The position numbers and the translations under genes are program-made. Positions 1-41,424 of a DNA stretch of 41,424 bases are shown here, in pieces (the first letter of the stretch is position 1; the number at the start of each line of letters is the position of its first letter). Location: positions 326,239 to 367,662 of the forward strand of contig NZ_RCDA01000002.1 of the NCBI RefSeq assembly GCF_003664325.1. Direction: 5' to 3'. Origin of the DNA: Alkalispirillum mobile (GTDB lineage Bacteria > Pseudomonadota > Gammaproteobacteria > Nitrococcales > Halorhodospiraceae). The notes under the pieces are model-generated. The model saw nothing but the letters and a program-made list of their open reading frames with translations. It ran no database searches and was not told the DNA's origin.

Positions 1-1318
1 TGGAGCCGTGGACCACCTGTCGACCGTCCTCGGCCTTGCTGGCGGTGCCGTGGGCGAGGTCGGCGGCCTCCTGGGTGGTGCGGGCGATTTCGGCCACGGT
101 AGAGGTCATCTCGTTCATGGCGGTGGCGACCTGGGTGGTGTCGTCCTGCTGGCGCCGGGTGCCGTCGCTGGTTTGCCGGGCGATGGTGGCCATCTGCTCG
201 GAGGCGGCGGCGATCTGGGAGGTGGCCTCGGCGGTTTCGCGGACCAGTTTGCGGATTTTGTCGACGAACTGGTTGAAGGCGGTGGCCAGGTCGCTCATCT
301 CGTCGCGGCCGGAGTCATCCAGGTGGCGGGTGAGGTCGCCGTCGCCCTGGGCGATTTCGTTCATGTGCTGGACGGTGGCGCGGATGGGACGCACGATGCC
401 GTGGGCCAGCCAGAGCGCGACACCGACGCCGATCAGGATGCCGAGCACCGCGACCCCGGCGGACTGCACCACCGTGTTGCGCATGGACGCGGCATAGAAG
501 CTGCGGTCCATGCCGATCTCCACCACGGCGATCGGCTCGCCGGAGAAGTCCCGGATCATGCGGGCCTGGGTGGCCATGGGGGTGCCGTTGCGCTCCACGG
601 TATCGCGTGGCATGTCACCGTCCCAGGCGGTGTGCAGGGCGTCCTGCCCGATCAGGCTTTCGCCTCCGATGGTGCTGGCCAGGGAGGTGAAGCGGTTGTC
701 ATCGAGGGCGAACAGCGTCACCTCCACCCCGAACTCTTCGGCAAACCGCTCCACGAAGACCTGGCCCAGGTCCATGCCGAATTCCACTGCCCCGGAGTGC
801 GCGCCCTCCGGGCTATGCACCGGGGAGACACCGCGGATGCCGATGCCCAGCGGCCCGCCCTCGAGGCCCCGAACGGGCGTTTCGTCTTCGTTGGTGGCGA
901 CAATGGTATGGCGGACGTCGGACAGGTCATCGCCGTAGCGGTCCGGTCGGTGGAAGCGGTAGAACGAGGTCGCCGGCGGCTCGTGGAACTGGAACTGGTA
1001 GAGCCCGTAAGGGTCGGCGATGGTGTCGTAGGTGCCCTGTAGCAGGTCCGCCAGCGCCTCGCGGTCGCGGTCTGCGAAGTGCTCCTGGGCGGGGGGCAGG
1101 TTGGCAATCAGGGCGGAGAAGCCCTCGGCCATGTGGGCATCCGCCTCGATCTGCGCCTGCAGGGCGCGGTGGACGTTGTCCAGCTCCCGCTCCTCGGCGG
1201 TATCGATCAACCCGAAGGTGCGCCAGACAAATACACTGGAGAGCAGCAGTATGCCCACGACTGCGAGTATCGAAACCGCGAATGCCAAGCGCGTACCGAT
1301 CTTCATATTCTTCAGCAT
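1..1318 (-). CDS. Methyl-accepting chemotaxis protein, C-terminus cut by window edge
   Basis: This is a transmembrane chemoreceptor that would signal to CheA/CheW. The reading frame runs from an ATG at 1318 (start MLKNMKIGTRLAF) to the left edge with no stop, about 439 residues visible. Seen in order: a first membrane helix near residues 8-30, a periplasmic sensor of about 250 residues, a second membrane helix near 283-305, a HAMP domain beginning VRPIRATVQHMNEIAQGDGD, and the start of the coiled-coil signalling domain. The sensor has a phrase of the GLEGGPLGIGIRGVSPV type, which I associate with dCache_3-like double Cache sensors; the ligand is unknown. An AAAGGGG ribosome site precedes the ATG. 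A sigma-28-type promoter lies about 95 bases upstream. The conserved signalling hairpin tip is outside the window. Confidence 0.9.
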   Translation of the reverse strand, partial: MLKNMKIGTRLAFAVSILAVVGILLLSSVFVWRTFGLIDTAEERELDNVHRALQAQIEADAHMAEGFSALIANLPPAQEHFADRDREALADLLQGTYDTIADPYGLYQFQFHEPPATSFYRFHRPDRYGDDLSDVRHTIVATNEDETPVRGLEGGPLGIGIRGVSPVHSPEGAHSGAVEFGMDLGQVFVERFAEEFGVEVTLFALDDNRFTSLASTIGGESLIGQDALHTAWDGDMPRDTVERNGTPMATQARMIRDFSGEPIAVVEIGMDRSFYAASMRNTVVQSAGVAVLGILIGVGVALWLAHGIVRPIRATVQHMNEIAQGDGDLTRHLDDSGRDEMSDLATAFNQFVDKIRKLVRETAEATSQIAAASEQMATIARQTSDGTRRQQDDTTQVATAMNEMTSTVAEIARTTQEAADLAHGTASKAEDGRQVVHGS

Positions 1319-1413
1319 GGATGCCCCTTTGCCGCCTTACCGGACGGCCCGCCGTAAATTAACCCAGTTTTAGTGGGTCAATAGCATATCAGTGTTTACT
1401 TACCTATCGGCAG

Positions 1414-1440
1414 GCGGGGGCCAAAGTTGAGGGCAGGGCG
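1414..1440 (-). promoter_or_regulatory. Sigma-28 (FliA) type promoter of the chemoreceptor gene
   Basis: On the minus strand the -35 element reads TCAACTTT (1440-1433) and the -10 element GCCGATAG (1421-1414), separated by exactly 11 bases. The FliA consensus is TAAAGTTT-N11-GCCGATAA, so the match is 6/8 and 7/8 with ideal spacing. It faces the chemoreceptor gene and leaves a leader of roughly 90 bases. Confidence 0.7.
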
Positions 1441-1459
1441 TGCCATAGAGTGATGCCGT

Positions 1460-2539
1460 TCACTCTTCGCGCGGAAAGGCCACCAGGTGCTGGGCATCGA
1501 TCCGGATGCCCACGTCGGCCCCCTCGGGGTAGACCTCGTGGCTGGGGGCCAGGGCCAATACCTGACGGCCGCTTTCCAGGCGCAGGGTGTAGATGGTTTC
1601 CGCGCCCTTGAAGGCCTTATTGGTCACGCGGGCGCGCAGGTGCGATTCGGGCATGAAGCGGACGTCGTCCGGGCGAAGCAGGATGTCCACCGCGGTGTCA
1701 TCGGGCCATGGGTAGGCGCGGTTGCCCAACAGGGTGCCCACCTCGGTCTGCAGCTTGTTGTGGTCGCGCAGGGTGGCCGGGATCAAGACCCCTTGCCCGA
1801 TGAACTCCGCCACGAAGCGGGAGGCGGGCTCGTGGTAGAGGTTGTAGGGGGTGTCCCACTGCTCAATGTAACCATCCTTGAGCAGCCCGATCTGGTCGGC
1901 CACCGCGAAGGCCTCGTGCTGGTCGTGGGTGACCAGGATGGCAGTGACCCCCTGGTCACGGAAGATGTCGTGCACCTCCCGCGCCAGCCGCTCGCGCAGG
2001 TCCACGTCCAGGTTGGAGAAGGGCTCATCCAGCAGGACCAATCGGGGCCGGGGCGCTACCGCGCGGATCAGCGAGATCCGTTGCTGCTGCCCGCCGGAGA
2101 GCTCGTGCGGGTAGCGGGCCCCCATGCCGCGCATGTCCACCAGCTCCAGCAGCTCATCGGCGCGGGCGCGGCGCTCGGCGCGGCTCTGGTGGCGCAGGCC
2201 GAAGGTGATGTTCTCGTAGAGGGTCAGGTGCGGGAATAGGGCGTAATCCTGGAAGACCATGCCCAACCGCCGCTGTTCCGGCGGCATCGTGTAACCCGCG
2301 CGGGAGATGACCTCGCCGGCCAGCCGGATCTCGCCGGCCCGCACCGGCTCGAAGCCGGCGATCGCGCGCAGCGCGGTGGTCTTGCCGCAGCCACTGGGGC
2401 CGAGCAGACAGGCCACCTGCCCACGCCGTAGCCGAAAGCTCAGGCCCCGGATGACCGGCGTGTCGTCATAGCGGCATTCGATGTCGTCCAGCTCAAGGAG
2501 GATGTCCTCGTCCTGCCCGTGCACCGTCTCGCCGCTCAC
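1460..2539 (-). CDS. ABC transporter ATP-binding protein, FbpC/PotA-like importer ATPase
   Basis: A 359-residue ATPase of the CUT1/Fe3+/polyamine importer class. Seen: Walker A GPSGCGKTT (residues 47-55), signature LSGGQQQR (147-154), Walker B with DEP at 171-173, H-loop VTHDQ (His205), and a C-terminal TOBE-like region from about 280 that ends AFPREE. It starts at GTG 2539, with a GGAG site inside the end of argF and only 5 bases between genes, so it is very likely cotranscribed with argD and argF. No permease or binding-protein gene lies beside it, so the substrate is unknown; Fe3+ transport (FbpC) is the nearest guess. After the signature the usual VALARALAP reads ISLIRAVAP, an unusual variant. 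Confidence 0.88.
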   Translation of the reverse strand: MSGETVHGQDEDILLELDDIECRYDDTPVIRGLSFRLRRGQVACLLGPSGCGKTTALRAIAGFEPVRAGEIRLAGEVISRAGYTMPPEQRRLGMVFQDYALFPHLTLYENITFGLRHQSRAERRARADELLELVDMRGMGARYPHELSGGQQQRISLIRAVAPRPRLVLLDEPFSNLDVDLRERLAREVHDIFRDQGVTAILVTHDQHEAFAVADQIGLLKDGYIEQWDTPYNLYHEPASRFVAEFIGQGVLIPATLRDHNKLQTEVGTLLGNRAYPWPDDTAVDILLRPDDVRFMPESHLRARVTNKAFKGAETIYTLRLESGRQVLALAPSHEVYPEGADVGIRIDAQHLVAFPREE

Positions 2540-2544
2540 CGCGT

Positions 2545-3456
2545 TTACTCCTGTCGCAACAATAGGAATTCCATCAGGGCCTTGTGGGCGTGCAGGCGGT
2601 TCTCCGCCTCGTCCCAGACCACGCTCTGCGGGCCATCGATGACCGAGGCGGTGACCTCCTCGCCGCGGTGGGCGGGCAGGCAGTGCATGAACACCGCGTC
2701 GTCATCGGCCAGGGCCATCAGGTCGTCATCCACGCAAAAGCCGGCAAAGGCCTTCATCCGGGCCTTGGCCTCTTCCTCCTGGCCCATGCTGGCCCAGACG
2801 TCCGTGGTCACCAAGTGTACCCCCTCCACCGCCTCGCGGGGATCCCGGTGGATGCTCACCCGCTCACCGCCGGCCTTGACCAGCTCGGGCTCGGGGTCGT
2901 AGCCGTCCGGCACGGCGATGCGCAGGTGGAAGTCCAGCTGGCGGGCAGCGTTGATCCAGGAGTGGCACATGTTATTGCCGTCGCCCACCCAGGCCACGGT
3001 GCGGCCCTGGATGCTGCCCCGATGCTCCTCGAAGGCCTGGATGTCCGCCAACAGCTGGCAGGGGTGGTACTGGTCGGACAGGCCGTTGATCACCGGCACG
3101 GCGGAGTGTTCGGCAAACCGTTCCAGCACCTCGTGGCCGTAGGTGCGGATCATGATGATATCCACCATGCGCGATAGCACGCGCGCCGTGTCCTCCACCG
3201 GCTCACCGCGGCCCAGTTGGGTGTCCCGCGGGGACAGGAAGATCGCGCTGCCGCCCAGCTGGTTCATGCCGGCCTCGAAGGCCACCCGGGTGCGGGTGGA
3301 CGACTTCTCGAACACCATGCCCAGCACCTTGCCGCGCAAGGGCTCGTGCAACTGGCCCTGGTGGCGGATGCGCCGCAGCTCGGAGGCGCGCCGGATCACA
3401 GTGCGCAGCTCGTCCGGCGTGAAGTCGAGCAGGGTCAGGAAATGACGCGGATTCAT
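2545..3456 (-). CDS. argF: Ornithine carbamoyltransferase
   Basis: Catalyses carbamoyl phosphate + ornithine to citrulline in cytoplasmic arginine synthesis. The 303-residue protein has the carbamoyl-phosphate motif STRTR (53-57), HPCQ (131-134), the ornithine-binding DVWASMGQ and the C-terminal [11 protein letters not shown], which together distinguish it from aspartate carbamoyltransferase. The start at 3456 ([12 protein letters not shown]) is preceded by a strong GGGGAGGA site; the upstream in-frame start at 3489 would add 11 residues not typical of the family. It lies 23 bases after argD and 5 bases before the ABC ATPase, so these three form one minus-strand operon. Confidence 0.97.
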
Positions 3457-3479
3457 GCTTGTCCTCCCCGGGTGGGGGT

Positions 3480-4664
3480 TCAGGCGCATTCCCGGCTCAG
3501 GAATGCCTGGATGAGTTCGGTGACGCCCGATACGATGCGGTCCGCCTCCTCGTCGCTGATCACCAGCGGGGGCAGCAGCCGGACCACCGAGCCTGCGGTG
3601 ACGTTGATGAGCAGACCCTGTTCAAGCGCCTCGCCCACCAGCTCGGGGCAGGGGCGGTCCAGCTCGATGCCGATCATCAGGCCCAGGCCGCGCACTTCGC
3701 GCACCTCCGGGCGATCACCCAGGGCCTGCATGAAGGCTTCGCGCATGCGGCGGCCTTGCACGGCGGCCTGCTCGGCCAGCCGTTCGTCCTCCAGCGTGTC
3801 CAGCACGGCCAGCGCAGCCCGGGCAGCCAGCGGGTTGCCACCGAACGTGGAGCCGTGGCTGCCGGGGCCGAAGACCCCCTTGGCCGCCCCGCCCGCCAGG
3901 CAGGCCCCGATGGGCACGCCGTTGCCCAGCCCTTTTGCCAGGCTGAGCACGTCAGGGCGGATGTTGGCGTGTTGGTAGGCGAACAGGCGCCCGGTGCGGC
4001 CCATGCCGGTCTGCACCTCGTCGAGCATGAGCAGCCAGTCCTGTTCGTCGCACAGCTCGCGCAGCCCGGGCAGGTAGTCCGCCGCCGGCACCTGGATGCC
4101 GCCTTCACCCTGCACCGGCTCCACCAGCACCGCGACGATGTCATCGTGCGCCCGGGCGGCCTGGCGCACTGCGTTCAGGTCGCCGTAGGGGATGCGGATG
4201 AAGCCCTCGGGCATCGGTTCGAAGCCCTTCTGGGCGGCAGCGTTGCCGGTGGCGGCCAGTGCCGCCAGGGTACGGCCGTGGAAGGCGTTGTCCATGACAA
4301 GGATGCGCGGCCGCTCGACGCCGCGCCGGTGGCCATACAGCCGCGCCACCTTGATGGCGGCCTCGTTGGCCTCGGCGCCGGAGTTGCAGAAGAACACCTC
4401 GTCCAGGCCGGCTGCGCGGGTCAGCCGCTCGCCCAGTTGCTCCTGCACTGGAATGCGGTAGAGGTTGGAGGTGTGCAGCAGGGTGGCGGCCTGTTCCTGC
4501 AGCGCCCGGGTGACCGCCGGATGGGCGTGGCCCAGCCCGCAGACCGCGATGCCGGACAGGGCGTCCAGGTAGGCGCGCCCCTGGTCGTCCCACAACCAGG
4601 CGCCCTCGCCCCGCTCAAAGGCGACCGGCAGGCGTTTGTAGGTGGGCATCAGCGCTTCCAGCAT
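3480..4664 (-). CDS. argD: Acetylornithine aminotransferase (class III, PLP)
   Basis: PLP-dependent transaminase of arginine synthesis, converting N-acetylglutamate semialdehyde to N-acetylornithine. The 394-residue protein shows the class III fold signatures: NSGAEANE near residues 94-101, [21 protein letters not shown] with Asp215 for the PLP ring nitrogen, and the Schiff-base lysine Lys244 in [10 protein letters not shown] chose ATG 4664 because GCGGAG precedes it at good spacing; the longer frame starts at a TTG without such a site. It is the first gene of argD-argF-ATPase and has its own promoter at about 4718-4746. A succinyldiaminopimelate aminotransferase side activity is common in the family but cannot be read here. 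Confidence 0.95.
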
Positions 4665-4717
4665 GGTCGGGCTCCGCAACGCTTTGGGGCGGCATTAACC
4701 GCCGGGAAAGGGAGAGG

Positions 4718-4746
4718 ATTCTAGAGAGGGGCAGGGCAGGGCGCAA
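4718..4746 (-). promoter_or_regulatory. Sigma-70 promoter of argD operon
   Basis: Minus strand: -35 TTGCGC (4746-4741), 17-base spacer, -10 TAGAAT (4723-4718). The -10 matches TATAAT at 5/6 and the -35 matches at 4/6. It lies about 55 bases before the argD start. No clear ARG box was recognised around it. Confidence 0.55.
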
Positions 4747-4807
4747 GTTGGTTGCAGTTGGGCAAAGGGTCTGCCCACGTGCCAGCACACAGGGGGAGAC
4801 TGCGTTC

Positions 4808-4846
4808 AAAACAAAAGGGCCCCGGCGGGGTGCGCGCGGGGCCCTT
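4808..4846 (-). terminator. Rho-independent terminator after sodA
   Basis: Perfect 10-bp stem, arms at 4815-4824 and 4837-4846 (AAGGGCCCCG and its complement) with a 12-base loop. In the minus direction it is followed by a T-rich tract (TTTTGTTTTG). It lies about 40 bases after the dismutase stop codon. Confidence 0.85.
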
Positions 4847-4887
4847 ACAGCGGTGGCGGCCGGGGCCGCCACGACTCGGCCCGGGCC

Positions 4888-5496
4888 TTACTTGGCCTCG
4901 GCCAGGCGCTTGTTCACCTCGTCCCAGTTGACCACGTCCCAGAACGCCTCCACGTAGTCCGGACGGCGGTTCTGGTAGCGCAGGTAGTAGGCGTGCTCCC
5001 ACACGTCCAGGCCCAGGATCGGCGTGCCCTTGACCTCGGCCACGTCCATCAGCGGGTTGTCCTGGTTGGGGGTGGAGGTCACCTGCAGCTGACCCTGGGC
5101 GTTCACGATCAGCCAGGCCCAGCCGGAGCCGAAGCGGCCCAGCGCAGCGTTGGTGAACTCCTCGCGGAACTTCTCGTAGGAGCCGAAGGCCTGGTCGATC
5201 TGCTGGGCCACGTCACCCTGCGGCTTGCCGCCACCGTTCGGGGACAGCCACTGCCAGAAGGCGGTGTGGTTCCAGTGCCCGCCGCCATTGTTGCGCACCG
5301 GGGCGCCCAGCTGCCCGGCCTTCTGCAGCAGGTCTTCCAGCGCCAGGTCCGCCTCCGGCTTGCCCGCGATGGCGTCGTTCAGCTTGGTGACGTAGGTGTT
5401 GTGGTGCTTGGTGTGGTGGATTTCCATCGTCTGGGCGTCGATGGCGCGATCCAGCGCGTTGTAGTCGTAAGCCAGATCGGGCAGCTTGAAAGCCAT
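4888..5496 (-). CDS. sodA: Superoxide dismutase, Mn-type (Fe/Mn family)
   Basis: Cytoplasmic enzyme dismutating superoxide to peroxide and oxygen. The 202-residue length is normal for the family. Metal ligands are visible: His27 (EIHHTKHH), His77 ([10 protein letters not shown]), Asp164 and His168 ([10 protein letters not shown]). The metal-specificity positions look manganese-type or cambialistic: GGGHWNH rather than the AAQxWNH of iron enzymes, and [10 protein letters not shown] with Gln145 as the second-sphere glutamine. Annotation pipelines may still call it sodB. ATG 5496 has a GAGGAG site 8 bases upstream. It is monocistronic, with a terminator downstream and a promoter overlapped by an FNR-like box upstream. 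Confidence 0.95.
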
Positions 5497-5634
5497 ATAA
5501 TCGCTCCTCAGTATCTCCGTTTGGGAATGACAGCCGGCACGGGCCGACTGGCTCGATCGAGTTGTTAATTCCTTAGTGCTTTACTTGGGGATTAGGGCGG
5601 ATGATCTCAACCCCCTCCCGCTCCGAGTCCGCAC

Positions 5635-5640
5635 ATTATA
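5635..5640 (-). promoter_or_regulatory. -10 element of the sodA promoter
   Basis: Perfect TATAAT on the minus strand (5640-5635). The -35 region, about 17 bases upstream at 5658-5663, has no good TTGACA and is instead occupied by the FNR-like box at 5660-5673. The predicted transcript start near 5628 gives a leader of about 130 bases before sodA. Confidence 0.6.
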
Positions 5641-5659
5641 GGCTAGTTGTACAGCAACC

Positions 5660-5673
5660 TTGAGTTAGATCAA
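5660..5673. promoter_or_regulatory. FNR/ANR-type binding site between sodA and hyuB-like gene
   Basis: The sequence read on the minus strand is TTGATCTAACTCAA, against the FNR/ANR consensus TTGAT-N4-ATCAA: one mismatch in ten defined positions. Its centre (5666.5) is about 29 bases from the centre of the sodA -10, placing it near -39, over the -35 region. It is also 82 bases before the start of the hydantoinase B-like gene, so either or both divergent genes could be controlled. Confidence 0.6.
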
Positions 5674-5680
5674 CTTTGTC

Positions 5681-5732
5681 TCAGTGGGCCGTACCTTAAC
5701 ACCCTAGGCCCGTCACTGACTCGGTACGGCCC
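5681..5732 (+). repeat. Overlapping, mutually exclusive inverted repeats in hyuB-like leader
   Basis: A perfect 10-bp inverted repeat, GGGCCGTACC (5686-5695) and GGTACGGCCC (5723-5732), overlaps a second pairing, TCAGTGGGCC (5681-5690) with GGCC..CACTGA (5707-5719). Both cannot form at once because they share the GGGCC arm. It lies 23 bases before the start codon of the downstream gene. It could be an attenuator-like leader or a protein operator; no known riboswitch was recognised. Confidence 0.5.
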
Positions 5733-5754
5733 TGAACGCCCGGGAGCAGTCACC

Positions 5755-7290
5755 ATGGATCCGATCGCCCTCAGTGTGTTTTCCAGCCGCATGGCTGCCG
5801 TCTGCGAGGAGATGGGCGCCGTGCTGCGGCGGACCGCCTTCTCCCCCAACATCCGGGACCGGCTGGACTTCTCCTGTGCGGTGTTCGACACCGAGGGTGG
5901 CCTGGCGGCCCAGGCGGCGCACATCCCGGTGCACCTGGGCAGCATGGCCTACGCCATGGGCGGGGTGATCCGCCGCTTCGACTGGCAGCCGGGCGACATG
6001 GTGGTGTTTAACGATCCCTTCCTGGGCGGCACTCACCTGCCGGACGTTACGCTGGTCTCTCCGCTGTTCGTGGACGACCAGCTGGTGGCCTTTCTGGCCA
6101 ACCGTGCCCACCACGCCGACATTGGCGCCGTTACCCCCGGGTCCATGCCCCTGTCCACCACGCTGGAGGAGGAGGGCGTGATCATCAGCCCGGTGCGGCT
6201 GTACGAGGCGGGGCGGCGGGACGAGGCCGTGCTCCGGCGTATCGTCTCGCGCACCCGCAACCCGCGTCAGGCCGCCGGCGACTTCGCTGCCCAGGCCAGC
6301 TCCGTGGCCAGCGGGGTGGGCCGGCTGCAGGAGCTGGTCACGGGGATGGGCGTCACGGCGTTCCGCGAGGCCCTGGTGGCCCTCAACGACTACGCCGAGC
6401 GGCTGGTGCGCTCCGCGCTGGCGGACCTGCCGGACGGCAGCTGGACGTTCACCGACTACCTGGATGACGACGGCCAGGGCGCGGAGGACCTGCCTATCCA
6501 GGTTCGGGTGCGCATCGATCACCACGATGTGGACGTGGATTTCACAGGCACCACCGACCAGGTCAAGGGCAACCTCAACTGCCCGCTCTCCGTGGCCGCT
6601 GCCGGCGTGTTTTACGTCTTTCGCTGTCTGATGCCGGCGCAGACCCCGGCCTGCGCCGGCGCCTTCCGCCCGATCACCCTCAGCGCACCGGAGGGCTCGC
6701 TGCTGAACGCCCGCCAGCCCGCGGCCGTTGCCGCCGGCAACGTGGAAACCAGCCAGCGGGTGGTGGACGCGGTGCTCGGCGCCCTGGCCCCAGCGCTGCC
6801 GGAGCGCATCCCGGCAGCCAGTCACGGCGGCATGAACAACCTGGCCATGGGGGCACTACCCGGTGATGCGCCGTGGGACTACTACGAGACCCTCGGCGGT
6901 GGCATGGGCGGCGGTCCGCATCACCCCGGCCGCTCCGGCGTGCAGGTACACATGACCAACACCCTGAACACTCCGCTAGAGGCGCTGGAGATGGCCTATC
7001 CACTGCGCCTGCGCCGCTACGCGCTGCGGCGGGGTTCCGGCGGGGCGGGGCAGCACCCGGGCGGCCAGGGGGTGGTCCGGGAGTACGAGTTCCTGACCCC
7101 CGCCTCGGTGACGCTGATCACCGAGCGCCGGCGCCACGCGCCCTGGGGCCTGGCCGGCGGCGGGGCGGGTGCGCCGGGGGAGAACCGGCTGAACGACCAG
7201 CCCCTGCCCGGAAAGGCCCGGCTGGAGGTGGCCGCCGGTGACCGGCTGACGGTCATGACCCCGGGCGGCGGGGGCTGGGGGGCTTCATAG
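5755..7290 (+). CDS. Hydantoinase B / oxoprolinase beta-type protein (HyuB family)
   Basis: A 511-residue HyuB-family protein. Members are the beta subunits of N-methylhydantoinase, 5-oxoprolinase or acetone-carboxylase-like enzymes, which hydrolyse or carboxylate with ATP. Seen: the opening [20 protein letters not shown], the metal-site-like [12 protein letters not shown], the glycine-rich GGGMGGGPH, and the terminal TPGGGGWG typical of the family. The ATG at 5755 follows CGGGAG; a longer frame from 5647 runs through the palindromic leader and is unlikely to be coding. Family proteins usually sit beside a HyuA ATPase subunit, but none is seen here: sodA is upstream and phoB downstream. The substrate cannot be assigned. 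Confidence 0.88.
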
Positions 7291-7292
7291 TG

Positions 7293-7310
7293 CTGTAACA
7301 TAACTGCCTT
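7293..7310 (+). promoter_or_regulatory. Weak Pho-box-like sequence upstream of phoB
   Basis: CTGTAAC-ATAA-CTGCCTT, two 7-mers spaced by 4 bases as in a PhoB box (CTGTCAT-N4-CTGTCAT), 5/7 and 4/7 matches. It lies 40 bases before the phoB start, where autoregulation would be expected. The second half is poor. Confidence 0.3.
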
Positions 7311-7349
7311 TAAATAGCGGCCGTCGTAACCACATTGGGAACCGGATGC

Positions 7350-8039
7350 ATGCCTGTAAACATACTGCTGGTAGAAGACGACGCCGCCGTCCGTGAAATG
7401 CTCTTGCTGCCGCTGCGGCGTGCGGGGTTCGAGATCACCGGCGTGGGGGACGTGGCCCAGGGCAAAGAGGTGCTGCTGGAGCGCCTGCCTGACCTGATCC
7501 TGCTGGACTGGATGCTGCCCGATGTGAGCGGCATCGACTGGGCCCGGGACCTGAAGAGGGACCCCTTCACGCGTGGCGTCCCGTTAATCATGCTCACCGC
7601 GCGTGGCGAGGAGGAGGACAAGGTGCGCGGCCTGGAAGTGGGGGCGGACGATTACGTCACCAAGCCCTTCTCGCCCCGGGAGCTCATCGCCCGTATACGC
7701 GCCGTGCTGCGCCGGACCACGCCCGATGCCGGCGACCAGCCCGTCGAGGTGCAGGGCCTGACCCTGGACCCGGTCAGCCACCGGGTCTCCGGGGATGGCA
7801 GAACACTGGACATGGGGCCTACCGAGTTCCGCCTGCTGCACTTTTTCATGACCCACCAGGAGCGCGTTTACACCCGTGGCCAGTTGCTGGATAACGTTTG
7901 GGGCACCAATGTTTATGTGGAGGAGCGTACCGTCGACGTCCATATCCGCCGACTGCGCAAGGTGCTGGCCGAGTCCGGCCATGACCACCTGGTCCAGACC
8001 GTGCGGGGCACCGGCTACCGTTTCTCGGCCCAGGTGTGA
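7350..8039 (+). CDS. phoB: Phosphate regulon response regulator PhoB
   Basis: OmpR-family response regulator activating Pho genes during phosphate limitation. The 229-residue protein has a receiver domain ([12 protein letters not shown], acidic Asp10/Asp11, phosphoacceptor Asp53 in [10 protein letters not shown], Lys in TKPFSPREL) and a C-terminal winged helix (residues about 130-229) with the wing [10 protein letters not shown] and the end [12 protein letters not shown] start at ATG 7350 (MPVNILL); the upstream in-frame start at 7335 adds five residues before the usual first strand. Three bases separate it from phoR, so the two are one operon. A weak Pho box lies upstream. Confidence 0.95.
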
Positions 8040-8042
8040 CTG

Positions 8043-9356
8043 ATGCGGGGTAACCCCTGGCCCCGGGTGCTGTTGACCCGCCTGGGGCTCTTTCTGGTTG
8101 CCGGCCTGGCGGGATGGTGGCTGGATGCCCTGGCCGAAGCACTGCTGGTGCCCACCCTGGCCCTGCTGGGTTGGGAATTTTATCACCTGGTCCGCTTTGA
8201 ACTCTGGCTGCGGGAAGGTCGCGAACTCTCGCCGCCCCCGGCCCGCGGTCTGTGGGGCCACCTGATGGATGCCCTGGACCGACGGCAACAACGTCAGCGG
8301 CACCGTCGGCGTGCGTTGCAACGGCTGATGACACGCTACCGGGATGCGGCGCGCGCCATGCCGGATGCGGTGGTGGTGCTCGGCGACGATTACCGGGTCG
8401 ACTGGTGGAATGCGGCGGCCGGTCGGTTGCTCGGTCTGCAATGGCCGGCAGACACCCGCCAGCGTATCGCCAACATCGTGCGCAATCCCGAGTTTGCGGC
8501 CTTTCTGGCCAACGATAGCCCGGTGGCGCGGGAGATCAGCCTGCCCTCGCCGTTGCACTCCGATGCCTGGCTGGAGATTCGGCTGGTGCCCTACGGCGAG
8601 GACCTGTCCCTGTTGCTGGCGCGGGATGTCACCCACCTGCACCGGCTCGAGACCATGCGCCGCGACTTCGTGGGCAACGTCTCCCACGAACTGCGCACCC
8701 CCTTGACGGTCATCTATGGCATTGCCGAAACCCTGGCCGACGAGCTGGGCGACGACGCCGATGTTGGCGACACGATGCGCCTGTTGCAGGAGCAGTCGGA
8801 GCGCATGCGGCGACTGGTAGACGACCTGTTGATGCTCTCGCGGTTGGAGACCGGCGCGACGCCCAGCAACCCGGAGTGGGTGGACATGTGCCCGTTGCTT
8901 GAGGAGCTCGTGGAGGATGGCCGGGCCCTGTCCGGCAGTCGCAACCACCGTTTTGAGCTGGAGTGCGAGCGCGGGCTGTTGCTCGAGGGCTGCGAGAGCG
9001 AACTGCGCAGCGCCTTTTCCAACCTGATATTTAATGCCGTTAAATATACCCCTGAGAATGGGTTTATTGGTGTGCGCTGGTACGCGAATAATACGGGCGC
9101 GCACCTGGCTGTGACCGATAATGGCATAGGCATACCCGCTGCACATATTCCCCGTTTGACGGAGCGTTTTTATCGGGTGGATAGCGCGCGCTCCAAGGCC
9201 AGCGGCGGCACTGGACTGGGGCTCGCCATTGTCAAGCATGTGCTCAACCGGCACGCCGGCCAGCTTACAATTCGCAGTCAACCGGGGCAGGGTAGCACCT
9301 TCATCTGCACCTTCCCGCCGCAGGCCATCCAGCGCGCGCCGGCGCCATCGCGATAG
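8043..9356 (+). CDS. phoR: Phosphate regulon sensor histidine kinase PhoR
   Basis: Membrane-bound histidine kinase partner of PhoB. The 437 residues show two closely spaced N-terminal hydrophobic stretches (about 10-50, LTRLGLFLVAGLAGWWLDAL then LLVPTLALLGW), a short charged linker, a PAS domain (about 100-200, with MPDAVVVLGDDYRVDWWN), HisKA with phosphoacceptor His215 in FVGNVSHELRTPLTV, and a HATPase domain with N-box (SNLIFNAVKYTPE), DNGIGIP and GGTGLGLAIVK. There is no sizeable periplasmic domain, as in PhoR proteins that sense through the Pst transporter and PhoU. The last part, near 9020-9200, uses more AT-rich codons than the rest. It immediately follows phoB. Confidence 0.95.
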   Translation: MRGNPWPRVLLTRLGLFLVAGLAGWWLDALAEALLVPTLALLGWEFYHLVRFELWLREGRELSPPPARGLWGHLMDALDRRQQRQRHRRRALQRLMTRYRDAARAMPDAVVVLGDDYRVDWWNAAAGRLLGLQWPADTRQRIANIVRNPEFAAFLANDSPVAREISLPSPLHSDAWLEIRLVPYGEDLSLLLARDVTHLHRLETMRRDFVGNVSHELRTPLTVIYGIAETLADELGDDADVGDTMRLLQEQSERMRRLVDDLLMLSRLETGATPSNPEWVDMCPLLEELVEDGRALSGSRNHRFELECERGLLLEGCESELRSAFSNLIFNAVKYTPENGFIGVRWYANNTGAHLAVTDNGIGIPAAHIPRLTERFYRVDSARSKASGGTGLGLAIVKHVLNRHAGQLTIRSQPGQGSTFICTFPPQAIQRAPAPSR

Positions 9357-9555
9357 GGGCACCATCGGGGCCGGGCAGCCGGCAGGCATTCCCGGTGAGC
9401 ATTCCCGGGTTTTGGAAGGTTTTAAAGCCAGCAAAACACACCCTGATAATGTGCGCTAATTCGCTATTTCTCTAAGGGTTAGGCTTCGCTATAGTGTTCT
9501 GTAAAGGAAACACCCTATCCCGATAAAAAATCACCTCATTCACAAGTGCGCAGGG

Positions 9556-10095
9556 ATGACCAGGTTGCGGCGGCTGAAGGAACTGCGGGGGCGTATTATT
9601 CCTATCACTTTTCCGGGGGCGAACAATCACGCCGGGCGTCGTCGCGCGTTCCATGCCTGGGGCATGCCGTGCTGGCTCGCTGCCGTGTTCCTCCTGGTCG
9701 GCTTGGCGGGCGTGCCCGCCGCCGGGGCCGATGATGACGCGGTCTACCTGGTGGCCCACCCTGATGTCTCCACCCGGTCACTCAACCGCGATAACAGCCG
9801 GGCCATGTTCGCCATGCGCCAGCGCAACTGGCCCGACGGTGCCAGCGCACGCGTCTACGTACTGCCGGACAGCCACCCGGTGCACGCCCGCTTCACCAAG
9901 GAACGACTGCGCGTCTTCCCCCATCAACTGCGGCTCTCCTGGGACCGGGCGGTGTTCTCTGGCACCGGACAGGCACCCCGCGAGGTGGGCTCGCTCTCGG
10001 AGATGCGCGAGCGGGTGGCCACCACCCCGGGGGCGATGGGCTATCTGACAAAGGAGTACCTGGATGAACGGGTGCAGGTTATCGATGTCCGCTAA
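9556..10095 (+). CDS. Small secreted PstS-like (phosphate-binding-protein-like) protein
   Basis: A 179-residue protein resembling the short periplasmic PBP-like proteins found next to porins in phosphate clusters. Seen: a long N-terminus, a hydrophobic export segment (residues 37-58, MPCWLAAVFLLVGLAGVPAAGA), then a domain with VYLVAHPDV, IFAMRQRNWPDG-like and GAMGYLTKEYLD phrases. These match the second-half strand and GxIGYL element of PstS-type proteins. The start is uncertain: ATG 9556 adds an arginine-rich stretch (GRRRAF, faintly Tat-like), while ATG 9664 gives a compact Sec signal but no good ribosome site. It overlaps the porin gene by 11 bases. It is too short to be a full two-lobed binding protein. 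Confidence 0.75.
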   Translation: MTRLRRLKELRGRIIPITFPGANNHAGRRRAFHAWGMPCWLAAVFLLVGLAGVPAAGADDDAVYLVAHPDVSTRSLNRDNSRAMFAMRQRNWPDGASARVYVLPDSHPVHARFTKERLRVFPHQLRLSWDRAVFSGTGQAPREVGSLSEMRERVATTPGAMGYLTKEYLDERVQVIDVR

Positions 10096-11296
10096 GGCGC
10101 AGGGCGTCCGGCTGGGCACGGTGCTTGCCGTCCTGTGCGGGGCGGTGGTGCCGGGCCTGGCGGCAGCCGATGACCGGGTGCTGGATACGCTGCAGCTTCA
10201 CGGCTTCCTCAGCCAGGGCTGGGTCACTACCGACCACAACAACTTTTTCGGGCCCAGCAGTGATGGCAGTGGCAGCTTCCAGTACACGGAGATCGGTGCC
10301 AACGCCTCCCTGCGCCCCCACGAGGACCTGCTGTTCTCGGCGCAGGTGCTCAGCCGGCGCGCCGGCGGGGACGGGCGGGATGCCCGCCCAAAGCTGGACC
10401 ACGGCGTGGTGGACTACCAATTGGTCTCCACCCCGGGCCGGACCCTGGGGGTCCAGGCCGGCCGGTTCAAGAACCCCTTCGGGCTGTACAACCAGACCCG
10501 GGACGTGCCCTTCGCCCGCCCGGGCATCCTGTTACCGCAATCCATTTACTTCGACCGCGCCCGCTCGCTGGCCATGGCGGCGGATGGCGGCTCGGTGTAC
10601 TGGGAGGAACGGCTGCCGGGCGGTGGTAACCTGCGGGCCCAGATCGGGGCCGGGCGCGCCCAGGCCGACGACGACCTGGAAGTCACGCTGGGGCTGGACC
10701 AGGTCGATGGTTCCATCGAACCGCGCGATTCCGTCATCGGCCAGTTGCGCTACGAGCACGACGGGGGCCGTGTCGTGGCAGCCCTCAGCGCGGCCCGCGT
10801 CAAGGCACGGTACGAGCGCAGCGGGGCGAGCGACGGCGATTTCGAATTCCGCCCCTGGATACTCTCCCTGCAGTACAACCAGCCGGAGTGGAGCCTGACC
10901 GGCGAGTTCGCCCTGCGCGAATCCAGCATGGAGGGGCTCGGTGAGCTGGGGGCGGACTTCGACATCACCGGCGAGAGCTGGTACCTCCAGTACAACCGCC
11001 GTTTCATGGACAACTGGGAGTGGCTTATTCGCTACGACAGCCTGGTCACTGATCGCAGCGACCGTTCCGGCCGGGATTTCTCGGCGGGCACTAACGGGCA
11101 GATACCGGCACATGCCCGCTACGCCCACGACTGGACCCTCGGCCTGCGCTGGCAGCCCCATCCCAAGGTCCTGCTGGGGGCCGAGTACCACCACGTGGAC
11201 GGGACCGGCTGGCTCCCTGGCGAGGACAACCCCGATCCGGCTGACACCAGCCGGCGCTGGAACATGCTGCTGCTGCAGATGTCCCTGCGGTACTGA
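10085..11296 (+). CDS. Outer-membrane porin-like beta-barrel protein
   Basis: A 403-residue exported protein from ATG 10085 (MSAKAQGVRLGTVLAVLCG), with a signal peptide ending near AAADD. The body shows alternating hydrophobic/polar strands and aromatic girdle residues (ALRESS, WYLQYNRRF, LLGAEYHHVDG) and ends in LLLQMSLRY, the terminal aromatic expected for barrel assembly. Phrases such as GFLSQGWVTTDHNNFFGPSSDG and GRFKNPFGLYNQTRDVPFARPG are typical of porins encoded beside small PBP-like proteins. It overlaps the preceding gene by 11 bases, so the two are translationally linked. Anion or phosphate selectivity is inferred from the phosphate neighbours only. Confidence 0.82.
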   Translation: MSAKAQGVRLGTVLAVLCGAVVPGLAAADDRVLDTLQLHGFLSQGWVTTDHNNFFGPSSDGSGSFQYTEIGANASLRPHEDLLFSAQVLSRRAGGDGRDARPKLDHGVVDYQLVSTPGRTLGVQAGRFKNPFGLYNQTRDVPFARPGILLPQSIYFDRARSLAMAADGGSVYWEERLPGGGNLRAQIGAGRAQADDDLEVTLGLDQVDGSIEPRDSVIGQLRYEHDGGRVVAALSAARVKARYERSGASDGDFEFRPWILSLQYNQPEWSLTGEFALRESSMEGLGELGADFDITGESWYLQYNRRFMDNWEWLIRYDSLVTDRSDRSGRDFSAGTNGQIPAHARYAHDWTLGLRWQPHPKVLLGAEYHHVDGTGWLPGEDNPDPADTSRRWNMLLLQMSLRY

Positions 11297-11335
11297 ACAG
11301 GGTGGCCAGCCTGATGACAAGCGGTACCCGAGTTA

Positions 11336-14158
11336 ATGAGTGAACAGACCTCCAAGCGCGCCCGGTTCAGGCTGGGCCTGACCTGGCGGGTCATCGCCCT
11401 GACCAGCCTGGTGCTGCTGGGGCTGGCGGCGCTGGTCACCAGCCTGGGGCACGACACGCTGGAGCGGCAGTTCCAGGAGTCGCGCGATGCCAGTCATGCC
11501 CGGCACCATCGCGAGGCGGAACTGGCCCTGGAACGGGCCGAGGAGAGCCTGCGGGAGCTCGCAGGGGTTGTTGCTGGCGCCCCCGGGCTCGCCCAGGCGC
11601 TGGCCCAGGGTAATGCGCCCCATGCCAACCAGGTCCTCCGCGCCCACTGGCCGACGCTCGAACTGGATGCCGGCGTGGAGCAGATCAGGCTCTACCGAGA
11701 GGACGGCACCGTGCTGGCCGGCCGCGGCGAAGAGTCGTTGGTGGCGCCGGAGCGGCTGGATGACTGGCTGGCGCAGGTGCTGGACACGGACCGGCCGCTG
11801 GGTGAACTCCACTGCTGCGACCACTGCCGCCACTACACCCTGCTGCCCGTATTGCTGGATGGTGAGTCCGTCGGCATCGTAATGCTGTCTCGCTCGCTGG
11901 CGGACCTGACCCGGCAGCTCCATGCGGTCACCGGCAATGACGTTGCCCTGCTGCTCAGGGGAGATGAACGCCCAGAAGGCGCAGATCCGGAGCGCTGGCT
12001 CGAGAACTGGGACGGGCAGCTGCAGGCGATTACCCGTCAGGCGCAGACCCTGCCGCAGTTGCACCTGGTAGCCGAGGCGGTGGAATGGTCGGCCCTGTCC
12101 CGCGAGCCCGCGCGCTTCGAGCACGGGGACAGGACAGTGGAGGTGCACGCGATACCGCTGACCGAGCAGACCGAGAGTCAATCGGGTGGGCACCTGTTGC
12201 TGGTCTCCGACATCAGTAGCCAGCTGCAGGCGATACAGGCCCATACGCGCAACCTTTTCCTTGTGGCGTTGGCGGGCTGGGTGGCAGCAGAGATCATGCT
12301 GCTGCTGATCCTGTGGCAGCCGATGCATCGCCTGCGCCGACTGGCGCAGGTCCTCCCGGGGCTGGCCAGCGGAGGCTTCAGTCAGGCGCGCACCGCGATC
12401 CCCGAGCAGCACGCCCGTCTGGCCGACGAGATCGATCTGCTGGAGTCCACCACGCTGGACCTGGCCGACCAGCTGGAGACCCTGGAGGGCGAAGTCCATC
12501 GGCGGGGCAGGCAGGTCGCCGATCAGCTCCGGGCGCTGGGCCAGGAGCGGGATTTCATCGGCAGTCTGCTGGACACCGCCCACGTCTTCATTGTCAGCCA
12601 GGACGCCTCGGGGCGGATCACGCTGGTGAACGACTACGCCCTTTCCACAATGGAGTGCAGCGCCGGGGACCTGATCGGGGAGCCCTTCGATGTGGCGTTT
12701 CCCGGCCTGGTGCCGGCAGGCCGTGACACCGGCATACCGCACGAGGAGGAGCGCCCGCTGCAGACGCCCGGTCGTGGCGAACGCATTGTCGCCTGGTACC
12801 ACGCCCCGCTGGCGGTGGGTCACGACGAGCCGCCGGGTCGCATCTCGGTGGGGCTGGATATTACCGAGCGCAAGGCCGCCGAGGCGCGCCTGACCTGGCT
12901 GGCACAACGGGATGCGCTTACCGGGCTGCACAACCGGCGCTATTTCCAGGAGACGCTGGACCGCGCGCTGGCCAAGGGCGGCCGAGGCGCGGTGCTGCTG
13001 GCCGACCTGGACAAGTTCCGCGATGTCAACGAGCTCAGCGGCCACCAGGCCGGCGATGAGTTGTTGCGCCTGGTGGCGGATACCCTGCAGCAGAACCTGG
13101 AGCACCGCAGCGTGATTGCCCGCCTGGGCGGGGATGAGTTTGCGCTGCTTCTGGAGCACGCGGACGCGGATCAGGCCACACAGGTGGCCCAGCACGTCGC
13201 CCGGCTGCTGGAGGATGTCGGCCTCAGCATCGGCAACCAGCGCCACCGGGCCTCTGCCAGCATCGGCATCGTCCTGTACCCGGACCACGGCAATGCCCCC
13301 GAGGACGTGATGGCCAGCGCCGACGTGGCCATGTACAAGGCGAAGGAGAACCGGGCCCGTCCGTGGCACCTGCTGCACGCCATCGACACAGTCAAGGACG
13401 AGCTGGAACAGCGCGTCTACTGGGTGGATCAACTGCACCAGGCGCTGGAGGGAGACACTTTCGAGTTGATGGTGCAGCCCATCATGCGCCTCGCTGACCG
13501 CAGCGTGCGGCATTACGAGGTGCTGGTACGCATGCGCAACACCGATCAGGAATTGCTGATGCCGGGGCGCTTCATCCCGTTTGCCGAGCACAGCGGGCAG
13601 ATCGTCCAACTGGACCGATGGGTGTTGCGTGCCGCGCTGAGACTATTGAAACGGGTTCAGGCCGACGGCATCTCCCTGGCGGTGAACCTCTCCGGCCAGT
13701 CGCTGCATGACGACGGCCTGACCGACTATCTGACCGCCGAACTTCAGGCCAGCGGGGCCAACCCGCATCAGCTGATTCTGGAGATCACCGAGACCGCGGC
13801 GGTCACCGACTTCTCCACGGCCCGGGGGGTGCTGCAGGGCATCAGGGAGCTGGGGTGTCGCACCGCGCTGGATGATTTTGGCGTGGGCTTCAGCAGCTTC
13901 CATTACCTCGGGCAGTTGCCGGTGGACTACATCAAGATCGACGGCTCCTTCATTCGGTCCCTGACCCACAACGACGACAGCCGGGTTATCGTCAAGGCCA
14001 TTGCCGACATCGCCGCTGGCTTTGGCAAGGAGGCCATCGCCGAGTTCGTGGATCAGGAGGCCCTTGTACCCCTGCTGCAGGATTACCGGATCGCCTTCGG
14101 TCAGGGGTACCACCTGGGCCGCCCGGTACCCGTGGCCGAGGCATTCGGCCACGGTTGA
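11336..14158 (+). CDS. Membrane GGDEF/EAL cyclic-di-GMP protein with PAS and extracytoplasmic sensor
   Basis: A 940-residue bifunctional c-di-GMP enzyme candidate. Order seen: membrane helix (about 18-40); extracytoplasmic sensor (about 41-300) containing the cysteine cluster CCDHCRHYTLLPV; second helix (305-327); HAMP/coiled coil (330-400); PAS (405-515); GGDEF domain (524-683) with intact GGDEF at 597-601; EAL domain (about 695-935). EAL catalytic features are present: EVL for EAL, NLSGQSL, EITETAAV, DDFGVGFSSF, IKIDGSFI, IAEFV and FGQGYHLGRP. No RxxD inhibitory site is visible before GGDEF. Both activities could be real. It lies 39 bases after the porin and before the Pho-boxed pstS, linking c-di-GMP to phosphate or envelope sensing. 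Confidence 0.93.
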   Translation: MSEQTSKRARFRLGLTWRVIALTSLVLLGLAALVTSLGHDTLERQFQESRDASHARHHREAELALERAEESLRELAGVVAGAPGLAQALAQGNAPHANQVLRAHWPTLELDAGVEQIRLYREDGTVLAGRGEESLVAPERLDDWLAQVLDTDRPLGELHCCDHCRHYTLLPVLLDGESVGIVMLSRSLADLTRQLHAVTGNDVALLLRGDERPEGADPERWLENWDGQLQAITRQAQTLPQLHLVAEAVEWSALSREPARFEHGDRTVEVHAIPLTEQTESQSGGHLLLVSDISSQLQAIQAHTRNLFLVALAGWVAAEIMLLLILWQPMHRLRRLAQVLPGLASGGFSQARTAIPEQHARLADEIDLLESTTLDLADQLETLEGEVHRRGRQVADQLRALGQERDFIGSLLDTAHVFIVSQDASGRITLVNDYALSTMECSAGDLIGEPFDVAFPGLVPAGRDTGIPHEEERPLQTPGRGERIVAWYHAPLAVGHDEPPGRISVGLDITERKAAEARLTWLAQRDALTGLHNRRYFQETLDRALAKGGRGAVLLADLDKFRDVNELSGHQAGDELLRLVADTLQQNLEHRSVIARLGGDEFALLLEHADADQATQVAQHVARLLEDVGLSIGNQRHRASASIGIVLYPDHGNAPEDVMASADVAMYKAKENRARPWHLLHAIDTVKDELEQRVYWVDQLHQALEGDTFELMVQPIMRLADRSVRHYEVLVRMRNTDQELLMPGRFIPFAEHSGQIVQLDRWVLRAALRLLKRVQADGISLAVNLSGQSLHDDGLTDYLTAELQASGANPHQLILEITETAAVTDFSTARGVLQGIRELGCRTALDDFGVGFSSFHYLGQLPVDYIKIDGSFIRSLTHNDDSRVIVKAIADIAAGFGKEAIAEFVDQEALVPLLQDYRIAFGQGYHLGRPVPVAEAFGHG

Positions 14159-14194
14159 GCATCTCCGCGAGCCGCCGTCTCGGGCAGGCCGCAC

Positions 14195-14234
14195 GTGTCA
14201 CCATACTGTCATCAACCGGTCACGTCCGCGTCAG
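14195..14234 (+). promoter_or_regulatory. Tandem Pho boxes and promoter of pstS
   Basis: Four 7-mers at exact 11-base spacing: GTGTCAC (14195), CTGTCAT (14206), CGGTCAC (14217), GCGTCAG (14228). The PhoB half-site consensus is CTGTCAT/C, so the centre pair is a near-canonical Pho box. A -10-like CATACT lies at 14245-14250, about 10 bases after the last unit, as expected where PhoB replaces the -35. The pstS start is at 14294. Confidence 0.85.
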
Positions 14235-14293
14235 ACAGCCTTCCCATACTCCGTCTTGCGTTAACCGCCATTGATTCATCGGAGTGACGAACT

Positions 14294-15253
14294 ATGTGGA
14301 AGAAGAACTGCTGCATCGCCGGCCTGGCCGGAACCGTATTTGCCGTCGGTGCTGCCGGTGCCGGTGAGGTGGACCCGAACCTGCCGAACTACGAGCCGGT
14401 TTCGGGTATCTCGGGCAACCTCTCCAGCCAGGGCTCCGACACCCTGAACAATTTGATGACCCTCTGGGCCGAGACCTTCAACGAGTACTACCCGAACGTC
14501 TCCATCGAGATCGAGGGCGCGGGCTCGGGCACCGCCCCGGTGGCCCTGACGGAAGGCACCGCCAACTTTGGTCCCATGAGCCGCAGCATGCGCGACTCCG
14601 AGATCGAATCGTTCGAGAACACCCACGGCTACGAGCCGAGTCTGGCGCGCGTGGCCATCGACGTGCTGGCCGTCTACGTGAACCGCGACAACCCCATTGA
14701 GGGCCTGACCATCGAGCAGGTGGACGGTATCTTCTCCGAGACCCAGCGCTGCGGCGGTGAGAACATCACCCGCTGGGGCGAGGTGGGCCTGGAAGGGGAG
14801 TGGGCCAATCGCGACTTCACGCTCTACAGCCGTAACGCCGTCTCCGGCACCTACGGCTACTTCCGCGAGCACGCCCTCTGCGACGGTGACTTCAAGGACA
14901 CCATCAACGAGCAGCCCGGTTCCGCCTCAGTGGTGCAGGGCGTCAGCGAGTCGCTGAACGGTATCGGCTACTCCGGCATCGGCTATCTGACCTCCGGCGT
15001 GCGGGCCATCAAGCTGGGCCACGACGGCCTCTACGAGCCCAATGCCGAGAACGCGCTGAGCGGCGACTACCCGCTGGCCCGGTTCCTGTACGTCTACGTC
15101 AACAAGAACCCCAACGAGGACCTGCCTCCGGTGGAGCGCGAGTTCCTGCGCATGATCTACACCCAGGAGGGTCAGGACGTGACCGTGCGCGACGGCTTCA
15201 TCCCGCTGCCGGCCTCCGCGGCCGAGCGTGAGAAGGAGCGCCTGGGCCTGTAA
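14294..15253 (+). CDS. pstS: Phosphate ABC transporter substrate-binding protein PstS
   Basis: Periplasmic phosphate-binding protein of 319 residues. Seen: export signal (MWKKNCCIAGLAGTVFAVGAAGAG), the first phosphate-binding loop SSQGSDTLNNL, the second-loop phrase GAGSGTAPVALTEGTANFGPMSR, the RNAVSGTYGYFRE loop and the late GIGYSGIGYL element. Acidic residues are frequent, as in halophile or alkaliphile secreted proteins. ATG 14294 follows GGAGTGACG. It sits alone behind strong Pho boxes and is followed by a terminator; pstC, pstA and pstB are not in the window and must lie elsewhere. Two cysteines near residues 156 and 197 could form a disulfide, which is not diagnostic. Confidence 0.95.
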   Translation: MWKKNCCIAGLAGTVFAVGAAGAGEVDPNLPNYEPVSGISGNLSSQGSDTLNNLMTLWAETFNEYYPNVSIEIEGAGSGTAPVALTEGTANFGPMSRSMRDSEIESFENTHGYEPSLARVAIDVLAVYVNRDNPIEGLTIEQVDGIFSETQRCGGENITRWGEVGLEGEWANRDFTLYSRNAVSGTYGYFREHALCDGDFKDTINEQPGSASVVQGVSESLNGIGYSGIGYLTSGVRAIKLGHDGLYEPNAENALSGDYPLARFLYVYVNKNPNEDLPPVEREFLRMIYTQEGQDVTVRDGFIPLPASAAEREKERLGL

Positions 15254-15280
15254 GCCGTACCTTGCGGTAACAGCCTGAAC

Positions 15281-15340
15281 GGGCCAGGGATTGGCCCGGT
15301 AGAAAGGGGCGACACTCGGGAGAGTGGCGCCCCTTTCGTT
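15281..15340 (+). terminator. Rho-independent terminator after pstS
   Basis: A strong hairpin with arms 15303-15316 and 15323-15336 (14 bp with one mismatch, six-base loop) is followed by CGTTATT. A smaller hairpin, GGGCCA (15281-15286) with TGGCCC (15292-15297), lies just upstream. It separates the phosphate block from the arsenic operon. Confidence 0.88.
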
Positions 15341-15369
15341 ATTGGCGGCCGACCAATCTGCCTATATGC

Positions 15370-15398
15370 TTGTCCATATATACGGCAAGGCGTATATT
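15370..15398 (+). promoter_or_regulatory. ars promoter with ArsR-type palindromic operator
   Basis: The inverted repeat ATATACG (15378-15384) and CGTATAT (15391-15397), with a six-base spacer, looks like an ArsR/SmtB operator. A possible promoter encloses it: -35 TTGTCC (15370-15375), 17-base spacer, -10 TATATT (15393-15398). Binding there would block RNA polymerase. Transcription would then start at about the arsR ATG (15405). Confidence 0.6.
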
Positions 15399-15404
15399 GT
15401 GCCC

Positions 15405-15743
15405 ATGGACATCGCCCCCGAAAAGCTCTTCCGCCTGCTGGCGGACACCACGCGGCTGCAGAGCGTCATCCTGCTCCAGGCCGAAGGGCGTCTCTGCGTC
15501 TGCGAGCTCACCCACGCCCTGGAACTGTCCCAGCCCAAGATCTCCCGCCACCTGGCGCAACTGCGCGACGCCGGTGTGGTGGTGGACGAGCGGCGGGGGC
15601 AGTGGGTGCACTACCGGCTGGCGGACGATTTGCCGGACTGGGTGCACCGGGTTGTCGAGGCCGCTGCCGGCGCCGCCGGCGTGCCCTGGCAGGCCGCCCA
15701 CCAGCGGCTTTGCTGCATGCCCAACCGCCCACCCCTGAACTGA
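15405..15743 (+). CDS. arsR: ArsR-family arsenic-responsive repressor
   Basis: A 112-residue winged-helix metalloregulator that represses the ars operon until arsenite binds. Seen: MDIAPEKLFRLLADTTRLQ, the metal-site helix RLCVCELTHAL with Cys31 and Cys33, the recognition helix LSQPKISRHLAQLRDAGVV, and the wing RRGQWVHYRL. The third cysteine of E. coli ArsR (CVCDLC) is Thr here, but a CC pair stands near the C-terminus (RLCCMPN), so the arsenite site may be built differently. ATG 15405 has no ribosome site; if the promoter at 15370-15398 is right the mRNA is leaderless. Alternative ATG 15366 also lacks a ribosome site and would lie across the operator. Confidence 0.9.
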   Translation: MDIAPEKLFRLLADTTRLQSVILLQAEGRLCVCELTHALELSQPKISRHLAQLRDAGVVVDERRGQWVHYRLADDLPDWVHRVVEAAAGAAGVPWQAAHQRLCCMPNRPPLN

Positions 15744-15770
15744 AACAAGGTTACTGATACAGGCCGCCTC

Positions 15771-16193
15771 ATGACTGAACACAAGGCCGTGCTCTTTCTC
15801 TGCACCGGCAACTCCTGCCGCTCGCAAATGGCCGAGGGCTACGCCCGGGCCCTGGGCGGCGACCGCGTAACGGTGTTGTCCGCCGGCATCGAGGCCCACG
15901 GCAAGAACCCGCGCGCCATCGCCGTTATGGCCGAGGATGGCGTGGACATCTCCGGGCAGGCATCCACCCGGCTCACCGACGACATGCTGGCCCGTGCCGA
16001 TGTACTGGTCACCGTCTGCGGTCACGCCGACGAGCACTGCCCGGTGGTGCCGGGCGGCCTCGAAAAACACCACTGGCCGCTCCCGGACCCGGCCAAGGTC
16101 CGGGGCCGTGAGGAAGAAATCATGGCCGAGTTCCGCGCCGTGCGGGATGACATCAAGCGACGGGTCGCCGATCTGGTTGACACCCTCAAATGA
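15771..16193 (+). CDS. arsC: Arsenate reductase, thioredoxin-coupled (LMW phosphatase fold)
   Basis: Reduces arsenate to arsenite for extrusion. The 140-residue protein has the P-loop CTGNSCRSQMAE with catalytic Cys11 and Arg17, and the redox pair Cys83 and Cys90 in VTVCGHADEHC, which is the thioredoxin-dependent, Bacillus/Staphylococcus pI258-type ArsC rather than the glutaredoxin type. DPAKVRG-like residues follow, with the general-acid aspartate in WPLPDP. It lies 27 bases after arsR in the same operon. Length is typical. Confidence 0.95.
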   Translation: MTEHKAVLFLCTGNSCRSQMAEGYARALGGDRVTVLSAGIEAHGKNPRAIAVMAEDGVDISGQASTRLTDDMLARADVLVTVCGHADEHCPVVPGGLEKHHWPLPDPAKVRGREEEIMAEFRAVRDDIKRRVADLVDTLK

Positions 16194-16269
16194 CCCGTCA
16201 GGGCCGGAGTCATCAGGCGCACGCGGCGGCTCACCGTCGACGAATATTCAATGCGAGAGGTGTTGTGAC

Positions 16270-16650
16270 ATGACCGAACTGACCGTTTTCGACCCGCCGC
16301 AATGCTGTTCCACCGGTGTCTGCGGCCCCAGCGTCGACCCCAAGCTCTCGAAGCTGGCTGCCGACCTGGACTGGCTGAAGAAGCAGGGGGTGGCGGTGAC
16401 CCGATACAACCTCTCCCAGCAGCCCGGCGCCTTCGTCGAAAACGCCACCATCAAGGGCATCCTGGAGCGCCGGGGCGAAGACGCCCTGCCGGTCTTCCTG
16501 GTGGATGGCGAGGTGATGAGCCAGGGCAGCTACCCGGACCGCGAGGCGCTGGCCGGCTGGGTGGGTGTCAAGGCGCAATCCAGCGAAACGGAGTCCGGCG
16601 GCTGCTGCGGCGCTGACGCCGAGAAGCAGCAGGGCAGCGGGTGCTGCTAG
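16270..16650 (+). CDS. arsD: ArsD arsenic metallochaperone
   Basis: Delivers arsenite to the ArsA ATPase and acts as a weak co-regulator. The 126-residue protein has the metal-binding N-terminus VFDPPQCCSTGVCGP with Cys12, Cys13 and Cys18, and the C-terminal vicinal pairs Cys112-113 and Cys125-126, matching the canonical ArsD cysteine pattern. The start at ATG 16270 has AGAGG about 10 bases upstream; a longer frame reaching back to 15937 overlaps arsC and is not real. It precedes arsA, as in most arsDA-containing operons. Confidence 0.95.
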   Translation: MTELTVFDPPQCCSTGVCGPSVDPKLSKLAADLDWLKKQGVAVTRYNLSQQPGAFVENATIKGILERRGEDALPVFLVDGEVMSQGSYPDREALAGWVGVKAQSSETESGGCCGADAEKQQGSGCC

Positions 16651-16738
16651 GCGCTCACGCGCTCTGGCATCGGCAACCGCCCATCCTCGGCTTACTGCTT
16701 TCCGTGGCCCCGTTTCCCTAACCCCATAGGGCTCATCG

Positions 16739-18454
16739 ATGGACTTTCTCGAAAATACCACCCGAAACCTCTTCTTCACCGGAAAGGGCGGAGTCGGCAA
16801 GACCTCGCTGGCCTGTGCCAGCGCCCTGGCCCTGGCGGAGCAGGGCAAGCGGGTGCTGCTGGTCTCCACCGACCCGGCCTCCAACATCGACGAGGTGCTG
16901 GAGACCGATCTGGGGGATACCCCGCGCCCGGTCCCGAGCGTGGATAACCTGCACGCGCTGAACATCGACCCGGAGAAGGCCGCCGAGGCCTACCGGGAGC
17001 GGGTGGTCGGCCCCTACCGGGGGCAACTCCCCGAGGCCATTGTCCGCAGCATGGAAGAGCAGCTCTCCGGGGCCTGCACCGTGGAGATCGCCGCCTTCGA
17101 CGCCTTTGCCGGCCTGCTGGGCGATCCCCGTGCCGCCGAGGGCTACGACCACCTGGTCTTCGACACCGCACCCACCGGCCACACCCTGCGGCTGCTCTCC
17201 CTGCCCAGCGCCTGGACCGGTTACATCGAGACCAACACCTCCGGTACCTCCTGTCTCGGCCCGCTGGAAGGACTGTCGGCCCAGAAGGGTGTTTACGCCG
17301 GTGCGGTCGCAGCCCTGGCCGACGGTGCACGCACCACGCTGGTCCTGGTCAGTCGCCCGGAAACCGCCGCCCTGGAAGACGCGGCCCGTTCCTGCACGGA
17401 GTTGCGTGCGCTCGGGGTCGGCAATCAGCACCTGGTCGTCAACGGGGTCTTCCGGGCCAGCGATGACCGCGATCCGGTGGCCCGCGCTCTGGAAGCCCGG
17501 GGCCAGCGGGCACTGGCTGCCATGCCTGCCGCGCTCGTTGAACTGCCGCGTAGCGAGCGTCCCCTGCGTGCCCGGGCACCCATGGGGCTCGCCGGTTTGC
17601 GCGTCCTGCTTGGCACCGAGGACGCCCCCGCGCCGCAGCCGGCGGGTATTGCCACCCCCGAGGGCGAGACCTTCGAGCGGCTGGTCGACAGTCTGGAGCG
17701 CGACGGCCGCGGTGCGGTCATGACCCTGGGCAAGGGCGGTGTCGGCAAGACCACCCTGGCGGCCCGCATCGCCGTGGCCCTGGCCGCGCGCGGTCACTAT
17801 GTGCACCTGACCACCACCGACCCGGCCGCCCACGTGGAGGCAGCGGTGGGGGGCGAACTGCCCACCGGATTGACCATCGGCCGGGTGGACCCCCAGGCGG
17901 AGACCGAGCGCTACCGGGCCCACGTCATGGCCACCGCCGGCGCCGACATGGACGAGGAGGGCCGCAAGCTGCTCGAGGAGGACCTGCGCTCCCCCTGCAC
18001 GGAGGAGATCGCCGTCTTCCAGGCCTTTGCCCGTACCGTGGCCCGGGCCGAGGACGAGATTGTGGTGCTGGACACCGCCCCCACCGGCCACACCATCCTG
18101 CTGCTGGACGCCGCCCAGGCCTACCACCGGGAGCTGGGCCGGCAGAGCCAGGGCGTGGCGCCCGAGGTGGAGCACCTGCTGCCCCGCCTGCGCGACCCGC
18201 ACTACACCCACATGCTGATCTGCACCCTGCCGGAGGCCACCCCGGTGCACGAGGCGGCCGCCCTGCAGGCGGACCTGCGCCGGGCCGGCATCGAACCGGC
18301 GGCCTGGATCGCCAACCAGGCGCTCACGCCGCTGACCGTCACCGATCCGGTACTGCGGGCGCGGCAGGCGCAGGAGGCGCGTTACCTGCGGGAGATCCTG
18401 GCCGAGCACCACAGCCGACTGATCATCGAACCCTGGAGTGAGGACTACTCATGA
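16739..18454 (+). CDS. arsA: Arsenite efflux pump ATPase ArsA
   Basis: A 571-residue ATPase energising arsenite extrusion. Two homologous halves are seen: A1 P-loop GKGGVGKT (15-22) and A2 P-loop GKGGVGKT (about 331-338), each followed by a DTAPTGHT signature (near 142 and 445). The arsenite-binding cysteines Cys113 (SGACTVEI), Cys172 (TSCLGPL) and Cys420 (SPCTEE) fall at the E. coli positions 113, 172 and 422. ArsA normally docks on the membrane pump; here the next gene is acr3, which overlaps its stop codon by four bases, implying translational coupling of ATPase and pump. Confidence 0.97.
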   Translation: MDFLENTTRNLFFTGKGGVGKTSLACASALALAEQGKRVLLVSTDPASNIDEVLETDLGDTPRPVPSVDNLHALNIDPEKAAEAYRERVVGPYRGQLPEAIVRSMEEQLSGACTVEIAAFDAFAGLLGDPRAAEGYDHLVFDTAPTGHTLRLLSLPSAWTGYIETNTSGTSCLGPLEGLSAQKGVYAGAVAALADGARTTLVLVSRPETAALEDAARSCTELRALGVGNQHLVVNGVFRASDDRDPVARALEARGQRALAAMPAALVELPRSERPLRARAPMGLAGLRVLLGTEDAPAPQPAGIATPEGETFERLVDSLERDGRGAVMTLGKGGVGKTTLAARIAVALAARGHYVHLTTTDPAAHVEAAVGGELPTGLTIGRVDPQAETERYRAHVMATAGADMDEEGRKLLEEDLRSPCTEEIAVFQAFARTVARAEDEIVVLDTAPTGHTILLLDAAQAYHRELGRQSQGVAPEVEHLLPRLRDPHYTHMLICTLPEATPVHEAAALQADLRRAGIEPAAWIANQALTPLTVTDPVLRARQAQEARYLREILAEHHSRLIIEPWSEDYS

Positions 18455-19566
18455 GCGATACGCAGCCCACTGCTGCCGACAACGCCCCCTCCACCAAGGA
18501 GGGCATGGGCCTGTTTGAGCGCTACCTGAGCATCTGGGTGGCGTTGGGCATGATCGCCGGCGTGCTCCTCGGGCAGTTCCTGCCCGTGGTGCCGGATACC
18601 CTGGCGCAGTTCGAGTACGCCCAGGTCTCCATCCCGGTGGCCATCCTCATCTGGGCCATGATCTACCCGATGATGGTGCAGATCGACTTCACCTCCATCA
18701 TGGGGGTGCGCCGGCAGCCGAAGGGGCTGGTGATCACTACCACGGTGAATTGGCTGATCAAGCCCTTCACCATGTTCGCCATTGCCTGGTTCTTCCTGAT
18801 GGTGGTCTTCCAACCCTTCATCCCCGAGGATTTGGCCCGGGAGTACCTGGCCGGGGCCATCCTGCTGGGCGCGGCGCCCTGCACGGCGATGGTCTTCGTC
18901 TGGAGCTACCTGACCCGGGGCGATGCCGCCTACACCCTGGTGCAGGTGTCGGTGAACGACCTCATCATGCTCTTTGCCTTCGCCCCCATCGTGGTGCTGC
19001 TGCTGGGGATCTCGGACATTCAGGTGCCGTGGGATACCGTGGCGCTGTCGGTGTTCCTGTACATCGTCATCCCGCTCGCGGCGGGTTACCTCACCCGGGT
19101 GCTGCTCATCAAGCACAAGGGCGTGGAGTGGTTCGACAACGTCTTCATGAAGCGCCTGGCACCGGTGACCCCCATCGGGCTGATCCTCACCCTTATCCTG
19201 CTGTTCGCATTCCAGGGCGAGGTCATCCTGAACAACCCGCTGCACATCCTGCTGATCGCCATCCCGCTGATCATTCAGACCTTCCTGATCTTCTTCATCG
19301 CCTATCGTTGGGCGAAGGCGTGGCGGGTGCAGCACTCGGTGGCCGCGCCCGGGGCCATGATCGGTGCCAGCAACTTCTTTGAACTGGCGGTGGCCGCCGC
19401 CATTGCCCTGTTCGGCCTGCAATCGGGTGCAGCGCTGGCCACCGTGGTGGGGGTGCTGGTGGAGGTGCCGCTGATGCTGGCACTGGTGCGGATCGCCAAC
19501 CGGACGAAACACTGGTTCCCGGAGGAGACCCAGCCGGGGCTGGCGCCGGTGGCGGGTAAGGGATGA
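18451..19566 (+). CDS. acr3: Arsenite permease of the ACR3 family
   Basis: A 371-residue inner-membrane carrier exporting arsenite. About ten hydrophobic segments are visible. The essential cysteine of the family is present in GAAPCTAMVFVWSYL (Cys144), and the later MIGASNFFELAVAAAIALF region is also characteristic. This is an ACR3 protein, not the ArsB type. It begins inside the arsA stop (ATGA overlap) and its own stop overlaps the start of the next small gene in the same way, so arsA, acr3 and the CC-motif gene form a tightly coupled unit. Confidence 0.95.
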   Translation: MSDTQPTAADNAPSTKEGMGLFERYLSIWVALGMIAGVLLGQFLPVVPDTLAQFEYAQVSIPVAILIWAMIYPMMVQIDFTSIMGVRRQPKGLVITTTVNWLIKPFTMFAIAWFFLMVVFQPFIPEDLAREYLAGAILLGAAPCTAMVFVWSYLTRGDAAYTLVQVSVNDLIMLFAFAPIVVLLLGISDIQVPWDTVALSVFLYIVIPLAAGYLTRVLLIKHKGVEWFDNVFMKRLAPVTPIGLILTLILLFAFQGEVILNNPLHILLIAIPLIIQTFLIFFIAYRWAKAWRVQHSVAAPGAMIGASNFFELAVAAAIALFGLQSGAALATVVGVLVEVPLMLALVRIANRTKHWFPEETQPGLAPVAGKG

Positions 19567-19883
19567 CCACCGTGACCCTCACCCCGGCCGCCCGGGACTG
19601 GGTGCAGCGCCACGGTGGGGCGCTGACCCTGCGCGCCTCGCCCCAGCACGGCTGTTGTGGCGGGCACGCCGCCGTGCCCATGGCCGAGGCCCGGGTGCCA
19701 GAGGCGCGGGAGGACTACGCGGTCCTGGTGGTGGAGGGCGTGACCGTCTACCTCGCCAACGCGCTCTCTGAAGGCCCTTACCAGGTGGACCTGGAGGGGA
19801 TCTGGCGCTGGAAACGGCTGGTGGTGGAGGGGGCCGTCAGCCCCTGGCGGCCCGCGTCGCCGGGCACAACCGACAGGCAGTGA
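19563..19883 (+). CDS. Small CC-motif protein at the end of the ars operon
   Basis: A 106-residue cytoplasmic protein of unproven function. The one striking motif is HGCCGGHAAVP, a vicinal Cys31-Cys32 with glycines. It resembles what I recall as the CC/Se-motif family, in which one cysteine can be selenocysteine; here both codons are ordinary TGT. The C-terminal half (EGVTVYLANAL, DLEGIWRWKRLVVEG) looks like a small alpha/beta fold. It starts in a four-base ATGA overlap with acr3. A vicinal thiol pair translated with the arsenite pump suggests thiol redox or arsenite binding, but this is inference. Confidence 0.8.
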   Translation: MTTVTLTPAARDWVQRHGGALTLRASPQHGCCGGHAAVPMAEARVPEAREDYAVLVVEGVTVYLANALSEGPYQVDLEGIWRWKRLVVEGAVSPWRPASPGTTDRQ

Positions 19884-19913
19884 TTTTGGCGTTTCAGCCA
19901 ACGGAGAAAGGAC

Positions 19914-20759
19914 ATGCTTAAGCACATTCTGGCCGCTATCGACTTCTCACCGGCCTGGCCGCAGCTGGCAGCCCAACTGGCTCGCCTGCCGGCCCTGGGC
20001 TGCCAGCGCGTCACCCTGGCCTACGTGATCGCCGAGGCGTATACCCGGGCGCCGGAGGTCAGGCATCGGGCGTACTACGAAGAGAAACTGGCGGGAATCG
20101 CCACCCAGCTCAAGCAGGACACTGGCCTGGAGGTGGACTGGACCGTGCGGGTCGGCCCGGTGGCCCGCGAGCTGGTTGCGGCAGCGGCAGAGCAGGGGGC
20201 GGGTGCCCTCCTGGCGGGCAGCCAGGGGCACGGTGTTATCCGGGAACTGTTACTCGGCAGCACGGTGCTGGACCTGGCGCGGCTGGCGGACCGTCCACTG
20301 CTGCTGGCGCCCATCAACGGCGAGGAGGCCAAACCGTTGGACGACATCTGCCGGCCCCTGCTGGCCACCGACGGCTCCGAAGCCGCTGCCGGTGCCGAGG
20401 CCGTTTTCCTGCGTTTTCTGCCCCAATGCGCGGGGGGCATGGTGGTTTCGGTGGGCCCCTGGCTCGAGTGCCCCGGGCCGGGCGACTCCCGGGCCTGCAT
20501 TGAAGGTCATATCCAGCGCCTGCGGGAGCGTGCCGGTCCACCCGATGCATTCGCCGTGGAACTGCTGGAAGAAGGTCGGCCGAGCGCAGAGATTGTCCGG
20601 ACGGCCGAGGCGCGCGGGGCGGACCTGATCATTCTCGGCCGGCGGGGCCACAACCGGATGACGGAACTGCTGCTCGGCAGTACCGCCGAGGCTGTCTGCC
20701 GGGCGAGCCACCGGCTGGTGCTGCTGGTGCCCGCCCAGAGCGCCCATTCCGGCGCCTAA
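19914..20759 (+). CDS. Universal stress protein, tandem UspA domains
   Basis: A 281-residue protein with two Usp domains (about 1-140 and 142-281). Each carries an ATP-binding G-2x-G-9x-G(S/T) motif: GSQGHGVIRELLLGST and GRRGHNRMTELLLGST, so both are probably nucleotide-binding UspA/UspFG-type domains. A good GGAGAAAGG site precedes ATG 19914, 30 bases after the CC-motif gene, so cotranscription with the ars operon is likely. Its role with arsenic is unknown. The stop codon overlaps that of the convergent ygjV-like gene by bases 20756-20759. Confidence 0.9.
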   Translation: MLKHILAAIDFSPAWPQLAAQLARLPALGCQRVTLAYVIAEAYTRAPEVRHRAYYEEKLAGIATQLKQDTGLEVDWTVRVGPVARELVAAAAEQGAGALLAGSQGHGVIRELLLGSTVLDLARLADRPLLLAPINGEEAKPLDDICRPLLATDGSEAAAGAEAVFLRFLPQCAGGMVVSVGPWLECPGPGDSRACIEGHIQRLRERAGPPDAFAVELLEEGRPSAEIVRTAEARGADLIILGRRGHNRMTELLLGSTAEAVCRASHRLVLLVPAQSAHSGA

Positions 20760-21283
20760 CTGACGGCCTCCGCGTAGCGGGGACTCACTCGCGCCAATCG
20801 AAAGATGGTAATCAGGTTGGTGGCCAGCACCAGGGCCTCGGCCAGCATGCCGCCCACGGCACCCACCAGTACGTGGCTGACCAGCCAGGCCAGGGCTGCC
20901 AGGCCCAGAAAGACGCGCATGGGGATGCCGCGCAGCATGAACATGCCCACCGTGCCCAGCACCATGGCCACCAGGGCCGGGAAATCCGCCCAGTTCTGCC
21001 AGGTGAGCAGGGCGGCCAGGCCACTCGCCGCCAACACACCGGCCATCACCGCCAGGTTGCGGGGGTAGCGCCGGGCCAGCGCTATCCGGGCGATCACCAG
21101 CACGCTCAGCGCCGCCGCCGTCCAGCTGCCGAACGCCATAAACTGCAGCGCGAACGCTACATTGGCCGAGGTCAGCAGCACCAGCAGCCGGTCGTCCTTC
21201 TTGCTGGCAAACGCCAGCACACAGAGCACCAGCGACACCAGGCCAAAGAACTGGCCGAATATTGGAGCGTAGCTTTCGAGCAT
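20756..21283 (-). CDS. YgjV-family inner-membrane protein
   Basis: A 175-residue integral membrane protein with about six hydrophobic segments (for example FFGLVSLVLCVLAFASKKDD, LVAMVLGTVGMFMLRGIPMR, ALVLATNLITIFRLA). The KKDDRLLVLLTSANVAFALQF and TNLITIFRLA phrases match the YgjV family (Imp_YgjV), whose function is not established. It starts at ATG 21283 without a clear ribosome site. It converges on the universal stress gene, with the two stop codons overlapping. A decayed, internally deleted copy of its 5' half is found at 25065-25154. Confidence 0.82.
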   Translation of the reverse strand: MLESYAPIFGQFFGLVSLVLCVLAFASKKDDRLLVLLTSANVAFALQFMAFGSWTAAALSVLVIARIALARRYPRNLAVMAGVLAASGLAALLTWQNWADFPALVAMVLGTVGMFMLRGIPMRVFLGLAALAWLVSHVLVGAVGGMLAEALVLATNLITIFRLARVSPRYAEAVS

Positions 21284-21378
21284 GGTGTTGTCAGAGCCGT
21301 CTGCGCCGAGTGAGTGGCAACGCGACCGGGCGCGGTGTCCTGGCCCCTATCTTGACTCTCCAAGTCATTAATTCAACC

Positions 21379-21464
21379 GTCGTTGCGAGCACAGCGAAGC
21401 AATCCATTCGGTCCGGCAATGCACCGGTCATGGATTGCTTCGTCGCGTTGCTCCTCGCAATGAC
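21379..21464. repeat. Palindromic dispersed repeat (GTCATTGCGAGG-type)
   Basis: Inverted repeat with a perfect 13-bp inner stem, CGAAGCAATCCAT (21395-21407) and its complement (21430-21442), and imperfect outer arms GTCGTTGCGAG and CTCGCAATGAC. The wording (TTGCGAG..GCGAAGCAATCC) is that of a repeat seen intergenically in many unrelated bacterial genomes. Loop 22 bases. No coding capacity. Confidence 0.75.
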
Positions 21465-21486
21465 TGGGTGCTCTGCGCCTCCTTAG

Positions 21487-21629
21487 GTTGGGGCGTCAGG
21501 GATGAGCCGGCGCGGTACCCATTTCAGGTAAGCGACCATACCGAACAGCTCCACCAGCGACTGGAAAACGATCACCACCACCGCAGCGGCCAGGTAGTCC
21601 GGCAGGGCCAGGGCGATGGGCAGGAGCGA
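21487..21629 (-). pseudogene. Possible remnant of a membrane-protein C-terminus
   Basis: Minus-strand frame ending at 21483 encodes about 45 residues with one clear membrane segment (LAAAVVVIVFQSLVELFGMVAYL) followed by KWVPRRLIPDAPT. The frame upstream of 21629 changes to low-complexity, non-protein-like sequence, and there is no ribosome site. It looks like the end of a larger transporter, but I do not recognise the family. Confidence 0.3.
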
Positions 21630-21804
21630 CCGCGTCAACCGATGTACAATAGAGGGAGTGCTTCCGTTTGCGCCTACCGGGGCCGACTCGATACCCTCGG
21701 GGCGCTCAGCGAGTACGCAGAGGACCTGACCGCCATGCGTGGCCATTCGGGTCGGATAATAACTACATGCGTCGTCATCCGATGATCACCATAAGAGGAT
21801 CCCA

Positions 21805-24039
<2,235 letters not shown>

Positions 24040-24066
24040 GCCTAGACCTAGACCCCTGAAGGGCGG

Positions 24067-24110
24067 GGCGGCGGGCCTTCCCACCATTGGGGCCCGCCGC
24101 CTCCGTTTTG
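24067..24110 (+). terminator. Rho-independent terminator after icd
   Basis: Perfect 11-bp stem, GGCGGCGGGCC (24067-24077) and GGCCCGCCGCC (24091-24101), 13-base loop, then TCCGTTTTG. It lies 28 bases after the icd stop and before the convergent HAD gene. Confidence 0.88.
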
Positions 24111-24190
24111 CGTCACGGCCCAGACCCTATGTCGGGCAGCTGGGCGATGACGCGCTGAAATGTCGCGACGTCCTCGGCGGCGTAAGAAAG

Positions 24191-24865
24191 TCAGGGCTCT
24201 CCCAGGGCCACCAGTTTGTCCGCCACCTCGGTCAGGGTCTGGCCGGTGACGTCGGCAGGCAGAAAGACATCCCCAGGCTCAAGTTCAAGACGGGCACACC
24301 AGCCGGCAAGTGCGCCGACCCGCTTGGCGCCGTGGCAATCCCAGGCGTGCACGGCAACCAGTGCCATGCGGTCAAGCGGTGTCTGCAACTGCTCCGCGGC
24401 GAAGTGGTAGATGTTCGGGTGCGGCTTCCAAATGCCTGCGGCTTGGGCGGTGACGACGTGGTCAACGAACTCGAGCAGCCCGGCGCCGTCAAGGAAGGCA
24501 CGCGTATTATCCGGACTGCCGACAGTCAGGCAGCCAACCTTGATGCCGGCCTCGGACAGGGTGCGCATGGCCGGTAGGGCGTCATCAAAGGTGGGCAGCG
24601 AGGCGAAGCCGGCGAGGATGTAATCGATGTCGTCTTCGCTGAGCGTCTGTTGCGATTCGGTCCTCAGAGCCTGACGAGCGACGGGCTCGAAGGGTGCGGC
24701 ATCGCCGGCAAGGCTCAGTGCCATGGCGTCGCGCTGAAATCGCATGAACCATGGGCCGGCCAAGGTTGCGGGCTGACCCACTTTTTCGAAGCGCTCCGCC
24801 AGTGGATCAAGGTTGAGGAGCGTCTCCAAAACATCGAAAACGACGACGTTTGGTCTGGCTGGCAT
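24191..24865 (-). CDS. HAD-family hydrolase, haloacid dehalogenase type II-like
   Basis: A 224-residue HAD-superfamily hydrolase. Seen: motif I VVVFDVLETLLN with the nucleophile in FDxxET, a helical cap region, motif II as LTVGSPDN (usually LSNG), Lys in AAGIWKPHPNIYHFA (motif III), and AVHAWDCHGAKRVGALAGW, the motif IV phrase of 2-haloacid dehalogenases. The dehalogenase-type pattern is clear, but the variant motif II and the ET in motif I leave the substrate open. ATG 24865 follows GAAGGAG at 8 bases; the longer frame up to 25102 runs into the ygjV remnant and is not coding. Confidence 0.85.
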   Translation of the reverse strand: MPARPNVVVFDVLETLLNLDPLAERFEKVGQPATLAGPWFMRFQRDAMALSLAGDAAPFEPVARQALRTESQQTLSEDDIDYILAGFASLPTFDDALPAMRTLSEAGIKVGCLTVGSPDNTRAFLDGAGLLEFVDHVVTAQAAGIWKPHPNIYHFAAEQLQTPLDRMALVAVHAWDCHGAKRVGALAGWCARLELEPGDVFLPADVTGQTLTEVADKLVALGEP

Positions 24866-25064
24866 TTTGAGGGCTCCTTCTTTGCGATCGCGGCAAGCCG
24901 GCATGTATCGCGCATTGGCCCCGGCGGTGTTGCGCCCGCACTGTTTCTTCCTCTTGCGGGGAAACCTCATTGTAAAAATGGTAAATACGCCCAAGTCGGC
25001 ATCATATCCATTCGGCCGACGTCCGGTGCGGACATGCCTAACCGTATAGCACTGGGTCCCGGTC

Positions 25065-25154
25065 GCAGCCAGGCCACTCGCCGCCAGCACGCCACCCATC
25101 ACCGTGATATTGGGGCGGAGCTCTCGAGCATGGCGCTGTCTGAATCGGCTGCGC
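25065..25154 (-). pseudogene. Internally deleted remnant of a ygjV-like gene
   Basis: Two blocks match the ygjV-like gene at 20756-21283. Block 25107-25154 matches 21259-21306, covering the start codon and upstream bases (about 39 of 48 identical). Block 25065-25104 matches 21012-21051, coding for MAGVLAASGLAA (about 35 of 40). The 207 bases between them in the intact gene are missing. It reads as a diverged second copy reduced to scraps. Confidence 0.75.
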
Positions 25155-25178
25155 GGCCTGGTTCCGATTAATGAGTGG

Positions 25179-26474
25179 TCAAGAGGTTTTCATGCCAGCG
25201 TCGCCCTCGTCCTCATCAAGAGTCCAACACGGGTCCTCGAGCGGTTCACCCTCTTCGTCGTGCAACTGGTGATCGTACGCGGCCTGCAGACCCGTTTCCT
25301 CCGAACCCTCTTCTTCCTCTGCCTCGGCGATGGCGCCCGGGTAGAAGGGCGACAGCACGGCCACGAAGACACCAACCGCGGCGAGCATGGCGAACGCATC
25401 GGCGTAGCCAAACCCTTCCACCAGCCACCCCACCAACGGCGATCCGCTGGCCTGGCCCAGCGATACCGCCATGAAGGGCAGCACAGGGCCAACCGAGAGG
25501 CGCCCGGGCAGCAAGCGTATGCCAGTCATCAGGTAAAGCCCGGTCAGGCTCATGTAGGCGAGCCCGAAGACCAGCGCCGAGAACGCCGTCAGCAGCGGTT
25601 GCGCCGGACTTGCGGCGAGCAGCGCAAGGCTGGCGGCGAGCATCATCAGCATCAGCGCCTGGGTGATCGGCGGGTTGTTGCGGTCGGCCAGGTCGGCGAC
25701 CGCAGCACCACCAAGCCCGGCCACCCCTACCGCGAGCCAGAGCCAGGCCGTGGAAGCGGAGGGGAGGCCCCCAAGGTTGACTACCAGGTCTGGCGCAAAG
25801 ATCCAGTAGGCGGACGAGACGACACCCATGAGGAAGGCAAAGAGCGACAGCCGGATAAGGCGCGACCAGGGCAGTTCCCTCAGAGGCGGTGGAGAGGCGG
25901 CCTCTGCGGGCACCACCCGTGACACCGAGGGGAGTAAACGCCAGGCGGCCACCAGGCCGACGACGGCGAGTACGGCAAAAGAGGCATACGCAAACCGCCA
26001 GGCATCCGTCAACAGCAGTACCGTGGGAACGGCCACTACCACACCGATACTCGTGCCTGCGTTCATCACCGAACTAACGCGCCCGTGCAGCGTGCGCTTC
26101 ACCACGGCCTGCATGGCCGCCGTGAGGGCGGGCATCATTAAGCCTGTACAGATGCCGCACGCGAATACGCCCACGCCGAGCGCCACCGCGCCGTCAGCCT
26201 GACTGATGAGTCCAAGCCCGCCGGCGCCGAATGCCCCGGAGAGCGTCGCGGTGTAGCGGGAACCGAGAATTTTGGTGACCAGCGGCGCAACTGCCGTCGC
26301 CAGAAGAAAGCTGATCAACGGCAACGCCCCGATGATGCCGATCACCGACGCCGAGAGACCCAGCTCTTCGCGGATGGGTGGTACGAAGAGACCGAAAGCG
26401 AAGCGTGCCAACCCGTAACTGATGGCGATCAGCGCGGCCCCAAGGACTGCGAATCCGGTACTCGACAGCTTCAT
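25179..26474 (-). CDS. MFS transporter (YbfB/YjiJ-like major facilitator)
   Basis: A 431-residue major facilitator with about 12 hydrophobic segments. The N-terminal phrase ISYGLARFAFGLFVPPIREELGLS and the loop KRTLHGRVSSVMNAGTSIGVVV are typical of YbfB/YjiJ-type MFS permeases. The C-terminal roughly 50 residues form a very acidic cytoplasmic tail (EAEEEEGSEETG, EDEGDAG), unusual for the family. ATG 26474 is preceded by CCGGAGG. No neighbouring enzyme or regulator suggests the substrate. Confidence 0.85.
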   Translation of the reverse strand: MKLSSTGFAVLGAALIAISYGLARFAFGLFVPPIREELGLSASVIGIIGALPLISFLLATAVAPLVTKILGSRYTATLSGAFGAGGLGLISQADGAVALGVGVFACGICTGLMMPALTAAMQAVVKRTLHGRVSSVMNAGTSIGVVVAVPTVLLLTDAWRFAYASFAVLAVVGLVAAWRLLPSVSRVVPAEAASPPPLRELPWSRLIRLSLFAFLMGVVSSAYWIFAPDLVVNLGGLPSASTAWLWLAVGVAGLGGAAVADLADRNNPPITQALMLMMLAASLALLAASPAQPLLTAFSALVFGLAYMSLTGLYLMTGIRLLPGRLSVGPVLPFMAVSLGQASGSPLVGWLVEGFGYADAFAMLAAVGVFVAVLSPFYPGAIAEAEEEEGSEETGLQAAYDHQLHDEEGEPLEDPCWTLDEDEGDAGMKTS

Positions 26475-26581
26475 ACGATGCGGCCTCCGGTCTTAGCTGC
26501 GTCCGTCGCGGCGAATATCCTCCTCCAGTTCCGCCTCACCGTAAACCCGGATCGTGGTCAGGTCAGGCATCACCGGTCAGA

Positions 26582-26691
26582 CTGCAGCGCCGATAGAACG
26601 CCCCGGAAGCTCTCCAGCCCGGCTCGGGCAGGTTGTCCAGGTCGCCCAGGGATTGGTCGCGCAGCATTTGGCAGAAGTTCCAGCCCCTGGA
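26582..26691 (-). pseudogene. Scrambled hsdM remnant
   Basis: Matches the end of hsdM (26582-26662 against about 27450-27572, itself lacking 38 bases) fused directly to the start of hsdM (26656-26691, coding WNFCQMLRD, against 28869-28905). The join falls on CGCAGC, a word shared by both hsdM regions. The rest of the gene is absent. The flank 26692-26772 is unrecognised. Confidence 0.75.
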
Positions 26692-26772
26692 TTTCGAGTT
26701 CTTCGAGGGCAACATGGCCGAGGTGCGCACCCCGGTGCCGATGTCGTCGGAGATGAGGGGGATGACCAGGCA

Positions 26773-27036
26773 TTATTCGTAGTGGCTCCAGAGCCGGAGC
26801 ACCTTCACCACGCCTTCGTCCTCAAGCACCTGATAGACCAGACGATGCTGAATGTTGATGCGTCTGGAATAGGCCCCCGAGAGATCACCGATGAGCTTCT
26901 CGAACGGGGGCGGCTTGCGGTAGGGGTCTTCGGCGATCAGCGCCAGCAATTCCTGACCTTTCGATTTGAGGCCGCTGGCGGCCAGCATCCTTGCGTCCTT
27001 CTGCGCTTGTTTGGTGTAGGCCAGCTTCCATGTCAC
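26773..27036 (-). CDS. yoeB: YoeB/Txe-family toxin
   Basis: An 87-residue mRNA interferase of the RelE superfamily that cuts ribosome-bound mRNA. The YoeB signature is visible: PPPFEKLIGDLSGAYSRRINIQHRLVYQV and the C-terminal LRLWSHYE, which holds the catalytic His and Tyr of YoeB. The start is GTG 27036, overlapping the antitoxin stop (GTGA), with GAGGAG upstream; ATG is absent. It follows the antitoxin gene, the usual order for yefM-yoeB. Confidence 0.92.
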   Translation of the reverse strand: MTWKLAYTKQAQKDARMLAASGLKSKGQELLALIAEDPYRKPPPFEKLIGDLSGAYSRRINIQHRLVYQVLEDEGVVKVLRLWSHYE

Positions 27037-27275
27037 CAATCCAGCTCCTCATCACATTCATCCAATGGGGTTTCCATCCCCTCGCGAACAGACTCCCGCA
27101 TATCCGGTACCGACAGCAGGTACAGGGTCTCCTGAATGGCTGACCAGTCTTCCTCGGATACCAGAACGGCTCGGTTCCGCTTACCCATGATGACGATGGG
27201 CTGGTGGGACTCGGCCGTTTCATCGATCAACCGGTAAAGGTTGCTGCGCGCCTCGGTTGCAGTGATTCCGGTCAT
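27033..27275 (-). CDS. yefM: YefM/Phd-family antitoxin
   Basis: An 80-residue antitoxin. N-terminal Phd/YefM DNA-binding region (TGITATEARSNLYRLIDETAESHQPIVIMGKRNRAVLVSEEDW) and an acidic C-terminal tail that would wrap the toxin. ATG 27275 follows AGGGGTG. Together with yoeB it is a complete type II module lying between intact hsdM and the hsdM remnant. Expected autorepression is supported by palindromic GTAC words within its promoter. Confidence 0.92.
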   Translation of the reverse strand: MTGITATEARSNLYRLIDETAESHQPIVIMGKRNRAVLVSEEDWSAIQETLYLLSVPDMRESVREGMETPLDECDEELDW

Positions 27276-27307
27276 GACGCACCCCTGACGTGTTCAGTAG
27301 TTCATCA

Positions 27308-27335
27308 AATGTACGCTATTCAGTACGTACGTCAA
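27308..27335 (-). promoter_or_regulatory. Promoter and likely autoregulatory site of yefM-yoeB
   Basis: Minus strand: -35 TTGACG (27335-27330), 16-base spacer, -10 TACATT (27313-27308). The spacer contains GTACGTAC (27323-27330 on plus) and a second GTAC in the -10 region (27311-27314). YefM-type antitoxins bind palindromes with a GTAC core, so this is a plausible operator. Confidence 0.55.
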
Positions 27336-27436
27336 GACGAACGCTACATGATAGGCGGCCTCTCTGCCTCACTTTGCATGGGCACTGGGCAGCATTTCGC
27401 GGATACTGAAGGTTCGATTGGGTTCCACCGCCCGAA

Positions 27437-28924
27437 TCACCGCTCGGCCTGCAGCTCCGACAACACCCCCCGGAAGCTCTCCAGCCCGGCCTCCAGGTTC
27501 TCGATGATCTCCTCGGCGATCTCGTCCGGCTCGGGCAGGTTGTCCAGGTCGCCCAGGGATTGGTCCCGCAGCCAGAAGATATCCAGGCTGGTCTTGTCGC
27601 GCTTGAAGATCTCCTCGCGGCTGTAGCACCGCCAGCGGCCGTCCGGGTTGTCCTCGCTCCAGGTGGCCTGGCGCTGGTGGCGTGCCCCCGGTTTATAGCA
27701 CTCGATGAACTCGCGCAGGTGCTCGTCGCGCAGCGGCTTCTTCTTGAGGGTGTGGTGGATGTTGGTGCGGTAGTCGTAGAACCAGACCGCGTCCGTCCAC
27801 GGCTCCGCACGCCCGGGGCGGCCGTCGAAGAACAGCACATTGGCCTTGACCCCGTGGGCGTAGAAGATGCCAGTGGGCAGGCGCAGGATGGTGTGCAACT
27901 CGGTGGTCTCCATCAGCTTGCGCCGCACCGTCTCGCCGGCGCCGCCCTCGAACAGCACATTGTCCGGCACCACCACCGCCGCCTGACCGTGCTCCTTCAG
28001 CAGCGTGCGAATGTGCTGGACGAAGTTGAGCTGCTTGTTCGAGGTGGTGGCCCAGAAATCCTGGCGGTTGTACTCGAACTCCTCCCGCGCCTGCTCACCG
28101 GCCTCGTTGGTGATGGTCAGCGTGCTCTTCTTGCCGAAGGGCGGGTTGGCCAACACGTAATCGTGTTTTCTCGGCTGCTCGGCCAGTAGCGCGTCGGTGG
28201 GGGAGATGGTGGGTTCATCGCCAATATCGCCGATGTTGTGCAGAAAGAGGTTCATCAGACACATGCGGCGGGCGCTGGGCACGATCTCGTTGCCGTAGAA
28301 CGTATGGTGCTTGAGCGCCTGCTTCTGCTCGGCGGTCATCTCGGCCATGTGGTGCGCCTTGATGTAATCGTACGCCGCCAGAAAGAAGCCGCCCGTGCCG
28401 CAGGCCGGGTCACAGATGGTCTTCTCGGGCTGTGGCTGCACGCACTCCACCATGGCGCGGATCAGCGGGCGGGGCGTGAAGTACTGGCCGGCGCCCGACT
28501 TGGTGTCCTGGGCGTTGCGCTCCAGCAGGCCCTCGTACATATCGCCCTTGACCTCGGCATCGAGCATCACCCAGGTCTCGTCGTCGATGAGCTGGATCAG
28601 CCGCGCCAGCTTGGCCGGGTCCTGAATCTTGTTCTGGGCCTTGGTGAAAATCTGGCCCAGCATGCCGCGCGCCTGGCCCAGCTCGCGCAGCAGCTCAATG
28701 TAGTGCCCCTCCAGCTCCGCGCCCTTGCGGGCCTTCAGGCTCTGCCAGTTGTAGGCCTCGGGGATGCCCACATCCCGGCCCCAGGGCGGCCGGCTGTATT
28801 CGTCGGCCATCTTGAGGAAGATGAGGTAAGTGATCTGCTCCAGGTAGTCGCCATAGCTCACGCCGTCGTCGCGCAGCATGTGGCAGAAGTTCCAGACCCT
28901 GGAGACGAGGTTTTCGGCGTTCAT
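27437..28924 (-). CDS. hsdM: Type I restriction-modification methyltransferase subunit HsdM
   Basis: A 495-residue N6-adenine methyltransferase of a type I system. N-terminal HsdM helical domain (VWNFCHMLRDDGVSYGDYLEQITYL), SAM-binding motif DPACGTGGFF (172-181), a GNEI phrase, and catalytic NPPF (260-263). The C-terminus (about 430-495) carries helices that contact HsdS. It starts at ATG 28924, overlapping the preceding AlbA_2 gene stop by four bases. It is the last gene of the hsdR-hsdS-AlbA_2-hsdM operon. Fragments of a second copy lie at 26582-26691. Confidence 0.97.
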   Translation of the reverse strand: MNAENLVSRVWNFCHMLRDDGVSYGDYLEQITYLIFLKMADEYSRPPWGRDVGIPEAYNWQSLKARKGAELEGHYIELLRELGQARGMLGQIFTKAQNKIQDPAKLARLIQLIDDETWVMLDAEVKGDMYEGLLERNAQDTKSGAGQYFTPRPLIRAMVECVQPQPEKTICDPACGTGGFFLAAYDYIKAHHMAEMTAEQKQALKHHTFYGNEIVPSARRMCLMNLFLHNIGDIGDEPTISPTDALLAEQPRKHDYVLANPPFGKKSTLTITNEAGEQAREEFEYNRQDFWATTSNKQLNFVQHIRTLLKEHGQAAVVVPDNVLFEGGAGETVRRKLMETTELHTILRLPTGIFYAHGVKANVLFFDGRPGRAEPWTDAVWFYDYRTNIHHTLKKKPLRDEHLREFIECYKPGARHQRQATWSEDNPDGRWRCYSREEIFKRDKTSLDIFWLRDQSLGDLDNLPEPDEIAEEIIENLEAGLESFRGVLSELQAER

Positions 28925-30843
28925 TCTTGCTCCTCGATGGCGATATAGGCCTGATCTGGGCGGTTCGGCTCATCTGGGTACTGTCGCTGTAACCGACCCT
29001 TGCGTACCAATGGCGTGAGGTATCGGTGTTGGAGATAGGCGGGGTTGCGCCCCGTCGCTGTCGCTAGCTCACGTAACGACCAGGGGCGCAGGGCGCAAAG
29101 GGCCAATATGGCGGCTTCAAGTCGTTCAGAGCCGCGGGTCCTCTGGCCCAGCGCCTCAATCTGGTGGCGCAAAGATTCTGGGAGCGCTCCGAGTAGAGAC
29201 TCCCTAGATAAGCCTTCGGACTCCCTAGATAAGCCTTCGGACTCCCTAGATAAGCCTTCGGACTCCCTAGATAAGCCTTCGGACTCCCTAGATAAGCCTT
29301 CCGGCGACTCGGAAAAGTTAGCCAACAGCTCATCCTCAGCCTGGTCTGCTGGAATACCCAGTCGAGCGTCCGGCACATAGTAGGTCGCCGGTCCACGCGG
29401 CACCTGCTCGACTAGCTCCAGGTCCCGCAAACGGGCCAATCGCTGACTGGCGGTCAGGGTATCGACCCGGTTCAGGTCGCGGTAATCGGAGTTGGTGATT
29501 CGGCCGGTCTCCCGAACGAAGATCAGCGCCCGCTGCTCGTCCTCGCCCAGCCCCAGATGCCGGAACTGGCCGAGCCAAGCGACATCCTCCTCGGTCAGGA
29601 AGTGGTGGAACAGGTAGGTAGCAGAAAACTGGTCATTGTGGCGGTCGGAATCGAAACTGGGCGGCGAAAGCCCCGCTTCCTCCATCAGCCGGCGCATGAC
29701 GCGGATACCGCTGCCTTTGGTTTCAGCCAACCCCATCTCGTGCAACACCGAAGCGATGACCGGGTTGCGCCACTGCGAACCCGGCTCGCCCAGATTCTCC
29801 AGCGCCTTCAGGGAGTACCCCGGGTTCTGCACTTCAAGTCGATTACTGTAACGCAGCAACTGAACGGGCTGCTGGCGCTGATAGTTGCGGTGCATGACGG
29901 CGTTCACCACGGCCTCGCGCACCACCTTGTCTGGCAGCACCGTCTTTTCGTCCCGGCGTATCTCCCCTTCAGGTAGCTGGAAGGCACGGGGCAGGTCGTC
30001 CAGCACCGCGGCCGTCGCCCGCTGAATCAGCCGGGGTAGGGTGTCGCGCAGATCCAGCGTGGTGAAGCGCTCGTGTGGGTCTTCAATCCACTCCTTGCCG
30101 GGAATGCGCACATAGTCCACCCGGTTGGCCGGGAAAAGACGGCGCAAAGCGCCCCGCCGACCGAACAGCAACACCCCTGCCACCGTGGGCTGCAGGTTGC
30201 CGGCATTTCGAACGACAGCACCCAGCGATTCCAGCAATTCATCGTCGGAAAAGTTCAGCTCCTCCGCCGCCGGGTTTACGGCGCGGCGCGCGTTGCGATA
30301 GTGCTCGATGGCGTCCGGGTCGAGATCATCCAGACTGGCCCCGGTCACCACTGAGGCATCGTAACTCTGGCCAGATCGCCCCTGATACAGCGCCGCGAGA
30401 TCGTCCTGATTGCAACGGTAATCGCCACTGGGGCCACGCCGCCAGGCCGAGCGGGGCAGGGGCTTGTTCGCAAAGCAGATAGGCCGGGAGGCCGGATCGG
30501 CTTCCGCCACTTCTACCAGGATTACCGTGCCTTCACTCAGCGCCTCAGCCCGCGCCTGAATGCGCAGGGGCACGTTGAAGGCATTGGCACAGCGGGAGTG
30601 CAGGTCGTTGAGCAGCTTGTCCGGGTCCGCTATGCCGGTTACGCGATAGTCACCGGGCGTATCCGTGGCCTTTTCCACGCCCAGCAACAGCCAGCCGCCG
30701 CCCAGCCCCGGCTCGTTAGCGAAGGCGCAGACCGTTTCCAGCAGGGACTCACCGATGGCCGAGGCCCGCTTGGCTTCGATCCGATCCGACTCGTCGAGTT
30801 GTCGGAGTTGATCGAGGAGTTCCTGTGCCGTCACCTGGCTCAT
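28921..30843 (-). CDS. AlbA_2/Schlafen-like putative DNA-binding ATPase in the restriction operon
   Basis: A 640-residue protein of the AlbA_2 plus HATPase_c_4 architecture, often labelled putative transcriptional regulator or RecG-related. Seen: N-terminal AlbA_2 region (EAKRASAIGESLLETVCAFANEPGLGG, about 20-130), a central region with AGVLLFGRR, then HATPase_c_4 (VVREAVVNAVMHRNY, ETKGSGIRVMRRLMEEAGL, about 300-400), winged-helix-like segments, and five tandem EGLSRES units (about 514-548). It overlaps hsdS upstream and hsdM downstream by four bases each, so it is translated as part of the restriction operon. Its role (regulator or defence effector) is unproven. Confidence 0.85.
   Translation of the reverse strand: MSQVTAQELLDQLRQLDESDRIEAKRASAIGESLLETVCAFANEPGLGGGWLLLGVEKATDTPGDYRVTGIADPDKLLNDLHSRCANAFNVPLRIQARAEALSEGTVILVEVAEADPASRPICFANKPLPRSAWRRGPSGDYRCNQDDLAALYQGRSGQSYDASVVTGASLDDLDPDAIEHYRNARRAVNPAAEELNFSDDELLESLGAVVRNAGNLQPTVAGVLLFGRRGALRRLFPANRVDYVRIPGKEWIEDPHERFTTLDLRDTLPRLIQRATAAVLDDLPRAFQLPEGEIRRDEKTVLPDKVVREAVVNAVMHRNYQRQQPVQLLRYSNRLEVQNPGYSLKALENLGEPGSQWRNPVIASVLHEMGLAETKGSGIRVMRRLMEEAGLSPPSFDSDRHNDQFSATYLFHHFLTEEDVAWLGQFRHLGLGEDEQRALIFVRETGRITNSDYRDLNRVDTLTASQRLARLRDLELVEQVPRGPATYYVPDARLGIPADQAEDELLANFSESPEGLSRESEGLSRESEGLSRESEGLSRESEGLSRESLLGALPESLRHQIEALGQRTRGSERLEAAILALCALRPWSLRELATATGRNPAYLQHRYLTPLVRKGRLQRQYPDEPNRPDQAYIAIEEQE
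29199..29302 (-). repeat. Five tandem 21-bp repeats inside the AlbA_2 gene
   Basis: Units start at 29199, 29220, 29241, 29262 and 29283 (plus-strand unit ACTCCCTAGATAAGCCTTCGG), essentially identical except at the last edge. Each encodes EGLSRES. The length is a multiple of three, so copy number changes keep the frame. Identity at silent sites implies recent expansion. Confidence 0.95.
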
Positions 30844-32450
30844 GCGGGCGTCCTTGCCTTGCGTGTGCGGCGCTTGATTTTGGGGGCATCGGCCTGTTCC
30901 TGGCGGATGCGCTCCAGCAGGGCGCTGGCGGGCTCGTCGTTGGGGTCCTGGGGGACGAGGTTGCCTTCGAAGGCGCGTTTTAGGATGGACTGGCGCAAAT
31001 ATTCGATTTTCTCTATTGAAGATAGGATCAGATGCTCTAAATGCTCGATCTTTGATAACTCTTCATCGAGCACCTGCCCAATCTCAGCTTGCTCTTCCGC
31101 GCTGCAAACAGGAATAATAAATTCCCTGATTTGTGACTCGCTAATATGCGGTAGCTGAGTTCCTGTCTGGTTGCCTAGACAGTGCACAGCAAATCTCTTC
31201 TGTGATAGGGCTCCAGTCAAGAATCTCATGTCTACTGAAGTGCTTTTCCTGAACCTAGCGACCCGTTGAACCAGTAAGCATGGGGAATCTTCTGGGCGTA
31301 CTACCGCCAGTTTCAAACCGGAAGAAATTATGGGTCTATCCATGGCTAAGACAACATCACCTTCATGTACTAATAAACTCTCATAGCCGCTAAGTCTTTT
31401 CTCTGGCCAGTATTTTGCATTATCCCAACGGAGTCTCCCGGGTGCGATGTTATCACCTCGAAGAAGCCGCACGCCTGACTCTGAAAAACTAGAGCTCTTG
31501 AAAGCATAGCCGACGTCCGTATGTATCAATGTACCTAAACGAAGATACTTCCATTCATAAGGTATATGAGGTAAGTTGCGAATATCTTCATTACTTATAT
31601 TAGGCAGTTTCTTTGGCAGTCTTGGCTTCCTCGGCTTCTTTCCTGACTTGCCATTCACCTCCCATTCCGCGACTGCGGCCCTCCACTCTCCTAGCTGCTG
31701 CTGGTAGCAGGCTTCGCGTTCTTCGCGGATGCGCTCAAGGAGTTGGTCGGCGGTTTCGAGTTTGTCGGCGTTGTCTCGGCGCCATTGTTCGGTGAGGCGG
31801 CCTTCGAAGGCGGCCTTGAGCAGGGACTGGCGGTAGGTCTTGAGCTGGGCGCGGGCGGTTTTCAGGCTTTCCACGCCCTTGTCCAGTTCGGAGAAGAGTT
31901 CTTCGATCTTGGCGACGATGCGGCGTTGTTCTGCAAGAGGTGGTATTGGCAGTCGAATCGCCCTAATGCGTTCCTGGCCAATGTTCCGCATCGATTGCTG
32001 ATTGCCTGTGCTCAGCAGTTCGATTTGCCGCCGGCCTGCTACGGATCGTAAGTAGAAAAGGACGAACTTTGGTGAAACCCAAGTAAACGTCAGTCGTAGG
32101 ATCTTGTCGCTTAGCATCACATTGCGGCTGACTGCTTTTGCAATCACGCAAGCGCCGACAAGATCGATTGTATTTGATCGGCTAAATAGAAAGTCCCCTT
32201 CTTGGATAAATAAATTGTTCTGAACTCGGCTAGGATCTAGACAAGTTTTGCTCTCACTTTCTTGGTACTCTCCCCACGTTACGGCGCTAACTTTGGCTAC
32301 ACCAATCTCGCCTTCTTCTGGAGGCCGTTCAAGGCACTTGAAACTTTTTCCAGCTTCTATGGCGCTGATTACCTGGCCAAGCACGGCCACTTCCCATGTT
32401 TTTGGCCATTGGGAAACACATTCTGGTGGTTGAGATCCAGAAGTAGCCAT
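30840..32450 (-). CDS. hsdS: Type I restriction specificity subunit HsdS
   Basis: A 536-residue specificity subunit with two target recognition domains (about 15-170 and 290-440). Each is followed by a conserved helical spacer, PPLAEQRRIVAKIEELFSELDKG and SAEEQAEIGQVLDEELSKIE. The TRDs are visibly AT-rich compared with the spacers and flanking hsd genes, which indicates exchange of the DNA-recognition parts. A long linker (about 205-285, KSGKKPRKPRLPKKLP) follows the first spacer. ATG 32450 shares a base with the hsdR stop (TGATG). Recognition sequence cannot be predicted by eye. Confidence 0.95.
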   Translation of the reverse strand: MATSGSQPPECVSQWPKTWEVAVLGQVISAIEAGKSFKCLERPPEEGEIGVAKVSAVTWGEYQESESKTCLDPSRVQNNLFIQEGDFLFSRSNTIDLVGACVIAKAVSRNVMLSDKILRLTFTWVSPKFVLFYLRSVAGRRQIELLSTGNQQSMRNIGQERIRAIRLPIPPLAEQRRIVAKIEELFSELDKGVESLKTARAQLKTYRQSLLKAAFEGRLTEQWRRDNADKLETADQLLERIREEREACYQQQLGEWRAAVAEWEVNGKSGKKPRKPRLPKKLPNISNEDIRNLPHIPYEWKYLRLGTLIHTDVGYAFKSSSFSESGVRLLRGDNIAPGRLRWDNAKYWPEKRLSGYESLLVHEGDVVLAMDRPIISSGLKLAVVRPEDSPCLLVQRVARFRKSTSVDMRFLTGALSQKRFAVHCLGNQTGTQLPHISESQIREFIIPVCSAEEQAEIGQVLDEELSKIEHLEHLILSSIEKIEYLRQSILKRAFEGNLVPQDPNDEPASALLERIRQEQADAPKIKRRTRKARTPA

Positions 32451-35242
32451 CACGCCGCCATCTCATCATTCATCTGATCCAACACCCGCTCCATGTCCTC
32501 CCCGAACAACTGCCACATGCGCCCGCGTCCGCCCTCGGCGTCAAATGGGGCGTAGTCCAGGTCGTCCACGGTGATGTGGAAGCTGGCGGCGATGTGGTCG
32601 CGGATTTTTTCCAGCCAGGCCATCTGTTCCTCGTTGAATTTGGGTTGGTTGCCGGAGTGTCGGCCGAACACCCAGCGTTTGAAGTTGGCGCGCACGGTTT
32701 CGGCGTAGGGGGTGAGCTGGTCGTCCCAGCCGCTGACCCGGCGCACCAGGGCGATGATCTGGGCCAGTTCGGTTTCCGGCCGGCGCGCTTGCACTTCGTC
32801 CAGACGGGCGTACGCCTCCCACACCCGGGCCGGGGCCAGCTTGGGTTGCTCGCGCTTGAGGGCGTCGAGCAGTTCGCGGATGGCCCGGGCGGTGATCTCC
32901 CGCCGGCGGTGCGGCTGGTGATAATAAATGGTCAGGGCGTCGATGTCGTCCCGGTGGGCCTCCAGCCACTCTCGAAAGGCCTGGCGCAGTTGCTCGCGGT
33001 GGGTTTCGGCGTCGGTTTCCCAGCCGCTGACTTCCAGTTTGTCCGGGTTGAGGGTGTCCACCACCTGTTCCTGCCGCTGGCGCACCTCTTCCAGGTAGGT
33101 GGTCAGCGCGCCGGTGATGGCGGCGGTGGCGGCCCTGGCACGTTCCTCACGGGCGGTTTCGAGCTGTTCCGGGCTGGGTTCGGCGTTTTCGGGCAGGTGG
33201 TGGGTTTCGCGGGCGGCGCGGCGCAGGGCGTCGGGGTCGTCGGTGGCCAGCAGTTCCGAGGCGATGGTGTTGAGGTCGGGGCCGCCGGTGATCTTGCGCA
33301 CCGCCTGCTGCTGCTCGTCGTCCAGACGTTTGCTGAGCCGGGCCAGACGGCCGGCCAGGCTGGTCAGACTGTCCGGGTCGCGCACGCCCATGGTCACGGC
33401 CTGCATCAGGTTCTTCAGGGGCACGCTGGGCTTGCGCTCCAGGCTGCCGGTTTCCATCTTCTTCGATTCGCTGACGCCCACTGCGTCCACCAGCACGAAG
33501 TGCGCCTTGGGCCCGGCGGCGGAGCGGTTGACCTGGCGCAGGCCGTCGGCGTCCAGGCTGCGGGTGCCGCGTCCGACCATCTGCATGTAGTAGTTGCGAC
33601 TTTTCACGTCGCGCATGAACAGCAGGCACTCGATGGGTTTCACGTCGGTGCCGGTGGCGATCATGTCCACGGTGACGGCGATGCGCGGGTGGTAGTCGTT
33701 GCGGAAACTGTTCAGCACGCTCTGGGGGTCGTCGTCGATGCGGTAGGTGATCTTGCGGCAGAAGTCGTTGCCGGCGGCGAACTCCTCGCGGACGGTGTGG
33801 ATGATGTCGTCGGCGTGGCTGTCGGTCTTCGCGAAGATCAGCGTCTTGGGCACCTCGACCCCGGCGGGGCCGGCTTCGTCGTCCGGCAGACGGCGGTCGG
33901 GGAACATGCGGGGCAGGGCGTTGCGGAAGGCCTGTACAACGGTGCGGATCTGGCTGGGGTTGACCACGCTGCGGTCCAGTTGCGCGCCTTCGTATTCCAG
34001 GTCCTCGTCCAGTTGCTGCCAGCGCTGCTCGCGGGTGAGGCGGTCGCGGTGCTCGATGGTCTCCTCCGCCTCGATCTTCGCGCCCTCGCGGGTCAAACGG
34101 GTGTCGATGCGCCAGACAAAATGGTCCACGTTAATGCCGTCCACCACCGACTGCTCCAGCGGGTACTCGCTGACCACGTTCTGGTGGAAGAAGCCGTAGG
34201 TGCGGTTGTCCGGGGTGGCGGTCAGGCCCACCAGGAAGCTGTCGAAGTATTCGATCACCTGCCGCCAGAGGTTGTAGATGGAGCGGTGGCACTCGTCGAT
34301 GACGATGACGTCGAAGAACTCCGGCGGCACCCTGGGGTTGTAGACCACCGGCAGCGGCTCCCGGCGCAGGGCGTCGAGGCCGGGCAGCTCGTCCTCGGCG
34401 GACTCCTCCAGCGGCTCGCCCTTCAGGATGGAGTAGAGGCGCTGGATGGTGCTGATGCAGACCTGCCCGTCGGTGGGCACGTGGGGCGAGCGCAGGCGCT
34501 GGACGGTGTAGAGCTCGGTGAACTTGCGGTTGTCGTCCTGGGGCAGGTACTGGTGGAACTCGTTCTCGGCCTGCACGCCCAGGTTGCGGGTGTCCACCAG
34601 AAACAGGACGCGTTTGACGTCGGCGTGCTTGAGCAGGCGGTAGATGCTGGTGATGGCCGTAAAGGTCTTGCCCGCGCCGGTGGCCATCTGGATCAGCGCC
34701 CGGGGGCGGTTCTCGCTTAACGAGGTTTCCAGGTTGTTGATGGCGCGGAACTGGCAGTCGCGCAGGCCGTCGGGCTGCAGCGCGGGCAGGGCCTGCAGCC
34801 GGGCGCGGAGGGGGGCGGCCTGAGCGCGCCACGCCGCCATGGTTTCCGGCCGGTGGAACTGAAACACCTCGCGGGCGCGCGGGGCCGGGTCGTCGCGGTC
34901 GGTAAAGCGGGTGATCTCGCCGGTGGCCTCGTACACGAAGCGCAGGTCGGCCCTGCCCACATGCTTGAGTGCCGCGCCGGCGTAGCGGGCCGACTGTTCC
35001 TCCACCGTGGTGATGCGGTGGCCTTCCTCCTCCCGCTTGGCCTCGATGAGGCCCACCGGCTCGCCGTCCACCATCAGCAGGTAGTCCATGGGGCCGGTGT
35101 CGGTGGGGTACTCGCGCACCGCTACGCCCCGGGCGGCCTGCGGGTTCAGGGCGGCCAGACTCTGCACCGTCCAGCCGGAGGCGCGGAGCTGTTCATCGAT
35201 GCGGTCGCGGGCGCGTTGTTCCGGGTTCTGGTTATTGGGCAT
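32450..35242 (-). CDS. hsdR: Type I restriction endonuclease subunit HsdR
   Basis: A 930-residue translocase/nuclease. Nuclease core Asp53 and Glu67-x-Lys69 (PMDYLLMVDGEPVGLIEAKR), helicase motif I ATGAGKT (187-193), motif II DECH (316-319), motif III LTATPDN, and motif VI region MVGRGTRSL. The C-terminal part contains the HsdM/HsdS docking region. ATG 35242 lies 11 bases inside the end of osmC. The first ten codons are duplicated at 41097-41126 next to the second osmC copy. First gene of hsdR-hsdS-AlbA_2-hsdM. Confidence 0.97.
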   Translation of the reverse strand: MPNNQNPEQRARDRIDEQLRASGWTVQSLAALNPQAARGVAVREYPTDTGPMDYLLMVDGEPVGLIEAKREEEGHRITTVEEQSARYAGAALKHVGRADLRFVYEATGEITRFTDRDDPAPRAREVFQFHRPETMAAWRAQAAPLRARLQALPALQPDGLRDCQFRAINNLETSLSENRPRALIQMATGAGKTFTAITSIYRLLKHADVKRVLFLVDTRNLGVQAENEFHQYLPQDDNRKFTELYTVQRLRSPHVPTDGQVCISTIQRLYSILKGEPLEESAEDELPGLDALRREPLPVVYNPRVPPEFFDVIVIDECHRSIYNLWRQVIEYFDSFLVGLTATPDNRTYGFFHQNVVSEYPLEQSVVDGINVDHFVWRIDTRLTREGAKIEAEETIEHRDRLTREQRWQQLDEDLEYEGAQLDRSVVNPSQIRTVVQAFRNALPRMFPDRRLPDDEAGPAGVEVPKTLIFAKTDSHADDIIHTVREEFAAGNDFCRKITYRIDDDPQSVLNSFRNDYHPRIAVTVDMIATGTDVKPIECLLFMRDVKSRNYYMQMVGRGTRSLDADGLRQVNRSAAGPKAHFVLVDAVGVSESKKMETGSLERKPSVPLKNLMQAVTMGVRDPDSLTSLAGRLARLSKRLDDEQQQAVRKITGGPDLNTIASELLATDDPDALRRAARETHHLPENAEPSPEQLETAREERARAATAAITGALTTYLEEVRQRQEQVVDTLNPDKLEVSGWETDAETHREQLRQAFREWLEAHRDDIDALTIYYHQPHRRREITARAIRELLDALKREQPKLAPARVWEAYARLDEVQARRPETELAQIIALVRRVSGWDDQLTPYAETVRANFKRWVFGRHSGNQPKFNEEQMAWLEKIRDHIAASFHITVDDLDYAPFDAEGGRGRMWQLFGEDMERVLDQMNDEMAA

Positions 35243-35540
35243 GGTCTCGATAGCTGGCGTGCACCGGCACGGCGGCCTTCAATGTCTGCGCCACCACACA
35301 GTACCGCTCGGTGAGCTTGAGGAGCGTGTCCAGTTGCTCGGCCGAGGCGGGTGACTGCAGCGCGATTTCCAGGCGGATCTCCTTGAACCCCACCGGGGCC
35401 TCCTTCGAGATGCCCAGCGTGCCACGGAAATCCAGATCCCCCTCAGCCCGTAATGTGCACGCTTCGATGGGGATTTCCAAGGACGTGGCCACCGCCGACA
35501 ACGTGACACCGGCGCACGCCACCAGCGCCTCCAGCAGCAT
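35213..35540. repeat. Direct repeat, left copy (osmC 3' part plus hsdR start)
   Basis: Identical to 41097-41424 except for five substitutions in 328 bases, same orientation, offset 5884 bases. The left boundary is sharp, at hsdR codon 10. The right boundary is not visible because the other copy reaches the window edge. Confidence 0.97.
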
Positions 35541-35738
35541 GTCCCCGGAACAGGCCTGGGTGCCGGGCCCACCCGTCGCGGGGTGCAGCCCAGCCTCGAC
35601 CAGCGCCTTGCCGGTGGCCAGACTGCACGAGACCCCTTCGCCGACACGGCCCTCCGCCTTCAGCGTGACGAGGGCCGATTCCGGAGATTGCCGGTATTGC
35701 TCCTTGAGCGGTGCCTGGAGGGAGCGGAGATCAGTCAT
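35232..35738 (-). CDS. OsmC-family peroxidase, intact copy
   Basis: A 168-residue OsmC/Ohr superfamily protein. The two redox cysteines are present: Cys75 in ALVACAGVTL and Cys147 in ERYCVVAQTL, so thiol peroxidase chemistry is plausible. The YhfA/OsmC-like phrase CSGDMLLEALVACAG suggests the broad OsmC branch rather than Ohr. ATG 35738 overlaps the NERD gene stop by four bases, and its end overlaps hsdR by 11 bases, so it is embedded in the minus-strand transcription unit. A second copy occupies the right edge of the window. Confidence 0.92.
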   Translation of the reverse strand: MTDLRSLQAPLKEQYRQSPESALVTLKAEGRVGEGVSCSLATGKALVEAGLHPATGGPGTQACSGDMLLEALVACAGVTLSAVATSLEIPIEACTLRAEGDLDFRGTLGISKEAPVGFKEIRLEIALQSPASAEQLDTLLKLTERYCVVAQTLKAAVPVHASYRDHAQ

Positions 35739-36424
35739 GGTGGGCTCCTCTTGTTTGGAGAAGTGCGTAGGGCGCGCTGGCCTGTCGGGGTGGACCGAGA
35801 CCGGAGCTGTTGGACGTGCTGGCGGTGCGTCTCCCGGGTTGGCGCCAACCGGCCGGATTTGATTTGCGACAGGACGTCTCGTACCTCGGACTCACTCAGC
35901 ACTGGGTTAGTGAATGACTTGATGTACGTGATGTAGGCGCCGCCCCAAGTAACGTTGGCTGGCATGGGTGTCTTGAACCGGCTTGCCCCGTTGAACACCA
36001 CCACGGAATGGATGTGCTCTGGTGAGACATCAAGCGCCGACTCCAGCGCCTTCACGTGCTTGTAGTTCTGCCGAAGGGGGTTCTGGAACCTGAAGGTTCG
36101 CTTGTAGATCTTCTGCGTCCACTGAGCCTGCCGCTCACCGCCGAAAATCCAGCCCTTCATGTTCTTGGTCTCGACCACGAAGATGCCGTACCGAGATACG
36201 AAGATATGGTCAATCTGGGTGGTTCCGTCCGGCGTGGGGAGAGTGACGTTGTGCAGTCGGTGGTAGGTACTTGCCGGGAGCCTTAGCTTTGCTGCCAAGG
36301 CGACCAAGGCTTCGCCGGCCAGCCCCTTGAACCATGGGGACCGGAGTGTGGCCATGATCAGGGCGACGGGAATTGCCCACAACAGTACCTTTAGGATTTC
36401 AGTTGTGATTAGTCCAGTTTCCAC
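35735..36424 (-). CDS. NERD-domain (nuclease-related) membrane protein
   Basis: A 229-residue protein: one N-terminal membrane helix (about 8-26, EILKVLLWAIPVALIMATL), then a NERD domain (about 35-150). PD-(D/E)xK-like residues are visible: Glu38, Asp72 in TQIDHIFVSRYG, Glu85 and Lys87 in VVETKNMKG, so nuclease activity is possible. The C-terminal tail is basic and low in complexity. GTG 36424 has no clear ribosome site but is needed for the membrane helix. It follows an attC-like site and its stop overlaps the osmC start. Confidence 0.85.
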   Translation of the reverse strand: METGLITTEILKVLLWAIPVALIMATLRSPWFKGLAGEALVALAAKLRLPASTYHRLHNVTLPTPDGTTQIDHIFVSRYGIFVVETKNMKGWIFGGERQAQWTQKIYKRTFRFQNPLRQNYKHVKALESALDVSPEHIHSVVVFNGASRFKTPMPANVTWGGAYITYIKSFTNPVLSESEVRDVLSQIKSGRLAPTRETHRQHVQQLRSRSTPTGQRALRTSPNKRSPP

Positions 36425-36442
36425 GTATTTTTTTCAACTTTG

Positions 36443-36528
36443 CGATAACCGGCGAATGACGGCGGCGTGCCGGCGAGGTAGCACATGTGCGATGCAGTTC
36501 ATCGTCCGCGTTGATTGCTTTGTTAGGA
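36443..36528 (-). other. attC-like site 1 (between HEPN and NERD genes)
   Basis: 86-bp imperfect palindrome. Minus strand begins TCCTAAC (36528-36522), which contains the HEPN stop codon, and ends GTTATCG (36449-36443). Inner arms pair as AAT-ACG-CGG with CCG-CGT-ATT, with bulges, around a loop of about 40 bases holding a small hairpin. Layout matches attC R''-L''-loop-L'-R', though R' deviates from GTTRRRY. Confidence 0.45.
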
Positions 36529-37212
36529 GTTCGACTCTTCAATATCTTCTCCCAATTGTTGGTCTAACTGTTTAATCATGCTAATCAAAGGCATCAAAAA
36601 GAAATGTACAAAGTCATCGATTTGATTTTTATCAAACGCAATACACCCATCTGAGACCCACCCTTGGAGAAGAGTTGTCTCCAAGCTATTCGGAATTCCC
36701 TGTCGATGCACAATGCAGTTCCTGGCTTTGATAATCCTGTAGTAATAATAAGTCTCATGTCGCCCAACCATATTGCTATGCATCGAAAGATTTGAGTGAA
36801 CGGCATGAACCTTCTTTAGAAGAGGGTGGTCAATTCTCCCCTTTTGGCCAATTGGTGCCGCATTGGATATTTCTTTTTTAGAAACGCGAACGTGATTGAT
36901 GATTCTATCGATAAGGTCTTCGAAGTTGGAAACAAGCGAAACAACAGCTTGATAGCAGTTGATCCTATGCAGTTGCCCCGATTTAACACTATGCATAATA
37001 TCGCGTTTTCTTTTTATCGTTGCCCAGTTCCCAAAGTTGGTGCTGAGCGGAATCTCCACCGCCTCATTTAGGCATTCTGAGCTTGAACATATTTGCTGCT
37101 CAATCAGGGTGACGACTGAGTATAAAGTGGTAATGTGTTCGACACGATTGAGGTAGCTCTCGTATAAATTGTTGACGAACTCAGATTTCAGGTCAAGTGA
37201 CCAGCTATCCAT
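36523..37212 (-). CDS. HEPN-like protein, 229 residues
   Basis: I do not recognise the family by overall sequence. The protein is helical and contains ARNCIVHRQG, an RNx3H motif (Arg164, Asn165, His169), the signature of HEPN ribonucleases; a Tyr-rich stretch (ETYYYYRIIKARN) precedes it. AT-rich codon use contrasts strongly with the flanking GC-rich genes. ATG 37212 (MDSWSLDLKSEF). No partner gene overlaps it, so it would be a single-gene module between attC-like sites 36443-36528 and 37243-37380. A RiboL-PSP or Cthe2314-type HEPN is possible; toxicity is inference. Confidence 0.65.
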   Translation of the reverse strand: MDSWSLDLKSEFVNNLYESYLNRVEHITTLYSVVTLIEQQICSSSECLNEAVEIPLSTNFGNWATIKRKRDIMHSVKSGQLHRINCYQAVVSLVSNFEDLIDRIINHVRVSKKEISNAAPIGQKGRIDHPLLKKVHAVHSNLSMHSNMVGRHETYYYYRIIKARNCIVHRQGIPNSLETTLLQGWVSDGCIAFDKNQIDDFVHFFLMPLISMIKQLDQQLGEDIEESNS

Positions 37213-37242
37213 AAATGACTCCTAAAGCCTCAGCTCCCTGGA

Positions 37243-37380
37243 GAGCAACCGAAGAGAGCTAATGCTGTCAGTGATAGGACAGACTCATCCCGCCCTCTTA
37301 TCCAGCATGGCACTCAGATGCCGGATCCGGATAAGGGGGTGGGAGGAGTCCATCCCATCACTCCAGCTCCTAAGTTATCC
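37243..37380 (-). other. attC-like site 2: 138-bp near-continuous palindrome
   Basis: Minus strand starts GGATAAC (37380-37374), containing the stop codon of the 317-residue gene, and ends GTTGCTC (37249-37243). The inner arms 37282-37303 and 37329-37350 pair over 22 bp with one mismatch and two G-T pairs. Outside them AGTGATxGGA and GAGCT words also pair. Size is within the known attC range. A bidirectional terminator is the main alternative. Confidence 0.5.
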
Positions 37381-38328
37381 GGCATTTCCAAGCTTCGTAA
37401 ACTCCACCAACCTGTAAGTGATGCGCGCAGTCCGGTTTAGAGGCTGGACGGTTCGCACAATGACGTTCCCTACGCACCATGAGTTAGCGCCACCGACTAC
37501 AAAATTGCCGGATTCGACAGCTTCTTGAACCTGTTCGGCAGCTTCCATCGAAGCCGTCCCATAGACGACTTCTCCACTAGCTACCTGAAGCTCGAATCTC
37601 CTGTGTTCTGGTAGAAAACCAAGCAAGTTACCTTCGACAGACTGCGTATCCTCTTTGATTTGCGTCGCTTCCGTTCTCAGCCTTCCGCGATGGATCGCAC
37701 CCTCGTCGAGTGTAAAATCCCGCTCGTCGTCGACAAGGCGGACCGTCGCGCTCGCGGTATCCATGTCTTTGAAGAAGTTGCGGAGAGCTATGAGCGTCCG
37801 GGCATCTATATCTTCAATTGTGCTTTCGAACTTCTGCTCGGAGTCCGCACCGATGTCCTCGAGAAGTTGTGATACGGAGTGGATGACTTCTTTCAGTGCG
37901 GTGTCGTGTAATTCCTCCTGGTCAGATAATTCATCTAGAACAAAGCCGAAGGAGCCGTGCGTGACGCCCGTAATCATCAAGCCAGCGCTGTCCTGCAGCG
38001 GAACGCGCCCACGTTCGCCAATAGTCCCTAGTTCACATTTAGCGTAGACCTTCGAAACTATCTCCTGGAACGTGTCCAGAGCTCTTCCAGCGAAGTCTGC
38101 GGCAATACCCCGCGAACCCAGTACGGGCTCTCCGTTAAAGTAAAGCGCAACGCTGGCGAAAGGCGAGTGAAGGGTATACAAACGATCAAGCTCTGCGCGC
38201 AGTTCATCTGCGCGCTGCTGGTACTGGAGCTTGCCAACCGTGTCTCCAATCTCAGAAGCCTCGCCGAGCAGAGCCTCAACTCCCGCCAATTCTGCTTCAA
38301 GGGCATCAATCTGCAACTTAAGAGGCAT
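37375..38328 (-). CDS. Unknown 317-residue partner of the DUF6932-like gene
   Basis: Not recognised. Residues 1-50 are leucine/glutamate-rich and look coiled-coil (LQIDALEAELAGVEALLGEASE, then QRADELRAELDRLY). Two alpha/beta regions follow, including SPFASVALYFNGEPVLGSRGI with TFQEIVSKVYA, and a C-terminal part (TASMEAAEQVQEAVESGNFVVGG). The composition is acidic. The ATG at 38328 lies 11 bases inside the end of the DUF6932-like gene, so the two are translationally coupled. The pair sits between attC-like sites. By arrangement it could be a partner, antitoxin or effector; this is inference from position only. Confidence 0.75.
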   Translation of the reverse strand: MPLKLQIDALEAELAGVEALLGEASEIGDTVGKLQYQQRADELRAELDRLYTLHSPFASVALYFNGEPVLGSRGIAADFAGRALDTFQEIVSKVYAKCELGTIGERGRVPLQDSAGLMITGVTHGSFGFVLDELSDQEELHDTALKEVIHSVSQLLEDIGADSEQKFESTIEDIDARTLIALRNFFKDMDTASATVRLVDDERDFTLDEGAIHRGRLRTEATQIKEDTQSVEGNLLGFLPEHRRFELQVASGEVVYGTASMEAAEQVQEAVESGNFVVGGANSWCVGNVIVRTVQPLNRTARITYRLVEFTKLGNAG

Positions 38329-38896
38329 GTTTGCGATCTCCGCTCAGCAGAGCCAAAGCTGCATCATCGTTTGCGTGCAGGGGTATCTGCAAGATCCCTT
38401 TCCATAAGTATGTCGCCCGCTGGTGGGAGAACAAGCCGAACCAGTACCTAGTGCGCGACACGATCGCCTCTGGGGGGAGGGAGAGATCGACGAAGAACGC
38501 GTCACAGCTATGCGCGCTCTTCACGACATTGCGGTCAAAGAGTTCGGGAGAACCTGCCACAAATTTGTTCCAGGCGCCTTGCTCCTGTAGTGCCGGTGGT
38601 CGCCGGGCGAACGTGACCACATCAACGTCCTTCGGGGGGCGCCTTCGTTGTGTCTCGCAATCCTCGAGATAGCTTCCTGCAAGCCATTGAAACCCATCGG
38701 TGAATCCTGCCGCCTGTAGGGCCCGGCGGAAGTCCAGGAGGCCGGAGAGGATGCCACGCCTTTCCACAGAAAAGCCTAAGGTATCAGCGACTTCTGCCAT
38801 AGACGTAGGATACGGCGCCATTGCAGCGGAGTCCGTCGGCCCACGCGTCGCCAGGAAAGGCGGAAGCACGCCTGATTGGTTGAAATCTGGAATCAC
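38318..38896 (-). CDS. DUF6932-like nucleotidyltransferase-fold protein
   Basis: A 192-residue protein whose opening IPDFNQSGVLPPFLATRGPT and central GFQWLAGSYLEDCETQRRRPPKDVDVVTF match the DUF6932 pattern as I recall it. Gly74-Ser75 followed by Asp90-x-Asp92 is the GS...DxD layout of nucleotidyltransferases (MNT/AbiEii-like fold). I start at GTG 38896 (MIPDFN) because family members begin there and GAGAGGGG precedes it; the alternative TTG 38947 lies within an attC-like site. It overlaps its 317-residue partner by 11 bases. Function in this pair is unknown; nucleotidyl transfer to RNA or protein is inference. Confidence 0.75.
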   Translation of the reverse strand: MIPDFNQSGVLPPFLATRGPTDSAAMAPYPTSMAEVADTLGFSVERRGILSGLLDFRRALQAAGFTDGFQWLAGSYLEDCETQRRRPPKDVDVVTFARRPPALQEQGAWNKFVAGSPELFDRNVVKSAHSCDAFFVDLSLPPEAIVSRTRYWFGLFSHQRATYLWKGILQIPLHANDDAALALLSGDRKHAS

Positions 38897-38914
38897 TACT
38901 ACCTGTCCCCTCTC

Positions 38915-38998
38915 GAATAACGTTTGCAGAACGCGCGTCTTTGTCAAGGAGCAGAAGGCGCAATGTAAAGGGCGTCGCCCTGCCTGAAGTTGTTATAT
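38915..38998 (-). other. attC-like site 3 (between HEPN and DUF6932-like genes)
   Basis: 84 bp. Minus strand starts ATATAAC (38998-38992), three bases after the HEPN stop, and ends GTTATTC (38921-38915). ATAAC and GTTAT pair; inside, arms 38972-38983 and 38926-38936 pair over 11 bp with two G-T pairs and one extrahelical base, a hallmark of attC. The unpaired spacers are asymmetric (8 and 4 bases). Confidence 0.5.
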
Positions 38999-39000
38999 AT

Positions 39001-39618
39001 TTATGCGGCAATCGCAACCCCAACGGATAGCAATGTATTTATGTAAAAGGCTAAATAATGCTCCGTGGGGCTTCGTCCGGGTGCAGTCTTTAAAAGATGT
39101 CGACCAGGCGAAGGAATGTTCAACGGGGCTGTACCGTATTCCCGGCGGAGTAGTTTAGCGTACTTAATTTTGCTTTCTTTGGAGTTGTGAGCGATCTGAT
39201 TCCGGAGTGTTTTCATGTCTTGAAGATCGCGGTTTGCACCAGCTATGGCCGTCCTCAATGGTTCGCCAGAGCTAAGATAAATAGAAGCTCTTTCCATTAC
39301 CGACTCTGGATTTGACCAATCTAAGAATGGCATTGATGACCGTATTAGGTCTCTTGAATGATTGTAGCTCCTAGGTTTTAAATATGATTTTGGCTTGAAA
39401 CCAGAAAGCCCATTTTTTTCTAGGGTATACAAAATAAAAACCTCCTCTACGTAATTTTCATATGCCCTGAAAGCGGAGAGAAATACTCCCTCTGTTAGGA
39501 GCTCTAACTGCCCTTTGCTCAATCCAGTGTTAGACTGATTGATTGAGTCTAATCTTATCAAAGAATTCAGCTCTGCCGTAAAATCCCTGTGGGCTGCGGA
39601 AATCTTTATTCTGGCCAT
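39001..39618 (-). CDS. HEPN nuclease-like protein (RiboL-PSP/MAE_28990 type)
   Basis: A 205-residue helical protein with a HEPN catalytic motif: TLRNQIAHNSKES, Arg139-Asn140-x3-His144. The segment FLSAFRAYENYVEEVFILYTLEKNG is typical of the RiboL-PSP/MAE_28990-MAE_18760 HEPN group, as I recall it. The AT content is high relative to flanking genes. ATG 39618 follows GGAAG and lies 11 bases after the DUF262 gene, so the two form one module. HEPN proteins of this class are proposed RNases in defence or toxin-antitoxin systems; activity here is inferred from the motif. Confidence 0.8.
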   Translation of the reverse strand: MARIKISAAHRDFTAELNSLIRLDSINQSNTGLSKGQLELLTEGVFLSAFRAYENYVEEVFILYTLEKNGLSGFKPKSYLKPRSYNHSRDLIRSSMPFLDWSNPESVMERASIYLSSGEPLRTAIAGANRDLQDMKTLRNQIAHNSKESKIKYAKLLRREYGTAPLNIPSPGRHLLKTAPGRSPTEHYLAFYINTLLSVGVAIAA

Positions 39619-39629
39619 TGCTTCCGACC

Positions 39630-40667
39630 TCAGAGAATTTCAGAGAGCTTTTTGCACAGGAATTCACTTCGGAAAATTCGTCTGCTCGTATCAGTAGTCG
39701 CGCGACGAGAATAGTCTATGAATTTTTGATAATCTTGACTTTCGTCATCTTCGTCATATCGAGAGCTTATCTCATCTAGACGAACTCTAGTCTTCTTGAT
39801 GTTTTTAATAATGTCTACTCTGGGAGCATGTTCTAGTCCCTCAACACCGGAAATGCAGTGAGCCACTGCACAAAACAGTGAATAAAATAGATGTATTCTG
39901 CTGAAGTTAGTATTCTTTAGTTCGGAGGCCGGATAAATCTCACCAATGACACTCATGGTTTTGTGAAAAAGGTCCTGAATTTTGTCTAAGTCTCCCTCTT
40001 CATCCTCAAACTTTTTGTAAAAGGTAGAAATATTCTTGTTGGTTTGAACTCCATCGGCCAGTGCAACCAAAAGGTCAGAGGCTAAAGTTGCCTCTGCCAT
40101 CCTTGATACCTGAGCTTTGGTCAAAATTCCTGAATCAACCCAATAGCCAACATACTCATAGCCTAAACTATATGCGGTTTGCTTGAAAAAACCTAGATAC
40201 TTAGCATTAAGTTGCTCTTGATTGTTCAGCCTTACTGAGTACGTGTTAAGTCGAGCAAAAATATCTAGTATGTCTGGATAAGTCGCATCAAATAGCAAGT
40301 CGACCCCGATTTCATACTTAAGGATCTCATGCTGCAAGCCCTCGTTTAAAGTCGAATATGTTTTCCCCGCAAATTCAGGGTTGTGCGCTTTTGAAATCTT
40401 GAACCCATCTTCCATGAACTCAAGTATTGCTCTTAACCTTTGCTGCCCATCAACAACAACACGAATGTTTCTGGTTCCTTTTAGCTCCTGGGTAATCAAA
40501 ACCTTTGGAATCGGCTTGCCTCGGACAATGGTGTCAATAAGATACGACTTGGCTTTCTCGCTCCAAACGGATCGTCTTTGAAATTCAGGCGATAAATCGA
40601 GCAGGCCAGACGACTCCCACTCAACGAAGTCAGATACGCTATAAACTCGTGTATCAAATTTTTTCAT
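39630..40667 (-). CDS. DUF262 (ParB/Srx-fold, GmrS-like) protein
   Basis: A 345-residue protein with an N-terminal DUF262 domain: LSPEFQRRSVWSEKAKSYLIDTI (about 26-47), the ParB-like IRVVVDGQQRLRAI with DGQQR at 73-77, and FARLNTYSVRLNNQEQLNAK. The C-terminal part is helical; there is no obvious DUF1524 HNH nuclease, which GmrSD-type proteins would carry. ATG 40667 has a strong AGGAG site; the longer ATG at 40709 falls inside an attC-like core. It precedes the HEPN gene by 11 bases. DUF262 proteins act in phage defence as NTPase/DNA-end sensors; here the HEPN may be the effector (inference). Confidence 0.85.
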   Translation of the reverse strand: MKKFDTRVYSVSDFVEWESSGLLDLSPEFQRRSVWSEKAKSYLIDTIVRGKPIPKVLITQELKGTRNIRVVVDGQQRLRAILEFMEDGFKISKAHNPEFAGKTYSTLNEGLQHEILKYEIGVDLLFDATYPDILDIFARLNTYSVRLNNQEQLNAKYLGFFKQTAYSLGYEYVGYWVDSGILTKAQVSRMAEATLASDLLVALADGVQTNKNISTFYKKFEDEEGDLDKIQDLFHKTMSVIGEIYPASELKNTNFSRIHLFYSLFCAVAHCISGVEGLEHAPRVDIIKNIKKTRVRLDEISSRYDEDDESQDYQKFIDYSRRATTDTSRRIFRSEFLCKKLSEIL

Positions 40668-40705
40668 TTCTTCTCCTGATGGTGAAATATAGCTGTCCAC
40701 CGGCT

Positions 40706-40765
40706 GCATAACATCTAAGCAGCGATCCGCCCGTGCGCAGCATGGCGGATAAATGTCTGTTGAAC
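40706..40765 (-). other. attC-like site 4 (upstream of DUF262 gene)
   Basis: 60 bp. Minus strand begins GTTCAAC (40765-40759), a perfect RYYYAAC core, and ends GTTATGC (40712-40706). Inner arms are a perfect 7-bp stem, ATCCGCC (40725-40731 on plus) with GGCGGAT (40744-40750), around a 12-base loop. AACA/TGTT pair at the ends. Size is at the low end for attC. Confidence 0.5.
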
Positions 40766-41096
40766 TGAGCCGCCCCGCCGCAAGGCACGGTCCACGCGGG
40801 TCACACTATAAGACGGGGAAAGTATCACCGGCCCATGGGGCGGGTGGCACCTGGCGGTGTTGTTCTGGCAAGCGGGCCATCGTCCCTGGATGCGCATGGT
40901 GGGTCTCCCTGGCGCAGTCTGTGATCCTGTTCCCCTGATAGTGCAGGATCAGCCAACCAATTCCAACCACTCGGTCGCACGCCTCTGCGCCTGCGCTTCC
41001 CAGGCGTGTACTCCGGGTCAGATGCGCACGCCGTCAGCCAGGTCCTCGTCGTTCTCCCTCCTTCCGCCATTGGCTCGGTTGCAGTTCGCTGATAGG
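40766..41096. other. 331-base stretch without a recognised gene
   Basis: GC-rich again, between the DUF262 module and the second osmC copy. Several short frames exist on both strands but none has a family signature, ribosome site or sustained codon pattern. A fragment reading NDEDLADGVRI then HAWEAQAQRRATEWLELVG on the minus strand is broken by stop codons and could be a decayed gene; I cannot name it. Confidence 0.5.
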
Positions 41097-41126
41097 GCGT
41101 TGTTCCGGGTTCTGGTTATTGGGCAT
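41097..41126 (-). pseudogene. First ten codons of a second hsdR, then broken
   Basis: Start MPNNQNPEQR is identical to intact hsdR at 35242-35213. After codon ten the frame continues PISELQPSQWRKEGERRGPG and stops, with no hsdR similarity. It lies at the end of the second osmC copy exactly as in the intact locus. Confidence 0.85.
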
Positions 41127-41424
41127 GGTCTCGAAAGCTGGCGTGCACCGGCACGGCGGCCTTCAACGTTTGCGCCACCACACAGTACCGCTCGGTGAGC
41201 TTGAGGAGCGTGTCCAGTTGCTCGGCCGAGGCGGGTGATTGAAGCGCGATTTCCAGGCGGATCTCCTTGAACCCCACCGGGGCCTCCTTCGAGATGCCCA
41301 GCGTGCCACGGAAATCCAGATCCCCCTCAGCCCGTAATGTGCACGCTTCGATGGGGATTTCCAAGGACGTGGCCACCGCCGACAACGTGACACCGGCGCA
41401 CGCCACCAGCGCCTCCAGCAGCAT
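41116..41424 (-). CDS. OsmC-family peroxidase, second copy, 5' end outside window
   Basis: C-terminal 102 residues of a near-duplicate of the osmC gene at 35232-35738, starting at the equivalent of residue 67 (MLLEALVACAG) and ending HASFRDHAQ where the other copy has HASYRDHAQ. Both redox cysteines of the family fall inside the visible part (ACAGVT and ERYCVV). No disruption is visible, so it may be functional; the N-terminal third lies beyond the window. Confidence 0.9.
   Translation of the reverse strand: MLLEALVACAGVTLSAVATSLEIPIEACTLRAEGDLDFRGTLGISKEAPVGFKEIRLEIALQSPASAEQLDTLLKLTERYCVVAQTLKAAVPVHASFRDHAQ

Follow-up and report, generated by a model that had tools for sequence, protein, structure and literature searches.

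The sixth gene of the ars operon of Alkalispirillum mobile encodes a small protein with a vicinal cysteine pair (the CC protein) that in all likelihood has an arsenic role. The protein is found beside the arsenite pump gene acr3 in soda-lake and salt-loving bacteria, its locus is restricted to one lineage of Acr3, and, judging from structure predictions, it very probably has an IscA-type fold. The chances are about even that it serves Acr3 as an accessory protein or chaperone that binds As(III). The window (the whole 41,424-nucleotide stretch that was analysed) holds the gene in the order arsR-arsC-arsD-arsA-acr3-CC-usp (Table 1). A sequence-only reading of the window had singled out an HGCCGGH motif, which occupies residues 29-35, and a four-base overlap with acr3. 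Both were confirmed in the sequence, where the CC gene opens with an ATG that shares the tetranucleotide ATGA with the acr3 stop codon. The arsA/acr3 junction is likewise a 4-base overlap (18451-18454). Directly upstream of arsR lies a gene for a PstS-family phosphate-binding protein (14294-15253, + strand; TIGR02136, 250 bits); PstS-like matches also occur in 14 of the 80 loci of the contig scan described below (the best 80 of 84 relatives), all 14 in Halomonadaceae.

Table 1. Features of the ars operon in the window, with the basis for each assignment
Feature	Position	Strand	Basis
arsR, ArsR-family repressor	15324..15743	+	HTH_5, E 5e-13
arsC, thioredoxin-type arsenate reductase	15771..16193	+	TIGR02691, 178.1 bits (cut-off 174.3)
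arsD, As(III) metallochaperone	16270..16650	+	NF033727, 128.5 bits (cut-off 90); PF06953, 159 bits
arsA, arsenical pump-driving ATPase	16739..18454	+	TIGR04291, 763.1 bits (cut-off 650)
acr3, arsenite efflux permease	18451..19566	+	TIGR00832, 407 bits (cut-off 282.8)
ATGA overlap of acr3 stop and CC start codons	19563..19566	+	sequence
CC protein, 106 aa, NF041239 member, predicted HesB/IscA-type fold	19563..19883	+	family match, models, profile comparison
HGCCGG codons (residues 29-34), including Cys31-Cys32	19647..19664	+	sequence
universal stress protein (tandem), operon gene after CC	19914..20759	+	PF00582, E 5.2e-30, two stretches

The CC protein belongs to NCBIfam family NF041239, "CC/Se motif family (seleno)protein" (Moor_selen_rel), which it matches at 88.1 bits (cut-off 40, E = 3.1e-25) over residues 3-91, corresponding to positions 2-91 of the 91 in the profile. 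The earlier placement in a CC/Se-motif group is thus borne out above a curated cut-off. In searches up to E = 1, NF041239 was the only NCBIfam family returned, the HesB-like selenoprotein model TIGR01911 not being matched, and Pfam returned no family, PF01521 included. Nor did the protein match the ArsD models PF06953 and NF033727 or TIGR00412, the model of the MTH895/ArsE family. The suggestion that relatives may use selenocysteine was already in print: the accessible text of a 2026 review (PMC13188914) lists NF041239 among predicted selenoproteins as a "hypothetical protein predicted in Moorella thermoacetica" with the motif CxxU, so neither the family nor its selenocysteine forms are new. 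The review entry gives CxxU, whereas the members seen here have CC. UGA-containing versions, which the same reading had proposed to look for, did not turn up here: there is no in-frame stop in any of 44 NF041239 match rows (some genomes repeat), a sample that lies outside Bacillota, and the peptide pattern of the contig scan is by design blind to UGA at the motif. The title of the family names neither function nor fold, but the over-cut-off members examined here are tied to acr3. Among the matches listed, no paper links NF041239 to acr3 or to the fold of the A-type carriers, which is weak evidence of absence. The family assignment itself is therefore ordinary; what is informative, and added here to a catalogued (seleno)protein family without known function, is a predicted fold, the linkage to the pump with its context, and a concrete test.

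The linkage to acr3 was measured in two ways. A contig scan with two peptides, one of them the pattern [SA][PT][RQ]HGCCGG, gave 84 relatives, of which the best 80 were kept. Many of them come from MAG contigs, and individual phylum labels may therefore be mistaken. Of these 80 loci, 79 contain acr3, and the sole exception (L095) is explained by a contig that begins inside the CC gene. No more than 100 bp separates acr3 from the CC gene in 54 of the 80, and no more than 1500 bp in 70; eight further loci have acr3 2.8-6.9 kb upstream, and in one (L065) it is on the opposite strand. Where acr3 lies within 60 bp, 18 of the 52 junctions allow a 4-bp ATGA/GTGA overlap with an open in-frame start. 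A usp gene follows within 300 bp of the CC gene in 31 of the same best 80 loci. In some Halomonadaceae the genes ahead of CC are those of a permease that scores 111.8 bits with the SaoE model (below its cut-off of 325) and of an ArsE-family thioredoxin, which passes its own cut-off of 62 at 87.8 bits. A tblastn search against plasmids returned one Halomonas record.

The scan pattern held HGCCGG, so that conservation of the motif in the 80-row alignment is partly built in, and for this we relied on the set found with the NF041239 HMM. Over its cut-off, the HMM found the family in 16 of 59 relatives (some genomes repeat across sets), 5 of 274 Gammaproteobacteria, 4 of 296 Actinomycetota, 4 of 111 Deinococcota, 3 of 200 Gemmatimonadota and 1 of 246 Planctomycetota, as well as in 6 of 6 genomes that were chosen because each holds a scan locus (two of these six, G061 and G064, correspond to scan loci L090 and L054 and stand outside the 32-member set used below). 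In the same sets acr3 exceeds its own cut-off in 100 of 274 Gammaproteobacteria, 85 of 296 Actinomycetota and 20 of 111 Deinococcota, and all 13 CC genomes of these three sets (5 + 4 + 4) are among the carriers. The family is thus rare next to acr3. An absence of arsenic genes around the homologues and a lack of conservation of the cysteines had been named as the findings that would tell against the sequence-only reading. Neither was seen: in the 32 over-cut-off HMM-found members examined (the window included, and many from the same genomes as the contig scan), acr3 is without exception the gene directly upstream (32 of 32), and 31 retain both cysteines; His29 is somewhat less constant, at 28 of 32. 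With the full-length family match, the short gaps to acr3 and the recurrent overlap junctions, the arrangement in the window is more than chance.

Both cysteines are also present in all 80 rows of the scan alignment, a count biased by the search pattern; this alignment omits L093, a near-copy of L092. In the same 80 rows Arg24 is invariant and no other cysteine is conserved, the fullest column outside the CC pair holding 6 of 80. A CC-family gene beside acr3 in genome G078 (L097, 1501-1767) reads HGCAGG and keeps Cys31 alone. Below the cut-off, at 23-38 bits, are five actinobacterial relatives, and no acr3 was found in the stretches of 6-15 kb read around them. Three of the five (L171, 5254-5628; L170, 395-826; L172, 7840-8394) have a single motif cysteine, in GCGG or GCGK, together with a cysteine near the C terminus, and possibly represent a separate uncharacterised family resembling the A-type carriers. 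The remaining pair carry CC in different contexts; one of the pair, with a TCCG motif (L161, 7592-7984), has neighbouring ORFs that by eye resemble CcdA, redoxin and MerP-like proteins, which may point to a further metal context of the family. The arsenic-linked GCCGG form thus looks like a distinct subgroup, as far as five outside rows from one phylum can define one.

Sequence searches of the PDB with the CC protein found nothing (best E 0.48 with phmmer and 0.41 with the 80-row profile), and the link to IscA is visible only by fold and profile-profile comparison. Both agree with our own inspection of the residues, which had suggested an A-type carrier. An AlphaFold2 model built from 80 rows (pLDDT 84) has one strand, one helix and six strands; a second, for which a Salinibacter member headed an alignment of 40 rows (pLDDT 91), has the same order with an additional short helix at 65-68. 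For both models the best Foldseek row was SufA (2d2a_A), with E-values of 2.4e-4 and 9.1e-5 and TM-scores to the query of 0.56 and 0.62, and IscA chains came next. VIA-align gave Z-scores of 9.2 (1r94_A, rmsd 2.9, 84 aligned) and 9.2 (2d2a_B, rmsd 2.7, 84 aligned), and of 8.6 and 8.5 for DsrR. The ten best VIA-align entries are IscA/SufA, DsrR and others that were deposited as, or that we take to be, of the Fe-S/HesB type. A Z near 8 can reflect a common arrangement, and it is the gap to the next rows, where Z drops to 3.9 and 2.3, that makes the fold call persuasive. Moreover, hhalign aligned the family with 25 PF01521 proteins of this and related genomes (25 of 38 PF01521 matches) at a probability of 88, an E of 3e-6 and a score of 37.5 over 64 columns covering the N-terminal two thirds; 100 column shuffles never scored above 21.8, and the reversed alignment scored 14.8. 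This alignment puts Cys32 on the first ligand cysteine of the A-type carriers.

The CC protein thus shares its predicted fold with the A-type carriers IscA and SufA (PF01521) and with DsrR. The A-type carriers match PF01521 and have three ligand cysteines (GCSG ... CGC), whereas the CC protein, which has no Pfam match, keeps the first position alone and adds an extra cysteine, Cys31. The C-terminal CGC ligands are absent, any cysteine in the last 25 residues being found in only 3 of 80 rows; for this reason the role of a canonical Fe-S carrier was set aside. The CC protein is, on the predicted fold, an A-type-carrier scaffold that fails that family's ligand test. This likeness and the tie to one Acr3 lineage are the points that the sequence-only reading missed.

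The Acr3 proteins linked to CC genes (defined as the best-scoring Acr3 in each CC locus, that of L065 being on the other strand, and some genomes entering twice) come from six phyla. Rows were left out for L095, which has none, for L046, L199, L262, L297 and L298, which are too short, and for L255-L258, which are repeats. A first tree of 144 rows (95 from CC loci and 49 from CC-less Gammaproteobacteria), a quick search without bootstrap that gave long-branch warnings for some CC-less rows, placed all CC-locus rows in a group of 102 with an SH-aLRT of 90; the group includes 7 CC-less rows, and the labels change 8 times, compared with a mean of 41 after shuffling. A second quick search, also without bootstrap, took its CC-less sample from Gammaproteobacteria, Actinomycetota and Deinococcota alone. 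It held 207 rows, with 48 CC-less Actinomycetota (the best-scoring loci, to which 20 lower-scoring ones were added) and 15 CC-less Deinococcota. The smallest group that contains all 95 CC-locus rows then has 104 members (SH-aLRT 97), the remainder being 7 gammaproteobacterial and 2 Deinococcota CC-less rows; the labels change 9 times, where shuffled labels average 68. Outside the group lie every one of the 48 CC-less Actinomycetota rows and 13 of the 15 from CC-less Deinococcota. Distances among CC proteins and among their Acr3 proteins are correlated as well (Mantel r = 0.73, n = 79, 0/2000 permutations). What the trees and the Mantel result establish is co-inheritance, which alone does not demonstrate function. 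Downstream of the seven gammaproteobacterial CC-less acr3 genes within the group (L273-L279), the rows that this reading covered, we saw no CC-like protein, and in one of them (L275) a usp ORF directly follows acr3. Together with the two CC-less Deinococcota rows (L254 and L259) these make nine members of the group without a CC protein, which, with the arrangement in L275, indicates that the CC protein is dispensable.

We propose that the CC protein derives from the A-type-carrier (IscA/SufA/HesB) fold, has become specific for arsenic and works with Acr3. Cys31 and Cys32, which are predicted to sit in the loop that joins strands two and three, would bind As(III) or an organoarsenical; the protein would hold cytosolic arsenite and then hand it over to Acr3, much as ArsD hands it to ArsA. 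Binding of As(III), contact with Acr3 and the direction of transfer are inferred. Given two adjacent loop cysteines, an invariant Arg24 and a usual His29, all beside an arsenite pump, binding and delivery of As(III) is the simplest reading. Matches to arsA and arsD occur in only 4 of the best 80 of 84 scan loci, so the constant partner is Acr3 and not ArsA, and service to ArsA was rejected on the same count of arsA matches. That the CC protein stays with Acr3 in several phyla, that arsA and arsD are scarce in its loci and that permease/ArsE variants occur in Halomonadaceae all point to the efflux step. ArsD (PF06953/NF033727) is similarly a small ars-operon protein with a vicinal cysteine pair, for which the role would be similar, but its partner is ArsA, whereas that of the CC protein appears to be Acr3, and the window has an arsD of its own besides. 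We know of no chaperone for Acr3. The accessible text of two papers describes ArsD as an As(III) chaperone that serves ArsA (PMC6620896, PMC6205960). In the portion of a 2015 survey of ars operons available to us, 484 of the classified transporters were ACR3 and 111 were ArsB (PMC4435449). Acr3 is thus a very common arsenite pump, and a small soluble protein tied to one of its lineages is a directly testable candidate.

Against delivery of As(III) by the CC protein stand the HGCAGG variant and the nine CC-less Acr3 proteins of the same group. We also count against it that E. coli became resistant to As(III) with acr3-2 of Halomonas GFAJ-1 and an arsH gene, on constructs that the accessible text describes without a CC-type gene (PMC5930303). 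The cysteines might instead do redox work, cycling between dithiol and disulphide or forming mixed disulphides, and so hold Acr3, ArsC or an arsenic-thiol adduct in the reduced state. The published selenocysteine forms suggest as much, the accessible part of the review expecting most uncharacterised selenoproteins to be redox proteins (PMC13188914), and an ArsE-family thioredoxin gene (TIGR00412) lies within 150 bp upstream of the CC gene in 6 of the best 80 of 84 scan loci. ArsE-family proteins are likewise small thiol proteins beside an arsenic-island permease, but they are thioredoxin-like, whereas the AlphaFold models of the CC protein are IscA-like and not thioredoxin-like. The protein lacks a CxxC, what stays beside it across phyla is the pump, and the A-type-carrier fold is a ligand-binding scaffold; selenocysteine, for its part, can also serve as a metal(loid) ligand. 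We therefore regard a redox function as unlikely.

The tight coupling to one Acr3 lineage and the overlap-type gene junctions would equally suit an accessory or regulatory subunit of this Acr3, active in assembly, gating or sensing, whose cysteines sense arsenite and do not deliver it. However, acr3 is more than 1500 bp away, on the other strand or not seen in 10 of the best 80 of 84 loci, and nine Acr3 proteins of the lineage manage without a CC protein, which makes such a subunit quite improbable. The chance is similarly small that the protein carries or repairs Fe-S clusters, protecting or restoring enzymes damaged by arsenite. The predicted fold, the profile similarity to IscA/SufA and the retained first ligand position speak for this function, but the two C-terminal cysteine ligands are missing and the genome of the window carries three other PF01521 proteins. 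A fuller form of the As(III)-delivery proposal, which we regard as possible but hold only tentatively, is that a dedicated As(III) carrier for Acr3 arose from the A-type Fe-S fold when a second cysteine was gained and the C-terminal ligands were lost, and that it travelled between phyla in company with one lineage of the pump. Such a carrier would do for Acr3 what ArsD does for ArsA, and selenocysteine in place of one cysteine in anaerobic relatives would tighten the binding of arsenic.

A published expression study may already include a CC protein. The accessible text on Thioalkalivibrio jannaschii ALM2 reports an ars cluster that is highly expressed at 5 mM As(III) and includes ACR3, "two hypothetical proteins" and uspA, beside an operon with a glycosyl transferase and a rhodanese-related protein (PMC6620896). 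The T. versutus scan locus (L017) has an arsR-like ORF, arsI (NF041414, 130 bits), acr3, the CC gene and usp, with adjoining ORFs that read as a glycosyltransferase and a rhodanese. With the same surroundings in both, the CC protein is probably one of the two hypothetical proteins of the ALM2 cluster.

Elsewhere in the window, two overlapping ORFs of 179 and 410 aa (9556-11296, + strand), without a Pfam match at E up to 1e-5, are flanked by genes for a PhoR-like kinase and a GGDEF-EAL protein. The intergenic stretch 21378-21465 holds an imperfect palindrome (TTGCGAGCACAGCGAAGCAATCC ... GGATTGCTTCGTCGCGTTGCTCCTCGCAA), seen by eye, that resembles a dispersed repeat element. Further downstream, on the - strand, are a type I restriction-modification cluster (HsdM, HsdS and HsdR; 27437-35242) and a gene for a GmrSD-type endonuclease (39630-40709).
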